Shown: positions 1 to 64,000 of the stretch, piece after piece | Layout: each line of letters begins with the position of its first letter | Numbering within the stretch: position 1 is the stretch's first letter | Source of the DNA: Cedecea neteri NBRC 105707 = ATCC 33855 | GTDB taxonomy: Bacteria > Pseudomonadota > Gammaproteobacteria > Enterobacterales > Enterobacteriaceae | Assembly: GCF_001571265.1 (NCBI RefSeq) | Contig: NZ_BCTL01000012.1 | Span: 1-64,000 of the forward strand | DNA length: 64,000 nt | Reading direction: 5' to 3' | Translations under genes and position numbers: made by a program | Notes under the pieces: model-generated | The model's input: the letters and a program-made list of their open reading frames with translations, nothing else | Told to the model about the DNA's origin: nothing | The model's database searches: none

Positions 1-155
1 CTGTGTAACGCTGCAAATTCTGCATCGGTACGGGAGGCGCATTATACGAGAATTCGTTTTTGTCGCAAGCCCTCAAACGTTTTTTTTCGCGATTTTTGTC
101 TGACTGCTGGTTAAATCGCCATGATGATTATTTTATCGTCGACATTGGTTATTTT

Positions 156-186
156 CCCCTCACCTTTCGGTAAGGGGACTGTTTTT
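156..186 (+). terminator. Hairpin with T-run at the end of orn
   Basis: Arms at 156-164 and 169-177 form a GC-rich stem with one mismatch and a TTTC loop. A T-run follows at 182-186 on the + strand. It overlaps the orn stop codon, so it would stop transcripts entering from the left. Bases 1-155 hold no convincing gene. Confidence 0.55.
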
Positions 187-730
187 AAAGCTTAATAAAA
201 TTCTCACGGTAGTAGGCAAGCTCCGCCACAGACTCGCGAATATCGTCCATCGCCTGGTGAGTCCCCTGCTTTTTAAAGCCCGGCAGAATTTCCGGCTTCC
301 AGCGGCGCGCCAGCTCTTTCAGCGTGCTCACATCGAGATAACGATAATGGAAGTAGGCTTCCAGCTCGGGCATGTACTTAAACAGGAAGCGACGATCCTG
401 CCCGATGCTGTTCCCGCAAATTGGGGAAGTATTCGCCGGCACCCACTGCTTCAGGAATTCCAGCGTCGCCAGCTCAGCCGCACGATCGTCAATCGTACTT
501 GCCTTCACCCGCTCAACCAGGCCACTGGCGGTATGGGTACGAACGTTCCAGTCGTCCATCAACCCCAGCTGTTCATCGGACTGATGTACCGCAATGGTCG
601 GCCCTTCTGCCAGAATGTTCAGGTTGGCATCGGTCACCAGGGTAGCAATCTCAATAATGCGATCCCGCTCGGGATCCAGACCGGTCATTTCTAAATCAAT
701 CCAAATCAGATTGTTTTCGTTTCCACTCAT
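185..730 (-). CDS. orn: Oligoribonuclease Orn
   Basis: This DEDDh-family 3'-5' exoribonuclease degrades 2-5 nt RNA and pGpG to mononucleotides in the cytoplasm. The protein is 181 residues, the family length. It shows the ExoI motif WIDLEMTGL near the N-terminus, and near the C-terminus [10 protein letters not shown], which carries the catalytic His and Asp. An upstream ATG would add four residues (MENS); I chose the ATG at 730 because the protein then starts MSGNENNL, matching the E. coli start MSANENNL. It is divergent from rsgA, the usual arrangement in enterobacteria. Recognition is by near-identity to E. coli Orn. Confidence 0.97.
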
Positions 731-764
731 GCTATTTTCCACCCTTCTTGTGCGTCGCCCACCC

Positions 765-791
765 TTGACGATGGGTTAATTCGTATAAAAT
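765..791 (+). promoter_or_regulatory. Possible rsgA promoter
   Basis: A TTGACG hexamer at 765-770 is followed by an AT-rich TATAAAAT stretch at 784-791. The spacing is short (13-15 bp, depending on the hexamer chosen). It lies in the orn/rsgA divergent gap. Inference from sequence only. Confidence 0.35.
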
Positions 792-843
792 AGTGTGTAT
801 CATAGAGGTTTTGCCCACCAGGGGCGACCAGGAGCCAGTACGC

Positions 844-1899
844 TTGAGCAAAAATAAACTCTCCAAAGGACAACAGCGCCGCGTCAACGCAAACCACCAG
901 CGTCGTCTGACAAAAACCGTGGAGAAAGCCGACTACGACGATGCCCAGTTTGGTGAACCGCGCGAAGGCACGGTAATCAGCCGCTTTGGCCAGCATGCAG
1001 ACGTCGAGTCGCATGAAGGCACAGTGCACCGCTGCAACATTCGTCGCACCATTCGTTCGCTGGTTACCGGCGACAAGGTAGTCTGGCGCTTAGCGAAAGA
1101 GGCCGCCGAAGGCATCTCTAAAAAAGGGATCGTAGAGGCGGTACACGAGCGAACCTCCGTACTGACCCGTCCAGACTTTTACGATGGCGTAAAACCGATT
1201 GCGGCAAACATCGACCAAATCATCATCGTTTCGGCCATCTTGCCGGAGCTGTCGCTGAATATCATCGACCGTTACCTTGTAGCCTGCGAAACCCTCGACG
1301 TTGAGCCGCTGCTGGTACTGAACAAAACTGACCTGCTGGATGATGAAGGCCGCGCCTTCGTTAACGAGCAGATGGATATCTACCGCAAAATTGGCTATCG
1401 CGTGCTGATGGTCTCCAGCTACAAAGCGGAAGGGCTTAAAGACCTTGAAGCTGAACTCGTAGGCCGCATCAGCATCTTTGCGGGGCAATCCGGCGTAGGG
1501 AAATCAAGCCTGCTGAACAACCTGTTAGGTTTCACCGACAAGCAAATTCTGGTGAATGACGTTTCCGACGTTTCCGGCCTCGGTCAGCACACCACCACCG
1601 CCTCTCGCCTTTATCACTTCCCTGGCGGCGGCGATGTCATAGACTCCCCCGGCGTGCGTGAGTTTGGTCTTTGGCACCTGGAACCTGAACAAATCACCCA
1701 CGGATTTGTCGAATTCCATGATTATTTAGGCCGTTGCAAATATCGCGACTGCCGCCACGACAACGATCCAGGCTGTGCCCTGCGTGAGGCCGTGGAGAAA
1801 GGTGAAATAGCCGAAACACGTTTCGAAAACTATCACCGTATTCTGGAAAGCATGGCGCAGGTAAAAACGCGTAAAAGCTTTTCTGATACTGACAACTGA
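844..1899 (+). CDS. rsgA: Ribosome small-subunit GTPase RsgA (YjeQ)
   Basis: RsgA is a circularly permuted GTPase that checks and releases factors from the maturing 30S decoding centre. The 351-residue protein has a basic N-terminus ([12 protein letters not shown]), an OB-fold region, then G motifs in permuted order: NKTD (G4) comes before GQSGVGKSS (G1) and DSPG (G3). A C-terminal Cys/His zinc cluster follows ([14 protein letters not shown]). The start is taken as TTG at 844, 9 nt after AGGAG at 830-834; this reproduces the E. coli N-terminus. A longer ATG start at 793 would add 17 residues with no family match. psd follows 79 bp downstream. Confidence 0.96.
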
Positions 1900-1978
1900 C
1901 AATTAAGCTGGGCGTCGCTAGAATCGCCCCCTTTTCTGTATCGGCCCGCATACAAGGGCATTTAGCCAGGAGGCTATT

Positions 1979-2938
1979 TTGTTAGACAACATTAAACTTT
2001 CGCTGCAGTACATTCTGCCAAAACTGTGGCTGACTCGCCTGGCGGGCTGGGGCGCGAGCAAACGTGCTGGCTGGCTGACCAAACTGGTCATCGATTTGTT
2101 CGTCAAATACTACAAAGTAGACATGAACGAGGCGCAGAAGCCGGACACCGCAGCTTATCGTACCTTCAACGACTTCTTTGTGCGTCCGCTTCGCGATGAC
2201 GTTCGCCCGGTCAATACCGATCCGAGCGTGCTGGTCATGCCTGCCGACGGCGTAATCAGCCAGTTGGGCCGCATCGAAGAAGACAAAATCCTGCAGGCGA
2301 AAGGCCATAACTACAGCCTGGAAGCACTGCTGGCAGGTAACTACCTGATGGCCGACCTGTTCCGCAACGGCAGCTTCGCCACAACCTACCTTTCACCTCG
2401 CGACTACCACCGCGTGCACATGCCGTGTAACGGTATTCTGCGTGAAATGATCTATGTGCCAGGCGATCTATTCTCCGTGAATCACCTGACCGCGCAAAAC
2501 GTGCCTAACCTGTTTGCCCGTAATGAGCGCGTGATCTGCCTGTTCGATACCGAGTTTGGGCCAATGGCGCAAATTCTGGTTGGTGCTACCATTGTTGGCA
2601 GCATCGAAACCGTTTGGGCCGGCACTATTACGCCACCACGTGAAGGCGTTATTAAACGCTGGACCTGGCCTGCAGGCGAAAGCGAAGGCGCTGTTGCGCT
2701 GCTGAAAGGTCAGGAAATGGGCCGCTTCAAGCTGGGCTCGACGGTGATTAACCTGTTTGCACCGGGCAAAGTAAACCTGGCAGAACAGCTGAAAAGCCTG
2801 TCAGTCACGAAAATTGGCGAAGTGCTGGCCGTCTCAAGCGAGCCCGTCATTGAGCCTGAAGTCCCGGTGAGCGAAATCCCTGCCGAGGTGCTGGCCACCA
2901 AAGCAGACGCATCCGAAGAACCAAAAACCGCAGAATAA
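1979..2938 (+). CDS. psd: Phosphatidylserine decarboxylase proenzyme
   Basis: Psd converts phosphatidylserine to phosphatidylethanolamine at the inner membrane. The proenzyme cleaves itself at an LGST motif, and the serine becomes the pyruvoyl group; here LGST is at residues 252-255 with Ser254, as in E. coli. The protein is 319 residues and almost identical to E. coli Psd up to about residue 280. The Pro/Glu-rich tail after that is divergent, as is usual. Translation starts at TTG 1979 after CAGGAGG. It sits between rsgA and mscM and is probably co-transcribed with mscM. Confidence 0.97.
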
Positions 2939-3083
2939 CGTCTAAAATCAGGCGGCTGGCAACCCCAACGTCTGAAAAACGACGGCGCTTAACAACGAAA
3001 ATCAACCCATTGATTTTCTGCTAAAACATCCAGGAGGGAAACATGGCTTTCCCTCTTTTCCAGCAACGTTATAGGTAACTGAC

Positions 3084-6000
3084 GTGCGCCTGATTATCAC
3101 TTTCCTGATGGCCTGGTGCCTCAGCCTGGGGGCATACGCAGCGACGGCTCCCGATGCAAAACAAATCTCGCAGGAACTGGAGCAGGCTAAGGCCGCCAAA
3201 AACACGCCAAACCAGGCGGAAATTGTAGAAGCACTCCAGTCGGCGCTGAACGCGTTAGACGAGCGTAAAGCCTCACTCGAACGCGCCGAACAATACCAGC
3301 AAGTCATTGATAACTTTCCTAAGCTGTCGCAAACCCTACGCAAACAGCTGACCAACCTGCGCGATGAACCTGAAGAAGTGCCGCCGGGCATGAGCAGCGA
3401 CGCGTTAAACCAGGAGATTTTGCAGGTCAGCAGCCAGCTTCTGGACAAAAGCCGTCTTGCCCAGCAGGAGCAGGAAAGAACCCGCGACATCAGCGACTCG
3501 CTAAGCCAGCTCCCTCAACAGCAAACGGATACACGCCGGCAGCTCAACGACATTGAACGTCGCGCGGGCTCTCAGCAAAGCGGCAGCACGCCCCTCGCCC
3601 AAGCCCAGCACTTCCTGCTGCAGGCTGAATCCGCCCGCCTGAAGGCTCAGGTTGATGAACTCGAACTTGCTCAGCTTTCCGCTAACAACCGCCAGGAGCT
3701 TGCGCGTATGCGCGCCGAGCTGGCACAAAAGCAGAGTACGCAGCTGGACGCCTATCTCCAGGCCCTGAGAAACCAGCTCAACAGCCAGCGCCAACGTGAA
3801 GCGGAACAGGCGCTGGAAAGCACCGAGCTGCTGGCGGAAACCAGCGCTAACCTGCCGCCAGAAATATTCGAGCAGTTCAAAAATAACCGCGAACTGTCTC
3901 AGGCACTCAATCAACAGGCCCAGCGTATGGACCTGGTGGCCTCTCAGCAACGTCAGGCCAATAACCAGACGCTGCAGGTGCGCCAGGCGCTCAACACGTT
4001 ACGCGAGCAGTCCCAGTGGCTGGGCGTCTCTAACGTGCTGGGTGAAGCACTGCGCGCTCAGGTTGCCCGCCTGCCGGACATGCCAAAGCCGCAGCAGCTG
4101 GACACCGAGCTGGCTCAACTGCGCGTAGAACGCCTGCACTATGAAGATTTGCTCAATAAACATGCCAAGCTACGCCAGGTTCGCCAGGCTGACGGCAGCC
4201 CGCTGACCGCCGAGCAAAATAAGATCCTGCAGGCGCAGCTTCGCACCCAGCGCGAGCTGCTGAACTCGCTGCTGCAGGGCGGCGATACCCTGATTCTCGA
4301 ATTAACCAAGCTGAAAGTGGCGAACAGCCAGCTGGAAGACGCGCTTAAAGAAGTGAACGAAGCGACCCACCGCTACCTGTTCTGGACGTCTGACGTCAGC
4401 CCAATCGGCATCAGTTGGCCGCTGGAAATCGTCCAGGATCTGCGACGTCTGGTGTCGCTGGATACCTTTAGCCAGTTGGGTAAAGCCGCGATCATGATGG
4501 TGACCAGCAAAGAGACGCTGCTGCCGCTCTTTGGCGCGTTGATTCTGGTTGGGTTTAGCATTAGCTCGCGCCGCCACTTCACCGCCTTCCTCGAGCGCTC
4601 CAGCGCCAAAGTCGGAAAAGTGACCCAAGACCACTTCCGCCTGACGCTGCGCACCGTGTTCTGGTCGATTCTGGTCGCTTCTCCACTCCCCGTGCTGTGG
4701 GCAACGCTGGGTTATGGTTTACAAGAAGCGTGGCCTTATCCCATCGCGGTAGCAATAGGCGACGGCGTTACCGCAACGGTGCCTCTGCTTTGGGGGGTGA
4801 TGATCTGTGCGACGTTCGCCCGCCCTACCGGGCTGTTTGTGGTGCATTTCGGCTGGCCGCGCGAGCGCGTAGGCCGGGCCATGCGCTACTACATCATGAG
4901 CATCGGCCTGATTGTGCCGCTGATCATGGCGCTGATTATGTTCGACAATCTCAACGACCGGGAATTTTCAGCCTCGTTGGGCAGGCTTTGCTTCATCATG
5001 ATTTGCGGCGCGCTGGCTATCGTTACGCTCAGCCTGAAACGCGCCGGGCTGCCGCTCTATCTCGATAAGCAGGGCGATGGCGACAACATCGTGAACACCA
5101 TTCTGTGGAACCTGCTGCTCTGTGCTCCGTTGATGGCGATTCTGGCGGCTATCGTCGGCTATCTGATGACGGCTCAGGCGCTGCTGGCCCGTCTGGAAAC
5201 CTCCGTAGCCATCTGGTTCCTGCTGCTGGTGGTTTATCACATCATCCGCCGCTGGATGCTTATCCAGCGCCGCCGTCTGGCGTTTGACCGCGCTAAACAC
5301 CGCCGGGCTGAAATCCTTGCCCAACGAGCGCGTGGGGAAGAAGATACGGCGCATGCTAACAGCACCGAAGGCTCGGTAGAAACCGTGGACGAGCCGGAAG
5401 TCGATCTCGATACCATCAGCGCCCAGTCTCTGCGCCTGGTTCGCTCGATTCTGATGCTGATTGCCCTGCTGTCGGTGATTTTTCTGTGGTCCGAAATCCA
5501 CTCGGCGTTTGGCTTCCTCGGCAACATTACGCTGTGGGACGTGACCTCAACGGTTCAGGGAGTGGAAAGCATTGAGCCAATTACGCTCGGCGCGGTGCTG
5601 ATTGCCATCCTGGTGCTGATTATTACCACCCAGCTGGTGCGTAACCTGCCCGCGCTGCTGGAGCTGGCCATTCTTCAACACCTGAACTTAACGCCAGGCA
5701 CCGGCTACGCTATCACCACCATCACCAAATATCTGCTGCTGCTGATTGGCGGGCTGGTGGGTTTCTCGATGATCGGGATTGAGTGGTCCAAGCTGCAGTG
5801 GCTGGTAGCCGCACTCAGCGTGGGGTTGGGCTTCGGTTTACAGCAGATCTTCGCCAACTTCGTCTCTGGCCTGATTATTCTGTTCGAGAAGCCGATACGT
5901 ATCGGCGACACGGTGACCATCCGTGACCTGACGGGCACCATCACGCGAATCAACACCCGTGCGACCACCATCAGCGACTGGGACCGAAAAGAAATCATCG

Positions 6001-6422
6001 TGCCGAACCAGGCATTCATTACCGAGCAGTTTATCAACTGGTCACTTTCGGACTCGGTCACGCGTGTGGTGCTCACCATTCCGGCCCCGTCAGAAGCGAA
6101 TACGGAAGAGGTCACCCAGGTCCTGCTGGAAGCAGCGCACCGCTGCACGCTGGTACTCGATACGCCACCGCCGGAAGCTTTCCTGGTCGATCTCCAGCAG
6201 GGTATCCAGATGTTCGAACTGCGTATTCACGCAGCGGAGATGGGCCACCGTATGCCGCTGCGCCACGAAATCCACCAGCTGATTCTGCAGGGCTTCCGCG
6301 AGCACAACATTGAGATGCCGTTCCCACCGTTCCAGATGCGTCTGGAAAGCCTCGGCGGGCAGCGCAGCAGTAAGACGATTAAATCCGCGGGCAGAGCCGC
6401 CAGAACACCCGGCAGCCTGTAA
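3084..6422 (+). CDS. mscM: Miniconductance mechanosensitive channel MscM (YjeP)
   Basis: Large MscS-family channel of the inner membrane that opens on hypo-osmotic shock. It has 1112 residues (E. coli 1107). In order: a signal peptide ending near AYA, a long Gln/Leu-rich periplasmic coiled coil to about residue 430, some eleven hydrophobic segments, then the MscS domain in the last 280 residues with the glycine-rich pore helix (VGLGFGLQQIFANFVSGL) and the beta domain after it (IGDTVTIRDLTGTI). The start is GTG 3084 because it places the signal peptide at the N-terminus. In E. coli epmA is a near neighbour of this end; here yhaJ follows instead. Confidence 0.95.
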   Translation: MRLIITFLMAWCLSLGAYAATAPDAKQISQELEQAKAAKNTPNQAEIVEALQSALNALDERKASLERAEQYQQVIDNFPKLSQTLRKQLTNLRDEPEEVPPGMSSDALNQEILQVSSQLLDKSRLAQQEQERTRDISDSLSQLPQQQTDTRRQLNDIERRAGSQQSGSTPLAQAQHFLLQAESARLKAQVDELELAQLSANNRQELARMRAELAQKQSTQLDAYLQALRNQLNSQRQREAEQALESTELLAETSANLPPEIFEQFKNNRELSQALNQQAQRMDLVASQQRQANNQTLQVRQALNTLREQSQWLGVSNVLGEALRAQVARLPDMPKPQQLDTELAQLRVERLHYEDLLNKHAKLRQVRQADGSPLTAEQNKILQAQLRTQRELLNSLLQGGDTLILELTKLKVANSQLEDALKEVNEATHRYLFWTSDVSPIGISWPLEIVQDLRRLVSLDTFSQLGKAAIMMVTSKETLLPLFGALILVGFSISSRRHFTAFLERSSAKVGKVTQDHFRLTLRTVFWSILVASPLPVLWATLGYGLQEAWPYPIAVAIGDGVTATVPLLWGVMICATFARPTGLFVVHFGWPRERVGRAMRYYIMSIGLIVPLIMALIMFDNLNDREFSASLGRLCFIMICGALAIVTLSLKRAGLPLYLDKQGDGDNIVNTILWNLLLCAPLMAILAAIVGYLMTAQALLARLETSVAIWFLLLVVYHIIRRWMLIQRRRLAFDRAKHRRAEILAQRARGEEDTAHANSTEGSVETVDEPEVDLDTISAQSLRLVRSILMLIALLSVIFLWSEIHSAFGFLGNITLWDVTSTVQGVESIEPITLGAVLIAILVLIITTQLVRNLPALLELAILQHLNLTPGTGYAITTITKYLLLLIGGLVGFSMIGIEWSKLQWLVAALSVGLGFGLQQIFANFVSGLIILFEKPIRIGDTVTIRDLTGTITRINTRATTISDWDRKEIIVPNQAFITEQFINWSLSDSVTRVVLTIPAPSEANTEEVTQVLLEAAHRCTLVLDTPPPEAFLVDLQQGIQMFELRIHAAEMGHRMPLRHEIHQLILQGFREHNIEMPFPPFQMRLESLGGQRSSKTIKSAGRAARTPGSL

Positions 6423-6440
6423 TTTTAAGGAAGGAAAAAA

Positions 6441-6470
6441 ACGCGTTGGCAAAAACCAACGCGTTTTTTT
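6441..6470. terminator. Bidirectional terminator between mscM and yhaJ
   Basis: Inverted repeat ACGCGTTGG / CCAACGCGT at 6441-6449 and 6456-6464. It is flanked by a run of A on the left and seven T on the right, so it can act on both convergent genes. Confidence 0.85.
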
Positions 6471-7359
6471 ATTTCAGCAGCTTGGGTAGCTCGCGTAAGC
6501 ACCAGGCTTTGGCCTCGCCCATGCTGTCGCGTCGCCACGCCATAATAATATCAATCTCGTTGGTATATTCCGGGCTAACCACCCGCAGACGACCTTCGGC
6601 AATGTCCTGCTCAACCAGTGGATACGGCATCGTCGCCACACCAAGTCCGGCCAGCAGCGCCAGCCGCTTCTCTTCGATAGAGCTCACCGTCAGGCGCGGC
6701 TGCTTGTCCAATAAGCGCACCGTTAACACCGGCCTTTCACGGGCTGTATCCGCCACCGCCACGCCACGATACTTCACCCGAGTCACCTCAGAAAGTGGTT
6801 CCGGCTCCTGATGAATCGGGTGGTCCGGCGCGGCAACATAAACGCTCATCACTTTGTAAAGCTTGCGGGAGTTAATCTCCGAGGAACTGCGGAAGTGCAT
6901 ATCCGGCGCGATAACGATATCCGCCCTGCCCTGCTCCAGGCGCTCCCAGGCCCCGGCCAGCACTTCGGTAAAAATAGACAATTGAGTGTCGGCTTTATCA
7001 GCCAGTTTATCGACCAGCGGGAACAGTTTTTCCGTCGGCACCAACGCTTCAGTGACGATGGTCAGGTTTGCCTCCCAGCCCCGCGCCAGCGCTTCCGCAT
7101 CGGTGGTCAGCTTATCCGCTGCCTCGAGCAGCACGCGCCCTCGCTCCAGCAGCATACGCCCCACGTTGGTAAATTTGGTGCGATGACCCGATCGGTCAAA
7201 CAACACCACATCCAACTCTTCTTCCAGTTTTTGCATGGTGTAGCTAAGCGCGGACGGTACACGCCCCAGCTCGTCGGCCGCAGCGGCAAAGCTCCCCCGC
7301 CTGTCGATCGCATCCATGACCCTTAACGCTTCCAGCGTCAACGCCCTTTCTTTTGCCAT
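6469..7359 (-). CDS. yhaJ: LysR-type regulator YhaJ
   Basis: 296-residue LysR-type regulator. The N-terminal winged HTH is at about residues 5-65 (EALRVMDAIDRRGSFAAAAD), followed by a LysR effector domain. The sequence is nearly identical to E. coli YhaJ, a regulator reported to act on yqjF and virulence genes and to respond to nitroaromatic-derived quinones. It is divergent from yhaK, as in E. coli, across a 105 bp gap that probably contains both promoters. In E. coli this pair is not next to mscM, so the left boundary is a rearrangement point relative to that genome. Confidence 0.93.
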   Translation of the reverse strand: MAKERALTLEALRVMDAIDRRGSFAAAADELGRVPSALSYTMQKLEEELDVVLFDRSGHRTKFTNVGRMLLERGRVLLEAADKLTTDAEALARGWEANLTIVTEALVPTEKLFPLVDKLADKADTQLSIFTEVLAGAWERLEQGRADIVIAPDMHFRSSSEINSRKLYKVMSVYVAAPDHPIHQEPEPLSEVTRVKYRGVAVADTARERPVLTVRLLDKQPRLTVSSIEEKRLALLAGLGVATMPYPLVEQDIAEGRLRVVSPEYTNEIDIIMAWRRDSMGEAKAWCLRELPKLLK

Positions 7360-7464
7360 TTCGTTCTCATTCAGGAAATTTGAACATACCGAGCAGATTA
7401 ACTGGCTAACAATGCAGCGTCCAGACCCTTAACATGGGTTTAGTGTAAAGAGAGGTCAAGAATT

Positions 7465-8166
7465 ATGATTACGACAAGAACAGCCAAACAGTGTGGTAAA
7501 GCTGACTACGGATGGCTGCAGGCTCGCTACACCTTTTCTTTTGGACACTACTTCGACCCGAAACTGCTGGGTTACGCCTCCCTGCGCGTGCTCAACCAGG
7601 AAGTTCTGGCCCCCGGAGCCTCGTTTCAACCGCGCGGCTACCCGAAAGTAGACATCCTCAACCTGATTCTGGAAGGGGAAGCGGAATACCGCGACAGCGA
7701 AGGCAACCATATTCAGGCCAGCGCTGGCGAAGTCTTACTGCTTTCCACCCAGCCAGGCATCAGCTATAGCGAGCACAACCTCAGCAAGGAAAAATCGCTG
7801 ACGCGCATGCAACTGTGGCTGGATGCCTGCCCGGACCGTGAAAATCCACAGGTACAGAAGATCCCATTAGCGGGAGCATCGCATCAGCTGATTGCCTCGC
7901 CGGACGGCAGCAATCGCAGTTTGCAGCTGCGTCAGCAAGTGTGGGTCCACCATATTGAGATGGAAAAAGGGGAGCAGTTAAGCTTCCAGCTTCACGGCCC
8001 ACGAGCCTATCTGCAGTCGATTCACGGCACGGTGCACGCGGTGACGTCCACAGAAGAGAAGGAAGCGTTAACCTGCGGCGACGGCGCGTTTATTCGTGAT
8101 GAAGCAAATATCACTCTGGTAGCCGATACGCCCCTGCGCGGCCTGCTGATCGACCTACCGGTTTAG
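7465..8166 (+). CDS. yhaK: Bicupin YhaK (pirin-like)
   Basis: 233-residue cytosolic bicupin of the pirin superfamily. It closely matches E. coli YhaK, described as redox-sensitive and lacking the usual pirin metal site. The N-terminal cupin begins near FSFGHYFDP, and the second cupin covers roughly residues 150-233 (ending ADTPLRGLLIDLPV). The start ATG 7465 follows a GAGAGG-type ribosome site. It is transcribed away from yhaJ and ends in a strong terminator, so it is monocistronic. Confidence 0.94.
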   Translation: MITTRTAKQCGKADYGWLQARYTFSFGHYFDPKLLGYASLRVLNQEVLAPGASFQPRGYPKVDILNLILEGEAEYRDSEGNHIQASAGEVLLLSTQPGISYSEHNLSKEKSLTRMQLWLDACPDRENPQVQKIPLAGASHQLIASPDGSNRSLQLRQQVWVHHIEMEKGEQLSFQLHGPRAYLQSIHGTVHAVTSTEEKEALTCGDGAFIRDEANITLVADTPLRGLLIDLPV

Positions 8167-8175
8167 TTTCACCCT

Positions 8176-8206
8176 CTGCCTCTTTCGCTCAGAAAGAGGC
8201 AGTTTT
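8176..8206 (+). terminator. yhaK terminator
   Basis: An 11-bp perfect stem (CTGCCTCTTTC at 8176-8186, complement at 8192-8202) with a five-base loop, followed by TTTT. Confidence 0.88.
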
Positions 8207-9131
8207 CCCCTCATCCCTGGGTATTTCTCCACAGAATTTATCCTGTAGAAAGTGATGCAAACCTCCCATCATCCTGGCCAAAAGCCGTATCCGGCGAAAT
8301 ATTGCCATGCCCACAAATAACAACCCCGATATATTCTCATTAGCCTTAGAACTTTATTGCTTTGATTAATAGTCGTCTGCAGGGTCGGCATAACCGCTAA
8401 CTCATTCAAATATTTCGATAAATCTTCATTCAGTCTTTCAATCAACGCGCGCGTAGACTATCGATTCCGATTCTGTAAAAGCCCCATATAGTAAGTAAAT
8501 ATTTAATGGTGGCGATTCACTTACCCCTTACTATTTGTCATGATTTAAATAATAACCCAATATTTATAATAAGTTACGAACACCTGCTGTGAGTTTTACT
8601 CTTCCCATATCAAAACTCAGGGTTCTGCGTTTCTGGGAGCGCTCTTTTATTATTTTAAAGTGGGAAATCTCTTTAGATATTTCGCAAATGTCAGCTTTGC
8701 GACAGTGACAATAGCAGAATCAGCATCAGCAAATTCGCGCCACACTGGGAACATTCCCAATTTTCACTGACTTTTTAAAACCAACATCTAAACGCTTACC
8801 TGATTCATTATTTAAAAGGCCTGAAATGAATATTAATGCTCGTCAGGTTATTAAAAAAATCGCTTTAAAAACAAAAACAGAATGTGTGATAACGCTCACC
8901 AACTGGAACGTTCCCGCTTTACGACAAAAAAAAGAGACGTTTAAGATTGCACGGTCTTTTGAACCACTTTTGAGAATTCGATATCAGACAAAAAATCATA
9001 AAATGAAATTATAAAATCAGAAAAATGCCAGATGAAGAGAACCGGAAAAATTAAGAAAACCGGCGAACACTCTCGGCCTAAAAATAAATACAAATATAAC
9101 ACTGATGAACGCTACAGCGTTTAGCTATCCC
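8207..9131. other. AT-rich stretch without a convincing gene
   Basis: About 0.9 kb clearly richer in A/T than its neighbours, with no recognised gene. A 62-codon frame at 8826-9014 (+) is Lys-rich and matches nothing I know. A reverse-strand frame over about 8260-8450 stays open for roughly 60 codons but has no ribosome site and is closed upstream by a stop; it could be a gene remnant. The composition suggests acquired DNA or a regulatory region for the accessory operon that follows. Confidence 0.5.
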
Positions 9132-9314
9132 GCAAGCTTATTCTTGCAGGCACGTTGATACATACAGCACTTGAAAGCCAGCGCCAGCAGGGCGCTAACG
9201 ACGTTTTCTGATTTTGCCGGTTCCGAAGGGCTTCGGGCGCCATTGAAAACGAAGCCACTCGGGATGTATCAATTGCTTACAACAAATAAGCGTAGCAGTT
9301 TCGCTTAAAAGGGG
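9132..9314 (+). promoter_or_regulatory. Candidate structured leader RNA upstream of the accessory operon
   Basis: Five pairings can be read directly. GCAAG/CTTGC forms a small hairpin (9132-9147). A 9-bp perfect closing helix joins 9155-9163 to 9264-9272 (TTGATACAT with ATGTATCAA). It encloses AGCGCC/GGCGCT (9180-9196) and CCGAA/TTCGG (9223-9236). A last hairpin TAAGCG/CGCTTA (9287-9307) abuts the AAGGGG ribosome site at 9309-9314. This looks like a multi-stem 5' leader controlling translation of the glycosyltransferase. I cannot match it to a named riboswitch class. Pairing is seen; function is inferred. Confidence 0.5.
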
Positions 9315-9322
9315 TAGTCGCC

Positions 9323-11989
9323 ATGGATGTTTATGGTCAAAGGTATGCCATGTTTATCTCTTTTGATGCTGTCGCCGTATCGGGTATTACGGTTGAAGCA
9401 TTAAAAGTCTCACAAAGTCTTAAGCAAAAAGGCATCAACTCTTATCTCGACCTCGGGTACGACATTAAAGTTGACAAAGGAAATTTTAATAAGCCTTACG
9501 ATCATGAGCCCGAAATTTATCGCGATGCGTTTACCTTAACGCGCATCAGCGGGATTACCTCTGTCCCCCATTATTCTCCGGAGTTTATTGAGAAAGCCCA
9601 CGCCGTACTTATCAGTGAAAGGCTTTCCGTTTCATTTGAAGAAAAAGCAGAAATAATCCGTGCCGTTGAATATTCCGCCCAAAGCCTGGCCGAAAGAATT
9701 TTACTTCAATGGGAGCAACTTCGAATTTGCACCGTCATTGTCGAAAACGGCACGCTGCCAGAAAATATTATTTACACCCACGCGCTTTATCTCGCTATCG
9801 AACAATACGGCCATCGTCACCAGTTAGGGAATTTTGTTATCTGGCGCGATCACGACCTTATGTGGAACAGCGAAAAAAATATCATGAAGTATGGGTTACC
9901 GCCGTATAACCATGCCATTAAACCTGTCAAATCCCCTTTTATTAGCTACGTTACGCTGAATAACGATCTCAAAGAAAAGCTGGAACACTGGTGCCACCGG
10001 GAAGTCGATATTCACGTGGTAAAAAATACCTACAGCTTTACCGGGCAGCAGGCGCTGAAAAACATCCGGGCATCCCTGAACATTCCCGAACGGGACATAG
10101 TCATTGCCCGAACGACGCGCATCATTCCGCAGAAGCGCCTGGACCGAGACGTGCTGTTGGTGCAACGCCTTAACCATCTGTTCAGAAAACACAATATTGA
10201 TAAATCCGTCTGGCTGTTGATTGCCGGTGATACTCGTGAACACGCCACGCATGCAGGCGAGTTGGAACGCCTGGCACAGGAGCTGGACATTGCCCCCTAC
10301 GTGAAATTTCTTGGCCCGCTGCACCATAACTTCATGCCCAAAAGCCTGGGGAAAATCACCATAGAAGATCTCTACCATTCCTGTGACCTGGTGTCGTTCC
10401 TGACCTCATGGGACTACGACAGCTACGGTAACCCGATTGGTGAAGCGATCAGCAGCCAGCGCTGCTATATCACCACCCGCTATGAATATTACCCGGAAGT
10501 CTACGGCCAGCACGGCTTTGAAGCCCCGGTAATGCCTATCTCAGACGGGCAGGACGGCCTGCCTGACGAAGCCTTTATCAACGAAGTCTTTTTGCTGCTG
10601 ACCAATAAACCTCAAATGGACCGTATTGCCGCGAAGAACTTCGCCATCGGCAAAAACATCCTTTCTAACAACGTGATGGACATTCTGAATATCACCGCCC
10701 CAGGAGTAGATATGCGCGATAACATTTTCGTCTCGGTAGTGCTGCCTGTTTACAATGAAAGCGACCGAATAGATGAAGTTCTGGCCTCGTTATTTGACCA
10801 ACAAACTCATGGCCGATTGGTAACCCATGACGCTTATGAAGTGATTATCGTGGACAACAACTCCCGCGATGATTCCGTGGCAAAGATAAACCACTTCAAA
10901 GAAAAACATCCGGCGATGGATGTGCACATTATCCAGGAGAAGATTCAGGGTGTCTCTTCGGCCCGTAAATGCGGTATGGATTATGCGGCCCTGCGCTCAA
11001 GGGCGCGTGATGCCCGGCTGGGAAAAAGCAATAAACACTATATTGTTTCTGCCGATGCCGACTGCACCGTGGATCCTTACTGGCTGCATACCCTGATAGA
11101 AAAAATGATTGCCGACGATGGCGACCTCGGCACCTGCAATTACTACTACAACCGCGAGGCTTTCCAGCAGCGCCCCAACCTTTTTCGCGAAATACAAAAA
11201 ACCCTGCGCTGCCGCGACGTGTCATTCTCGCTGTTTGGCGGCTTCCCGGATGGCAAAGGCTTCGCCGTTGAGCGCGACCTGTACGAAAAAATTGGCGGCA
11301 TTGAGATCTTCTACCAGTTGGAAAAAGGCCGCTTCGTTGAGCACCTGTCCGACGACTGGGATTTCGGCATCAAGATCATCGCCTGGGGCGGCAAACCTGT
11401 TTACGCCAAAGAATCCTTTGTGGAAATCAACAGCCGCCGCGTTGACACCATCATTGACGATGTGATCAACGGCATCGCCTACGGTAGCGACGGCATCATC
11501 ATCATGAAAGACGTGCGCCCGGACGTCTCAATCCAAAACAACACGCTGATTGACCTCACCGAGGAACAGGCCAGACAGGGCTGGGAATACTCCATTAAGG
11601 ACTACATCCCGAAAAACATCGTTCTTCCGGCCCTGCTAAATCCGCACATTTTGCTGGAGAACGAACGGGTGCGAGCCTTTTTCTCCCCGCAGGTTGCAGA
11701 GCGGCTTTACCAGCGCATTCACGCCATTAAGCGTGAGATGAGCATCATCGACTTCAAGCCGATTCATAGCTACAAAACGCCGGCCTACCGGCTCTATTTC
11801 GAGTTCCGCCACGAGATATTCACCGCGCTGCGCAATGCCGTTGGGGAAGACATTGGCTTTGCCCCTCCGCTCCCGGCCTGTTTTGACAACGTTGCGGAAA
11901 AAGATTTCGAACGCTTCGTCTGGTACTTCTGTGAAGATCGCGAGTCCGGTGAAGCCCACAACTACTTTGCCAACGGAGGTGTTTTCTGA
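9323..11989 (+). CDS. Two-domain glycosyltransferase (GT4-like + GT2-like)
   Basis: 888-residue cytoplasmic protein. Residues about 1-450 look like a GT-B fold family 4 enzyme, with ARTTRIIPQKRLDRD near 260 and a donor-site region CDLVSF...GNPIGEA near 355-375. From about residue 466 a GT-A family 2 domain starts (VSVVLPVYNESDRI), with DNNSRDDS and the metal-binding SADADCTVDP near 576-584. The C-terminal 200 residues are unassigned. ATG 9323 follows AAGGGG by 8 nt; a second ATG at 9350 is possible. It is the first gene of the operon and its stop overlaps the next start (TGATG). It probably adds one or two sugars to a product of the neighbouring enzymes; donor and acceptor are unknown. Confidence 0.75.
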   Translation: MDVYGQRYAMFISFDAVAVSGITVEALKVSQSLKQKGINSYLDLGYDIKVDKGNFNKPYDHEPEIYRDAFTLTRISGITSVPHYSPEFIEKAHAVLISERLSVSFEEKAEIIRAVEYSAQSLAERILLQWEQLRICTVIVENGTLPENIIYTHALYLAIEQYGHRHQLGNFVIWRDHDLMWNSEKNIMKYGLPPYNHAIKPVKSPFISYVTLNNDLKEKLEHWCHREVDIHVVKNTYSFTGQQALKNIRASLNIPERDIVIARTTRIIPQKRLDRDVLLVQRLNHLFRKHNIDKSVWLLIAGDTREHATHAGELERLAQELDIAPYVKFLGPLHHNFMPKSLGKITIEDLYHSCDLVSFLTSWDYDSYGNPIGEAISSQRCYITTRYEYYPEVYGQHGFEAPVMPISDGQDGLPDEAFINEVFLLLTNKPQMDRIAAKNFAIGKNILSNNVMDILNITAPGVDMRDNIFVSVVLPVYNESDRIDEVLASLFDQQTHGRLVTHDAYEVIIVDNNSRDDSVAKINHFKEKHPAMDVHIIQEKIQGVSSARKCGMDYAALRSRARDARLGKSNKHYIVSADADCTVDPYWLHTLIEKMIADDGDLGTCNYYYNREAFQQRPNLFREIQKTLRCRDVSFSLFGGFPDGKGFAVERDLYEKIGGIEIFYQLEKGRFVEHLSDDWDFGIKIIAWGGKPVYAKESFVEINSRRVDTIIDDVINGIAYGSDGIIIMKDVRPDVSIQNNTLIDLTEEQARQGWEYSIKDYIPKNIVLPALLNPHILLENERVRAFFSPQVAERLYQRIHAIKREMSIIDFKPIHSYKTPAYRLYFEFRHEIFTALRNAVGEDIGFAPPLPACFDNVAEKDFERFVWYFCEDRESGEAHNYFANGGVF

Positions 11990-13437
11990 TGAATACCGAA
12001 GCTATCGCGTCATTAAAAGATCTCGACCCGGCTTACCCTGTTCCGGCGGTTTACGACTTCCTCTCCCAACCGGATAACGAGGCTTTTCTGGACTACGTCC
12101 ACAAAGATCCTTTTGGCTGCCATGTGTTTCCCGGTGACATTGAGCACTACCCGCTGACATCGTTTTTTGCCGATATGGAGCACGACATTCGGGCTGCGAA
12201 ACAGATCCATCTGTGGGCCTATATCCCCACCTGCCGTTACCGCTGCCACTTCTGCCAGTATCCAACGGTGATCCTCAATCCGAAATCGCCTTCGGCAGAA
12301 GGTGTATTCCGGGATCTCGTGGACTACAACATTAAAGAAGCGAAGATGTGGCTGGAAAAAGTGCCAAGCCTGTCAAAGGCGGAAATTGGCGAATTCAACA
12401 TCTTTGGCGGCACGCCTTCCCTGCTCCCGGAGCCGGAACTGCGTCGGCTGATGGATTTCTATTACACACACTTTAATTTCTCGGCGGCAACGCTTCGCTT
12501 TGAAGGCGAACCTGGGACATTAAACCGTGAATACATCGGCATTCTGAAAGAGCTGGGCTTCAGCAAAATCAGCTTCGGCACCCAATCCTTTAACGACGCT
12601 ATTATTGCCGCCTGTGGCCGCCAGCACACCGCCGATGAGTGTGAAGAGACCATCCGCAGCGCACGGGAACAGGGCATCGACTGGGTCAGCGTCGATCTTA
12701 TCTACGGCATGCTGGGCCAAACCGTGGATGACGTGAAGTACGACATGGAGCGCACCCTGGAGCTGGATCTCTCCCACGTAGTCTGCACCAAGCTGCACAT
12801 GGAAGAGTTCATGAAAACGCGCACCGGCGTTTCCGGCGAACGCGAAAGCCTTTGGCAGAAAAAAGGCCTGATCAACATGAACAGCATGACGTTCCCGGGG
12901 CTGGGCAAGCAATACCAAATGCGCGAACTGGTCGAAAAATATCTCAACGAAGGCTATCGCGAACACCCCACGATGTATTTCCACCAGAACCACCTGGAAG
13001 CTGAAAAGTGGAAAGGGCTAATCACCGATCTGGATAAACAGTATCCCGAAGTCGCCATTGGCCTGGGCGGCAGTTCGAAATGCACCCGCGCCGAAGCCAT
13101 CAACATTACCGGCTATAAGCAATATAAGCAGTACCTCGACGAAGGCCGCTTGCCTATCGAAGAAAGCCACGGTATTTCACCGGAACAGCGCGAAGTTAAC
13201 GCCTTCAAAATGGCCCTCTCCACGCTGATTCCGGTTGACGACGCCGTGTTCGCAACTCGTTTCAACGGCAACAGCTTTTTTGAAAACCGCATCATCAAAC
13301 CGACGCTGGAAAAGCTGCAGGCAAAAGAACTCGTGGTGATTAAGCAGGGCGTGGTCACGCTAACGCCCATCGGCGTCACGCTGGTTGAAGCCATCATTAA
13401 CACCCAATTTATCTCAGCCGACGCAGAGCAGGTGTAA
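11989..13437 (+). CDS. HemN-like radical SAM enzyme
   Basis: 482-residue radical S-adenosylmethionine protein of the HemN/HemW/ChuW superfamily. The iron-sulfur cysteines form CRYRCHFC (C82, C86, C89), preceded by AYIP as in HemN. The SAM-binding motif is FGGTPS at 139-144. ISFGTQSFND and a C-terminal HemN_C-like segment also fit. HemN relatives in accessory loci do methylation, cyclopropanation or haem opening rather than coproporphyrinogen oxidation, so the reaction here is open. The gene overlaps the glycosyltransferase stop by 1 nt, with GGAGGT upstream, and is followed after 3 nt by the first duplicated-domain protein: a translationally coupled set. Confidence 0.8.
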   Translation: MNTEAIASLKDLDPAYPVPAVYDFLSQPDNEAFLDYVHKDPFGCHVFPGDIEHYPLTSFFADMEHDIRAAKQIHLWAYIPTCRYRCHFCQYPTVILNPKSPSAEGVFRDLVDYNIKEAKMWLEKVPSLSKAEIGEFNIFGGTPSLLPEPELRRLMDFYYTHFNFSAATLRFEGEPGTLNREYIGILKELGFSKISFGTQSFNDAIIAACGRQHTADECEETIRSAREQGIDWVSVDLIYGMLGQTVDDVKYDMERTLELDLSHVVCTKLHMEEFMKTRTGVSGERESLWQKKGLINMNSMTFPGLGKQYQMRELVEKYLNEGYREHPTMYFHQNHLEAEKWKGLITDLDKQYPEVAIGLGGSSKCTRAEAINITGYKQYKQYLDEGRLPIEESHGISPEQREVNAFKMALSTLIPVDDAVFATRFNGNSFFENRIIKPTLEKLQAKELVVIKQGVVTLTPIGVTLVEAIINTQFISADAEQV

Positions 13438-13440
13438 CGC

Positions 13441-14232
13441 ATGAGCCACTCTTCAACCACGCCGGTTTTCAGCCTGTTTTACATCGCGATAGACACCGAA
13501 GCGGGCATTACCTCGCAGGCCTTTGAAACCTTTGTGCAAAACAAAGGCGTGCATATTCCCTGCTATCCGGGCTGGCGCTGGACGCTGCTTCGCGGGCTGC
13601 GTGGCGAACGTGCCGGGCAATATCTGATGCTGTTTGAAATCGAAAATGCGGCAATACGGGATCGCTATATGGCCGCAGACGGCAACCAGACCGAACAGGC
13701 CCGCGAGTTCTGGCGGCAGCATCCGGATGCGGAAGTGCTGTTGGCCGAATGGCGCAGCTACGGGACCTTCAGCGAACTGCCTACGCTGTTCACTGATTAT
13801 CGCCTGCTGGCCGAAAATCAGAAAAGCACCGTCAAGCCGGGCCCCCGCTACCAGCAGCAGCCCCCGGTTGCTCGGGTGATAGGTATTCACAACCTCGCGC
13901 TGCGCCCTGACGTCAGCGCCGAACAGTTTGAAAGCTTTATCGAGGGCAATCATCAGCGGATTGAAGATTACCCGGACTGGAAGTTCCGGTTGTTAAAAGG
14001 AGAGCGCGGTAACCGACTCGATCAGTATGTGGTGCTGATGGAAATCGCCAGCCTGGAGGCGCTGGATGTCTTTTACCCCGAGCCGGATATCGCCACCGAC
14101 GAAGCGGCAAAATTTGCCAGGGCGCACCGCGATACCAAACAAATGTACGAGGAATGGAAAAAGCTCGCCTCGTTTTCCGGGTCGCCGCAAATCTATACCG
14201 ATTACCTCTCGGTAGCAGAAAGTCTCAATTAA
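13441..14232 (+). CDS. Tandem ferredoxin-like-domain protein, copy 1 (unknown function)
   Basis: 263 residues made of two related halves of about 125 residues. Each half has a core of the form YPxW(K/R), LLxGxRGxR, QYxxLxEI and ends in a segment like SGSPQIYTDY or SELPTLFTDY. Length and pattern suggest a duplicated dimeric alpha/beta-barrel (ferredoxin-like) protein, as in EthD, NIPSNAP or chlorite-dismutase-like families, but I cannot place it in one. No signal peptide or membrane segment is seen. It is a paralogue of the gene at 15494-16288. A role as accessory enzyme or carrier for the radical SAM product is inference from context. Confidence 0.6.
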   Translation: MSHSSTTPVFSLFYIAIDTEAGITSQAFETFVQNKGVHIPCYPGWRWTLLRGLRGERAGQYLMLFEIENAAIRDRYMAADGNQTEQAREFWRQHPDAEVLLAEWRSYGTFSELPTLFTDYRLLAENQKSTVKPGPRYQQQPPVARVIGIHNLALRPDVSAEQFESFIEGNHQRIEDYPDWKFRLLKGERGNRLDQYVVLMEIASLEALDVFYPEPDIATDEAAKFARAHRDTKQMYEEWKKLASFSGSPQIYTDYLSVAESLN

Positions 14233-14246
14233 CCCTTGCCGCCGCG

Positions 14247-14288
14247 CGTGCCCGAAGGACCGGGCACGACGCATTCACGCGAGTGAAT
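14247..14288 (+). promoter_or_regulatory. Two intercistronic hairpins
   Basis: CGTGCCCG/CGGGCACG (14247-14254 with 14261-14268) gives an 8-bp GC stem. ATTCAC/GTGAAT (14273-14278 with 14283-14288) closes on a GCGA tetraloop. No T-run follows either. They fit an RNA-processing or partial-attenuation element inside the operon rather than a full terminator. Confidence 0.5.
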
Positions 14289-14313
14289 CCATACACTGAG
14301 TCACGAAATTACT

Positions 14314-15477
14314 ATGACGATTAACTCAACCCCAACCCTGGCGGACGTACAGTCGCGGGAACAACATGCCACACGCGCCATATTTTTTATGGCCGGTTTA
14401 GCCATGTCGTCGTGGGCTCCGCTTATTCCTTTTGCCAAAGCGCGGCTGGATATTAACGACGGCGCTTTAGGACTACTGCTCTTTTGCATAGCCGCAGGCT
14501 CAATGCTCGTCATGCCGTTTACCGGCCGCCTGATTACACGGTTCGGCGGCCGTCGGCTGATGATCCTCAGCGTGCTGGGGCTTGCCGTGGATTTACCGCT
14601 GCTGATGCTGTTTGACCAGCGCGAAGCCATGGCGCTGGCTTTGCTGCTGTTCGGCACCTTCAACGGCATGCTCGACGTCGCAATGAATGCCCACGCCGTT
14701 GTGGTCGAACAGGAAAGCGAGCAGGCAAAAATGTCCGGCTTTCACGGCTTTTACAGCATCGGCAGCATTGCCGGCGCGGGCTGCGTCAGCTTCTTTCTGT
14801 GGCTGGGGGCAACGCCGTTGCTTGCCGTGTCCGCTATTGGCATTTTTCTTGCTTTGCTGCTCGCCGCTTCTTCCCGGAACATTTTGCCCAAACAGAGCAG
14901 TGCCACAAGCGGCAAGGGCGAAACGCTACGCGTCCTGAGCCATCCGCCGGTGCTGGTCATCGCGGTACTTTGTTTTTTCGTCTTCATGCTTGAAGGCGCC
15001 ATGTTGGACTGGTCGGCGGTATTTATGACCTCAGAGCGAGGCATGAGCGCTTCGCTCGCGGGCTTCGGCTACACCTTGTATTCCCTCACCGTCACCCTTG
15101 GGCGGCTCAGCGGCGATCGTCTGGTCAGCGCTCTGGGCGGCAAGCTGGTGCTGCTCCTCGGCTGCACCATTGCCGCCGCCGGGATTGTCCTGCTTGTCTT
15201 CACCCATTGGGGCACCTTGCCGGGGTTTATCCTGATCGGGGCCGGACTCGCCAACATTATCCCCATTCTCTTCACCTCTGCCGGTAATCAGCCCGGAATT
15301 TCAGCGGATTTCGCTATCCCTGCCGTCACACTTTTTGGCTACAGCGGCCTGCTTGCGGGGCCCGCGCTGATTGGCTTTATCGCCCATCACATTGGGCTCA
15401 GTTTGACCTTCAGCGGTGCTCTGTTGCTGCTTTTGTTTGTGGCTTCAGGTTCGCCGTTTATTTCTCGCCAGCGTTAA
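14314..15477 (+). CDS. MFS transporter (YbjJ-like)
   Basis: 387-residue inner-membrane protein with about twelve hydrophobic segments and an MFS loop 2-3 motif (GRLITRFGGRRLMIL). It resembles the YbjJ-type MFS group. Lying between the two duplicated-domain genes, it most likely exports the locus product or an intermediate; import cannot be excluded. It follows the upstream gene after 81 bp containing two hairpins and is followed after 16 bp by the second paralogue, so it is probably in the same transcript. Substrate unknown. Confidence 0.75.
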   Translation: MTINSTPTLADVQSREQHATRAIFFMAGLAMSSWAPLIPFAKARLDINDGALGLLLFCIAAGSMLVMPFTGRLITRFGGRRLMILSVLGLAVDLPLLMLFDQREAMALALLLFGTFNGMLDVAMNAHAVVVEQESEQAKMSGFHGFYSIGSIAGAGCVSFFLWLGATPLLAVSAIGIFLALLLAASSRNILPKQSSATSGKGETLRVLSHPPVLVIAVLCFFVFMLEGAMLDWSAVFMTSERGMSASLAGFGYTLYSLTVTLGRLSGDRLVSALGGKLVLLLGCTIAAAGIVLLVFTHWGTLPGFILIGAGLANIIPILFTSAGNQPGISADFAIPAVTLFGYSGLLAGPALIGFIAHHIGLSLTFSGALLLLLFVASGSPFISRQR

Positions 15478-15493
15478 TGAAACAGGAGTTTGT

Positions 15494-16288
15494 ATGAGTC
15501 AATCATCACCGGCAGTATTCAGCCTTCACTATGTGGGCCTTAACCTGAAAAAGGGGGTAACCGAAGAGACGTTTGAAGCCTTTGTTCAGGCCAAAGGCGT
15601 GCAGATCCCGGCCTATCCGGGCTGGCGATGGACCTTGCTGAAAGGCCTGCGCGGCGAGCGTCAGAACCAATATCTGATGCTGTACGAAGCAGAAAATGCC
15701 GACAGCTACTCGCGCTATATTGATAGCCAGGGGGAACAAACGGAGCAGGCTCGTGCTTTTTGGCGCGATCATCCGACGGGCGTCGAGCTTATCAACACCT
15801 GGAAAACCTTCGCGACGTTTGGCGAGCTGCCAACGATTTTCTCCACCTATCAGCAGCTCGCTGAAAACGAACATAGCTCTTTGGCGGAAGGGCCAAACTA
15901 CCAGCTACGGGACGGGCAGGAGCCGATTAAACGCGTGCTCGGGCTGCATAATCTGGCGCTACGCTCGGGCGTTTCCCCGCAGACTTTCGATGCGTTTATC
16001 CGGGACAACGTTCACCGCATCGACGACTATCCGGGCTGGAAATTCCATATGCTGAAAGGCACCGGGGGCAACCGCATCGAGCAATATTTGGTGATGCTCG
16101 AGATAGAAAGCCTGGCCTCGCTGAACTCTTTCCACCCGGAACTCGACGTTTCCACGGAGAAATCACTGCAGTTCGTGAAGGAACATCAGGAAAGCGAAAG
16201 GATGTACGACGAATGGCGCGAACTGGCGTCGTTTTCCGGCGCACCGCAGCTTTATACCGACTACATCACCATCGCCGGTAGCCTGTAA
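15494..16288 (+). CDS. Tandem ferredoxin-like-domain protein, copy 2 (unknown function)
   Basis: 264-residue paralogue of the protein at 13441-14232, with the same two-half structure: YPGWRWTLLKGLRGER in the first half and YPGWKFHMLKGTGGNR in the second, each ending in a short YTDY/FSTY segment. ATG 15494 is chosen because AGGAG lies at 15484-15488 and the N-terminus (MSQSSPAVFSLHYVGL) aligns with the paralogue; the frame stays open further upstream inside the transporter gene. Keeping two copies suggests a heterodimer or two substrates. Function unknown. Confidence 0.6.
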   Translation: MSQSSPAVFSLHYVGLNLKKGVTEETFEAFVQAKGVQIPAYPGWRWTLLKGLRGERQNQYLMLYEAENADSYSRYIDSQGEQTEQARAFWRDHPTGVELINTWKTFATFGELPTIFSTYQQLAENEHSSLAEGPNYQLRDGQEPIKRVLGLHNLALRSGVSPQTFDAFIRDNVHRIDDYPGWKFHMLKGTGGNRIEQYLVMLEIESLASLNSFHPELDVSTEKSLQFVKEHQESERMYDEWRELASFSGAPQLYTDYITIAGSL

Positions 16289-16295
16289 CCTTACG

Positions 16296-16323
16296 TTTCC
16301 CTTCTCCTGACGGGGAAGGGAAA
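16296..16323. terminator. Strong hairpin between convergent genes
   Basis: A 12-bp stem (TTTCCCTTCTCC at 16296-16307 with 16312-16323, one G-T pair) and a TGAC loop. There is no T-run. It lies between the end of the accessory operon and the convergent ATPase gene. Confidence 0.55.
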
Positions 16324-16329
16324 GCGGCG

Positions 16330-17427
16330 TTATGCGAGCTGGGCCATCGTGGTTTCCCCTTTCTCAATACCTAACTCGTATAGCGTGAACGACGCGTGTT
16401 TTTCGATAAGGGTTGCCAGTTCAGGCGAGTGGCTGGTGAGCCAAATCTGCGTATAGCGGCTGGCCTCGGCAATCAGACGGGCAAGCGCCGGGAGCATTTG
16501 CGGATGCAGGCTATTTTCCGGCTCGTTGAGGGCAATAAACTGTGGCGGCCTTGGGCTGAGTAGCGCTACCGTCAGGCAGAGAAAACGCAGCGTGCCGTCA
16601 GAAAATTCAGCAGCCTCCAGAGGCCGGTTAATCCCCAGTCGGTTCATCATCATCTGGAAGCGCCCACCGGTGTTATCGCAGAAAAACGTACACTCCGGGA
16701 AGGCCTCATCCAGCACGGTAAACATCAGCTCACTGTCGCCAATTTCGACGATGGTCTGAAACGCAGCGGCCAGATTCAGACCATCGCCGGACAGTACAGG
16801 AGACCGGTAGCCCACCTGCGGTAGCCTCAGGCCTGCCCCTTTGGAAATATCGAACTCGTGATAGAAGCGCCAGTTACGCAGCGTCTCCCTGGCGCTGGAA
16901 ACTTCCGGGTAAAGGTGCGGCTCACCAAGCTGGCCAAAGAGGGATTCATTTTCATACAGCGTGGCGGCGTGAGTGACCTTTTCGCCGTTGACGTTATTGA
17001 GGAACACCGTCTGATTACGCCGCTGCATTACCGACGACGAAGGGCGGCGCCGGTAGCCACTGAGCCAGATTTGCTCCTCTTTAACGATAGGATCGAGGCC
17101 AAACATCGTCGGGTACGGCAGCGGTTCGGGGAAACCCACCTGCAGCTCATATTCAAACGTGTCGGTTTCTACCGCCAGCGTCAGCCTGCGCGGCGCGCTG
17201 GCGTAACCCCGGGCGCGATCTCCCGCCCACATCGCTTTCTGGATCCCGCCTTCATCAGAAAGCCAGTGAGACAATTGTCCACTTCCCGCGCCGTGGATCA
17301 GGTGGATCGCCTTATAAATATTAGACTTACCGCACCCGTTCGGCCCAAACACCACGTTCAACCTTCCCAAATCAATGGAAAGCTTGCGCACGGAACGATA
17401 GTTGTCGATATACAGGGATTTGATCAT
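16330..17427 (-). CDS. AAA family ATPase (RecF/SMC-like, COG4637 type)
   Basis: 365-residue predicted ABC-class ATPase. The Walker A is GPNGCGKSN at residues 28-36. The Walker B region reads FIALNEPENSLHP, where the usual Asp is Asn301 but the catalytic Glu302 is kept. A switch His lies in TSHSPEL near 331-337. There is no TOPRIM domain, so it is not an OLD nuclease. The start is ATG 17427 (MIKSLYIDNYRSV); the open frame upstream of that overlaps a separate small gene. Such ATPases often work in DNA repair or defence with a partner; no obvious partner is adjacent. Function unknown. Confidence 0.7.
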   Translation of the reverse strand: MIKSLYIDNYRSVRKLSIDLGRLNVVFGPNGCGKSNIYKAIHLIHGAGSGQLSHWLSDEGGIQKAMWAGDRARGYASAPRRLTLAVETDTFEYELQVGFPEPLPYPTMFGLDPIVKEEQIWLSGYRRRPSSSVMQRRNQTVFLNNVNGEKVTHAATLYENESLFGQLGEPHLYPEVSSARETLRNWRFYHEFDISKGAGLRLPQVGYRSPVLSGDGLNLAAAFQTIVEIGDSELMFTVLDEAFPECTFFCDNTGGRFQMMMNRLGINRPLEAAEFSDGTLRFLCLTVALLSPRPPQFIALNEPENSLHPQMLPALARLIAEASRYTQIWLTSHSPELATLIEKHASFTLYELGIEKGETTMAQLA

Positions 17428-17503
17428 GATTATTCGCCGCAGTGAAACCCGGTGGTCATTATGACAAATACCCGGTAAAGCGCACTTTTTTGCCGCCAGT
17501 GCC

Positions 17504-17605
17504 TCAAAGCGATCCCAACGCAATCGCAATATAAAAGCACAGCACCGCAACGATCGTGCCGATCACAATCCTTCTGTCCGTCGCGTCGGGTTCTCTGTTT
17601 TGCAT
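17504..17605 (-). CDS. 33-residue small membrane protein
   Basis: A short gene: ATG at 17605, stop TGA at 17504-17506. The product begins MQNREPDATDRR and continues with one hydrophobic helix (IVIGTIVAVLCFYIAIALG). A strong AGGAGG lies 4 nt before the ATG. This ribosome site plus a clean charged-N-terminus/single-span layout is typical of enterobacterial small membrane proteins. It is divergent from the MarR-GNAT gene and shares its operator region. No name recognised; function unknown. Confidence 0.6.
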   Translation of the reverse strand: MQNREPDATDRRIVIGTIVAVLCFYIAIALGSL

Positions 17606-17657
17606 CTGGCCTCCTGGTGACTTGCCTGCCCTCATAATTTCGGTATGATACACAAAC

Positions 17658-17676
17658 TAGTTAACAGCGTTAACTA
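17658..17676. promoter_or_regulatory. Palindromic operator in the MarR divergent gap
   Basis: Perfect inverted repeat TAGTTAAC / GTTAACTA with a 3-nt spacer, 31 nt before the start of the MarR-GNAT gene. Its size and position fit an autoregulatory MarR-family site, and it could also control the divergent small membrane protein. Confidence 0.65.
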
Positions 17677-17706
17677 AATACATTTCCCTCATTGATGTGA
17701 GTTGTT

Positions 17707-18633
17707 ATGCATACCAACGAAATTGAAGAATTCCGCGCCGCGCTGCGCGAGATGGTGCGCGAGCTGGGCATGCTGAACCGGAAAAGCAGCGGAACCGATC
17801 TGTCACCGTTACAAAGTCATATTTTGATCGAGCTCGATCGTGAACCGGCCGGGGTAACCGAACTGGCGCGTCGGCTATGCGTGGAGAAATCCAGCATCAG
17901 CAGAACGCTTCGCGGTCTGGAAGACGCCAATCTACTGGCAAGAACGCAGGATGAAAGCGACGGGAGAGCCGCAGTGTTCAACCTGAGTCATGAGGGGGCT
18001 ACCGTACTTAAAGACCTTACCGAACACGCTAACGATTTCACAGCCCAGGCTCTTTCTCTGGCATCAGACAGTGAAAAACAGCAGATCTATCAGTCGGTCA
18101 AATCGCTGACTCGTGCGCTGGCGAATGCCCGTAGCCAACGAGATCTTCATGTCCAGATCAGGCCAATTTGCTCGGAAGACAATCACGCTATCGCCGAAGT
18201 TATCCGCCAAAGCTTCCGAGATAACAAAATCGACCATCTCGAAGGCGTAAGCCTGCACGATCCGGCGCTGAATGACCTGACCAGCGCCTACCAAAAATCT
18301 GGCTCTGGCTACTGGGTAGTTGAACGCGAAGGCAAGATTTTAGGCGGCGTTGGCATTGCACCTCTGCAGGGCGCAGGTGAAGAATATTGTGAATTACAGA
18401 AACTGTATCTGGACAGCAGCGCGACGGGCTTGGGCCTGGGAAGACGCCTGATGGCGCTGGCGATAGAGCGAGCCGAAGCGTTCGGCTATCGTTACTGCTA
18501 CCTGGAAACGCTAAATGAACTCAGCTCGGCGGTCTCACTCTACGAAGCGTTCGGTTTTAAGCATCTGGACGGCAGCCTGGGCAACACCGGCCATAACAGC
18601 TGCGAGATCTGCATGCTTAAAACGCTGAAATAA
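17707..18633 (+). CDS. MarR regulator fused to GNAT acetyltransferase
   Basis: 308 residues. Residues about 10-140 are a MarR winged helix-turn-helix (VTELARRLCVEKSSISRTLRGLED). Residues about 150-308 are a GNAT domain with the acetyl-CoA loop region LGLGRRLMALAIERAEAFGY and YEAFGF near the end. This fusion is a known bifunctional architecture. A 19-bp palindrome upstream suggests autoregulation. The acetyl acceptor is unknown. It is convergent with rnpB. Confidence 0.8.
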   Translation: MHTNEIEEFRAALREMVRELGMLNRKSSGTDLSPLQSHILIELDREPAGVTELARRLCVEKSSISRTLRGLEDANLLARTQDESDGRAAVFNLSHEGATVLKDLTEHANDFTAQALSLASDSEKQQIYQSVKSLTRALANARSQRDLHVQIRPICSEDNHAIAEVIRQSFRDNKIDHLEGVSLHDPALNDLTSAYQKSGSGYWVVEREGKILGGVGIAPLQGAGEEYCELQKLYLDSSATGLGLGRRLMALAIERAEAFGYRYCYLETLNELSSAVSLYEAFGFKHLDGSLGNTGHNSCEICMLKTLK

Positions 18634-18646
18634 TCTTTTTTAAAAA

Positions 18647-18716
18647 CAAAACGCCCCGCCGGTTTTCACCTGCAGGGCGTTTCGACATGAATGAGTTGAA
18701 GCTGACCGATAAGCCG
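18647..18716. repeat. Extra copy of the rnpB 3' end and terminator
   Basis: Identical over 70 bp to 18772-18841 (offset 125). It contains the last bases of the rnpB RNA and its terminator hairpin. A further piece, GTCGTGGACAGTCATTCATCT, is also repeated just after each copy. E. coli carries comparable tandem repeats downstream of rnpB. Confidence 0.85.
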
Positions 18717-18773
18717 CCTTCCTGCCATGAATAGCGTCGTGGACAGTCATTCATCTTTTTGTCCCTGAATGCA

Positions 18774-18807
18774 AAACGCCCCGCCGGTTTTCACCTGCAG
18801 GGCGTTT
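18774..18807 (-). terminator. rnpB terminator
   Basis: On the minus strand, AAACGCCC pairs with GGGCGTTT. The stem continues with small mismatches to a GAAA-type loop and is followed by TTTTG. A second copy is in the upstream repeat and would serve as a backup. Confidence 0.75.
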
Positions 18808-18818
18808 CGACATGAATG

Positions 18819-19195
<377 letters not shown>

Positions 19196-19254
19196 GGCGC
19201 GCAGTATAGAGGGTTTCATCTCCCCTGTCACGCAGGCTCACCAGAAACGAAATG

Positions 19255-20064
19255 CTAGTCGCCCACCAGCACCACATCAATCCCGCTCTTGCGCAGCGCG
19301 TTCAGGCTATCTGCCGGAATACCTTTATCGGTAATCACCCGGTGAATGCGCTGGATATCGATGATTTTATGCAGGCTGGAACGGTTAAATTTGCTGGAGT
19401 CTGTCACCACGATAACCCGCTCGGCAACTTCGCACATTTTGCGGTTGAGGCGCGCTTCATCCTCGTTATGGGTGCTCACACCGCGTTCTGGATCGATCGC
19501 ATCCACGCCGAGAAAAAGCATGTCGAAATGATAATTTTGCAGCGACTGTTCCGCACTATCGCCGTAAAACGACAGCGACTGGCGACGCAGATGCCCGCCG
19601 GTCATCAGCACCTCAACACCTTCCGCTTCCAGCAGTGCGTTTGCCACGTTAATGCCGTTAGTCATCGCAATCACCTCTTTATGCTGGCGCATCAGCCGGG
19701 CGATTTCATATGTCGTGGTACCGGAGTCCAGAATCACCTTGTCGCCAGGCTGAATCAAATCCGCTGCAATACGAGCGATGCTGCGCTTCAGGGAAGTGTT
19801 AAGCGAGCTTTTGTCTTCCACAGAAGGCTCTGCTACAACGCTGCCCGGTTCACAAATCAGCGCCCCACCGTAGGCACGAACCGCAATGCCCTGCTTTTCA
19901 AGAAACGCGAGGTCGTTGCGAATGGTAACGGTAGAAACACCAAAAAAAGAAGATAAATCATTAACCTGTACGCTTCCCTGCTGGCGAAGACGCTGGATAA
20001 TCTGCTCGCGTCTTTCGCTGGTACCCGGAATACGTTTGTCCGTTGCGGTATCGTTGTTGCTCAT
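19255..20064 (-). CDS. agaR: DeoR-family aga regulon repressor AgaR
   Basis: 269-residue DeoR-type repressor, very close to E. coli AgaR, which represses the GalNAc/galactosamine genes. The N-terminal HTH is at about 25-75 ([21 protein letters not shown]), and the C-terminal sugar-phosphate sensor has [13 protein letters not shown] and MTGGHLRR. I chose ATG 20064 (MSNNDTAT), 8 nt after an AAGG ribosome site; this gives the E. coli length. An upstream start would add MKGYP. It is divergent from kbaZ, with several AgaR-like sites between. Confidence 0.95.
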
Positions 20065-20082
20065 AGGGTAACCTTTCAATAT

Positions 20083-20106
20083 ATCTTTCGTTTCATTTCT
20101 ATTTGC
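20083..20106. promoter_or_regulatory. AgaR-like operator 1
   Basis: CTTTCGTTTCATTTCTATTT matches the CTTTC-GTTTC-type repeats of known AgaR sites. It lies just upstream of agaR itself. Confidence 0.65.
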
Positions 20107-20180
20107 CTATTAACACCTTTCTTTTAGCAGAAAGCAAGCCCCAGGAATCTTCGTTCAAAAGGCGTTATACGCGCGCCCAA

Positions 20181-20202
20181 CGCTTTCATTATGTTTCTTT
20201 TG
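20181..20202. promoter_or_regulatory. AgaR-like operator 2
   Basis: CTTTCATTATGTTTCTTTTG in the agaR/kbaZ gap. It has the same TTTC-rich pattern as operator 1 with weaker agreement. Confidence 0.5.
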
Positions 20203-20262
20203 CGAAACAGATCTCAATTCCAGTATCTTTCTTTTTATTCTCAAAGGCCATTCAGGCACGAT

Positions 20263-20287
20263 AAAATGAAATGAATCGAAAGAAAAT
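20263..20287. promoter_or_regulatory. AgaR-like operator 3
   Basis: Read on the minus strand it gives CTTTCGATTCATTTCATTT. It ends about 30 nt before the kbaZ start, so bound AgaR would cover the start region of the mRNA or its promoter. Confidence 0.6.
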
Positions 20288-20315
20288 GTTTTGACCCATC
20301 GCCGTGGAGAGGAAA

Positions 20316-21608
20316 GTGAAACAGTTGATCGAATTTGTTGCTAACCACAAACGGAACAACCAGAGTGGGATCTTCGCGGTGTGCTCCGCGCATCCGCTGG
20401 TGCTTGAGGCTGCAATGCGCCACGCTCGCGAAGCCGGCACCAGCTTGCTTATTGAAGCGACCTCTAATCAGGTCGACCAATACGGCGGCTATACGGGGAT
20501 GACGCCTGCGGATTTCTGCGGTTTCGTTTATCAGCTCGCTGAACAGCACCGCTTTCCTTATTCCAACCTGATACTCGGCGGCGATCATCTTGGTCCAAAT
20601 CGCTGGCAAACACGGCCAGCCGAAGAGGCGATGTCCCATGCAGAAGAGCTGATCCGCAGCTATGTCGCCGCAGGCTTCAAGAAAATACATCTCGACTGCA
20701 GCATGTCTTGTGCCGACGATTCGGTGCCGCTCACGGATGAGGTCGTTGCCGGGCGAGCGGCCAGGCTGGCGCTGATTGCCGAGCAAACCTGTATCGACCA
20801 CTTTGGCCATGCCGATCTGGTGTACATCATCGGAACCGAAGTGCCGGTCCCTGGCGGTGCCCATGAAACTCTCGCCGAGCTCGCCGTTACCACGCCTCAG
20901 GCCGCAAACGCTACGCTGGAATCTCATCGACGGGCCTTTGCAGAACAGGGCCTCAGTGCTATCTGGCCGCGAATTATTGGCCTTGTTGTTCAACCGGGCG
21001 TCGAGTTCGACCACACCCAGGTGATTGACTACCAGCCGGAAAAAGCCCGCGCGCTGAGCAAACTCATTACAGATTCGCCAACGATGGTTTTTGAAGCACA
21101 CTCAACGGATTACCAGACCACACAGGCGCTGCAGCAACTGGTAGAAGATCACTTTGCGATACTAAAAGTCGGCCCGGGCCTGACTTTCGCCCTGCGCGAA
21201 GCCCTTTTTTCCCTTTCGGCCATTGAGCGAGAGCTGCTCCCGGCACACAAATGCTCCGGCCTGAGGGACGTCCTGGAAAGCGTAATGCTTGATCACCCGG
21301 AGCATTGGCAGCAGCACTATCACGGCAACGGTGATGCGCTACGTCTGGCACGCGGCTACAGCTACTCTGACCGGGTGCGCTACTACTGGCCGGATCGCGA
21401 CATCGATGAGGCTTACGATGTGCTGGTCAGGAATCTTGCCCATGAACCTATTCCGCTACCGTTAATCAGCCAATATTTGCCGCTTCAGTACGCCAAAGTG
21501 CGGGAAGCACAGCTGGCCGCCAAACCTCATGAGCTGATTATCGACCATATTCAGGATGTGCTGCGCCAGTATCACGCGGCCTGTAACGGTGAGCCGTCTC
21601 CTCATTAA
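20316..21608 (+). CDS. kbaZ: Tagatose-1,6-bisphosphate aldolase subunit KbaZ (AgaZ)
   Basis: 430-residue non-catalytic subunit that stabilises the KbaY aldolase. It is strongly similar to E. coli KbaZ throughout ([41 protein letters not shown]). GTG 20316 gives MKQLIEFV, matching the E. coli start MKHLTEMV, with GGAGAGG just upstream; the GTG at 20304 would add four residues without a ribosome site. First gene of kbaZ-agaVWEF; agaV follows after 24 bp. Confidence 0.93.
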
Positions 21609-21632
21609 CACAACGATAATAAGGGAAATACC

Positions 21633-22106
21633 ATGCCAAATATTGTCTTAAGCCGCATTGATGAGCGCCTGATTCACGGTCAGGTTGGCGTGCAGTGGGT
21701 CGGTTTTTCCGGCGCAAACCTGGTGCTGGTCGCGAATGATGAGGTGGCGGAAGATCCCATCCAGCAGAACCTGATGGAGATGGTGCTGGCAGAAGGGATT
21801 GCGGTGCGCTTCTGGCCGCTGCAAAAAGTCATCGACAACATTCACCGCGCGGCGGATCGCCAGAAAATCCTGCTGGTCTGCAAAAACCCGCAGGATTTCC
21901 TCACCCTGGTGAACGGCAACGTGCCGGTAACGCGCATCAACGTAGGCAACATGCATTACGTCGAAGGCAAAAAGCAGGTTGCTAAAACCGTGTCGGTTGA
22001 TGAACAAGACATTACCGCCTTCTCCGGCCTGAAACAGGCCGGCGTCGAATGTTTTGTCCAGGGTGTACCGACGGAATCAGCTCAGGATCTCTATAAACTT
22101 CTCTGA
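21633..22106 (+). CDS. agaV: PTS EIIB component, mannose family (AgaV)
   Basis: 157-residue cytosolic EIIB of the mannose-type phosphotransferase system for N-acetylgalactosamine. The phosphorylated His is His15 in RIDERLIHGQVGVQW. The protein passes phosphate from AgaF to the incoming sugar at AgaW/AgaE. Part of the kbaZ-agaVWEF operon, 10 bp before agaW. Confidence 0.92.
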   Translation: MPNIVLSRIDERLIHGQVGVQWVGFSGANLVLVANDEVAEDPIQQNLMEMVLAEGIAVRFWPLQKVIDNIHRAADRQKILLVCKNPQDFLTLVNGNVPVTRINVGNMHYVEGKKQVAKTVSVDEQDITAFSGLKQAGVECFVQGVPTESAQDLYKLL

Positions 22107-22116
22107 GGTATTTGTT

Positions 22117-22899
22117 ATGGAAATCAGCTTACTGCAAGCGTTAGCCCTGGGCCTGCTGGCTTTTATCGCCGGTCTGGATATGTTCAACGGCCTGACCCAT
22201 ATGCACCGCCCCGTCGTCCTTGGCCCTTTGGTTGGCCTTATTCTTGGCGATCTGCACACCGGTATTCTCACCGGCGGCACCCTGGAACTGGTGTGGATGG
22301 GCCTTGCTCCGCTCGCTGGCGCGCAGCCGCCTAACGTCATTATCGGCACCATCGTCGGCACCACTTTTGCCATTACCACCGGCGTGAAGCCCGAGGTGGC
22401 CGTCGGCGTCGCGGTGCCTTTTGCGGTTGCGGTACAGATGGGCATCACCTTCCTGTTCTCCGTGATGTCCGGCGTCATGGCGCGTGCCGATCGCATGGCG
22501 GCGAACGCCGATACCAGAGGCATTGAGCACATTAACTATCTGGCGATGCTCACACTCGGCATCTTCTATTTTCTGTGCGCCTTCTTACCTATTTATTTTG
22601 GGGCCGAACATGCCAAAACAGCCATCGATATGCTGCCCGCGCGGCTGATTGACGGGCTTGGCGTCGCCGGGGGCATCATGCCGGCTATCGGTTTCGCCGT
22701 ACTGCTGAAAATCATGATGAAAAACGTTTATATCCCCTACTTCATCATCGGTTTTGTCGGCGCAGCCTGGCTGAAACTGCCCGTGCTGGCGATTGCCGCC
22801 GCCGCGCTTGCGCTGGCCCTGATGGATTTGATGCGTAAAGACCCTACACCACCGCAGCCCGCTCGCGTCCAGAAAGAGGAATTCGAAGATGGCATCTGA
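22117..22899 (+). CDS. agaW: PTS EIIC component, mannose family (AgaW)
   Basis: 260-residue membrane channel subunit. Hydrophobic throughout, with the IIC-Man pattern LVWMGLAPLAGAQPPNVIIGTI. ATG 22117 (MEISLLQALALGLL) is chosen because it begins at the first helix and follows GAGG. It ends in a charged tail and overlaps agaE by 11 bp, suggesting coupled translation of the two membrane subunits. Confidence 0.92.
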   Translation: MEISLLQALALGLLAFIAGLDMFNGLTHMHRPVVLGPLVGLILGDLHTGILTGGTLELVWMGLAPLAGAQPPNVIIGTIVGTTFAITTGVKPEVAVGVAVPFAVAVQMGITFLFSVMSGVMARADRMAANADTRGIEHINYLAMLTLGIFYFLCAFLPIYFGAEHAKTAIDMLPARLIDGLGVAGGIMPAIGFAVLLKIMMKNVYIPYFIIGFVGAAWLKLPVLAIAAAALALALMDLMRKDPTPPQPARVQKEEFEDGI

Positions 22900-23758
22900 T
22901 ACCCAAACGCTTTCACAGGCTATTGAGCCTGAGAACACCATCGCCAATGACAATATTTATGAAGACCAGACTATTGGCGCAGAGCTAACCCGAAAAGACA
23001 TCAACCGCGTGGCATGGCGTTCAATGTTGCTGCAGGCCTCGTTTAACTACGAGCGTATGCAGGCCTGTGGCTGGCTGTATGGCCTGCTGCCCGCCCTGAA
23101 AAAGATCCACACCAACAAACGCGATTTGGCGCGGGCCATGCAGGGGCATATGGGTTTTTTCAATACCCACCCGTTCCTGGTCACCTTTGTGATCGGCATT
23201 ATTCTGGCCATGGAGCGTTCGAAACAGGATGTAAACAGCATCCAGAGCACAAAAATTGCCGTGGGTGCACCGCTCGGCGGCATCGGGGATGCGATGTTCT
23301 GGCTGACGCTGCTGCCAATCTGCGGAGGTATCGGTGCCAGCCTGGCGCTGCAGGGGTCGATACTCGGTGCCATCGTGTTTATCGTGCTGTTTAACGTGGT
23401 GCACCTGGGCCTGCGTTTCGGCCTGGCGCACTATGCTTACCGTATGGGCGTGGCCGCCATTCCGTTAATTAAGGCAAATACACGTAAGGTCGGGCATGCC
23501 GCCTCCATCGTCGGAATGACCGTTATCGGCGCTCTTGTTGCAACCTATGTTCGCCTGTCTACTACGCTTGAAATTACCGCCGGGGATGCGGTGGTTAAGC
23601 TTCAGACGGACGTCATCGACAAGCTGATGCCTGCGTTTTTACCGCTGGTGTATACCCTGGCAATGTACGCCCTGGTACGCCGGGGCTGGAGCCCTCTGCG
23701 CCTGATTTGTATCACCGTCGTTTTAGCCGTTGTTGGGAAGTTCCTTCACTTCCTCTAA
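22889..23758 (+). CDS. agaE: PTS EIID component, mannose family (AgaE)
   Basis: 289-residue EIID membrane subunit that pairs with AgaW. The family pattern is clear: RSMLLQASFNYERMQACGWLY, then GHMGFFNTHPFL and VGAPLGGIGDAMFW, followed by C-terminal hydrophobic helices. The acidic 35-residue N-terminus is typical. agaF follows after 12 bp with AAGGAG before it. Confidence 0.92.
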   Translation: MASDTQTLSQAIEPENTIANDNIYEDQTIGAELTRKDINRVAWRSMLLQASFNYERMQACGWLYGLLPALKKIHTNKRDLARAMQGHMGFFNTHPFLVTFVIGIILAMERSKQDVNSIQSTKIAVGAPLGGIGDAMFWLTLLPICGGIGASLALQGSILGAIVFIVLFNVVHLGLRFGLAHYAYRMGVAAIPLIKANTRKVGHAASIVGMTVIGALVATYVRLSTTLEITAGDAVVKLQTDVIDKLMPAFLPLVYTLAMYALVRRGWSPLRLICITVVLAVVGKFLHFL

Positions 23759-23770
23759 GGAGAAAAGCAG

Positions 23771-24205
23771 ATGTTAAGCATCATTTTGAGCGGCCACGGC
23801 GGCTTTGCCAGCGGGATGGAACAGGCAATGAAACAGATCCTCGGCGAGCAGCCGCAGATTATTGCCATCGACTTTCCGGAAACCTCCTCCACGGCACGAC
23901 TGACAGAACAGTTTCGCGAGGCTATCGGTCAGCTTGATGAACACGAAGGTTTGGTCTTTCTGACGGATTTGCTTGGCGGTACGCCATTTCGAGTCGCTTC
24001 AACATTGGCACTCGAGAACCCCGGACGCGAGGTCGTCACAGGCGTAAATCTGCAGCTACTGCTGGAAATGGTACTTGAGCGAGAAGGCTTAAACGGCAGC
24101 GAGTTTCGCCAGATGGCGCTGGAGTGCGGGCACCGCGGCCTGACCAGCCTGGTCGACGAAATGGCGCGCCATCGGGCAACGGAAGCCAGCGAAGAAGGCA
24201 TCTGA
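23771..24205 (+). CDS. agaF: PTS EIIA component, mannose family (AgaF)
   Basis: 144-residue cytosolic EIIA. The phospho-accepting His is His9 in SGHGGFASGM, and the signature FLTDLLGGTPF is present. It receives phosphate from HPr and gives it to AgaV. Last gene of this transcript. In E. coli strains able to use GalNAc the next gene is the deacetylase agaA; here it is missing. Confidence 0.92.
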   Translation: MLSIILSGHGGFASGMEQAMKQILGEQPQIIAIDFPETSSTARLTEQFREAIGQLDEHEGLVFLTDLLGGTPFRVASTLALENPGREVVTGVNLQLLLEMVLEREGLNGSEFRQMALECGHRGLTSLVDEMARHRATEASEEGI

Positions 24206-24250
24206 CGCAAACCACCGGGTAACCACTCTCCTGTTTCGCCCCCGTTTAAT

Positions 24251-24275
24251 GAAAGCGGCGGCTCCTGCTGCTTTC
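24251..24275 (+). terminator. Hairpin after agaF
   Basis: GAAAGCGGCG pairs with TGCTGCTTTC (two G-T pairs) around a five-base loop. There is no T-run. The remainder of the 348-bp gap to agaS is AT-rich and holds the two operator-like sites listed next. Confidence 0.5.
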
Positions 24276-24401
24276 ATTATGCATCACTTTGGCCTGCGGC
24301 CTGCTCCGCCGCAGACCTCTCTTTTTCTTTTCCACATTGCTTCAATATTAAAAATATCACTTTAAATCAATTAATTAAAACAAAATGACGATCAACTCCA
24401 T

Positions 24402-24422
24402 GATTTTCGTTTTATTTCTTTC
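24402..24422. promoter_or_regulatory. AgaR-like operator before agaS (site 1)
   Basis: TTTTCGTTTTATTTCTTTC matches the AgaR pattern well and lies about 140 bp upstream of agaS, in an AT-rich promoter region. Confidence 0.65.
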
Positions 24423-24480
24423 TTACATGTTGATCTTATCAATACCTTTCTATACATTCCCTTTAAGCACAAAAAACCTT

Positions 24481-24500
24481 TAAATGAAACAAAACGAAAG
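24481..24500. promoter_or_regulatory. AgaR-like operator before agaS (site 2)
   Basis: On the minus strand CTTTCGTTTTGTTTCATTT, opposite in orientation to site 1 and about 55 bp before agaS. It marks a second AgaR-controlled promoter for agaS-kbaY. Confidence 0.65.
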
Positions 24501-24553
24501 TCGCCAGACAATTAAAAGCCGACATCTGACGCTGCAATGCTAAGGACTTAGTC

Positions 24554-26600
<2,047 letters not shown>

Positions 26601-26622
26601 CTCACTCCCGTAAGGACCTCTG

Positions 26623-28512
26623 ATGAAGACAATAATAAAAAGCTCTCTGCTGATGATGTTCATGAGCAACGCCGTGCTGGCGGCTCAGTACCAGTTGGAA
26701 AATACTAACCTTGCCGTCTCTTTCGACGATTCAGGCTCGGCGGTGGTGGTGAAAGACCGGCTGTCCGACCATAAACTGGCGCCCGTCGAGCTGTTTTTCC
26801 TGACGCTGCCGGATGAAAAAGTTATCCATACCGCCGACTTTAAAATTAAAAACGTCAGCAAAGCCGCAGACGCCATCCAGATTGATTACGAGCGGGACGA
26901 TTTCTCGGTCAATGTGACCCTGAAGCTGCTGAAGGGCAAATATGCGGCAGTGGACTATACGCTGCAGGCCAAAGGCCAGCCTCGCGATGTCGCGAAAATC
27001 ACGTTCTTCCCGACCAAAGGCCAGGCTCAGGCGCCTTATGTTAACGGTGCCATCAACAGCTCCCCGATCGTCGCGGACAGCTTCTATATGCTGCCGCAAA
27101 AGCCGATTGTGAATACCTACGCGTACGAAACCACCACCAACCTGAACGTCGAACTCAAAACACCGATTAAAACCGACGCGCCGGTGACCTATACGGTCTA
27201 CTTCGGAACGTTTGAAGCTACCGACCAGCTCCGCCGCAGCTTTAACCAGTTTATCAACGCCATGCGTCCACGCCCTTATCAGCCCTATCTGCATTACAAC
27301 AGCTGGATGGACATCGGTTTCTTTACGCCCTACACCGAGAAAGACGTGCTGACGCGCATGGATGAATATGCCAGCGAGTTGATAAGCAAGCGGGGCGTGA
27401 AGCTCGACGGCTTCCTGCTGGATGACGGCTGGGACGATTTAACCGGAAAATGGCTGTTTGGCCCGGCGTTTAAGCACGGCTTTGGTGCCATCAAAGAAAA
27501 AGCCGACAGCCTGCATACTTCTGTCGGTCTGTGGCTGTCACCGTGGGGGGGTTACAACAAACCCCGCGACGTGCGAGTTTCACACGCCAAAGAGAACGGT
27601 TTTGAAACCGTGGACGGAAAGTTTGCGCTCTCAGGCCCCAATTACTTCCGCAATTTTGATCGGCAAATCATCGGGCTTATCAAAAATGAACATATCACCT
27701 CGTTTAAGCTCGACGGCATGGGCAACGCGAACTCGTACATCAAAGGCAGCCCCTACGCCTCTGACTTTGATGCCTCCATTGAGCTCATCAAAAACATGCG
27801 TGCCGCCAACAAAGACCTGTTCATCAACCTGACGACCGGCACCAATGCCAGCCCTTCCTGGCTGTTCTACGCCGACTCAATCTGGCGCCAGGGCGATGAC
27901 ATCAACGTTTACGGCAAAGGTTCGCCGGTGCAACAGTGGATAACCTATCGTGATGCGGAGACTTATCGTTCGATTGTGCGTAAAGGACCGCTGTTCCCGA
28001 TTAACTCCCTGATGTACCACGGCATCGTCAGCGCCGAACATGCCTATTTTGGGCTGGAGAAAGTACAGACGGACCAGGATTTTGCGGACCAGGCCTGGAG
28101 CTACTTCGCCACCGGCACGCAGTTGCAGGAGCTGTACATCACGCCTTCAATGCTGAACAACGCCAAATGGGACACGCTCGCCGACGCGGCCAAATGGTCA
28201 CGGGCAAACAGCAGCGTGCTGGTCGACAGCCACTGGATTGGCGGCGACCCAACGCAGCTTGAGATTTACGGCTGGGCATCGTGGAGTAAAGAAAAGGCAA
28301 TTTTAGGCCTACGCAACCCGTCGGATAAGCCGCAAAGCTACTATCTCGACCTGGGTAAGAGCTTTGAAGTGCCAAACGGTGAGGCCACGAGTTTTACGCT
28401 GAAGAAGGTTTACAGCAAGAACGAGACGCTGGCTAACGACTATAGTAAGCCGCTGATTGTGACGCTGAAGCCTTTGGAAACGCTGGTGATTGAGGCTACG
28501 CCGGTAAATTAA
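26623..28512 (+). CDS. Secreted alpha-galactosidase-like glycoside hydrolase (GH36/GH27 type)
   Basis: 629 residues with a signal peptide (MKTIIKSSLLMMFMSNAVLA), so periplasmic or secreted. A beta-rich N-terminal domain to about 220 is followed by a TIM-barrel with GFLLDDGWDD and FKLDGMGN; the Asp in the latter sits where GH36/GH27 enzymes keep their nucleophile. A C-terminal beta domain follows. The gene is 22 bp after kbaY with its own AAGGA site, so it is probably in the AgaR regulon. It could release galactosamine or GalNAc from a polymer for uptake by AgaVWEF; substrate and exact family are inference. Confidence 0.7.
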   Translation: MKTIIKSSLLMMFMSNAVLAAQYQLENTNLAVSFDDSGSAVVVKDRLSDHKLAPVELFFLTLPDEKVIHTADFKIKNVSKAADAIQIDYERDDFSVNVTLKLLKGKYAAVDYTLQAKGQPRDVAKITFFPTKGQAQAPYVNGAINSSPIVADSFYMLPQKPIVNTYAYETTTNLNVELKTPIKTDAPVTYTVYFGTFEATDQLRRSFNQFINAMRPRPYQPYLHYNSWMDIGFFTPYTEKDVLTRMDEYASELISKRGVKLDGFLLDDGWDDLTGKWLFGPAFKHGFGAIKEKADSLHTSVGLWLSPWGGYNKPRDVRVSHAKENGFETVDGKFALSGPNYFRNFDRQIIGLIKNEHITSFKLDGMGNANSYIKGSPYASDFDASIELIKNMRAANKDLFINLTTGTNASPSWLFYADSIWRQGDDINVYGKGSPVQQWITYRDAETYRSIVRKGPLFPINSLMYHGIVSAEHAYFGLEKVQTDQDFADQAWSYFATGTQLQELYITPSMLNNAKWDTLADAAKWSRANSSVLVDSHWIGGDPTQLEIYGWASWSKEKAILGLRNPSDKPQSYYLDLGKSFEVPNGEATSFTLKKVYSKNETLANDYSKPLIVTLKPLETLVIEATPVN

Positions 28513-28521
28513 ACGACGATA

Positions 28522-28551
28522 GAGCGTAGAGAATCATTTGTCTCTGCGCTC
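28522..28551. terminator. Hairpin after the glycosidase gene
   Basis: An 11-bp stem, GAGCGTAGAGA at 28522-28532 with 28541-28551 (one G-T pair), and an eight-base loop. There is no clear T-run. It separates two convergent genes. Confidence 0.55.
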
Positions 28552-28563
28552 CTTAACCACGCT

Positions 28564-29181
28564 TTATTGATCGGATATCAGCGCAGCAACACGTCTTTTA
28601 TCTTCGGCAATCAGGACGATGCCAAAATGTTCTTTATCAGGATGCGTGCTCCAGATTTTATCTTCCGGAATACTTGTTCCGTTATAGGCGGCTTTTGCGC
28701 CGTCATAAGGATAAAATCGCCCGGCATCGGAATCCAGAATGAAAACGGAGAGTTGATTGGAGCTTCTGGCTATTTTTTGCCAAAGCGCCTTGCCCCCGGC
28801 ATAGTGAATATTATCGCTCATTAAAATCAAGCCACACTTGAGTACAAGCGCCTCGTAAAGCTGCGTGGCAAAGCCAGCGTCCTGAAGCTGCCTTTCGACG
28901 CAAACGCCTTCAACCTGCAGAACGTTTTGATCCTCCCAAAAACGATCCACAGAAATAACGTTATCGCCAATCGTCTTTTGATTCTTGAGTTCTAGCATGG
29001 CAACTACGGTGTGTCGGAGATCCTTTTCATCCCCTTCAGGCTCGGCTTTAATGATTGCCGCTCTCGGCGTCAGCCTGTCAAAAATGATAAGAAAATGCTG
29101 ACCTGCAAACGTCAGCTCTTCAATCACCTCGAAAGAGCGTTTTACCGCCGCCGTGCTGTAGGAAAAAGGCATCACAACCAT
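28564..29181 (-). CDS. Putative GNAT-like protein of unknown function
   Basis: 205 residues. The central part, GVCVERQLQDAGFATQLYEALV then LMSDNIHYAGGKALWQKIAR, resembles GNAT-like proteins found in phages and islands. No catalytic role can be read. I chose ATG 29181 because AGGAG lies 8 nt upstream; earlier ATGs at 29211 and 29235 are possible and would add 10 or 18 residues. It is a single gene between the aga regulon and rsmI, is not part of the E. coli order, and is probably an acquired singleton. Confidence 0.5.
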   Translation of the reverse strand: MVVMPFSYSTAAVKRSFEVIEELTFAGQHFLIIFDRLTPRAAIIKAEPEGDEKDLRHTVVAMLELKNQKTIGDNVISVDRFWEDQNVLQVEGVCVERQLQDAGFATQLYEALVLKCGLILMSDNIHYAGGKALWQKIARSSNQLSVFILDSDAGRFYPYDGAKAAYNGTSIPEDKIWSTHPDKEHFGIVLIAEDKRRVAALISDQ

Positions 29182-29323
29182 ATTCGAATCTCCTGGTATC
29201 AATACCGGCATAAACTTTAACTCCCTTAAAGTCATTCAGTCATGCATAAATTAACACCAGGGAGTTCGTTTTTTAAACGCTAACCGCGTTGCGATGTAAA
29301 AACCAGGAGACGGCTCGAGAAAA

Positions 29324-30190
29324 CTATTTCTCGCTGTTTTCTAAAGCATGTTTATACAAGGCATTTTTCTTCACGCCGTGGATTTCGGCGGCCAGCGCAG
29401 CGGCTTTTTTCAGCGGTAATTCTGTTTGCAACAATGCAAGCGTACGCAGCGCTTCGGCCGGCAGCTCGTCATCGCTTTGGACTTTAAAGCCCTCAACAAT
29501 CAGTACCATTTCGCCTTTACGGCGATTTTCATCTTCCTTTACCCATGCCAGCAGTTCGCCGATGGGTGCACCGTGAATCGACTCCCAGGTTTTGGTCAGC
29601 TCGCGCGCCAGCACCACGTAGCGGGATTCGCCCAGCACCGCGCAGATATCTTCGAGGCTATCCAGCAGGCGGTGGGTTGATTCATAGAAAATTAGCGTTC
29701 TCGGCTCCTGCTCAATGGCCTTAAGCGCATCGCGGCGGCCTTTTGATTTTGCAGGCAGAAAACCTTCGTAGCAGAAGCGGTCGGACGGTAAGCCCGCAGC
29801 GCTAAGCGCGGCGATGGCGGCACACGGGCCAGGCAAAGGCACTACGCGAATGCCTGCCTCGCGACAGGTGCGCACCAGGTGGTAACCCGGATCGTTAATC
29901 AGCGGCGTACCGGCGTCGGACACCAGCGCGATGCTTTGGCCTTCCTGCAGTTTTGCCACTAACGTTTCGGCTTTTTGTTGCTCATTGTGATCGTGAAGTG
30001 CGAAGAGTCGCGCATTAATCGCAAAATGCTGCAGCAAAAGGCCAGTATGGCGAGTATCTTCTGCGGCAATCAGATCAACGCTTTGCAACACCGAGAGGGC
30101 CCGCTGGGTGATGTCCCCGAGATTGCCGATAGGCGTCGGGACGATGTAGAGCGTACTGGCTGAAATCGCCGCCGTTTCGTGTTGTTTCAT
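29324..30190 (-). CDS. rsmI: 16S rRNA 2'-O-ribose C1402 methyltransferase RsmI
   Basis: 288-residue SAM-dependent tetrapyrrole-methylase-fold enzyme that methylates the ribose of C1402 in the ribosomal P site. Motifs: [15 protein letters not shown] at the start, then [20 protein letters not shown] and the SAM-site region [17 protein letters not shown]. It nearly equals E. coli RsmI (286). It is divergent from lpoA with a 62-bp gap, the standard enterobacterial arrangement. Confidence 0.96.
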
Positions 30191-30252
30191 TGTCTCATCC
30201 GTATTGCCGATTTAATATTGTACATTGGGATATAAAAACCACTGGATACAGA

Positions 30253-32346
30253 ATGCTACCCTCAACCTTGAATCGTTCGAAAGCCGGGCGCTGCCTGCCT
30301 GTGTTGCTCGCGGCGCTGATTTTTGCCGGCTGCTCTACTCAAGCACCGGATCAGTCCGCTACGCTGCTGCAGGGCGAGACCACCGCCGGGTCCGCTTACT
30401 ATCTGCAGCAAATGCAGCAAAGTGCAGATGATAGCAAGACCAACTGGCAATTACTCGCCATTCGTTCCCTGCTAAAAGAGGGTAAACCTCAGCAGGCCGT
30501 GGCGTTGTATAACCAACTGCCGCAGCAACTCACCGATGCGCAAGCTCGTGAACAGCAGTTGCTGGTGCCGGAAGTGAAGATTGCGCAGAAAGACTTCAAC
30601 GCCGCCTCTGCCCTGCTGGAAAAGATTGACCCGAGCACACTCGACAAGGGCCAACAGAGCCGTTATTACCAGGCTGTGATTGACGCTTCTCAGGGACGCC
30701 CGTCTTTAGCGCTGCTGCGCGCCTACATTGCTCAGGAACCGCTGCTCAAAGGCGACACACACCAGAAGAACATTGATGGTACCTGGCAGATTCTGTCGCA
30801 GTTCTCGCCGGAGCAAATGAACAGTCTGGTGATTAACGCCGACGAAAATACCCTGCAGGGCTGGCTGGATCTGCAGCACGTATGGAGCGATAACCGTAAC
30901 GATCCAAACATGCTGAAAGCCGGCATTCAGGACTGGCAAACGCGTTACCCGAACAATCCAGGTTCAAAAACGCTGCCAACCCAACTGGTGAACGTACAAA
31001 ACTTCAAGCCGGCCTCAACCGGTAAAATCGCCCTTCTGCTGCCGTTAAACGGCCAGGCAGCGGTGTTTGGTCGCGCCATTGAACAAGGTTTTGAAGCGGC
31101 GAAAAACAACGGCGTCTCGCCGGTTGCAGCCGTGCAGTCAGCCACACGGCCCGTAGATCCTAATGCGCAACAACAGGCTGCGTCGCCTCAAGAACAGCCT
31201 CAGCAGCAAGAGCCTCAGGCCCCCGCAGATCCTAATGCTGCAGTGAGCCCGGCAAGCGCGTCCGTCAGCGATCTGACAGACCAGAAGGCACAGGCCGCAA
31301 CACCACAAACCACAACGCCGGCTGCCCAACCGGACGTACAAACCGCGCCATCTGTTGCCGCGAGCCCGACGGCGGAAATTAAAATCTACGACACCAGTAG
31401 TCAGCCGCTCTCACAGGTTCTGGCTCAGGCACAGCAGGACGGTGCCACGCTGGTCGTCGGCCCGCTGCTGAAAAACAATGTTGACCAGCTAGCCAGCACC
31501 AACAGCCCGCTGAATATTCTGGCTCTCAACCAGCCAGAAAGCGTCCAGAACCGCCCAAACATCTGCTACTTCGCGCTTTCTCCGGAAGATGAAGCCCGCG
31601 ACGCCGCAGACCATATCTGGCAGCAAAACCACCGCAATCCATTGATGCTGATCCCGTCTAACGCCTTGGGTGACCGGGTGGCGAAAGCCTTTGCCACCGA
31701 ATGGCAGAAACTCGGCGGTGGTCTGGTACTGCAGCAGAAATTTGGTTCAGTGAGCGACCTGAAGCGCGGCATTAACAGCGGTTCCGGCATCGCCTTGACC
31801 GGCACCCCGGTCAGCACCCCGTCCAATACGCCTCCAGGCGTGACCATTGGCGGGCTAACCATCCCGGCAGCACCCACGGATGCACAAATTACCGCTGGCA
31901 GCAGCGGCAACGTAGACGCGGTCTACATCATCGCGACTTCTGAAGAAGTGGCGCTGATCAAACCAATGATTGCGATGCGCACGGGCAGCCGCGGCAGCGC
32001 GCAACTTTATGCCAGCTCTCGCAGCTCGCAGGGCGTTAATGGCCCGGACTATCGTCTGGAAATGGAAGGACTGCAGTTTAGCGAAATCCCGATGCTTTCC
32101 GGCGGCAACCCGCAGCTGATGCAGCAGGCGTTAAGCAGCGTCAATAATGACTACTCGCTGGCGCGCCTGTATGCGATGGGCGTGGATGCCTGGACGCTGG
32201 CAAGCCACTTCTCCCAGATACGCCAGGTGCCGGGTTACCAGGTGAACGGCAACACCGGGCAGCTGACCGCCAACCAGGACTGCGTCATTAACAGGAAGCT
32301 AAATTGGCTGCAATTCAATCAGGGCCAGATAGTCCCGGTATCCTGA
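30253..32346 (+). CDS. lpoA: Penicillin-binding protein activator LpoA
   Basis: Outer-membrane lipoprotein that activates PBP1a for peptidoglycan synthesis. 697 residues against 678 in E. coli. The start at ATG 30253 gives [14 protein letters not shown] followed by the lipobox LIFAGC. The N-terminal TPR-like domain runs to about 255; the C-terminal domain has the periplasmic-binding fold ([16 protein letters not shown] onward). A Gln/Pro/Ala-rich segment at about 295-375 is longer than in E. coli and is probably flexible. yraN overlaps its end by 43 bp. Confidence 0.95.
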
Positions 32347-32699
32347 ACCGCCAGCAACGCGGCGCGCGCTATGAACAGCAGGCGCGCCGCTACCTCGAGC
32401 GCAAGGGACTGCGCTTCGTTGCGGCGAACGTGCATGTTCGCGGCGGCGAAATCGATCTCATAATGAAACAGCGGCAGGTTATCGTCTTCGTAGAGGTGCG
32501 CTTCCGGCGTAACGATAAGTTTGGCGGTGCAGCCGCCAGCGTCACCCGCAGCAAACAACAGCGCCTGCTATACGCCGCGCAGGTTTGGCTTAGCGGCAGC
32601 GGCAAAAGTTTTGATACTGTAGATTGCCGTTTCGATGTGTTAGCTTTCACCGGCAATGAAATAGAGTGGCTGACCAACGCGTTTGCCGCCGATATCTAA
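32304..32699 (+). CDS. yraN: UPF0102 nuclease-fold protein YraN
   Basis: 131-residue protein of the UPF0102 family with a restriction-endonuclease-like fold. Conserved residues are visible in [17 protein letters not shown] and VFVEVRFR (E-x-D ... E-x-R pattern). The biochemical role is not established. TTG 32304 follows AGGAAG by 5 nt and gives the E. coli length. It overlaps lpoA and precedes diaA in the usual order. Confidence 0.9.
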
Positions 32700-32720
32700 A
32701 AAACTCCAGGTAGAATCAAC

Positions 32721-33311
32721 GTGCTTGAAAGAATCAAAGGCTGCTTCACGGAAAGTATTCAAACTCAGATTGCCGCAGCGGAAGCCCTGCCGGACGCCAT
32801 CTCCCGTGCAGCGATGACGCTGGTTCAGTCTTTGCTGAACGGCAACAAAATCCTCTGTTGTGGCAATGGCACCTCCGCCGCCAACGCACAGCATTTTGCT
32901 GCCAGCATGATCAATCGTTTTGAAACAGAGCGTCCTAGTTTACCGGCCATTGCACTTAATGCAGATAATGTGGTCTTAACCGCGATCGCTAACGACCGTC
33001 TGCATCAAGAAGTGTATGCCAAACAGGTTCGTGCGCTGGGCCACGCCGGGGACGTATTGCTGGCAATTTCCACCCGAGGCAATAGCCGTGATATTGTCAA
33101 AGCGGTTGAAGCCGCTGTCACCCGCGACATGACTATCGTCGCGCTGACGGGCTATGACGGCGGTGAACTGGCAGGACTGTTGGGGCCACAGGATGTTGAA
33201 ATCCGAATCCCTTCTCATCGCAGCGCCCGCATCCAGGAGATGCATATGCTGACGGTGAACTGTTTATGCGATCTGATCGACAATACGCTATTTCCGCACC
33301 AGGATGGCTAA
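32721..33311 (+). CDS. diaA: DnaA initiator-associating protein DiaA
   Basis: 196-residue SIS-domain protein that binds DnaA as a tetramer and times initiation at oriC. It matches E. coli DiaA in length and sequence ([28 protein letters not shown], then [13 protein letters not shown]). GmhA is the nearest alternative, but the gene order lpoA-yraN-diaA-dolP decides. GTG start at 32721. Confidence 0.95.
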
Positions 33312-33343
33312 TAGCTAATTTTGAGAAAGGAGAAGGAATGAAC

Positions 33344-33919
33344 ATGAAGGCCATTACGCCAGTCGCAGTTCTTATTTCCGCGCTGTTGCTGCAGGGCTGC
33401 GTCGGTGCCGTTGTTGTGGGAAGTGCCGCCGTGGCGACAAAAACCGCAACCGACCCGCGCACCGTCGGGACGCAGGTTGATGACGGCACGCTTGAATTAC
33501 GCGTGAACAGCGCGCTCAACAAGGATGAGCAAATCAAGAAAGAAGCACGTATTAACGTGACGGCTTACCAGGGCAAAGTGCTGCTGGCCGGTCAGTCTCC
33601 TAACCCAGATCTTGCTTCTCGCGCTAAGCAAATTGCGTTGGGCGTAGACGGCGCAACCGAAGTCTATAACGAGATTCGAATTATGGCTCCGGTCGGCCTG
33701 GGCGTCGCGTCGAGCGATACCTGGATCACCACAAAAGTTCGCTCTCAGCTGCTAACCAGCGATCAGGTGAAGTCTTCTAACGTAAAAGTCACGACGGAGA
33801 ATGGCGAGGTGTTCCTGCTTGGCCTGGTAACCGAACGCGAAGGTAAAGCCGCGGCGGACATTGCCAGCCGAGTAAGCGGCGTGAAGCATGTGACCACCGC
33901 GTTCACTATCCTAAAATAA
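33344..33919 (+). CDS. dolP: Division and outer-membrane lipoprotein DolP (YraP)
   Basis: 191-residue outer-membrane lipoprotein with two BON domains, needed for envelope integrity and located at the septum. The lipobox is LLLQGC near residue 20. BON1 is about 48-115 and BON2 about 125-190 (VKVTTENGEVFLLGLV). ATG 33344 is taken by homology; ATG 33338, two residues earlier, is also usable. It ends a block conserved from rsmI onward. Confidence 0.95.
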   Translation: MKAITPVAVLISALLLQGCVGAVVVGSAAVATKTATDPRTVGTQVDDGTLELRVNSALNKDEQIKKEARINVTAYQGKVLLAGQSPNPDLASRAKQIALGVDGATEVYNEIRIMAPVGLGVASSDTWITTKVRSQLLTSDQVKSSNVKVTTENGEVFLLGLVTEREGKAAADIASRVSGVKHVTTAFTILK

Positions 33920-33922
33920 CTG

Positions 33923-33960
33923 CCCCTCACTCTAACCCTCTCCCCACAGGGGAGAGGGGA
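33923..33960. repeat. REP-like hairpin repeat, copy 1
   Basis: CCCTCTCCCC / GGGGAGAGGG stem preceded by CCCCTCACTCTAA. It is the same family as 34028-34066 (inverted) and 37220-37256. Short extragenic palindromes of this kind are dispersed in enterobacterial genomes. Confidence 0.75.
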
Positions 33961-34027
33961 TAAACCTAAACCCGCCAGGTAAATCCCCGTATGCCCTTCA
34001 GGGTCGGATAAATTTGCCCATTGAATT

Positions 34028-34066
34028 CCCCCTCTCCCTCACAGGGAGAAGGCCGGGGTGAGGGTC
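34028..34066. repeat. REP-like hairpin repeat, copy 2 (inverted)
   Basis: The same element as at 33923, in opposite orientation (ends CCGGGGTGAGGG). With copy 1 it makes a head-to-head pair just downstream of two convergent genes. Confidence 0.75.
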
Positions 34067-34074
34067 AATGGAGG

Positions 34075-35985
34075 TTACAGCTTACTCAGGCACTCCATCG
34101 CCACTGCTTTAAAACTGTCAAAATCCCTACTCTCGCGAAGCCGGACCATTGCCCGCTCGCGCAGGAACGTCACAAACAGGTCGTAAATCGCCATCGCCTC
34201 TTCGTATTCGCTTTTGCTAATAGCCAGCAGGAAGATCACGTACGCCGTCTCATCACCCCAGCTGATACCGTGCGGCGCCAGCACGGTGTAAACCACCGTT
34301 TTTTTCGCCAACAGGCCCAGCGAGTGCGGCAGCGCAATACCTTCGCCAAGCATGGTGCTGACAATGGCTTCACGCTCCACCACAGACGGATGAAAATCTG
34401 CATCAACCACGCCTTCCCGCTCCAGCTGCTCGCAGAGCGTCAGGAATAGCTGCTGCTGGGTCATTGGCTGGTCGATAATGCGGAAATGGCTGGCATCAAA
34501 GAATTTCTCCAGCATGTACGGGCGAGTTCTGTCCACCAGCACCAGTTTACCAAGCTGCTCGAGCTGATAGTCCGTCGGGAACGGCGCCATCATCACAACG
34601 GGCTTTTCTTTCTCATTGATGCGAGCCGTGCTGATCACAAAGTCCTCATCCACGGTGTCGAGCTGCTCGTAATCACGCAGAGAGATAATGTTGGTCACTT
34701 CCACCTGCGGATATTTACGCAGCAGCATGGCCTGCAGCATACGTACAGTCGAATTCCCGGTATCGCAAACCAGCAGCACGCGAGGATGACGCTGGTAGCC
34801 AATGTTGTAGTGGCGCTCCAGGCCCACGCCGATGTGCAGCACCAGAAAACCAATTTCGTTTTCGCTGATGGCGTAAGGGGTATATTTTCCCCAGCTTGAG
34901 ACCGCCGCCAGCGTCATATCGTAAGCCAGCGGATAATGCTGCTTGATGTTGGCCAGCAGAGGATTCGGAATGTTTATCTGATAGCGCACCCGGGTGATCA
35001 TCGTCTTGATGTGGGTAAGCAGGTCGGCGTGCAGCTGCTCGTCGCTAAGAAGGTTGTAGTTATAGTGGGTATTGATGTAGCGCAGGATGTAGTTAACCAG
35101 CGCCTCGTCATCGTCGGCGCTGATCGCACTCGGCGCCACTTCCTGTACCTGCCGCGAGGCGATATGCACCTGCAGCCACTGCTCTTCAGCGTCGGAAAGC
35201 GGCTTACCCGCCAGCTGCTGAAGAAGAGCGGCGATCTGTCTGGCCGCCTCTTTCACCTGGACATCAACGTTATCCGCCGTAAATTCCGGCAGCGGATACC
35301 CTTCGCTGATGCGGCGCACCGCCACCGAACAATAGAGGCGAATAAACTGCTCGCCTTCATCAGTCAGGCGGATGTGGCAGCGGGTAAAGCAATCGTGCAG
35401 CGAACCGGCGAGCAACTCCGGAACACCCGCGTTCAGCGCTTCTTCCGTCAATAACGGGTTTTCACTGTCCTCTAAGGTTAACTGCCACAGCAGATCCGTC
35501 AGGCAAGCGCGGATAGCCGTTTCGCTGCCGAACAGCTTCATGCCGTGGCGCGGGCGCGTCTCAATGGTCAGATGATAGCGGTTAAACCATTCACGCACCT
35601 CGGCCATGTCGCTTTGCAACGTGGCGCGGCTGACAAACCACTCTTCGGCCAGATCTTCCAGCTTCAGTGAAAACGCCGCCGTCAGAAAACGCACCACGAG
35701 GTAATGCACGCGTTCTGGAGAAGTACGCGGAATACGAAGCTGTCGTGGGCGGTGCTGAACCAGCTCGCCGTAACGCTCAGTATCCTCGATATTCAGCTGA
35801 TAGCCCGCACCGCGGGTAAGCGTAAACTGAGCCCCGAAGCCTGACATCAGTGCATTAAGCGCCGTGATATCGGCCCGAACCGTACGAGTAGAAACGGACA
35901 AACGCCGCGCCAGTTCATCCTGGGGCAGCGTTTCGTTTTGCAGCATCTCAAAAAGCTGAGCCAGCCGTTGATTGGGGAATCTCAC
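34075..35985 (-). CDS. MtlR/LicR-type PTS-sensing regulator (HTH-PRD-PRD-EIIB-EIIA)
   Basis: 636-residue transcription activator of the BglG/MtlR group. Order: HTH (DELARRLSVSTRTVRADI, 20-45), a second HTH region (LAEEWFVSRATLQSDM), two PRDs (about 190-300 and 305-410; the second contains GFLVLHIGVGLERHYN), a GatB-like EIIB segment (LLVCDTGNSTVRMLQA), and a C-terminal EIIA type-2 domain with likely phospho-His in GIALPHSLGL. It lacks an RNA-binding CAT domain, so it should bind DNA. It is the natural regulator of the sugar-acid operon at 37.3-42.7 kb, which encodes another PRD protein. Confidence 0.8.
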   Translation of the reverse strand: MRFPNQRLAQLFEMLQNETLPQDELARRLSVSTRTVRADITALNALMSGFGAQFTLTRGAGYQLNIEDTERYGELVQHRPRQLRIPRTSPERVHYLVVRFLTAAFSLKLEDLAEEWFVSRATLQSDMAEVREWFNRYHLTIETRPRHGMKLFGSETAIRACLTDLLWQLTLEDSENPLLTEEALNAGVPELLAGSLHDCFTRCHIRLTDEGEQFIRLYCSVAVRRISEGYPLPEFTADNVDVQVKEAARQIAALLQQLAGKPLSDAEEQWLQVHIASRQVQEVAPSAISADDDEALVNYILRYINTHYNYNLLSDEQLHADLLTHIKTMITRVRYQINIPNPLLANIKQHYPLAYDMTLAAVSSWGKYTPYAISENEIGFLVLHIGVGLERHYNIGYQRHPRVLLVCDTGNSTVRMLQAMLLRKYPQVEVTNIISLRDYEQLDTVDEDFVISTARINEKEKPVVMMAPFPTDYQLEQLGKLVLVDRTRPYMLEKFFDASHFRIIDQPMTQQQLFLTLCEQLEREGVVDADFHPSVVEREAIVSTMLGEGIALPHSLGLLAKKTVVYTVLAPHGISWGDETAYVIFLLAISKSEYEEAMAIYDLFVTFLRERAMVRLRESRDFDSFKAVAMECLSKL

Positions 35986-36004
35986 TACCGCTTCCTTTGG
36001 TTAT

Positions 36005-36024
36005 CGGGGCGTTTAAGCGCCCCG
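36005..36024 (-). terminator. Short GC hairpin after the lactonase gene
   Basis: CGGGGCG/CGCCCCG at 36005-36011 and 36018-36024, between the lactonase-like gene and the regulator gene. The T-run is weak. Confidence 0.5.
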
Positions 36025-36031
36025 TCCTGCT

Positions 36032-37183
36032 TTACTTAAACGGGGTGAAGACCATCTGTGACGGGCTTCCCACCGCCGTATAATCCTCGATAAAAGTTAA
36101 TTTACCGTTGCCCGGGGACACGCTAAAACGAGTAATGTTGTCGCTGCGCTGGTTCAGGGCATAAAGATGTTTGCCTGTGCTGTCCAGCGTCAGGCCTCGT
36201 GGATAGTCGCCTCTGGTCCAGATATCGTCCTGATGCGTAAGCTCGCCGTTAGCACCCACGCTGAAATGCGCGATGCTGTTATGCAGGCGATTGGCTACAT
36301 ACAGCTGCTTACCGTCGTGGCTCAACACCAGGCCCGCCGCAAAGCTCGTGCCCTTATAGCCTTTTGGCAGCGAAGAGATGGTCTGCCCTTCGGTCAGCGT
36401 GCCTTTCTCACGGTCAAGCCTGTAATGGGTAAGCGTAGAGGCTTCTTCGTTAATCAGCCACAGGCCTGAACCGTCTGCAGAAAAGACAAAGTGGCGTGGC
36501 CCTGCGCCTTTTGAAGAGGCGGAGATGAACGGCGGATCGTTTGGCTCCAGCACGCCTTTGTTTTGATCAAAGCGATACTGGTAGATCCGATCCAGGCCAA
36601 GATCGGTAGAGAAAACAAACTTGCCGCTTGGATCGGCGGCAATCATATGGGCATGCGGGCCGTTATGATCGCTGGCGGCGAAGCTACCTTCTACCGCTGC
36701 TTCTGGTTTCGCCGCGCCCGGCTCGCCGCTGTCCTGATGTTTGTCGCTGGCTTCCAGCAGGCTACCGTCGGCATTAACCGGCAGTACGGCGATAGAGCCA
36801 CTCACATAGTTAGCCACCAGCAGGTGCTTGCCCTGCGGCGTCAAGGAAAGGTAAACCGGGCCTGCGCCACCGGAAGAAACCTGGTTTAGTTCGGTCACAC
36901 TTCCGTCATCGCCCACACGTAGCGCCGCAATCACGCCTTTCTCCGCTTCGCTGGCAACGTACAACGTCTTGCCGTCCGGCGACGCGGTAAGCTGCGCGGC
37001 GTTCGGCAGCGAGCTAACCAGCGTTTTATCGCTAAGCGCACCGGTTTTAGCGTCAACCAGGAAGCGATAAAGACCTTCGCCGTTCGGGTTGTAGGTGCCA
37101 ACCCAGGCGTAATGGCTTTGCGCCGCGCTGTTGCCGGCGGCGAGTAAGGCAAATGAAGCAACAAGCAGAGTGCGTGCAGACAT
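36032..37183 (-). CDS. Secreted lactonase-family beta-propeller protein
   Basis: 383 residues with a signal peptide ending near NSAAQ, so periplasmic. The rest is a seven-bladed propeller of the 6-phosphogluconolactonase (Pgl) type, with repeated blades such as SPDGKTLYVASE, TPQGKHLLVANY and SHDGKQLYVANR. Typical Pgl is cytosolic; an exported form suggests a different lactone or a binding role. It lies between the regulator and the sugar-acid operon and on the same strand, but a REP-like repeat separates it from the aldolase gene, so it may be its own unit. Confidence 0.75.
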   Translation of the reverse strand: MSARTLLVASFALLAAGNSAAQSHYAWVGTYNPNGEGLYRFLVDAKTGALSDKTLVSSLPNAAQLTASPDGKTLYVASEAEKGVIAALRVGDDGSVTELNQVSSGGAGPVYLSLTPQGKHLLVANYVSGSIAVLPVNADGSLLEASDKHQDSGEPGAAKPEAAVEGSFAASDHNGPHAHMIAADPSGKFVFSTDLGLDRIYQYRFDQNKGVLEPNDPPFISASSKGAGPRHFVFSADGSGLWLINEEASTLTHYRLDREKGTLTEGQTISSLPKGYKGTSFAAGLVLSHDGKQLYVANRLHNSIAHFSVGANGELTHQDDIWTRGDYPRGLTLDSTGKHLYALNQRSDNITRFSVSPGNGKLTFIEDYTAVGSPSQMVFTPFK

Positions 37184-37219
37184 GCGTTTGTCCTCGAAGT
37201 GTGGTTGATGAGGATTATA

Positions 37220-37256
37220 CCCTCACCCTAACCCTCTCCCTAAAAGGGAGAGGGGA
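37220..37256. repeat. REP-like hairpin repeat, copy 3
   Basis: CCCTCACCCTAA followed by CCCTCTCCC / GGGAGAGGG. Same element as at 33923 and 34028, here between the lactonase-like and aldolase genes. Confidence 0.75.
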
Positions 37257-37275
37257 TCTTTCTTTTACTCTTTAC

Positions 37276-38016
37276 TTACCCCACCAGCTTCTTCGTCATC
37301 GCCAGCAGCGTAGCCACATCCGCCGGACGGGTATTGCCGCTGGCCTTGTCGATAATCGAGCTGTAAATATGCGGGATCACTTTGCTCACGCCAGCATCCA
37401 GCGCAATCTTCAGGATCTCTTCGAAGTTTTCGAGATCGATACCGCCGGTCGGCTCCAGCCAGAAGTCATGCTTCGCACAGGCTTCAGCAACCGCCTGGTA
37501 CTCTTCACGGCAGTCCAGCCCGCCCATCGGGAAGTATTTGATTGAGCTGCCGCCCATATCCTTCAGCAGCGCAATAGCTGTTTCAACAGGCACGATGCCG
37601 TCTGCCGCGTCTGAGCTTAGCGGGCCGGTGGAGATTTTCACCATTCCTACGGTGCCGGTCGGCGAAACCAAGCCGTTGACTACGCTGTCATTCTGGCCCA
37701 GCAGCGCGCGGCTGGTGCCCACGCCGGTAAAGACCTGATTGACGTGCTGAGGCTGAATCTGGCCGGAGATTTCACTGACCATTGCAGATTGGTTCGGATC
37801 GCCCGCGCCAAGGCCGACGGACAGCGCGTTGTCGATAAGCGCCGCATAGTCACGCATATCGGCAACCGCACTTTCTACGTCCGGGTAATTTTTAGATAAC
37901 ACGCCGACTAGCACGTGGCCTTCTGCCGCCTGGAAAATCTCTTTGGCGTTTTCTTTAGAGCCGGCCAGGACGTTCAGGCACACGCGGTCGCGGTAAAAAT
38001 TCGGGGTCAGTTTCAT
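37276..38016 (-). CDS. 2-Dehydro-3-deoxy-phosphogluconate (KDGP) aldolase, DgaF family
   Basis: 246-residue class I aldolase of the KDGP family seen in the Salmonella D-glucosaminate pathway (DgaF). It should split 2-keto-3-deoxy-6-phosphogluconate to pyruvate and glyceraldehyde-3-phosphate. Family patterns: VCLNVLAGSKENA, GLGAGDP, SSIKYFPMGGL (probably containing the Schiff-base Lys), and FWLEPTGGIDLENF. Last gene of the eight-gene operon, 2 bp after the ammonia-lyase gene. Confidence 0.85.
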   Translation of the reverse strand: MKLTPNFYRDRVCLNVLAGSKENAKEIFQAAEGHVLVGVLSKNYPDVESAVADMRDYAALIDNALSVGLGAGDPNQSAMVSEISGQIQPQHVNQVFTGVGTSRALLGQNDSVVNGLVSPTGTVGMVKISTGPLSSDAADGIVPVETAIALLKDMGGSSIKYFPMGGLDCREEYQAVAEACAKHDFWLEPTGGIDLENFEEILKIALDAGVSKVIPHIYSSIIDKASGNTRPADVATLLAMTKKLVG

Positions 38017-38018
38017 GC

Positions 38019-39131
38019 TTATTTCTCCTTGCTTACCAGCGCTTTGATGCAGCGGTAAATAATCTCCAGCTGTGCCGCGCTTACGCTACGCACATCCGCT
38101 TCTATAATGCCTTCGTTCGCCTTGTAGCCACGGAAGTAGATGGCGTATTCGCCCTGCTTCAGCGCGCTAACCAGCTCGCCAGTGCTGATGCCGACTGTCG
38201 CTTCGTCGAACTTGATTTCGCTGCGGGCGATATCGCGGCCGGCTGCGTCCCACATTACGCGGGCGGTTACGCCATTCAGCGTGTTCAGGCTGTCGATAAA
38301 CGGCGTCATTTTGGCGACCATTTCGGCCCCGCTTTCTTTGGCCGCGCTCAGGTAATGTTCAATCGCGCAGGTCAGGCCGAGAATGCCTTCTTTGCCAACT
38401 TTCATCGCGCGCCCGATGCCGCCAGTTTGCAGCTTCACCCACTCGACGTACTGCTCTTTGCCGATCACCAACCCGCTGGTTGGACCTTCGATAGCCTTCG
38501 CCCCGCTGTAAATCACGAGGTCGGCTCCTGAGCGGTAATAGCACTGCAAATCTTCTTCTGCCGCAGCGTCAACAATCAGCGGCAGGTTGTGTTTACGTGC
38601 CACCACCACGGCCTGCTCTACGCTGAGCATGCTCTTCTGCACCGAGTGGTGAGATTTGATATACAGAATGGCCGCCGTGCGTGGAGAAATAGCCGCAGCC
38701 AGCTGATCCGCTGAACATTCGTTGGCATAGCCTGCTTCGACGATTTTACCGCCGCCCAGGTTCACCATAGTGCCAACCGGCGCGCCGAAGTTAACGTTGT
38801 GGCCTTTCGGCAGCACGATCTCGTTGTTCTCCAGCGGGGCCGCATGCAGGTTCTCGATCAGCCATTGATTGTCTTTCACCAGCACCGCCGCCACGGACTG
38901 GGCGATACCGGCAGAAGCGCAGGACACCACGGTCGCCGCCTCAACGTCGAGTAGCCCGGCAATGTAGGCGCCGGTTTTATTCACCAGATCCTTCATTTCA
39001 AAGTAGTGATTCATGCCGGTGGTTACCGCGTCCACCACTTCTGGGCGTGGCGTGGACACGCCGAGGGCGGTCATGCGGCCGGATGCGTTAATTACCTGTT
39101 TTAAATTGTATTTTTCATAGATCGAAGACAT
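38019..39131 (-). CDS. DgaE-family PLP-dependent ammonia-lyase
   Basis: 370-residue fold-type I PLP enzyme like DgaE (D-glucosaminate-6-phosphate ammonia-lyase) and the SelA-like group. DgaE removes ammonia from a 2-amino sugar acid phosphate to give KDGP, fitting the aldolase next door. The likely PLP lysine is Lys212 in YSGAKAIEGPTSG, and IVDAAAEEDL supplies the PLP-ring Asp. ATG 39131 (MSSIYEKYNL) is chosen over an upstream in-frame start inside the preceding gene. Confidence 0.85.
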   Translation of the reverse strand: MSSIYEKYNLKQVINASGRMTALGVSTPRPEVVDAVTTGMNHYFEMKDLVNKTGAYIAGLLDVEAATVVSCASAGIAQSVAAVLVKDNQWLIENLHAAPLENNEIVLPKGHNVNFGAPVGTMVNLGGGKIVEAGYANECSADQLAAAISPRTAAILYIKSHHSVQKSMLSVEQAVVVARKHNLPLIVDAAAEEDLQCYYRSGADLVIYSGAKAIEGPTSGLVIGKEQYVEWVKLQTGGIGRAMKVGKEGILGLTCAIEHYLSAAKESGAEMVAKMTPFIDSLNTLNGVTARVMWDAAGRDIARSEIKFDEATVGISTGELVSALKQGEYAIYFRGYKANEGIIEADVRSVSAAQLEIIYRCIKALVSKEK

Positions 39132-39144
39132 GTTCTGCTTTCCC

Positions 39145-40248
39145 TTATTCACAGTCAAACCACTTCCCGGCGCGCACCGCAGCCAGCGCAACCAGCGCCC
39201 GATCGCCCGTCAGCGTTTGCTGCTCTGCGTCGGTAAATACCGTTGGCTGACGGCGCAGCTCGAAGACGGTCAGGTCGCCGTCCAGCCCTACGGCCAGGCG
39301 GCCTTTATTTTTCAGACGTAATCCATCGGCAGCATGAACGGTCACGCAGTCGATAACCTGAGGCAATGACAGGCCAATGGAGAGGAATTTAGACATCACC
39401 GCGCCGAGTGAATGCACCGGGCCGCTGATGCGGTTGCGGCAGTAGATGTCCGAGCTGATGCTGTGCGGCAGAATGCCCTGCTGAATCGCGACACGTGCCA
39501 CGTCAAAACTAAAGCTGGCGGTGCCGTGCCCGACGTCCAGACGCACGCCGCGCTGAATAGCCTGCGCCACGGAGGCTCTCAGCTGCCCGGCCGGATTGAG
39601 AATGCGGTTTGGCTTGCCGTTGTAGCAGTGGGTGATGATATCGCCGCTGGTCAGCAGCTCAGCCACTTCATCAAGGTCCGGCGGGTTATTGCCAATGTGC
39701 ACCATCAGCGGCAAATCACCGTTTTCTTTCTGGATAGCCTTGGCGCGCACCAGCGGCGTAATGCCGTTGTCACCCACCACGCTACTGCTCATGCGTGCTT
39801 TTAAGCCCACAATAAAGTCCGGGTGGCGCTTCACCGCGCCGCGCACGGCGTCAGCGTCGATATTCGCCATATTGGACAGTTCGTTCTGGGCAATCAGCCC
39901 CACGCGGGAGATGTTCAGCAATGCATAAACTTCGGTCGTCGCGCTGCGGGTGATTTGATAGAAATCGTCGACGTCATCGGCGCCGGTACTGCCGGCATCA
40001 ACGACCGTGGTCACGCCGGTGTGAATCCCTACGCTATCAGGTTCGTCGTGGTAAATAGGGGACTTGGGGTAACAGTGAACGTGGGAGTCAATCCAGCCAG
40101 CGCTAACGTAGTATTCGCCGTTCAGCTGGCGTTCTTCAGTTGCCTCGCCGGTTATCTTGCCTAAGGCGGCAATCTTGCCGTCCTTCAGGGCGATATCGAT
40201 CACGGTATCGTCCACCAGCCGCGCCTCGCGCAGGATCAGGTCAAACAT
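39145..40248 (-). CDS. Amidohydrolase/deacetylase-family metallohydrolase
   Basis: 367-residue TIM-barrel amidohydrolase. Metal ligands are visible as DSHVHCYP, a candidate Lys in VGLKARMSS, MVHIGN, ITHCYNG and SSDIYCRN. It belongs to the dihydroorotase-like group annotated as amidohydrolase/deacetylase. In this operon it could remove an acyl group from an N-acylated amino sugar acid before DgaE acts; that is inference. It follows DUF4310 after 55 bp that include a GC hairpin, and precedes dgaE-like by 13 bp. Confidence 0.8.
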   Translation of the reverse strand: MFDLILREARLVDDTVIDIALKDGKIAALGKITGEATEERQLNGEYYVSAGWIDSHVHCYPKSPIYHDEPDSVGIHTGVTTVVDAGSTGADDVDDFYQITRSATTEVYALLNISRVGLIAQNELSNMANIDADAVRGAVKRHPDFIVGLKARMSSSVVGDNGITPLVRAKAIQKENGDLPLMVHIGNNPPDLDEVAELLTSGDIITHCYNGKPNRILNPAGQLRASVAQAIQRGVRLDVGHGTASFSFDVARVAIQQGILPHSISSDIYCRNRISGPVHSLGAVMSKFLSIGLSLPQVIDCVTVHAADGLRLKNKGRLAVGLDGDLTVFELRRQPTVFTDAEQQTLTGDRALVALAAVRAGKWFDCE

Positions 40249-40303
40249 ATTTTTCTCCTTAACTGGCGGGCGAGCCGCAGCCCGTCCGCCCTGGAAATAC
40301 TGC

Positions 40304-40945
40304 TTACAACGCTACCGGGAAGATCGAGCCTAAAATCATTGCACCGAGGATCGCCCCGCCAGTGATCGGTTTGCCCCAGAGGTAAAACAGCAGAGAACCC
40401 ACCAACGAGCCGATGCCGATGGGAATCGAAGCCGTCATGGCGCTGAGGATAATCAACGGCCCGAGGAAGCGGCCGGAGGCGTTACCCGCGCCCATCATGA
40501 CGTCCGCCCCGTAGGTGGAGTCGCTCTGGTTGATGGTGAACTTACGCGCCAGAATGATGATGTAGCCAATGGCCAAACCAATCACCAGGCCGGTGACCAG
40601 CGAAGCGCCAAAGTTAGCGACCGGGAAAACAAAACCCGCGCCCAGCAGGAGCGCCGGAACGCCGAGGCCTACGCCGGTTTGAATCGCCCCGCCGATATCC
40701 AGGATCCCCACCAGGGAGCCTTCGATGATACGGGCAAACAGGAAGCTGGCACCGAACGCCGCCACCGCGCCGTAAACGCCGGTATCAATCCCTGACTTCA
40801 GCATCGCCACGAAGGCCACTTCGTTAAAAGCGCCGATGCCATACAGGTAGTACATGTGTGTCCCGGCAAACACGCCGGAGGAGAGCAGGCCAACAAAGAT
40901 TGGGAATGACCAGTCCGCGTACCAAAAGCCTTTATTCTGTTCCAT
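40304..40945 (-). CDS. DUF4310 membrane protein
   Basis: 213-residue, Gly-rich, very hydrophobic protein with about six membrane spans (LLSSGVFAGTHMYYLYGIGAFNE; GVGLGVPALLLGAGFVFPVANFG). It fits the DUF4310 family, always found with DUF4311, DUF4312 and the SFCGS protein. Function not established; likely one half of a two-subunit membrane permease with the next protein. 11 bp separate it from DUF4311. Confidence 0.75.
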   Translation of the reverse strand: MEQNKGFWYADWSFPIFVGLLSSGVFAGTHMYYLYGIGAFNEVAFVAMLKSGIDTGVYGAVAAFGASFLFARIIEGSLVGILDIGGAIQTGVGLGVPALLLGAGFVFPVANFGASLVTGLVIGLAIGYIIILARKFTINQSDSTYGADVMMGAGNASGRFLGPLIILSAMTASIPIGIGSLVGSLLFYLWGKPITGGAILGAMILGSIFPVAL

Positions 40946-40956
40946 GCGTTATCCCC

Positions 40957-41733
40957 TTATTTGCCGCTCAGCGAGTTATGCAGCAGATCCAGCCAGTTCG
41001 GCACGGTCATGTGGAAAGACTCGATCATCTTCATGTCGAACCCGCGGAAGAAGGCACTCAGAACAAAGAGGGCAACGATTGCCGTCATCATCACTTTGGT
41101 AACGCGGTGCCAGCCGCTTTCTTCAACGCCTTTACCGATCAGGATGCCGAGCACCAGACCCGGTACGGCGTTGCCCATGATCAGCTGCGCTGCGCCGCCG
41201 AAAATGGTTGCCCAGAAACCGGATTTTTTGCCCGCGTCGATAGCCGCCAGCCAGAAAATAACCGGCATCACGGTGTTCACCAGCAGGTTAGCCGCTGGCA
41301 CCAGCACTTTGACTGCCGTGACCTGCAGCGCAGCCGGCACCGCAGAGGCCGTAGAGTTCAGGAACGCCACCACGATCATGCCGATGATGCCGCAGGCGAT
41401 AGCCATTTTTTTCGGGTCGTGGAGGGTTTCCGCCACGTTGCGGTTCTTCACCATCAGTGCCGCCGCACCCCAGTTAGGGATGATGCGGTGGTCAACGTCC
41501 TGGGTGAATGCACCCGCAGCAACGGAAGATGCCCAGGCGTTGAAGAAGAAGCCGAGACCAAAGGAGAAGTGAGAAGCCGGGTCCCCTTCACAGGAGTTCA
41601 GCTCGCCGAGTGTACGAAATGCGCCCATGCCCTGAGAGGTTGGCGCATGGAACATACGCGCGGCCCCGGCACCAACGCCCACACCGACGAGGCCGCCGAT
41701 AATGAGTGATTTGAATAATATGATTAAGAACAT
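40957..41733 (-). CDS. DUF4311 membrane protein
   Basis: 258-residue membrane protein with seven or so spans. Gly-rich first helix (IIGGLVGVGVGAGAARMFHAP), a conserved soluble loop with LNSCEGDPASHFSFGLGFFFNAW, and a C-terminal FHMTVPNWLDLL. It fits DUF4311. With DUF4310 it could form the translocation part of an uptake system; there is no similarity to known PTS EIIC/EIID that I can see. Confidence 0.75.
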   Translation of the reverse strand: MFLIILFKSLIIGGLVGVGVGAGAARMFHAPTSQGMGAFRTLGELNSCEGDPASHFSFGLGFFFNAWASSVAAGAFTQDVDHRIIPNWGAAALMVKNRNVAETLHDPKKMAIACGIIGMIVVAFLNSTASAVPAALQVTAVKVLVPAANLLVNTVMPVIFWLAAIDAGKKSGFWATIFGGAAQLIMGNAVPGLVLGILIGKGVEESGWHRVTKVMMTAIVALFVLSAFFRGFDMKMIESFHMTVPNWLDLLHNSLSGK

Positions 41734-41757
41734 GAGTCTGCCCTTGTTAGTGTTATT

Positions 41758-42054
41758 TTATTGTGCGACGAAATCTACCTCATCGAGGTTAAGAGCCGTC
41801 ACGTTGACGGAAACATCCAGCTCCACGCTGTAGCTCCGCCTTTCCCGGCGCAGGAAGAAGAACAGAAAAGCTTCTTTGCGCACCCTGACCTGCGCCTGAA
41901 CAACCTGCACATCCTGTGGCTCAATGCGCAGAAGAATGTGGTTGGTGGATTTGAGCACCGTGCCCTGAACGTGGTTCAGGGCGTCGGAGAAGGCTTTGGC
42001 TTTGGTATCGCCGCGCCCGCTGACTCGCACCGTAGTTGCGAATTTCTCTTTCAT
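41758..42054 (-). CDS. DUF4312 small protein
   Basis: 98 residues, soluble apart from a short aromatic run (KEAFLFFFLRRER). It fits the DUF4312 family and contains VSGRGDTKAKAFSDALNHVQ near the start. It is always linked with the membrane pair downstream. Role unknown; size and position suggest a cytoplasmic regulatory or coupling subunit. Confidence 0.7.
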   Translation of the reverse strand: MKEKFATTVRVSGRGDTKAKAFSDALNHVQGTVLKSTNHILLRIEPQDVQVVQAQVRVRKEAFLFFFLRRERRSYSVELDVSVNVTALNLDEVDFVAQ

Positions 42055-42056
42055 AC

Positions 42057-42419
42057 TCAGTTGCCGTACTTCTTGTTCCAGGCCAGCACCAGGCGCTCGC
42101 CCAGTTCTTCTTTGTCCATAAAGCCAAAGCCAAGCACGTTGTTGCCTTCATTAATCGCCGTCACGCCTTCATCAACGGAGCGCATGCCGTATTTAGCTTT
42201 GTAGCCGTGTTTGGTTTGTGCGGTGATAGCGCCCGCGCCGCCGCTGCCGCAGAAGGAAATACCAAAAGTGGCGTTTTCTGCTTTCATTACGTCGCCCAGC
42301 TTCATGTCGGCGGCGACGCCTGGAATAACCACGGCGCGACCGCCCGCTTTTTCGATCCCTGCTGCAACTTTCTGGCCTTTGCCCAGACGGTCACCAATCA
42401 CTACGGTAATTTGTTCCAT
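42057..42419 (-). CDS. Glycine-rich SFCGS-family protein
   Basis: 120-residue cytosolic protein whose centre carries the name-giving motif SFCGS (residues 55-59, FGISFCGSGGAGA). The N-terminus ITVVIGDRLGKGQKVAAGI looks like a small Rossmann-type or EIIB-like fold, so Cys57 may be a functional cysteine. It resembles in style the DUF2620 protein YhfU of the E. coli yhf cluster. ATG 42419 follows AGGAG by 7-8 nt. 2 bp separate it from the DUF4312 gene. Confidence 0.7.
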   Translation of the reverse strand: MEQITVVIGDRLGKGQKVAAGIEKAGGRAVVIPGVAADMKLGDVMKAENATFGISFCGSGGAGAITAQTKHGYKAKYGMRSVDEGVTAINEGNNVLGFGFMDKEELGERLVLAWNKKYGN

Positions 42420-42436
42420 TTTTTTCTCCTGATGAT

Positions 42437-42739
42437 TCAAAGATTGTCTTTCGCCACTTCGAAATGCACTGACAGCAACCACGCTTCTTCTACCGGCAGA
42501 TTCCCGAACTGATCGACCACCGCTTGCGCCATTTCCATCGACTCGGCGGAGATCTCCTCGAACAAGCTCTCTTCCACTTCTGGTAACGGCTCCCCGGTGA
42601 GAGAGCGATGAATCATCGCCTTCACGTGGGAGGCCAGCATTTGTTCCTGTACCGCGTTAGGCGTGATGTGCTTACTTTTGAACAGCGCGTAAATAAAATC
42701 CTGAATACGCGTCGTTAATTCCTCGGCTTCATTAACCAT
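42437..42739 (-). CDS. Stand-alone PRD-domain protein
   Basis: 100-residue PTS regulation domain protein without any DNA-binding part, as in YhfY. Candidate phosphorylatable His residues lie in LASHVKAMIHRSL and LLSVHFEVAK. ATG 42739 is preceded by GGAG at 5 nt; the open frame upstream has no coding character. First gene of the operon. It may transmit PTS state to the large regulator at 34.1 kb or to the transport proteins. Confidence 0.75.
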   Translation of the reverse strand: MVNEAEELTTRIQDFIYALFKSKHITPNAVQEQMLASHVKAMIHRSLTGEPLPEVEESLFEEISAESMEMAQAVVDQFGNLPVEEAWLLSVHFEVAKDNL

Positions 42740-43193
42740 TACCGCTCCGTTATTCACCCTGGGTACCTCGTTAACTAATCTGTTTTTTAAACTACGTGGC
42801 GGGGTGGAAGGTTTGTAGCGAGTTGTTTTCCACTTCGAAGTGGAAATTGGCGAGGCAATAGTGATCTGTTCCACATAAAGGCCCGGAACGACGGTTTTAC
42901 GCTGGCTTACCGTGAATCTGGTCACATAACCGAGTGATAAAAGGTCCGTTTTCCAGCGGCCCTTTTTGTTCGAAAGTGTGATGGGAGGACAGTTTTGCGG
43001 TCATTATTGGCGTTGCTTATGGCAAAGGAATCGACGTTCACGAGGCATTACGCAAAAACAAAAGCGGGAGATAGAAAAGAAGTCAGGCGCGCTTTAGGCT
43101 GATTTTCGCCTGGTTTTGCCACCAGCATCGGCAATAAAAATTAGCTTATAAGGCAATTTAATTGCTATGTTAACCTCGTCAGGGAGTGACCGT
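42740..43193. promoter_or_regulatory. Operon control region with palindrome and attenuator-like hairpin
   Basis: This 454-bp gap has a perfect 20-bp palindrome at 42827-42846 (arms TTTCCACTTC and GAAGTGGAAA) 87 bp before the PRD gene. There is also a minus-strand stem at 42939-42966 followed by TTTTATC, which could be an attenuator or the end of an upstream transcript. The palindrome fits a binding site for the MtlR-like activator. A GCAAT-TTA-ATTGC inverted repeat at 43153-43165 lies before the toxin gene on the other side. No gene is evident in the rest. Confidence 0.5.
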
Positions 43194-43517
43194 ATGTTTA
43201 GCGTTCAATTGCACGTGGATGTCTTCAATGAAATAACCGAATTGCCTCCCGTCGTTCAGGCAAAAATGCTGCGTCTGATTGATAAAATTAAACAAAATGC
43301 GACATCGCTGCGTGAGCCTGATAGCAAACCCTTAGGCAATGGGCTGTTTGAAATAAGGACGATGGGGACCCATATCGCACGGGGGCTTTACGTCTACCAA
43401 AAAGGACGAGTTATTTATCTTTTACGGGTTTTTGTTAAGAAAACGGCAAAAACACCAACTGAGGAAATCAGGCTGGCTTTTCAACGACTAGAGGAGATGC
43501 TCAATGAAAAAGAGTAA
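43194..43517 (+). CDS. HigB/RelE-like toxin (phage Gp49-like)
   Basis: 107-residue protein of the RelE/HigB type (phage-derived Gp49-like subgroup), which would cut mRNA on the ribosome. Characteristic run: SKPLGNGLFEIRTMGTHIARGLYVYQKGRVIYLLRVFVKKTAKTP. ATG 43194 follows AGGGAG by 7 nt; an earlier ATG at 43167 would overlap the inverted repeat. Toxin-first order with a 14-bp overlap into the antitoxin gene is typical of HigBA. Confidence 0.85.
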   Translation: MFSVQLHVDVFNEITELPPVVQAKMLRLIDKIKQNATSLREPDSKPLGNGLFEIRTMGTHIARGLYVYQKGRVIYLLRVFVKKTAKTPTEEIRLAFQRLEEMLNEKE

Positions 43518-43791
43518 AAGTATCGACTGGGAAAAAGCGCGTGCAGACCTGCTAACCAATCCCGAAGTCCAGGCCGCCTATGAAGCCGAAGAGCGTAAGC
43601 TGCGTCTGCAGGCAATGCTTGCGGAATGGCGCAGCCATGAAGGGCTAACACGCGCACAGGTTGCCGAACGTATGGGCGTCACCCCGCCAACGGTCTCTCG
43701 TATGGAAGCCAATATTATCAAAGCCAGTATTGAAACTGTTGTCCGCTATGCAAAAGCCTGCGGCGTCAAACATCCAAAGATTATCCTCTAA
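43504..43791 (+). CDS. HigA-like XRE-family antitoxin
   Basis: 95-residue antitoxin with a helix-turn-helix at about 45-90 (LTRAQVAERMGVTPPTVSRME). It should neutralise the upstream toxin and repress the pair by binding the inverted repeat at 43153-43165. Its stop codon TAA shares one base with the mdcR start (TAATG), so the pair is translationally joined to the malonate regulator, an unusual link. Confidence 0.85.
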   Translation: MKKSKSIDWEKARADLLTNPEVQAAYEAEERKLRLQAMLAEWRSHEGLTRAQVAERMGVTPPTVSRMEANIIKASIETVVRYAKACGVKHPKIIL

Positions 43792-44729
43792 TGAAAATCG
43801 ACGCTGAAATCACCTTCCGTAAGCTTGAGATCTTTATGGAGTTTATGGAGAAAGGGAACATTGCTCGTACCGCCGAAGCGCTGGGTATTAGCGGGGTTAG
43901 CGTGCATCGCGCGCTGCATACGCTAGAAGAAGGCGTGCGTTGCCCGCTGTTTATCCATAAAGGGCGTAATCTGGTGCCGCTGGAATCTGCACTCACCCTG
44001 CTGGAACACTGCAAAGAAGTGGTGGCGCTGATGACGCGCGGCATCGATGAAACCCGTCAGGCAGCGGGCGTTGGCCAAGGGCGATTGCGCATCGGCACCC
44101 TCTATTCTCTGACGCTCGAAACCGTTCCGAAACTGATCATGGGCATGAAACTGAGACGGCCAGAGCTGGAAATGGACCTCACCATGGGCTCAAATCAGGT
44201 GCTGCTGAATATGCTGGAAGACGGCGTGCTGGACGCCATCCTGATTTCTATTTCCGAAGGCGAAGTCGATCGCTCAAGGCTGGAAGTCCTGCCGATGTTC
44301 CGGGACGATATTTTCCTCGCCGCCCCGGCCAGCTTCCCGCTCGACACCAACCACCCGGCAGATCTACGTGAGTTCCACGGTGAGAAGTTTGTTTCGCTCG
44401 CGGAAGGCTTTGCTACCTACGCGGGCTTTCAGGAAGCCTTTAGCGTCGCCGGTTTCGAGCCGGAAATCGTCACCAGGGTAAACGACATTTTCTCGATGGT
44501 CAGCCTGGTACAGGCGGGCGTCGGGCTAACGTTGATGCCCGGCAGAATGAAGAAAGTGTATGAAAATTCGGTGCAGCTTTTAAGGCTTGCCGAGCAGTAC
44601 CAGATGAAGCAGACCATCGCTATCGTCTTCGCCCGTAATCGTGAACTTGATCCGAACCTGCTGGCGCTGGCCGCCGAGGGGCGCATGTACGCCCGCTCGT
44701 TTATCGATACGCCTAACGCGCCGCCTTAG
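43791..44729 (+). CDS. mdcR: LysR-type malonate operon regulator MdcR
   Basis: 312-residue LysR-type regulator close to Klebsiella MdcR, which activates mdc genes in response to malonate. The HTH is at about 10-70 (FRKLEIFMEFMEKGNIARTAEALGIS is in LysR register), followed by the effector domain. It starts inside the antitoxin stop codon and its 3' end overlaps mdcH, on the other strand, by 17 bp. No separate promoter region is available upstream, so it may be read from the toxin-antitoxin promoter or from one inside those genes. Confidence 0.88.
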   Translation: MKIDAEITFRKLEIFMEFMEKGNIARTAEALGISGVSVHRALHTLEEGVRCPLFIHKGRNLVPLESALTLLEHCKEVVALMTRGIDETRQAAGVGQGRLRIGTLYSLTLETVPKLIMGMKLRRPELEMDLTMGSNQVLLNMLEDGVLDAILISISEGEVDRSRLEVLPMFRDDIFLAAPASFPLDTNHPADLREFHGEKFVSLAEGFATYAGFQEAFSVAGFEPEIVTRVNDIFSMVSLVQAGVGLTLMPGRMKKVYENSVQLLRLAEQYQMKQTIAIVFARNRELDPNLLALAAEGRMYARSFIDTPNAPP

Positions 44730-45621
44730 TTTTTTCCGCAAGATGAACGATGGCCGCCACGCTATTCTGTTCGCGGCAGACGGTGATTCCTTCCCGAAAC
44801 GCCTGCCGTGTCAGGCCCGAAAGTACGCTGCCCGGCGGCATTTCAATAGCCAGACGAACGTCGCGCTCGTTGGCGGCAACCATCGCCTCTCGCCAGCGCA
44901 CCGTCCGCGCCATGTTGAGCGCCAGATCTTCGGCAATTTGTTCCGGCAGCCAAAGCACGCGGCCCGTGCTGCCGCTGAGATAAGCGCAGGACGGGCGGCT
45001 CAATGCCACATCGGCAAACGCCTGCTTAAGCTGCTGTGCGGGTTCATTCAGCAGCGCACAATGGGACGGCACGCTAACCGCTAATTGGCGAGCTTTTTGC
45101 GCCCCCTGCTCCAGCGCCCGGTGTGCCACCTCCGCCATAGCCTGCTCGCTCCCGGCAATGACGATTTGCTGCTCGGCATTGATATTCGCAATATAGGTTC
45201 CGCTCCCCGCCACCAGAGCTTCAACCTGCTCAAGACGCAGCCCTACGATGGCCGTTAAGCCGTAACCTTCTGGGTAAGCCTGTTCCATCAGGTCGCCACG
45301 AAGCGCCACCAGCCGCAGGGCATCGGAAAAACTGATGACGCCAGCCATCACCGCGGCCGGAAACGCACCGATAGACAGGCCGCTGACCATGTCCGGCTTC
45401 ACGCCATTACGCTCAAGCTCCTGCGCCCAGGCCACGCCTGCGATTAGCAGGCAAAGCTGCACGGCGCGGGTATGCTTCAGCGCGGCAGCGCTATCCAACT
45501 GGTCTGCTTCATCGCCTAAAACCGCCCTTACCTGCACCATGATGGCATCACGCTCGGGTAAATTTTGCAGCATGTCCGCCCGCTGCGTTCCCTGCCCGGG
45601 AAAGGTAAAAAGTATCTTCAT
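44713..45621 (-). CDS. mdcH: Malonate decarboxylase malonyl transacylase MdcH
   Basis: 302-residue malonyl-CoA:ACP-type transacylase that loads malonyl onto the MdcC prosthetic group. FabD-like motifs: FPGQGTQR at the start, and GLSIGAF around the nucleophile Ser83 (GHSxG in FabD). Last gene of the mdc operon; it overlaps mdcG by 4 bp and runs into the 3' end of mdcR on the opposite strand. Confidence 0.92.
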   Translation of the reverse strand: MKILFTFPGQGTQRADMLQNLPERDAIMVQVRAVLGDEADQLDSAAALKHTRAVQLCLLIAGVAWAQELERNGVKPDMVSGLSIGAFPAAVMAGVISFSDALRLVALRGDLMEQAYPEGYGLTAIVGLRLEQVEALVAGSGTYIANINAEQQIVIAGSEQAMAEVAHRALEQGAQKARQLAVSVPSHCALLNEPAQQLKQAFADVALSRPSCAYLSGSTGRVLWLPEQIAEDLALNMARTVRWREAMVAANERDVRLAIEMPPGSVLSGLTRQAFREGITVCREQNSVAAIVHLAEKTKAAR

Positions 45622-46238
45622 CCGTTATCCTCCGGCTGCCAGGGATTAACCACAAGCTGCGGTCCCTGATTGGTTTTCAGCAGCACGCGCTTTTCCCTTA
45701 GCCATTCCGCCAGCGCAAACGCGCCGTAGGGCGTTTCGATTTGCGTATCGGCCCGGCAAAGCAGCTTCTCGGTCAGGCGCTGCCATTCTGCCAGCGCCTC
45801 TTTTGCTATCGGCTGTGGGCAGCGGATCAGCAAATCCAGGTCGCTCGCGGCATGCATCACCGGCACTTCGGTTGCCAGCGCATAGCCTACGCTCCCGGTA
45901 ATGCCCCAGCGCCATGCCCACGGGCGGCTTGCCAGTTGAATCGCCCCCTGCACCGGCGGCATGGAAACAAACGGGGAACTGAGCAGCAGGTCACGGCTGG
46001 ATAATGCCTCCGGGCTGACGACGCGCTTCACGCTCGCCGGATTAACCCAACCTGCCGCTCGCTGATCGCGCCGCATTCCTCGCACGCCTACCGGAATACG
46101 TCCGTCATGCTCGACATCACGCCGCACCACCACCGGCAGCGCAGGGCGCCACTGGCTTGTGACCCACTCCTCGTTAGCACCTTCCAGCGCTTCGCGGTCA
46201 GAGAGCCAAAGGAGATCGTGGGGGCGTAATGTCGGCAT
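45618..46238 (-). CDS. mdcG: Phosphoribosyl-dephospho-CoA transferase MdcG
   Basis: 206-residue nucleotidyltransferase-like enzyme that attaches the 2'-(5''-triphosphoribosyl)-3'-dephospho-CoA group to Ser25 of MdcC. The start is MPTLRPHDLLWL, and the likely metal-binding Asp pair is in ASDLDLLIRC. It is 3 bp after mdcF and overlaps mdcH. Confidence 0.92.
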   Translation of the reverse strand: MPTLRPHDLLWLSDREALEGANEEWVTSQWRPALPVVVRRDVEHDGRIPVGVRGMRRDQRAAGWVNPASVKRVVSPEALSSRDLLLSSPFVSMPPVQGAIQLASRPWAWRWGITGSVGYALATEVPVMHAASDLDLLIRCPQPIAKEALAEWQRLTEKLLCRADTQIETPYGAFALAEWLREKRVLLKTNQGPQLVVNPWQPEDNG

Positions 46239-46241
46239 TAT

Positions 46242-47201
46242 TTAAAGTCCTGAAGTCAGAGTAATAAACAGCGGTAGCGACAGGATAGAGAGTACCGAGC
46301 TTAGCAACAACACGGCTTCAGCATCCGGCGACTGCACACCAAAACGGTTGCCAAAGACCACGCCAAAGAAGCCGGCGGCCAGGGCAATCATCAGGATGGA
46401 AGTAATCGCAACCGGGCCGGTCAGACCAAGCGCCAGCACGATGCCCCAAGCGATGAATGGCTGAATCAGCAGCTTGGTAACGGTCGCGGCGATCACCATG
46501 GTGTTGATCTGCAGCTTGCGGGCCGACAGGATCACCCCGGTCAGGAACAGCGCAGCGGCAGTAGCAGCGAGGCCCAGCGGTTTAATAGAGGCCAGCAGCA
46601 GGTCAGGCATACGGATCCCGATAGCCGACAGCACAACCCCAAGCAATGGCCCCCAGACGATAGGTTTTTTCACCGAACGCCACATCAGCACCGGCAGCAT
46701 CGCCAGCGTTGAGCCGCTGTTTTCACCGTCCGCACGTGCTTTTTCACGCTCAAGAATCAGCAGGCAGAACGGCGTCATCAGGACGGAACCGCAGGCAATC
46801 GACACCGCCACGGAAAGCGAAGTCGAAGAGCCTTCACCGAGCACGCTGCCTAAAATTGGCAGGCCGAGTGCGGCATAGTTAGGCAGCGCCACGGTAAGCG
46901 TCAGCACGGCGGCATCCTGCGGTGACTTTTTAAATACGCTGGTCGCCAGGAAGTAAATCGCCGCGTAGGTAATCCACATCGCAAGCACCAGCACCACAAT
47001 CAGCGGTGACTGCTGAACAATGCCAAGCCACGGCGTTTGAACGGTCGCGCTAAACAGCGCGGCGGGTAGAGCAAAGTCCATGACAAAAATGTTTAACAGC
47101 GAGACATTTTTGTTATCGACCATTTTCGCTTTGCCGGCGAAAAATCCCAGCAGCATGATGACAAAAATAGGGGCCAGAGCATGAACGATCACGTAAGTCA
47201 T
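46242..47201 (-). CDS. mdcF: Malonate transporter MdcF (AEC family)
   Basis: 319-residue auxin-efflux-carrier-family protein with about ten membrane spans, the malonate uptake protein of this operon. Patterns: PIFVIMLLGFFAGKAK near the start and ALPNYAALGLPILG in the middle. ATG 47201 is preceded by AAGGTG at 5 nt; an upstream TTG has no ribosome site. A 125-bp gap with a stable hairpin separates it from mdcE. Confidence 0.9.
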   Translation of the reverse strand: MTYVIVHALAPIFVIMLLGFFAGKAKMVDNKNVSLLNIFVMDFALPAALFSATVQTPWLGIVQQSPLIVVLVLAMWITYAAIYFLATSVFKKSPQDAAVLTLTVALPNYAALGLPILGSVLGEGSSTSLSVAVSIACGSVLMTPFCLLILEREKARADGENSGSTLAMLPVLMWRSVKKPIVWGPLLGVVLSAIGIRMPDLLLASIKPLGLAATAAALFLTGVILSARKLQINTMVIAATVTKLLIQPFIAWGIVLALGLTGPVAITSILMIALAAGFFGVVFGNRFGVQSPDAEAVLLLSSVLSILSLPLFITLTSGL

Positions 47202-47273
47202 AACTTCACCTTGAGTCAATAAAGAGAGTTAGCACGGTCGCGATATTTATTATTTTCGGACGTTTGTTTTACT

Positions 47274-47295
47274 CAGGCACGGCGTACCGTGCCTG
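47274..47295 (-). promoter_or_regulatory. Intercistronic hairpin between mdcE and mdcF
   Basis: Perfect 9-bp stem CAGGCACGG/CCGTGCCTG with a CGTA loop (47274-47282, 47287-47295) and no T-run behind it on the minus strand. It may protect the mdcABCDE message or lower expression of mdcFGH. Confidence 0.5.
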
Positions 47296-47326
47296 GCTAT
47301 AGAGTCCGGCAGGTTTGTCTTTTTTA

Positions 47327-48127
47327 TTACCAGCTGGTGCGCATACGTTCGCGAACCAGCGCCGAACTGTGGCGATTTTTCGCCAGCAGACGGCATTTCA
47401 GCGAAGTCTCGCTCCGTGCTTCTTTCACCGCAGTGCTCAGGGCAGCCTTCACTTTTGCCACATCGTCGCTCTGCGGAACATCCGGGTTGTGGATATCCAG
47501 CAGCGCGGAAAGCAGGCCCAGGGTTTCGTAGTTGCTGATGTCGTAGGCCATCGGTGGGATGGTGGCGGCCAGTTTCTCCAGCGCCTCCACGGTGCGTAAG
47601 GTGATGCGCGCGGCGGACTCTTTCCCCATCGCGTGGATCATCACGCCCTTGTCGTTAAAGGCGATCAGCCGGTTAGCCTGGTAGCCATGGGCGAGGAACG
47701 CCCCGGACATCGCTTTGCCGACAATCAGGCCCACAACAGGATGCCCGGCCAGGCGAGCATTGGCATAAGCGCCTGCGGCACCGGCCAGCGCCTGATGAAT
47801 ACCGAATGCCTCTTCGCGGCGGCCATAGGCCTGGCTTGGGACATCAATCACCGCAACGATGGCGCGCTTTTCAGCCTTATTTGCATCTTCAGCGATGGTT
47901 TCGCTGACCACTTTTGCCAGCGTCCAGCCTTCTAACAGCCCCACTTCGCCGCCAGCTGCGCGGGGATAATGGTTATTGGCATCGGGCACCACGGCGATAA
48001 AGCGGGCAGGTTTCCCGTCAACGTTGCCGTCGGCGACCTGTACGGAGGCGCACAGCCCCGCCATACGCGGTGCATCCGGAACTAAGGTATCCAGCCAAAC
48101 GGCGGCGCGATTCAGTTTCTGGCTCAT
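47327..48127 (-). CDS. mdcE: Malonate decarboxylase gamma subunit MdcE
   Basis: 266-residue carboxyltransferase-fold subunit that works with MdcD to decarboxylate malonyl-S-MdcC. Clear family segments: AIVAVIDVPSQAYGRREEAFGIH and VGLIVGKAMSGAFLAHGYQANRL. ATG 48127 (MSQKLNRAAVW) shares one base with the mdcD stop. Confidence 0.93.
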   Translation of the reverse strand: MSQKLNRAAVWLDTLVPDAPRMAGLCASVQVADGNVDGKPARFIAVVPDANNHYPRAAGGEVGLLEGWTLAKVVSETIAEDANKAEKRAIVAVIDVPSQAYGRREEAFGIHQALAGAAGAYANARLAGHPVVGLIVGKAMSGAFLAHGYQANRLIAFNDKGVMIHAMGKESAARITLRTVEALEKLAATIPPMAYDISNYETLGLLSALLDIHNPDVPQSDDVAKVKAALSTAVKEARSETSLKCRLLAKNRHSSALVRERMRTSW

Positions 48128-48957
48128 TAACGTTTCTCCCCAAAAAGCTGTTTGATCTGTTCGGCATCGGCCTGCTGGCTGGTGTCGAAATGGGTCAGGC
48201 GATCCAGATACCACGCGTAGTTATCGGTGCGATGCTGCGCCGGAACGCCTTTGGCGATGGCTTCGTTGACCGCCTGCTTCACGGCATGAATGCCGTCACC
48301 AACCAGCGCATCCACCAGCCCGCTCTGATAGCGAACTTCACCGCCGGTCATGCCCCAGATAAACGGCCGGTCGCGGGAGTCATATTCCTCAATGCCTGCT
48401 TCCTGCTCGATAACCTGCGGGCCGTTGAGGCCAAGACGTGCCTCGCGAGTCACAATCAAATAGCTGCAAAGCGCGGCGGCAATCGACATCCCGCCGAAAC
48501 AGCCCACGGTGCCGGCCACAACGCCAATCACCGGGGTGTAGCGACGTAAATCGACAATCGCTGCGTGAATATCGGCAATAGCCGCCAGGCCGAGGTTGGC
48601 CTCCTGCAGGCGCACGCCGCCGGTTTCCAGACAAAGCACAGCCTGAGTAGGAATGCCATTGCGGTTATCTTCCGCCGCCAGTTCAAGCGCGGCCGCCATT
48701 TTTGCGCCGGACACTTCGCCCATGCTGCCGCCCTGGAATGCGCCTTCGATGGCAATCACCACCGCCGGGCCACCGTTAATCGTGCCTTTGGCAACGACCA
48801 TGCCGTCATCAGACTGCGGCACAATGCCCTGCGGCCCCAGCCACGGCGAGACAATGCCGTCGAACGGGTCGAGCAATTCACGATAGCTGCCTTCATCCAG
48901 CAGCAGACGTGCGCGCTCGCGGGCTCTTAATTCAATAAAGCTGCTGTCGTCACGCAT
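48127..48957 (-). CDS. mdcD: Malonate decarboxylase beta subunit MdcD
   Basis: 276-residue crotonase/carboxyltransferase-like subunit. Segments: LLDPFDGIVSPWLGPQ, VVVIAIEGAFQGGSMGEVSGAKM-type core near residues 66-88, and GTVGCFGGMSIAAALC. Oxyanion glycines are in place. ATG 48957 (MRDDSSFIEL) overlaps mdcC by 8 bp. Confidence 0.93.
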   Translation of the reverse strand: MRDDSSFIELRARERARLLLDEGSYRELLDPFDGIVSPWLGPQGIVPQSDDGMVVAKGTINGGPAVVIAIEGAFQGGSMGEVSGAKMAAALELAAEDNRNGIPTQAVLCLETGGVRLQEANLGLAAIADIHAAIVDLRRYTPVIGVVAGTVGCFGGMSIAAALCSYLIVTREARLGLNGPQVIEQEAGIEEYDSRDRPFIWGMTGGEVRYQSGLVDALVGDGIHAVKQAVNEAIAKGVPAQHRTDNYAWYLDRLTHFDTSQQADAEQIKQLFGEKR

Positions 48958-49249
48958 GAGCCACCTCCTCAAAGACCTGTTCGATACGGATACGCGCCAC
49001 GCCCGGCGTCGCGCCAAAATCATGAATTTTCAACTCTCCGGCAGGCAGGCTGCTTAGCGCGGCCAGGCGCTCGAAAAGTGATTTCCAGCGTTTTTCGCTG
49101 TTATCGACGGAGGTGGTGATGTCGATGGTCAGAGTCTGCCCCTGTGCGGCAGAAAACAGGACTTCCATATCGCCGGAGCCCACCACGCCAGCCAGGGCTT
49201 TGCCTGTGGCCGTGCGGGTTGCCGGAAATGACAACGTAATGTGTTCCAT
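48950..49249 (-). CDS. mdcC: Malonate decarboxylase acyl-carrier subunit MdcC
   Basis: 99-residue carrier protein (delta subunit). Ser25 in VVGSGDMEVL is the attachment site for the phosphoribosyl-dephospho-CoA group, at the same position as in Klebsiella. ATG 49249 is chosen for this length; an upstream in-frame start lies inside mdcB. MdcA, MdcD and MdcE act on the thioester it carries. Confidence 0.93.
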   Translation of the reverse strand: MEHITLSFPATRTATGKALAGVVGSGDMEVLFSAAQGQTLTIDITTSVDNSEKRWKSLFERLAALSSLPAGELKIHDFGATPGVARIRIEQVFEEVAHA

Positions 49250-49259
49250 AACGCCCTCG

Positions 49260-50129
49260 TTAAATAAGTGAGTGAAGCGGGGTGGCATCGTTGGCGATGC
49301 GGTCCAGCAGCAGCGTGGCGGCGAGCAAATCAGCCGCCCCGCCCGGTGAGGCATTTAGCGACAGCATATTGCGGTCGAGCACGTCCAGCGCGTCGCGGCC
49401 TTCCTGGCGCGAAATACCGCCGTTGATCAGCACGCTGCGGGCACCGTTTTGCATCGTTTCCAGGCCGGTTAACCCGGCGCGCGAGAGCACGCAGGTATCT
49501 GACAGCGAAGTCATAATCGCCATCAGAGCGTCAATGCGAGCCTCGCCCTCGGTTGCTCCGGACTGGCGGCTACGGCGCAGTTGAGGCAGCGCGAGACGCA
49601 TAACGTGAGGGAAACCCTGCTGAGCTTCTTCTCGTGCACCCGGCACGCGATAGCGTCTTGTGGCTCTCAACCCTTTGCTAAAGCTCTTTGGGGCTGCCTC
49701 ATCAGGAAGCGCAGCCAGCCGTGCTGCCGTAGCGGTAATCTCCGCGCTATTGCCTGCCATACCGTGCATAGCGGCGGCGGAAACCAGCAGGCCAAGCGCC
49801 CAGATTGCGCCCCGGTGGGTGTTCACCCCGCAGGTCGCCGCCATCATCTGCTGCTCCCCTTCGCGCCCCAGGCGCCCTACCAGCTGACGCAGCGCGACGT
49901 CTGCCGGACGTTCCCAGCTTTGTAATGCCAGAGCATGAAATGTCGGGGTCAGGCTGTGGGCCGATCGCTCCATCAGCGCCAGGCTGAGATCGTGATGGGC
50001 ACCATTTCCCCGGCTGTCCACCAGACCGGGTTTTGGGCTCAGACGGGCTTCTTCAATCAGGCTTTGGGTTGCCGCCCTTGCCAGCCAGCCCGCCCCTGCC
50101 TCAACGCCTTTCTGTGGATGTAATTTCAT
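49260..50129 (-). CDS. mdcB: Triphosphoribosyl-dephospho-CoA synthase MdcB
   Basis: 289-residue CitG-family enzyme that makes the prosthetic-group precursor from dephospho-CoA and ATP. Family marks: EEARLSPKPGLVDSRGNGAHHDL near the start and GVNTHRGAIWALGLL in the middle. ATG 50129 shares one base with the mdcA stop. Confidence 0.93.
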   Translation of the reverse strand: MKLHPQKGVEAGAGWLARAATQSLIEEARLSPKPGLVDSRGNGAHHDLSLALMERSAHSLTPTFHALALQSWERPADVALRQLVGRLGREGEQQMMAATCGVNTHRGAIWALGLLVSAAAMHGMAGNSAEITATAARLAALPDEAAPKSFSKGLRATRRYRVPGAREEAQQGFPHVMRLALPQLRRSRQSGATEGEARIDALMAIMTSLSDTCVLSRAGLTGLETMQNGARSVLINGGISRQEGRDALDVLDRNMLSLNASPGGAADLLAATLLLDRIANDATPLHSLI

Positions 50130-51784
50130 TACCAGCTCCGGAATTTCGCCGGCGGGTTGTAGAGACCGCCGGACCATTCGACCAGGTCGGCAACGCTGCT
50201 TGCCGCCAGCAGGGAACGAGTCGCATCGCTGCGGCGGATCCCCATGTCTTCCGGGTAAGCCACTTTGCCGCTCTGGCGAAGCGCCGCGACGCGCTTAGCG
50301 TCAACGCCCAGGCCGATGTCGGTGATGCCGGCCACCGCCGCCACCATCGCTCGGCGCTCCTCCAGGCTCTCGGCGCGGTAGAGATACGCAATCCCTTCCT
50401 CGGTCAGAACGTGGGTTACGTCGTCGCCGTAAATCATTACCGGCGCCAGCGGCATGCCTGAGGTTTTAGCCACTTCAACAGCATCCAGGGTTTCTACGAA
50501 GGTTGGCTTCACGCCCGCCTGGAAGGTTTCGACCATCTGCACCACCAGCTTTTTGCCGCGCTGCATCGGGTCAGGTTCAGTTATCATGTTCAGCCAGGCC
50601 GGTGTGGCATGGCGACGACCGTGCGGGTCATGGCCCATGTTTGGCGCGCCGCCGAAGCCCGACAGGCGGCCACGCGTCACGGTAGAAGAGTTCGCCAGGC
50701 CATCAACCTGCAGAGTCGAACCAATAAACATATCCACCGCGTATTGACCCGCCAGCTGGCACATAGCTCGGTTAGAGCGCATGGAGCCGTCGGCACCGGT
50801 AAAGAAGATATCCGGGCGAGCACGGATGTACTCTTCCATCCCCAGCTCGCCGCCGAAGCAGTGCACGCTCTCCACCCAGCCGCTTTCAATCGCCGGGATC
50901 AGCGTCGGATGTGGGTTCAGGGTCCAGTGCTTGCAGATTTTGCCTTTCAGGCCAAGCCGTTCGCCGTAGGTGGGCAGCAGCAGCTCGATGGCGGCGGTGT
51001 TGAAGCCGATCCCGTGGTTCAGGGACTGCACCTGGTGCTCGGCGTAAATGCCTTTGATGGCCATCATTGCCATCAGGATGTGTTCCTGCTTGATCAGGCG
51101 CGGGTCGCGGGTAAACAGCGGTTCGATAAAGAACGGCTTATCGGCAACCACCACGTAGTCAATCCACGAGCCGGGAATGTCCACGCGCGGCAGGTCACAG
51201 TCGTCGTCCACCAGTTCATTAACCTGGGCGATAACAATGCCGTCGTGGAAGGCGGCAGCCTCAACCAGCGCTGGGGTATCTTCGGTGCTCGGCCCGGTGT
51301 ACAGGTTGCCTTTACGGTCAGCTTTATACCCGGCGATAAGCGCGACGTTAGGCGCAAGATCGACGTATAAGCGCGCATAAAGCTCGATGTAGGTGTGAAT
51401 AGAACCAATTTCCAACTGACCATCTTCCAGCAGTTGAGAAATACGCAGGCTTTGGGTCCCGGAGAAAGAGAAGTCGAGCTTGCGGGCAATGCCTTTTTCA
51501 AAGATATCAAGATGTTCACTGCGGCCGACGCTCGGCATGATCATATGCAGATCGTGTACTTTTTGCGGGCTGACTTCAGCCAGCATGCGGGAGAGAAAAT
51601 CTGCCTGTTTCTGGTTGTTCCCCTCCAGCACCACCCGGTCTCCCGGCGCAATCAGCTTTTCCATTACACCGACGAGGTCCCTGGTAGGGATCACCTTGCC
51701 CTGTACGTTGCTGGACGCCATTCGCCGCTGCTTCTCGGTGCGGCGTGTGTTCCAGACGCGGGCAGGCGTTTGGCTAGCACTCAT
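50129..51784 (-). CDS. mdcA: Malonate decarboxylase alpha subunit MdcA
   Basis: 551-residue CoA-transferase-like subunit that swaps acetyl for malonyl on MdcC (acetyl-S-ACP:malonate ACP transferase). Segments such as DRVVLEGNNQKQADFLSR, NHGIGFNTAAIELLLPTYGE and FGGAPNMGHDPHGRRHA identify it. First gene of mdcABCDEFGH; AGGAGG lies 6 nt before ATG 51784. Confidence 0.95.
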   Translation of the reverse strand: MSASQTPARVWNTRRTEKQRRMASSNVQGKVIPTRDLVGVMEKLIAPGDRVVLEGNNQKQADFLSRMLAEVSPQKVHDLHMIMPSVGRSEHLDIFEKGIARKLDFSFSGTQSLRISQLLEDGQLEIGSIHTYIELYARLYVDLAPNVALIAGYKADRKGNLYTGPSTEDTPALVEAAAFHDGIVIAQVNELVDDDCDLPRVDIPGSWIDYVVVADKPFFIEPLFTRDPRLIKQEHILMAMMAIKGIYAEHQVQSLNHGIGFNTAAIELLLPTYGERLGLKGKICKHWTLNPHPTLIPAIESGWVESVHCFGGELGMEEYIRARPDIFFTGADGSMRSNRAMCQLAGQYAVDMFIGSTLQVDGLANSSTVTRGRLSGFGGAPNMGHDPHGRRHATPAWLNMITEPDPMQRGKKLVVQMVETFQAGVKPTFVETLDAVEVAKTSGMPLAPVMIYGDDVTHVLTEEGIAYLYRAESLEERRAMVAAVAGITDIGLGVDAKRVAALRQSGKVAYPEDMGIRRSDATRSLLAASSVADLVEWSGGLYNPPAKFRSW

Positions 51785-52171
51785 TATTAACCTCCTGATT
51801 CAGCGAATCATTTTGATTGGCTTTAGTCTGGTTAAAAGTGTGCGCCACGCCGGGTTGGCTATCAATTAAGCTGAGGAACCAATCATTAGCCTTAGAGTAA
51901 TAATGGATTTACCGTTTTGTGATCGAGGTCGAAGGTGAAAGTGGCCAGGGTGCGCTACACAAAAACGAGGGAGGAAAAAAGTGAACTCTGCCGCCGCCGG
52001 TGTTAAGGTTAGAGGGTCTTAAATACAGGTTTTAACGTCATGCTGCTCACCACAATCCTCAACAATCCTCTGCTGAAACAGCCGCGCATCGCTTAGCGCG
52101 CTCACACATTCCCGTCTGCAAATTGAAACGGAACCTTGTTCCGTCGGCATACTATTGTTGTGAGAAAAAAC
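51785..52171. promoter_or_regulatory. mdcA promoter region and acetyltransferase leader
   Basis: 387 bp between divergent genes. The left part must hold the mdc promoter and MdcR sites; a GATTGG/CCAATC inverted repeat lies at about 51836 and 51878. On the right, an 18-codon frame at 52040-52096 (MLLTTILNNPLLKQPRIA) precedes a perfect ACGGAAC-CTT-GTTCCGT inverted repeat at 52128-52144, 27 bp before the acetyltransferase start. That layout recalls attenuator leaders but has a weak ribosome site. Confidence 0.35.
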
Positions 52172-52804
52172 ATGTCAAAGACTGAAAAACACTGGTCTCA
52201 GGTCGAATACCTGCACGAAACGGTGACCAACCCCAATATTCATATCAAAGGCCAGCACAGTTATTACAGCAACTGCTGGGATAGCGGTTTTGAGCAAAGC
52301 GCGGTGCGCTACCTGCAGGGTGATGCGGTGAGTCGAGCCTGGGAGCCCATTGGCGAACTTGACCAGCTGTGGATTGGGGATTACGTCTGTATCGCCGCCG
52401 AGGCGGTGATCCTGATGGGCGGCAATCACACGCACCGCAGCGACTGGTTTTGCCTTTATCCGTTTATCGAAACCATCAAAGACGCTTACCGCGCCAAAGG
52501 CGACACCACGCTTGGCGATGGATGCTGGATAGGCATGAGGGCAATGATTATGCCTGGCGTGACCATTGGCGAAGGCGCGATTATCGCCGCTGGCAGCGTA
52601 GTGACGAAAGACGTCGCACCTTACAGCGTCGTCGGCGGCAACCCGGCCAAACCGATCGCCCTGCGTTTCGAACCCGGAGTGATTGAGCGGCTGCTGAAGC
52701 TGCAAATTTATCTGCTAAGCGATGAGCATTTTCAGGCCATTCAGCCCCTGCTGAGCAATAACGATATTGATGCGCTGGAACGTGCGGTGAGAGCATTGCG
52801 GTAA
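52172..52804 (+). CDS. CatB/Vat-type O-acetyltransferase (left-handed beta-helix)
   Basis: 210-residue hexapeptide-repeat acetyltransferase of the xenobiotic (CatB/Vat) group. Features: Trp/Tyr-rich N-terminus, catalytic His in GGNHTHRSDW, repeats IGEGAIIAAGSVVTKDVAPYSVVGGNPAKPI. Relatives acetylate chloramphenicol or streptogramins, but many chromosomal members have unknown substrates, so resistance is not proven. ATG 52172 (MSKTEKHWSQ) is used; an upstream in-frame start lies in the inverted-repeat region. Confidence 0.82.
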   Translation: MSKTEKHWSQVEYLHETVTNPNIHIKGQHSYYSNCWDSGFEQSAVRYLQGDAVSRAWEPIGELDQLWIGDYVCIAAEAVILMGGNHTHRSDWFCLYPFIETIKDAYRAKGDTTLGDGCWIGMRAMIMPGVTIGEGAIIAAGSVVTKDVAPYSVVGGNPAKPIALRFEPGVIERLLKLQIYLLSDEHFQAIQPLLSNNDIDALERAVRALR

Positions 52805-52810
52805 CAAGAG

Positions 52811-52836
52811 CGGGCGGGAATAACCCGCCCGTTTTT
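52811..52836. terminator. Bidirectional terminator
   Basis: CGGGCGGG/CCCGCCCG stem (52811-52818, 52824-52831) with an AATAA loop and TTTTT after it, between the convergent acetyltransferase and cybC genes. Confidence 0.88.
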
Positions 52837-52841
52837 AAACC

Positions 52842-53228
52842 TTAGCGGAACTTCTTGTGGTAGGTATCGCGAGTGGTTTTGAAGTCAGCGGCAGCAGCCT
52901 GAGCTTCTGTCACTTTGCCTTCGTTGGCCAGCTTCAGCGCACCGTCAATCTGGCCCACGAGGATATCAAACCCGTGGCGGTACTCTTTCATGTTGGCGCT
53001 GTCGGCTGCTTCATTTTCCAGCTTTGGCGGCGTCCCTTTCTGCGCATCCAGAGCCGCTTCACGCATGTTGCCCAGTGAAGTTTTCAGCTCGGCGGCATCT
53101 TTGGTGCTCAGCACGGTTTTGTAGTTTTTGGCGATAATGTCCATGTCGTCGCCAACGTCTTTCGCAAAAGCGACGCCGGACAACAAAACGGATGATACTG
53201 CTAACATTGCAATCAGTTGCTTACGCAT
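52842..53228 (-). CDS. cybC: Cytochrome b562
   Basis: 128-residue periplasmic four-helix-bundle haem protein. The signal peptide is [22 protein letters not shown]. In the 106-residue mature form both haem ligands are present: Met7 (KDVGDDM) and His102 ([10 protein letters not shown]). The gene is intact; E. coli K-12 carries a truncated copy at this position after tldE. Electron-transfer partner unknown. Confidence 0.95.
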
Positions 53229-53255
53229 TTACTCACCTTTCCTTTATCTTTTTTC

Positions 53256-53379
53256 TACTCGTCATACTTCAAGCTACAGCGGTGTTGGCTGCTTTCGCTC
53301 ACCCCAGTCACTTACCCAAGTAAACTCCTGGGGATTTACTCTCTTGCCGCCTGGCTGTAACTCGAATTATTTAGAGTAT
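53256..53379. repeat. YPAL/ERIC-like palindromic element
   Basis: About 124 bp beginning ACTCGTCATACTTCAAGCT and ending ACTCGAATTATTTAGAGTA, with CTCACCCCAGTCACTTAC and TCCTGGGGATTTACTC inside that can fold on each other. It closely resembles the dispersed palindromic units described in Yersinia (YPAL). It sits between tldE and cybC and encodes nothing. Confidence 0.7.
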
Positions 53380-53417
53380 TTTTTTGAGGTAGGCGCGGCA
53401 GGACGCGCCACATTGCT

Positions 53418-54770
53418 TTACTGACCGGCTATCTTCATCTCCGGAAGTAAGACTGAACCACACTGAATGTTGCTACGTGTTTCTATATCGTTGCCAATAG
53501 TAACTATCTCGCGCCACATGTCCTTCAGGTTACCGGCGATGGTGATTTCGCTCACCGGATACTGGATCTCACCGTTCTCAACCCAGAAGCCTGCCGCACC
53601 GCGAGAATAGTCGCCGGTAATGCCGCTTACGCCCTGCCCCATCAGCTCGGTCACCACCAGCCCGGTGCCCATCTGTTTCAGCATTTCCTCAAAGCCGAGG
53701 CCCTGGCCAGCAATGCGCCAGTTGTGGATGCCGCCCGCGTGGCCGGTACTTTTCAGCCCAAGCTTACGCGCGGAATAGTTGGTCAGCAGCCACTGCTGCA
53801 GCACGCCATCTTTAATGATGTCACGGCGTTCGGTGCGCACGCCTTCGCTGTCAAACGGCGTGGAGGCCAGGCCTTTCAGCAGGTGCGGATGCTCTTCAAT
53901 GGTCAGCCACTCCGGCAGAATTTGCTTGCCGAGGGAATCCAGCAGGAAAGTTGATTTACGGTACACCGCACCGCCCGCAATCGCGCCGACCAGGTGACCG
54001 AACAGCCCGGTTGCCACTTCATTGGCGAAAATCACCGGCGCTTTCATAGTGGACAGCTTGCGTGGCGACAGGCGGGACAACGTGCGGCGCGCGCAGTCGG
54101 CACCGACCCACTCGGGTGACTTAAGGTCTTCCATCGCGCGACCGATGGTGTAGGCGTAATCGCGCTCCATATCACCGTTTTCTTCGGCAATTACGCAGCT
54201 CGAAAGAGAATGGCGGGTGGAGCAGTAGCTCTGCAGCATACCGTGGCTGTTGCCGAAAACTTTGATGCCGTAATGGCTGTTAAAGCTGCCGCCTTCGGTA
54301 TTGGTAATGCGTTTGTCCACGTTCAGGGAGGCGTTTTCCGCTCGCGCGGCAAGCTCAATGGCACGCTCCGGGTCAATCTCCGTGGGGTGGAAAAGATCAA
54401 GATCCGGCGCATCAAAGGCCAGCAGTTCTTTGTCCGCCACACCTGCGTAAGGATCCGGTGAGGTATAGCGCGCGATATCCAGCGCCGCCTGTACGGTACG
54501 CGCTATCGCGTCCGGGCTAAGGTCAGTAGACGAAGCGCTGCCCTTGCGATTTTGATGATAAACGGTGATGCCAAGCGCACCATCGCTATTGAATTCGACG
54601 TTCTCCACCTCACCGTAGCGGGTGCTGACGCTGATACCAGTGGTTTTACTGACCGCAACTTCCGCGCCGTCTGACTTGCCTTTCGCCAGCTCCAGCGCCT
54701 GTGAAACCGCCTGCTCCAGAACCTGACGTTGTTGTGCTACTTGCGTGTTTACTTTCATCGCTACTGCCAT
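53418..54770 (-). CDS. tldE: Metalloprotease subunit TldE (PmbA)
   Basis: 450-residue partner of TldD; the heterodimer degrades unfolded peptides and matures microcin B17, and helps remove the CcdA antitoxin. Nearly identical to E. coli PmbA over its whole length ([33 protein letters not shown]). ATG 54770 (MAVAMKV) gives the family length. Divergent from darP, as in E. coli. Confidence 0.96.
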
Positions 54771-54869
54771 AATGTAAGGTGAGTCGTTCAAGTCTAACAG
54801 GATCAGAACAATTTCGCAGTGCAGCCCCATTGCTGGTAATATCCGCGTCAACTTTTTAAGGAGCCTAAT

Positions 54870-55424
54870 ATGACCAAGCAGCCCGAAGACTGGCTCGACG
54901 ACGTGCCCGATGATGAAAATGAAGACGAAGATGATGAAATTATCTGGGTCAGTAAAAGTGAAATTAAGCGCGACGCCGAAGAGCTAAAACATCTGGGCGT
55001 TGAGCTGATGGAACTGGGCAAAAATGCCCTGGAAAAAATCCCGCTCGACGACGATTTGCGTGCCGCGATTGAACTGGCGCAGCGTATTAAGAAAGAAGGA
55101 CGTCGCCGCCAGATACAGCTGATCGGCAAGATGATGCGTTCTCGCGATATGGATCCGATCCGTCAGGCGCTCGACAAGCTGAAAAACCGCCACAACCAGC
55201 AGGTGTCGCTGTTCCACAAGCTGGAAGCGCTGCGTGACCGTCTGGTCGAAGAAGGCGACGAGGCAATGAGCGAAGTCCTGAGACTTTATCCGCAGGCCGA
55301 CCGCCAGCAGCTGCGCGTACTTATCCGTAACGCGCAAAAAGAAAAAGCGGCCAATAAGCCGCCTAAGTCCTATCGTCAGATCTTCTCTTACCTTCGCGAA
55401 CTCGCCGAAGAGCAGGAAAGCTAA
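54870..55424 (+). CDS. darP: Ribosome-associated protein DarP (YjgA)
   Basis: 184-residue 50S-assembly factor (dual-action ribosomal maturation protein). Highly charged: acidic N-terminus ([14 protein letters not shown]), then helical basic segments such as [24 protein letters not shown]. Matches E. coli YjgA in length and context next to tldE. Confidence 0.95.
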
Positions 55425-55431
55425 GACACTG

Positions 55432-55462
55432 GCGCTGGCCCGCTATTCTCCGCGGCCAGCGC
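55432..55462. terminator. Hairpin after darP
   Basis: GCGCTGGCC/GGCCAGCGC (55432-55440, 55454-55462) followed by TCGATTTC, between convergent genes. Confidence 0.6.
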
Positions 55463-55482
55463 TCGATTTCTTCTGACCTTTC

Positions 55483-56112
55483 TCAGGTCAAATTACTGCG
55501 TCGATACAGCGCCACGCCCACCGCCAGTACGGCAAGCATTCCCGCACAGCTGCGGTTCACCCAACGCATCACGTTAGCAGAGAACTTGCGCATCGCGTGG
55601 CGGCCACCCCAGGCGTAAATCGTCATCATAATGCAGTCGATAATCGCACTGACCAGCGCCAGAATCATGTACTGCATCGCTACCGGCTCCTGTGGACGGA
55701 TGAACTGCGGTAAAAAGGCCGAGAAGAACAGTAGCCCTTTTGGGTTGGATAAACCGACCATCAGCGAGCGTAAAAAAGCCGTTTTTCCCGTGGCCACTGC
55801 CGCCGAGGCGCTCACGCTTAGAGCCTTAGCAGGGGCGCGCCACAGCACGTAAGCCAGATATACCAGATAAAGCGCACCGCCCCACTTCACCACTGCAAAC
55901 AGCTGCTCGGAAGCCTGCAACAATGCGCCCAGGCCGCAGCCCACCGCGCCAATCAGCAGCAGGTCGGCCAGTACCGCACCGAGAAAGCCGTAGCCCGCAA
56001 TGCGCATCCCGTAAGTCGCTCCGTTATTGAGTGCTAACAACATCGACGGGCCGGGCGTCACCATGACCGCGCTAACGGCGATGACATAAAGAAAAAGCGT
56101 AGTGATATCCAT
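55483..56112 (-). CDS. LysE/RhtB-family exporter
   Basis: 209-residue inner-membrane protein with six spans, of the LysE/RhtB amino-acid or homoserine-lactone export family. Signature near the start: VMVTPGPSMLLALNNGATYG; later GLSNPKGLLFFSAFLPQF. ATG 56112 is chosen; an upstream TTG would add one residue. Substrate not deducible. Not in the E. coli darP neighbourhood. Confidence 0.85.
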   Translation of the reverse strand: MDITTLFLYVIAVSAVMVTPGPSMLLALNNGATYGMRIAGYGFLGAVLADLLLIGAVGCGLGALLQASEQLFAVVKWGGALYLVYLAYVLWRAPAKALSVSASAAVATGKTAFLRSLMVGLSNPKGLLFFSAFLPQFIRPQEPVAMQYMILALVSAIIDCIMMTIYAWGGRHAMRKFSANVMRWVNRSCAGMLAVLAVGVALYRRSNLT

Positions 56113-56188
56113 CAATCAAGTCCTGGTAAAAAAAATACGTCAGTGCCCGGCGGTGATTGGCCGGCGAGCACGTTAAACGAAGAGTGGT

Positions 56189-56719
56189 TTAAACGCTGCG
56201 TTCCATCACGACGCGGCAGAGATCGTCAAAAAATCGCTGATACCGCGCCTCGGCGATAGGCTGCGGATAGCTCAGCACGATCAGCTGATGGTCGGGAATG
56301 TCCGCATGGTAAGTCGGGTGGAAATGCGAGTACGCGTTTTCGCTGAACCCGAGGCTTTGGTAAAAGCGCAGCCGCTTATGGGCAGTCTCCGTGGTCAGCG
56401 GATCGATTTCGAGGATGGTTTGCGGGTAAAGCTGTAGAAACTGGCTCAGCATCCGTTTGCCGTAGCCCTGCGCACGCAGCTGGCCGTTGACGGCGAGGTG
56501 CTCAATATAGGCGTAGTCGTCAAAGTCCCATGCGCCAATCATGCCGACAAACTGCTCGCCGTCGAACCAGGCCTGCAGGCTGTAGTTTGGGTTGGCAAGT
56601 GCGCTAATTTTTGCGGCAGGCTGGCGTTTCTCATGGCGCGGAAAGGCGCTTTCATACAGCTCGTCCACGCATTCAAAATACGGGGAGCTGCGGTCGGTAA
56701 TTCGTTTTATCGTTAGCAT
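56189..56719 (-). CDS. GNAT-family N-acetyltransferase
   Basis: 176-residue acetyltransferase with the acetyl-CoA pyrophosphate loop LRAQGYGKRMLSQFLQ and RFYQSLGF near the end. The acceptor is unknown. It lies alone between the exporter and epmA on the same strand. Confidence 0.82.
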   Translation of the reverse strand: MLTIKRITDRSSPYFECVDELYESAFPRHEKRQPAAKISALANPNYSLQAWFDGEQFVGMIGAWDFDDYAYIEHLAVNGQLRAQGYGKRMLSQFLQLYPQTILEIDPLTTETAHKRLRFYQSLGFSENAYSHFHPTYHADIPDHQLIVLSYPQPIAEARYQRFFDDLCRVVMERSV

Positions 56720-56783
56720 GGCGCGCAGTTTACCAAATGCAGGCGGAGAAATAACCTGACGGCGGGCTGCGTAAGCCAGAGCT

Positions 56784-56811
56784 AAAAAAATGGCCCCAAA
56801 TACGGGGCCAC
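56784..56811 (-). terminator. epmA terminator
   Basis: TGGCCCC/GGGGCCA at 56791-56797 and 56804-56810, followed on the minus strand by seven T. Classical intrinsic terminator. Confidence 0.9.
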
Positions 56812-56814
56812 TAT

Positions 56815-56844
56815 TCTTCTAACGTTAAGTCTTCTAACGTTAAG
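56815..56844. repeat. 15-bp tandem duplication over the epmA stop
   Basis: TCTTCTAACGTTAAG occurs twice head to tail (56815-56829 and 56830-56844). The second copy contains the epmA stop codon, the first lies just downstream, so the coding sequence is unchanged. Confidence 0.85.
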
Positions 56845-57817
56845 CGCGGTCCACCGTAAAGGCTAAAACCTCAGAGAGGCTTTCGGCCCCAAGCGCGAGC
56901 ATGATCAGACGATCAACGCCCAACGCCACGCCGGAGCTGTCCGGCATACCGGCTTCCAACGCCGCCAGCAGGTTCATGTCCACCGGCTGCTGCGGCAGGC
57001 CAAGAGCGGCACGCTTGCGGTTATCCTGCTCAAAACGCTGCTGCTGTTCACGCGCGTCGGTCAGTTCGTGGAAACCGTTCGCCAGCTCAATCCCTTTAAA
57101 GTACACCTCAAAGCGCTCCGCCACGCGGTGATCTTCGGTGCTGATCTGCGCCAGAGAAGCCTGGCTTGCCGGGAAGTGATACACAAAGGTTGGCTTGTCT
57201 TTACCAATGTGCGGCTCTACGCCCATCGCAAACAACAGCTGTAACAGCGTGTCGCGGTCTTCTTCTGTGTCAGCGATGTTGCTCAGGTCAAGCTTCGCCG
57301 CCGCTTCACGCAGCTGGGTTTTGTCCGCAGACAGCGGGTCGATGTCCAGATGGCGCTGGAAGACCTGCTGATAAGACAGGCTTTCTGCGGCGCCGCACTC
57401 CAGCACCTGCTGTAGCAGATCATCCACCTCATTCATCAGGCGGTACATGTCGTAGTGCGGACGGTACCACTCGAGCATGGTGAATTCCGGGTTGTGATGA
57501 CGCCCCATCTCTTCATTACGGAAACTGCGGCACAGCTGGAACACCGGGCCACAGCCCGCCGCCAGCAGGCGCTTCATGTGGTATTCCGGGCTGGTCATCA
57601 GGTACAAATTAATGCCCTGAGAGTGGCCTGGGCCGACGAAACGGGTTTCAAACGGCACCAGATGAATATCGGTAACCGTCGCCTGGCTCATGCAGGGTGT
57701 TTCCACCTCCAGAACGCCTCGGTCGGCGAAGAAGCGCCGAATCTCCGCCATAATGGCGGCGCGTTTTAACAAATTGGGGATGGATGCGCTCGGCTGCCAG
57801 GTGGCCGTTTCGCTCAT
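56840..57817 (-). CDS. epmA: Elongation factor P beta-lysine ligase EpmA
   Basis: 325-residue class II lysyl-tRNA-synthetase-like enzyme that attaches (R)-beta-lysine to EF-P Lys34. Class II motifs: motif 2 [26 protein letters not shown], motif 3 [15 protein letters not shown]. It has no anticodon-binding domain, as expected. ATG 57817 ([10 protein letters not shown]) gives the E. coli length. Divergent from frdA as in E. coli. Confidence 0.96.
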
Positions 57818-58044
57818 GAGAAAGTCTCCGTATTTATGCAAGGCCGAGAAGTCTACCCGCATCACAGAAGGGAGACAAATTTTGTGCAGAGAATTTTACT
57901 TTCGGCGTAAATGGCGAGGCCCAGGCAAGCTTTTTCTCGTGCACCAGCCGCCATTTTTTCTCCGCATTACACCATTTAAGCATCCATTTTTGTGACGAGA
58001 TTCATTAACAGCAGTAATTAATCGACCTGTAGAACAGCAAAAAA

Positions 58045-58086
58045 ATCGAACAAATCAAATTTCCCTAAAATCCCTCCGGTTATACT
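58045..58086 (+). promoter_or_regulatory. frd promoter with FNR-like site
   Basis: A -10 element TATACT is at 58081-58086. TCGAACAAATCAA around 58045-58058 resembles an FNR site (TTGATnnnnATCAA) with a good right half and poor left half, centred about 40 bp before the expected start of transcription, as for FNR-activated promoters. The rest of the 380-bp epmA-frdA gap shows no gene. Confidence 0.55.
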
Positions 58087-58197
58087 TCCTCTACCTAAAA
58101 AGGAGCAGGGATACACCTTTCGCAGCCACCGCCTTTCGGGCCGTGAATACCCTTTGGTCGTATAGCTTTGCGAATTACTAAAATCTGGAGGAATGTC

Positions 58198-59988
58198 GTG
58201 CAAACCTTTCAAGCCGATCTCGCCATTATAGGCGCCGGCGGAGCAGGCCTAAGAGCAGCCATTGCGGCGGCCCAGGCTAATCCACAGGCAAAAATCGCTC
58301 TGATTTCCAAAGTCTACCCAATGCGCAGCCACACGGTTGCCGCCGAAGGGGGTTCCGCAGCCGTCGCGCAGGATCACGACAGCTTCGACTACCATTTTCA
58401 CGACACCGTTGCCGGAGGCGACTGGCTGTGTGAGCAGGATGTGGTTGACTACTTTGTTCACCATTGCCCAACTGAAATGACCCAACTTGAACAGTGGGGC
58501 TGCCCGTGGAGCCGTCGTCCGGACGGCAGCGTCAACGTCAGGCGCTTCGGCGGCATGAAGATCGAACGTACCTGGTTCGCCGCCGACAAAACCGGCTTCC
58601 ATATGCTCCACACGCTGTTCCAGACCTCCCTTCAGTTCCCGCAAATTCAACGCTTCGACGAACACTTCGTGCTCGACATTCTGGTCGATGACGGCCAGGC
58701 GCGTGGCGTGGTCGCGATGAACATGATGGAAGGCGAGCTGGTGCAGATCCGCACCAACGCGGTAGTGATGGCCACCGGCGGTGCCGGACGTGTTTATCGC
58801 TACAACACCAACGGCGGCATCGTCACCGGGGACGGCATGGGCATGGCGCTGAGCCACGGCGTGCCGCTGCGCGATATGGAATTTGTGCAATATCACCCAA
58901 CCGGGCTGCCGGGCTCCGGCATCCTGATGACCGAAGGCTGCCGCGGCGAAGGCGGCATTCTGGTAAACAAAAACGGCTATCGCTACCTGCAAGATTACGG
59001 CATGGGGCCGGAAACTCCGCTCGGCGAGCCGAAGAACAAATACATGGAACTCGGCCCACGCGACAAAGTGTCTCAGGCTTTCTGGCACGAGTGGCGCAAA
59101 GGCAACACCATCTCCACCCCGCGCGGCGACGTGGTGTACCTCGACCTGCGCCACCTGGGCGAGAAAAAGCTGCTTGAGCGTCTGCCGTTTATCTGCGAGC
59201 TGGCAAAAGCCTACGTCGGCGTCGACCCAATCAAAGAACCTATTCCAGTACGCCCAACCGCGCACTACACCATGGGCGGAATCGAGACCGATACCCAGTG
59301 CGAAACCCGCATTAAAGGGCTGTTCGCGGTAGGCGAGTGTTCTTCCGTTGGCCTGCACGGCGCCAACCGCCTGGGCTCTAACTCGCTGGCAGAACTTGTG
59401 GTGTTCGGCCGTCTCGCGGGCGAGCAGGCGATGGAGCGTGCCGCTCAGGCACAGCCGGCGAACGATGCCGCGCTGAACGCCCAGGCCACCGATGTTGAAG
59501 GCCGCCTGAAGCAGTTGGTCAATCAGGAAGGCAACGAAAACTGGTCGAAAATCCGCGACGAAATGGGGCTTTCCATGGAGGAAGGCTGCGGGATTTACCG
59601 CACCACGGAATTAATGCAAAAAACCGTCGACAAGCTGGCGGAGCTGCAGGAACGCTTCAAGCGCGTGCGCATTACCGACACATCCAGCGTCTTCAATACC
59701 GATCTGCTGTACACCATTGAACTCGGCCACGGCCTGAACGTTGCCGAATGTATGGCGCACTCCGCCCTCGCGCGTAAAGAGTCGCGCGGTGCCCACCAGC
59801 GCCTGGACGAAGGCTATACCGAGCGCGATGATGTCAATTTCCTTAAACATACTCTGGCTTTCCGCGATGCAGATGGCACCACGCGCCTCGACTATAGCGA
59901 TGTGAAGATCACCACGCTGCCGCCAGCAAAACGCGTATACGGCGCGGAAGCGGAAGATGCTGAGAAAAAGGAGAAGGCAAATGGCTGA
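58198..59988 (+). CDS. frdA: Fumarate reductase flavoprotein subunit
   Basis: 596-residue catalytic subunit of anaerobic quinol:fumarate reductase. The FAD-binding [10 protein letters not shown] is at 12-21 and the covalent FAD site is His45 in [12 protein letters not shown]. Active-site segments match E. coli FrdA almost residue for residue. GTG 58198 ([10 protein letters not shown]) follows CTGGAGG; a longer in-frame start has no match. The C-terminal tail is shorter than in E. coli (602). frdB overlaps by 8 bp. Confidence 0.97.
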
Positions 59989-60715
59989 GATGCAAACCCT
60001 GAAGATTGAGATTGTGCGCTACAACCCGGAAACGGACAGCAAGCCACATAGCGAAATCTACGAAGTGCCATTTGACGAGCAAACCTCGCTGCTGGACGGA
60101 CTGGGTTATATCAAAGATAACCTCGCGCCGGACCTCAGCTACCGCTGGTCGTGCCGCATGGCGATTTGTGGCTCCTGCGGCATGATGGTCAACAAAGTGC
60201 CGAAGCTGGCCTGTAAAACCTTCCTGCGTGAATACACCAAAGGCATCAAAGTAGAAGCGCTGGCGAACTTCCCGATTGAGCGCGATTTGGTGGTCGACAT
60301 GACCCACTTCATCGAAAGCCTGGAGTCGATCAAGCCTTATATTATTGGCAACGCACGCACGCCAGATCAGGGGCCAAACACGCAGACACCCGCGCAGATG
60401 GCGAAATACCATCAGTTCTCCGGCTGCATCAACTGTGGGCTGTGCTATGCCGCCTGCCCGCAGTTTGGCCTGAACCCTGAGTTTATCGGCCCGGCGGCGA
60501 TCACCCTGGCTCACCGTTACAACCTGGACAGCCGTGACCACGGCAAGAAACAGCGTATGCCGCAGCTTAACGGGCAAAACGGCGTGTGGAGCTGCACCTT
60601 TGTCGGCTACTGCTCCGAAGTTTGTCCAAAACACGTCGATCCGGCCGCGGCCATCCAGCAGGGCAAAGTCGAAAGCTCGAAAGACTTTTTGATTGCCACC
60701 CTGAAACCACGCTAA
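59981..60715 (+). CDS. frdB: Fumarate reductase iron-sulfur subunit
   Basis: 244-residue subunit carrying three iron-sulfur centres. The [2Fe-2S] Cys set is in [11 protein letters not shown], with another near KLACKTF; the [4Fe-4S]/[3Fe-4S] cysteines are in [15 protein letters not shown] and [16 protein letters not shown] 59981 ([10 protein letters not shown]) is the E. coli-type start and overlaps frdA. Confidence 0.97.
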
Positions 60716-60725
60716 GGAGTGCACC

Positions 60726-61121
60726 ATGACCACGAAACGTAAGCCTTATGTCCGCCCCATGGCGCCAACCTGGTGGCGGCAGTTGGGCTTCTACCGTTTT
60801 TATATGCTGCGTGAAGGCACTTCGGTTCCGACCGTCTGGTTCAGCATCGTGCTGATTTATGGCCTTTTCTCGCTGAAACACGGCGCAGAAGGCTGGGCAG
60901 ATTTTGTGGGTTTCCTGCAAAATCCGGTGGTAATTATCCTCAATCTCATCACCCTGGCCGCCGCCGTGCTGCACACCAAAACCTGGTTTGAGCTGGCGCC
61001 GAAGGCCGCTAACGTCATCGTTAAGGGCGAGAAAATGGGGCCGGAGCCGGTCATCAAGGGACTGTGGGTTGTCACTGCGCTGGTGACTGTCGTTGTGCTG
61101 CTTGTAGCACTGTTCTGGTAA
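60726..61121 (+). CDS. frdC: Fumarate reductase membrane anchor FrdC
   Basis: 131-residue anchor with three membrane spans, binding menaquinol with FrdD and holding FrdAB at the inner membrane. Typical start [16 protein letters not shown], then [18 protein letters not shown]. 10 bp after frdB and 10 bp before frdD. Confidence 0.96.
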
Positions 61122-61131
61122 GGAGGCTGAG

Positions 61132-61491
61132 GTGATTAACCAAAATCCAAAACGTTCCGACGAACCGGTATTCTGGGGCCTGTTTGGCGCAGGCGGCATG
61201 TGGGGTGCTATTTTCGCGCCGGTTATCGTGCTGCTGGTTGGCATCATGTTGCCGCTGGGCCTGTTCCCTGGTGATGCGCTGGGCTTTGACCGTGTCTATG
61301 CCTTCGCCCACAGCTGGATTGGCCGCCTGTTCCTGCTGCTGATGATTGTGCTGCCGCTGTGGTGTGGCCTGCACCGTATTCACCACGCGATGCACGATCT
61401 GAAAATCCACGTCCCGGCGGGGAAATGGGTGTTCTACGGCCTTGCTGCCATCCTGACGGTGGTGACCATTATTGGCCTGCTGACGCTGTAA
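61132..61491 (+). CDS. frdD: Fumarate reductase membrane anchor FrdD
   Basis: 119-residue anchor with three spans ([40 protein letters not shown]). GTG start at 61132 after AGGAGG. In E. coli its end runs into the ampC control region; here a terminator and ampR follow. Confidence 0.96.
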
Positions 61492-61507
61492 TCGCTTAGC
61501 ACGCAAC

Positions 61508-61535
61508 AAGGCCTGCCATTGCGCAGGCCTTTTTA
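61508..61535. terminator. Bidirectional terminator frdD / ampR
   Basis: AAGGCCTGC/GCAGGCCTT (61508-61516, 61523-61531) followed by TTTTATTTT. It closes frdABCD and, from the other side, ampR. Confidence 0.88.
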
Positions 61536-62408
61536 TTTTCCACACTCTCCTGCTAGCCAGGCAGAAAAATCACGCATGGCGGGCGTTTGCGCGCGCGACT
61601 GAAGCCTTGTTAACCAGTAACTTCCCAAACTGATTTCCGTCTCAAACGGACGCACAATCCGTTCGCTGTTCAGCAAATGGGTGAACATGTTTACCGGCGC
61701 AATGGCGATCCCGGCCCCGGCCTGCGCGGCTTCAAGCATGGTTATTGAGGAATCAAAAACCATGACCAGATGCGTCGGTGACGGGGGAGCTTCATCCGCA
61801 GCCTGTAGCCATGCCGCCCATTCATCACGCCGGTAGGAGCGCAACAGCGTGTGATTCAGAACATCTTTCGGCGTATGCAGTTCAGTAGCCAGCGCCGGAG
61901 AGCAAAGCGGCGACAGCGGCGCGTCGCACAGAAACGTCGCCTCAGTCCCATGCCAGGCCCCGCTGCCAAATCGCACCGTATAGTCCAGCCCCTCCGCCGC
62001 CGGATCCACGCGGTTATTATGGGTTGAAAGCTGGAGATCGATATGCGGATAGCGCCGACGAAACGCCTCCAGGCGTGGCAAAAGAAAGCCAGTAGCAAAC
62101 GTGCCCACGACGCCTAACTTAAGTTTTTCTCTCGCCTGGGTGCCGGAAAAGCGATCCAACACGCCCGCTATACGGTCAAATGAATCGTTTAGCACAGGTA
62201 ACAGGTTTTCGCCTTCCGTGGTCAGCATCAGACCACGAGACACGCGAACAAACAGCTGACAATGCAGATGTTCTTCCAGCGTCTTTACCTGCTGGCTGAT
62301 GGCGGAGTGCGTAACATTCAGCTCAATAGCGGCATGCGTGAAGCTTAGGTGCCGGGCAGCGGCTTCAAAAGCTCGCAGGGAGTTGAGGGGGATATAGCTG
62401 CGGGTCAT
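61533..62408 (-). CDS. ampR: AmpC beta-lactamase regulator AmpR
   Basis: 291-residue LysR-type regulator, the Enterobacter/Citrobacter length. HTH: SLRAFEAAARHLSFTHAAIELNVTHSAISQQ. It represses ampC with UDP-MurNAc-pentapeptide bound and activates it with anhydro-muropeptides made under beta-lactam stress. The effector domain keeps STHNNRVDPAAEGLDYTVRFG and MVFDSSITMLEAAQAG. Divergent from ampC with a 131-bp gap. Confidence 0.95.
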   Translation of the reverse strand: MTRSYIPLNSLRAFEAAARHLSFTHAAIELNVTHSAISQQVKTLEEHLHCQLFVRVSRGLMLTTEGENLLPVLNDSFDRIAGVLDRFSGTQAREKLKLGVVGTFATGFLLPRLEAFRRRYPHIDLQLSTHNNRVDPAAEGLDYTVRFGSGAWHGTEATFLCDAPLSPLCSPALATELHTPKDVLNHTLLRSYRRDEWAAWLQAADEAPPSPTHLVMVFDSSITMLEAAQAGAGIAIAPVNMFTHLLNSERIVRPFETEISLGSYWLTRLQSRAQTPAMRDFSAWLAGECGK

Positions 62409-62416
62409 GGCATCAC

Positions 62417-62460
62417 CTGTTAGAAAATCTTAAGCCTAATGCCAAATTTAATCGTTTGTC
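62417..62460. promoter_or_regulatory. AmpR operator in the ampR-ampC gap
   Basis: TGTTAGAAAATC and AAATTTAATCGTTTGTC lie where AmpR sites occur in Citrobacter and Enterobacter and resemble them. A weak -10 TATCAT is at 62511-62516. This layout predicts inducible AmpC. Confidence 0.6.
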
Positions 62461-62524
62461 ACCGGGAGTCAAATCCAACAAACTTGCCTCGTCTGACGGG
62501 CCCGGACTGCTATCATCTCTCTAA

Positions 62525-63688
<1,164 letters not shown>

Positions 63689-63698
63689 ACGTGACAAC

Positions 63699-63721
63699 GG
63701 CCTGCTAACGCGGGCCTTTTT
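63699..63721 (+). terminator. ampC terminator
   Basis: GGCCTGC/GCGGGCC stem (one G-T pair) with a TAAC loop, then TTTTT. Confidence 0.88.
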
Positions 63722-63794
63722 ATTTCCGGCTTCGCTCACACTTTATTTCCTGCCGCCATCTACACTTAGCTAAAAACCCTGGAAGGAATCTGCT

Positions 63795-64000
63795 ATGCGC
63801 ATTTGGCCCGCTGTCACCGCGCTCGCGGTCGCATTATTCGTTGTCTCCTGTAGCGCCCCAACGCCCCCACCCAGCGTCACGGTGGTCCAAAACTTCGACG
63901 CTAAACGCTTTATCGGTACCTGGTATGAAATCGCCCGCTTAGACCACAGTTTTGAAAGCGGCCTGAATCAGGTCACGGCTACCTACAGTTTTATGGATGA
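63795..64000 (+). CDS. blc: Outer-membrane lipocalin Blc (partial, cut by window end)
   Basis: The first 68 codons are present. A lipoprotein signal ends in LFVVSC, with the lipidated Cys about residue 19, followed by the lipocalin signature NFDAKRFIGTWYEIARLDHSFE. Blc binds lysophospholipids at the outer membrane. It follows ampC as in E. coli. The gene runs off the right edge, so nothing can be said of its end. Confidence 0.93.
   Translation, partial: MRIWPAVTALAVALFVVSCSAPTPPPSVTVVQNFDAKRFIGTWYEIARLDHSFESGLNQVTATYSFMD

Follow-up and report, generated by a model that had tools for sequence, protein, structure and literature searches.

A mobile GT4-GT2 glycosyltransferase and radical SAM locus of gammaproteobacteria and rhizobia, with a possible link to trehalose

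Background

The HemN-like class C radical SAM enzymes include HemN, HemW, NocN and the STM4012 family. HemN has a fourth cysteine two residues after the third, and NocN acts in a thiopeptide pathway. Where a radical SAM enzyme, a glycosyltransferase and an exporter are encoded together, the arrangement is a common layout for ribosomally made glycosylated peptides. MFS proteins, on the other hand, usually move small solutes. Pathways to trehalose analogues are also known, for example those of validamycin and trehalosamine. Finally, the rhizopine mos locus of Sinorhizobium is a case in which a small molecule is made by bacteroids from genes that lie on a symbiotic replicon, are under nitrogen-fixation control and include an MFS gene.

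The locus described here lies in a stretch of 64,000 nucleotides from Cedecea neteri, the whole of which is called the window below. A first-pass annotation had taken five of its genes for a small biosynthetic-type unit with a double glycosyltransferase, a HemN-like radical SAM enzyme and an exporter-like MFS protein, an assignment borne out by Pfam and NCBIfam matches and by structure models. It had also known of no described pathway with this gene set, and none was found for the locus in the open-licence PMC literature. It mentioned neither trehalose nor symbiosis. Our preferred reading, to which we give a probability of about 0.47, is that this mobile locus assembles a glycoside on a trehalose base and then alters it; gammaproteobacteria would export the product, and rhizobia would make it in nodules.

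Results and discussion

Genes of the locus

The ORF listing of the window confirmed five intact, co-directional ORFs on the forward strand, in the places where they had been annotated. The first (9323-11989, 888 aa) encodes a fused glycosyltransferase with a GT4 domain (9323-10717) and a GT2 domain (10721-11986). It is followed by the HemN-like radical SAM gene (11989-13437, 482 aa), by DDP1 (13441-14232, 263 aa), which encodes a tandem dimeric alpha+beta barrel protein of no named family, by a YbjJ-like MFS transporter gene (14314-15477, 387 aa) and by DDP2 (15494-16288, 264 aa), a paralogue of DDP1. No intergenic gap among the five exceeds 81 nt. The first three genes had been called translationally coupled; this is fair for the glycosyltransferase and radical SAM genes, which have one base in common at the glycosyltransferase stop, but not for the radical SAM gene and DDP1, which are separated by 3 nt. 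A longer GTG ORF from 15416 provides an alternative start for DDP2, but is less likely: the ATG at 15494 agrees better with the alignment to DDP1 and is preceded by a ribosome-binding-like sequence. All five genes are genuine and intact, and purifying selection on them is strong, with dN/dS values of 0.03 to 0.11 in all six domains (measured against two relatives). The gene order of the locus recurs in many species.

The GT2 domain matches Pfam Glycos_transf_2 (PF00535; 81.2 bits against a cut-off of 23.3; 1.1e-22), and the GT4 domain scores just below the cut-off for PF13692 (26.7 bits; cut-off 27). When the GT4 sequence was compared with the PDB, a profile search gave no significant match and a single-sequence search came back empty. 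Structure comparison of its model (pLDDT 85.3) shows the GT-B fold of retaining GT4 enzymes, the best PDB fold match being HepE (Z 27.6, rmsd 3.7 over 352 residues). The trehalose synthase TreT (6zj7; Z 22.7, rmsd 4.4 over 342) ranks behind HepE, BshA and PimA; the fold is not specific for TreT and was not taken to identify the GT4 domain as this enzyme. In many relatives GT4 and GT2 are two separate ORFs. The score against mycofactocin MftF (TIGR03965) is 28.2 bits, below the cut-off of 280.

The radical SAM protein matches Pfam Radical_SAM (73.1 bits, 3.8e-20), and its CxxxCxxC motif is indeed at C82/C86/C89, as first annotated, and is invariant in 8/8 aligned relatives. Of 27 NCBIfam families matched, 25 were listed and the protein is under the cut-off in all of these (HemW, 111.2 against 205.4; HemN, 93.1 against 324.95; ChuW/HutW, 90.7 against 400; STM4012, 116 against 380). 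It is also without a HemN-type fourth cysteine, since C89 is followed by Q or A and then by Y or F in all eight aligned relatives. The nearest solved structures are those of NocN (9p2u, 3e-24) and HemN (1olt, 3.4e-19). There was no phage match to this protein at 1e-30.

Neither DDP1 nor DDP2 matches a Pfam or NCBIfam family above cut-off, and comparison of DDP sequences with the PDB gave chance-level matches only. The two are 54% identical (29 DDPs make up the DDP alignment), and a tandem dimeric alpha+beta barrel is present in the AlphaFold model of DDP1 (pLDDT 88.9), in keeping with the earlier description of two paralogues with duplicated ferredoxin-like domains. Fold matches to this model are 2pgc_C (Z 15.3, rmsd 2.8 over 190) and PenE monooxygenase (Z 12.3, rmsd 4.2 over 199), while haem enzymes of the same fold have Z 8-10. 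Judged by the modelled fold, the DDPs would belong to the dimeric alpha+beta barrel / antibiotic biosynthesis monooxygenase superfamily. The MFS protein matches Pfam MFS_1 (88.4 bits, 5.8e-25) and is 27% identical to the product of an E. coli gene that its record names ybjJ. A near-mode search of E. coli genomes gave no match.

A conserved core and a gammaproteobacterial add-on

We compared 55 loci, i.e. the window locus and 54 others (loci L075-L080, fetched for inspection of trehalose genes only, stand outside this count). GT4 and GT2 lie directly before the radical SAM gene in 55/55. DDP1, MFS and DDP2 were all detected in 26, every one of them gammaproteobacterial (L070 among these is frameshifted). 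One further locus has DDP1 and a partial MFS gene, six have DDP1 alone, and 22 have none of the three genes (20 in rhizobia, one in Pseudochrobactrum and one at a contig end). Each of the 20 rhizobial loci consists of the GT4+GT2+radical SAM core alone. The conserved unit is this core, and DDP1-MFS-DDP2 is a gammaproteobacterial add-on. The first-pass annotation had treated all five genes as the unit and staked this on their travelling together; that version fails because the 20 rhizobial loci and six loci of Lonsdalea and Pantoea do not hold the full set. Within the family, the radical SAM gene and DDP were found in the identical 8 of 198 genomes (own genome included). Pantoea has a second DDP away from the locus, in P. 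wallisii on another contig; in Pantoea dispersa a second DDP and an MFS gene are on a plasmid, in a strain other than the one in which the core was observed. The genome-wide scan gave at least 46 loci, a lower bound because it used two peptide patterns.

In the window, the leader and the five genes form an insert of 8114 bp (8203-16316, forward strand, ends placed within 8 bases) that one congener is without. In the empty site of that congener (genome G619, locus L081), the sequences corresponding to window positions 6120-8202 and 16317-18867 meet directly by blastn, overlapping by 8 bases at the junction. The genes on either side lie outside the unit and are present with and without the insert: to the left a forward-strand gene (7465-8166) that we take to be pirin-like, and to the right a reverse-strand gene (16330-17550) named by eye from its sequence as an AAA-type ATPase, whose counterpart in L081 is ORF 2091-3293. 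Inspection of the insert ORFs by eye revealed no integrase- or transposase-like gene. Gene order, insertion, constraint and co-occurrence are all observed, and the locus is horizontally mobile.

The first part of the insert is an AT-rich leader (8203-9322, forward strand), with a GC content of 0.396 versus 0.554 for the window. Its DNA was matched in 5 of the 12 genomes searched (own included), all five being among the 8 in that sample that belong to the same genus, and always once per genome, for which reason a repeat element was rejected. Rfam gave no match in the leader at the gathering threshold, and sigma-70-like promoters were not above chance. The stretch at 9105-9322 (forward strand), present in single copy and with 89-91% identity in four congeners, may form a structured 5' leader RNA; its fold has a z of -3.17, with 0/200 shuffles as low, and its covariation does not exceed that of shuffles.

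Rhizobial copies and nodule expression

In the rhizobial carriers searched, NodC is over the cut-off in 14/14 and DDP is absent in 14/14; in the genus of one carrier, NodC is over the cut-off in 26 of 144 genomes, counted regardless of the radical SAM/glycosyltransferase pair. Published tables for Paraburkholderia phymatum give this pair a 17- to 32-fold drop in nodules without NifA, with log2FC values in nifA nodules of -4.07 for Bphy_7706 (radical SAM) and -4.98 for Bphy_7707 (glycosyltransferase) (PMC8305402, Table 1), and a value of -3.6 for Bphy_7707 in rpoN nodules (PMC5979394, Table 3). Dependence of the core on NifA and sigma-54 is published for P. phymatum only, and for other rhizobia we infer NifA control. 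In the portions of the open-licence PMC literature covered, Bphy_7706-7707 occur only as expression-table entries and as one name in a list.

A sigma-54-like site (score at least 13) is found upstream of 10/20 rhizobial loci, versus 1/35 other loci and 3.5% of 2000 random stretches; the search turned up none ahead of the P. phymatum pair itself. The exact sequence TGT-N10-ACA shows no enrichment within 500 nt (1/20 rhizobial versus 4/35 other loci). In Sinorhizobium and Cupriavidus, inspection by eye shows a TGT-N10-ACT variant that precedes the sigma-54-like site.

Trehalose genes near the locus

Of the 16 non-rhizobial contexts, 5 have trehalose genes next to the locus, a count that was framed after the first cases had been seen. 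In Lonsdalea (4/4 loci) the order otsB-otsA-GMC oxidoreductase-aminotransferase-sulfotransferase immediately precedes GT4, as assigned by Pfam on L062 and by tblastn on the other three (otsA of L063 is frameshifted); all four genomes have a further, higher-scoring GT20 gene elsewhere, which is 50% identical in the one compared. The thuAB context is that of Pseudochrobactrum, whose copy of the locus is frameshifted; here thuA and a Gfo/Idh gene adjoin, with 15 nt between the end of the Gfo/Idh gene and GT4. The treRBC genes of Duffyella end about 150 nt before the locus, treBC (L066) or treB (L069) is convergent after DDP1 in Pantoea, and a tre-PTS lies upstream of the locus in Pseudomonas. In a pathway-blind clustering of neighbours, treB and treC each came up in 3/26 contexts; 530 of the 556 clusters occur in a single context and, besides treB and treC, four reach at least three, these being of generic types as judged by eye or from annotation.

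A further association comes from P. phymatum, where treS on the symbiotic plasmid (Bphy_7407) is tabulated with a log2FC of -7.53 without NifA, nodule trehalose being unchanged (PMC8305402). This treS is far from the radical SAM/glycosyltransferase pair. At 1e-100 its type was found in 5 of 72,556 plasmid records, three of which are Paraburkholderia plasmids holding the pair; it was not found on the pair-bearing plasmids of Cupriavidus, Rhizobium or Sinorhizobium. The window's own genome has one trehalase, on a contig other than that of the locus, and a single GT20 match (on contig C89); the latter was rejected as support for trehalose because it is only 34% identical to the Lonsdalea operon OtsA and stands beside a glutamine synthetase-like gene.

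Could these neighbours reflect coincidence or a shared insertion preference, the product being a small glycoside or sugar-modified metabolite unrelated to trehalose? We consider this unlikely, but it deserves serious weight. None of the genes queried (treB, treC, treR, treS, thuA, thuB, otsA and otsB; trehalase and treY/Z lay outside the query) adjoins the locus in 11 of the 16 non-rhizobial contexts, the window's included, and the GT4 fold is not particularly TreT-like. Moreover, four of the five trehalose contexts involve catabolic operons (thu, treBC, treBC and tre-PTS), and adjacency to these could therefore mean uptake or insertion-site bias and not precursor supply. Such a reading does not, however, account readily for Lonsdalea, where otsBA is in the same gene run as the locus despite another GT20 gene elsewhere, or for the co-regulation of treS reported in the P. 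phymatum tables. The binomial tail for 5/16 contexts, about 1e-5 at a background of 2% and 9e-4 at 5% (the 2-5% being our own estimate), also argues against it.

Other readings

It seems to us rather improbable that the locus modifies an envelope glycan or exopolysaccharide, with GT4 and GT2 decorating a surface glycan and the radical SAM enzyme altering it. Among the named families closest to the GT2 and GT4 parts, many comprise exopolysaccharide or lipopolysaccharide enzymes, and one expression table classes Bphy_7707 as cell wall/membrane/envelope biogenesis (PMC5979394), but the transporter is an MFS protein and the six neighbour clusters seen in at least three contexts include no gene for a polymerase, flippase or lipid carrier (clusters present in fewer are mostly unannotated).

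A glycosylated ribosomal peptide, for which the radical SAM enzyme and glycosyltransferase would modify a short precursor encoded nearby, is very improbable. The general layout with an exporter fits, as does NocN as the nearest solved structure, given its role in a thiopeptide pathway. Against this, ORFs within the leader are of 62 aa at most, and the leader aligns poorly in K. cowanii although the proteins there are 81-92% identical; the gaps between genes are narrow, and Lonsdalea provides sugar enzymes instead. A haem or tetrapyrrole handling system, the alternative offered in the first pass, is scarcely credible and was rejected: the radical SAM enzyme is HemN-like and the DDP fold superfamily includes HmoB, chlorite dismutase and coproheme decarboxylase, but this enzyme is far under the HemN, HemW and ChuW/HutW cut-offs and without the HemN fourth cysteine, the DDP fold is closer to 2pgc and PenE than to the haem enzymes, and the six recurrent clusters contain no haem gene.

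A proposed pathway

On the trehalose-based reading, trehalose would be supplied or redirected by host or locus genes (otsBA, treS, tre-PTS or thu, depending on the carrier), and GT4 and GT2 would put sugars onto it or onto a derivative. The radical SAM enzyme would then make a radical change, for which methyl transfer is the likeliest type because of the kinship to NocN. In gammaproteobacteria, DDP1 and DDP2 would bind the product or tailor it, and its export would presumably fall to the MFS protein; in rhizobia, NifA and sigma-54 would activate the core alone in nodules. Trehalose as precursor is suggested by gene context and co-regulation only, and the product and the donor sugars are putative. 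The product is probably a sugar-based signal or mimic of an undescribed kind, because the mobile core stands repeatedly beside trehalose genes and is nodule-induced in at least one legume symbiont.

A bolder version, which we think distinctly improbable, would have the product be a radical-modified, glycosylated trehalose analogue that targets host trehalose metabolism (e.g. trehalase) and is common to diverse host-associated carriers, with delivery by rhizobia in nodules under the nitrogen-fixation regulator. The carriers are presumably symbionts of nodules, enteric bacteria associated with plants, and bacteria whose hosts are insects or mushrooms. In Lonsdalea, trehalose made by OtsA/OtsB would be successively oxidised, aminated, sulfated, glycosylated and altered by the radical SAM enzyme.

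The locus ties an unexplained, strongly nodule-expressed gene pair of a legume symbiont to a mobile operon of plant-associated and other gammaproteobacteria, with trehalose as a testable precursor candidate, and gives a context for the DDPs as a protein type. If the trehalose-based reading is true, the product would be a signal or mimic of a new, sugar-derived class that acts at the plant-microbe interface.

Comparison with known systems

The radical SAM enzyme has the CxxxCxxC motif and the Radical_SAM domain in common with the HemN-like class C enzymes (HemN, HemW, NocN and the STM4012 family, the last being its best full-length match at 116 bits). It differs from them in being under the listed curated cut-offs, in lacking the fourth cysteine and in being coupled to GT4 and GT2 glycosyltransferases in all 55 loci. 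The GT4 domain has the same GT-B fold as the retaining enzymes HepE, BshA, PimA, MshA and TreT over almost its full length (Z 22-28), but is only 10-16% identical to them. Like 2pgc, PenE monooxygenase, sulfur oxygenase reductase and HmoB, the DDPs have two ferredoxin-like repeats per chain; unlike these, they are without a Pfam or NCBIfam family above cut-off.

The rhizopine mos enzymes differ from those of this locus, and the rhizobial copies described here are without an adjacent MFS gene of this type. The Lonsdalea variant resembles trehalose-analogue pathways such as those of validamycin and trehalosamine in combining OtsA/OtsB with both an oxidoreductase and an aminotransferase; no cyclitol synthase was noticed among the genes inspected, and it is a radical SAM enzyme that is central here.

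A conserved operon within an insertion

The first-pass annotation had described five same-direction genes at 9323-16288 and the cysteines C82/C86/C89 in a HemN-like radical SAM (rSAM) protein, and both claims were borne out: a GT4-GT2 glycosyltransferase fusion, the rSAM gene, DDP1, an MFS gene and DDP2 follow in that order, DDP1 and DDP2 being paralogous duplicated-domain proteins. The GT2, rSAM and MFS domains of the window proteins score above the Pfam cut-off and GT4 narrowly below it; neither Pfam nor NCBIfam gives DDP1 or DDP2 a family name. Comparison with Kosakonia cowanii and Enterobacter sp. Ag1 gives a dN/dS of 0.03 to 0.11 for all six domains, indicating purifying selection. The nearest of the fetched loci are those of Enterobacter sp. 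Ag1 and Cy-643 (98% rSAM identity).

The operon is part of an insertion relative to the congener G619, in which window positions 8202 and 16317 adjoin (blastn, 8-base overlap at the junction). The distance from the pirin-like gene (7465) to the gene at 17707 is 1.4 kb in G619 versus 9.5 kb in the window, and G619 retains the ATPase gene at 16330. The 8114-bp insert comprises the operon and a 1.1-kb AT-rich leader (GC 0.396); no integrase- or transposase-like gene was noticed among the insert ORFs read. The leader end (9105-9322) occurs as a single copy in each of five of 12 sampled genomes, its own included, all five being among the eight same-genus members of the sample. Its folding beats 200 of 200 shuffles, and its covariation is no higher than in shuffles. 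A second congener, G620, has other cargo within the same flanks, so the insertion site is variable among congeners. By eye, this cargo (stretch L082, 2235-4899) consists of an ORF similar to the YhaM desulfidase type and of a permease.

Further downstream, bacterial RNase P RNA (RF00010, 321.7 bits) lies at 18819-19195 on the minus strand; ORF 18812-19258 overlaps it on the opposite strand and is probably not a gene. Repeats beside it (18647-18868) have several adjacent matches in congener stretches (L081, from G619; L082; L083), from which copy number probably varies between genomes.

Co-occurrence and distribution

Do the five genes travel together? We assembled 55 loci: 46 found when an rSAM alignment was run against species-representative genomes, eight from plasmid records with GT and rSAM genes, and the window. 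The gene immediately 5' of rSAM encodes GT4 and GT2, either as a fusion or split over two ORFs, in 55/55 (one copy is truncated by a contig end and several have frameshifts); GT and rSAM together are the core, below also called the pair. DDP1, MFS and DDP2 were all detected 3' of it in 26/55, exclusively in gammaproteobacteria (the window group, Kosakonia, Duffyella, Ewingella, Serratia, CwR94 and Pseudomonas). A Pseudomonas fragi locus has DDP1 and a partial MFS gene, and DDP1 alone follows the core in four Lonsdalea and two Pantoea loci. In Pantoea wallisii a second DDP is on a separate contig; other P. dispersa strains have DDPs in plasmid records, adjoined by an MFS gene in the one inspected. 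In TH31 the contig stops after the rSAM gene, and a different contig carries two DDPs. The Pseudochrobactrum locus consists of a frameshifted core only, and the core stands alone in 20/20 rhizobial loci. Searches for a DDP anywhere in the genome gave 0/14 in rhizobia versus 9/9 in gammaproteobacteria.

Of 198 genomes from the window's family, eight have rSAM and these eight are also the ones with DDP; rSAM is present in 10 of 398 genomes of a Pseudomonas-genus sample. The best rSAM tree places rhizobia in two clades amid gammaproteobacterial ones, its well-supported branches being compatible with a single origin.

Several individual loci are unusual. On the P. dispersa plasmid L019 an MFS gene is accompanied by a DDP2-type gene (7806-9789) in the absence of the core. 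In Kosakonia sacchari (L057, 10001-12265) rSAM and DDP1 share one 754-aa frame, possibly a natural fusion. The GT4 frame is disrupted near residues 218-234 in three separate loci (L021, L034, L052), close to where the linker joining the two Rossmann domains is expected; the breaks mark pseudogenes, errors in the assemblies or genuine splits of the domains.

Symbiotic plasmids and nodule regulation

The pair is found on large, predicted conjugative plasmids of Paraburkholderia phymatum, P. phenoliruptrix, P. sabiae, Cupriavidus taiwanensis, Rhizobium jaguaris and Sinorhizobium garamanticum; in the first two, nodU-cysC is about 9 kb away. NodC exceeds its curated cut-off in 14/14 rhizobial carriers searched; in one carrier's genus NodC, counted irrespective of the pair, occurs in 26/144 genomes. 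On expression, published RNA-seq of P. phymatum nodules reports that in a nifA mutant the rSAM gene Bphy_7706 and the GT gene Bphy_7707 change by log2FC -4.07 and -4.98 (PMC8305402, Table 1), and that mutation of rpoN changes Bphy_7707 by -3.6 (PMC5979394, Table 3). Sigma-54-like sites lie upstream of 10/20 rhizobial loci (five from Sinorhizobium, three from Cupriavidus, and those of P. mimosarum and P. atlantica) versus 1/35 other loci and 3.5% of random stretches from rhizobial loci. The upstream stretch scanned for the P. phymatum pair has no such site, and there is no enrichment of exact NifA sites upstream of the loci, both of which argue against a simple promoter story.

A gene annotated as having a hemerythrin domain lies 3' of the pair in two Paraburkholderia plasmids (L020, 13974-14534; L021, 13975-14535). 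PMC8305402 calls the P. phymatum copy, BPHY_RS41080 (Bphy_7704), an AraC regulator; it changes by log2FC -5.92 when nifA is mutated.

Trehalose genes beside the locus

All neighbouring ORFs were clustered with no pathway preselected, giving 556 clusters from 26 contexts, 530 of them confined to one context. Six recur in three or more: treB, treC and four that inspection by eye or annotation assigns to generic types, namely a chemotaxis receptor, an ABC ATPase, a LysR protein and an AMP-binding enzyme. In 4/4 Lonsdalea loci a single run of genes stops about 120 nt 5' of GT4: otsB (PF02358, 4.8e-31), otsA (GT20, 5e-113), and genes for a GMC oxidoreductase, a class III aminotransferase and a sulfotransferase; the otsA of L063 has a frameshift. 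Each of the four genomes has an additional GT20 gene elsewhere, with 50% identity in the single case compared. In Pseudochrobactrum the neighbours are a sugar ABC system, thuA (PF06283, 1.3e-33) and a gene for a Gfo/Idh oxidoreductase, which ends 15 nt 5' of GT4. In Duffyella treRBC ends about 150 nt upstream of the locus, in P. dispersa and P. wallisii convergent tre genes lie directly 3' of DDP1, and in two Pseudomonas groups a complete tre-PTS operon is upstream.

Trehalose genes thus adjoin the locus in 5/16 non-rhizobial contexts (Pseudomonas counted once); the other 11 have none of those queried (treB, treC, treR, treS, thuA, thuB, otsA and otsB). The tail probability is 1e-5 at a background of 2% of random 21-kb stretches with a trehalose gene and 9e-4 at 5%, these backgrounds being our estimates and the question having been posed after the first cases were seen. 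Two divergent genes of GT20, the family of trehalose phosphate synthase, were also seen: the sole match in the window genome (stretch L096, 6745-8166), whose neighbour reads as glutamine synthetase-like, and the second GT20 gene of Duffyella, on its plasmid and adjoining an integrase.

In P. phymatum the symbiotic-plasmid treS gene Bphy_7407 falls by log2FC 7.53 without NifA, and nodule trehalose is reported as unchanged (PMC8305402). The latter would be expected if trehalose were both made and consumed, and other readings also fit. At 1e-100 this treS type occurs in 5/72,556 plasmid records, three of them Paraburkholderia plasmids with the pair, and is absent from other pair-carrying plasmids. 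These three share ancestry, so the association is probably one event.

Predicted pathway and comparison with known enzymes

The data establish the gene order, the insertion, the selective constraint, the co-occurrence and, through the published P. phymatum work, expression. We read the locus as a small-molecule biosynthetic locus and infer its precursor, reactions, export and role as follows. Trehalose or a derivative would be glycosylated by GT4 and GT2, and the rSAM enzyme would introduce a radical modification. In gammaproteobacteria the product would be bound or further modified by the DDPs and exported by the MFS protein; in rhizobia the product would be formed in nodules under NifA.

No description of the gene set, its distribution, the trehalose context or the nodule-regulon link was found in the open-licence PMC literature searched. 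Each enzyme class of the locus is already known. As modelled (pLDDT 85.3), GT4 has the form of a GT-B enzyme and is nearest in structure to HepE, BshA and PimA; TreT ranks lower, so the fold is no proof of trehalose chemistry. By profile the rSAM protein is nearest to NocN (titled methyltransferase) and HemN. DDP1 is modelled (pLDDT 88.9) as a tandem dimeric alpha+beta barrel whose top match is 2pgc (Z 15.3, titled uncharacterised), followed by PenE monooxygenase and sulfur oxygenase reductase (Z about 12), with haem enzymes at Z 8-10. The window MFS protein is YbjJ-like, a family with putative kinship to the rhizopine gene mosC.
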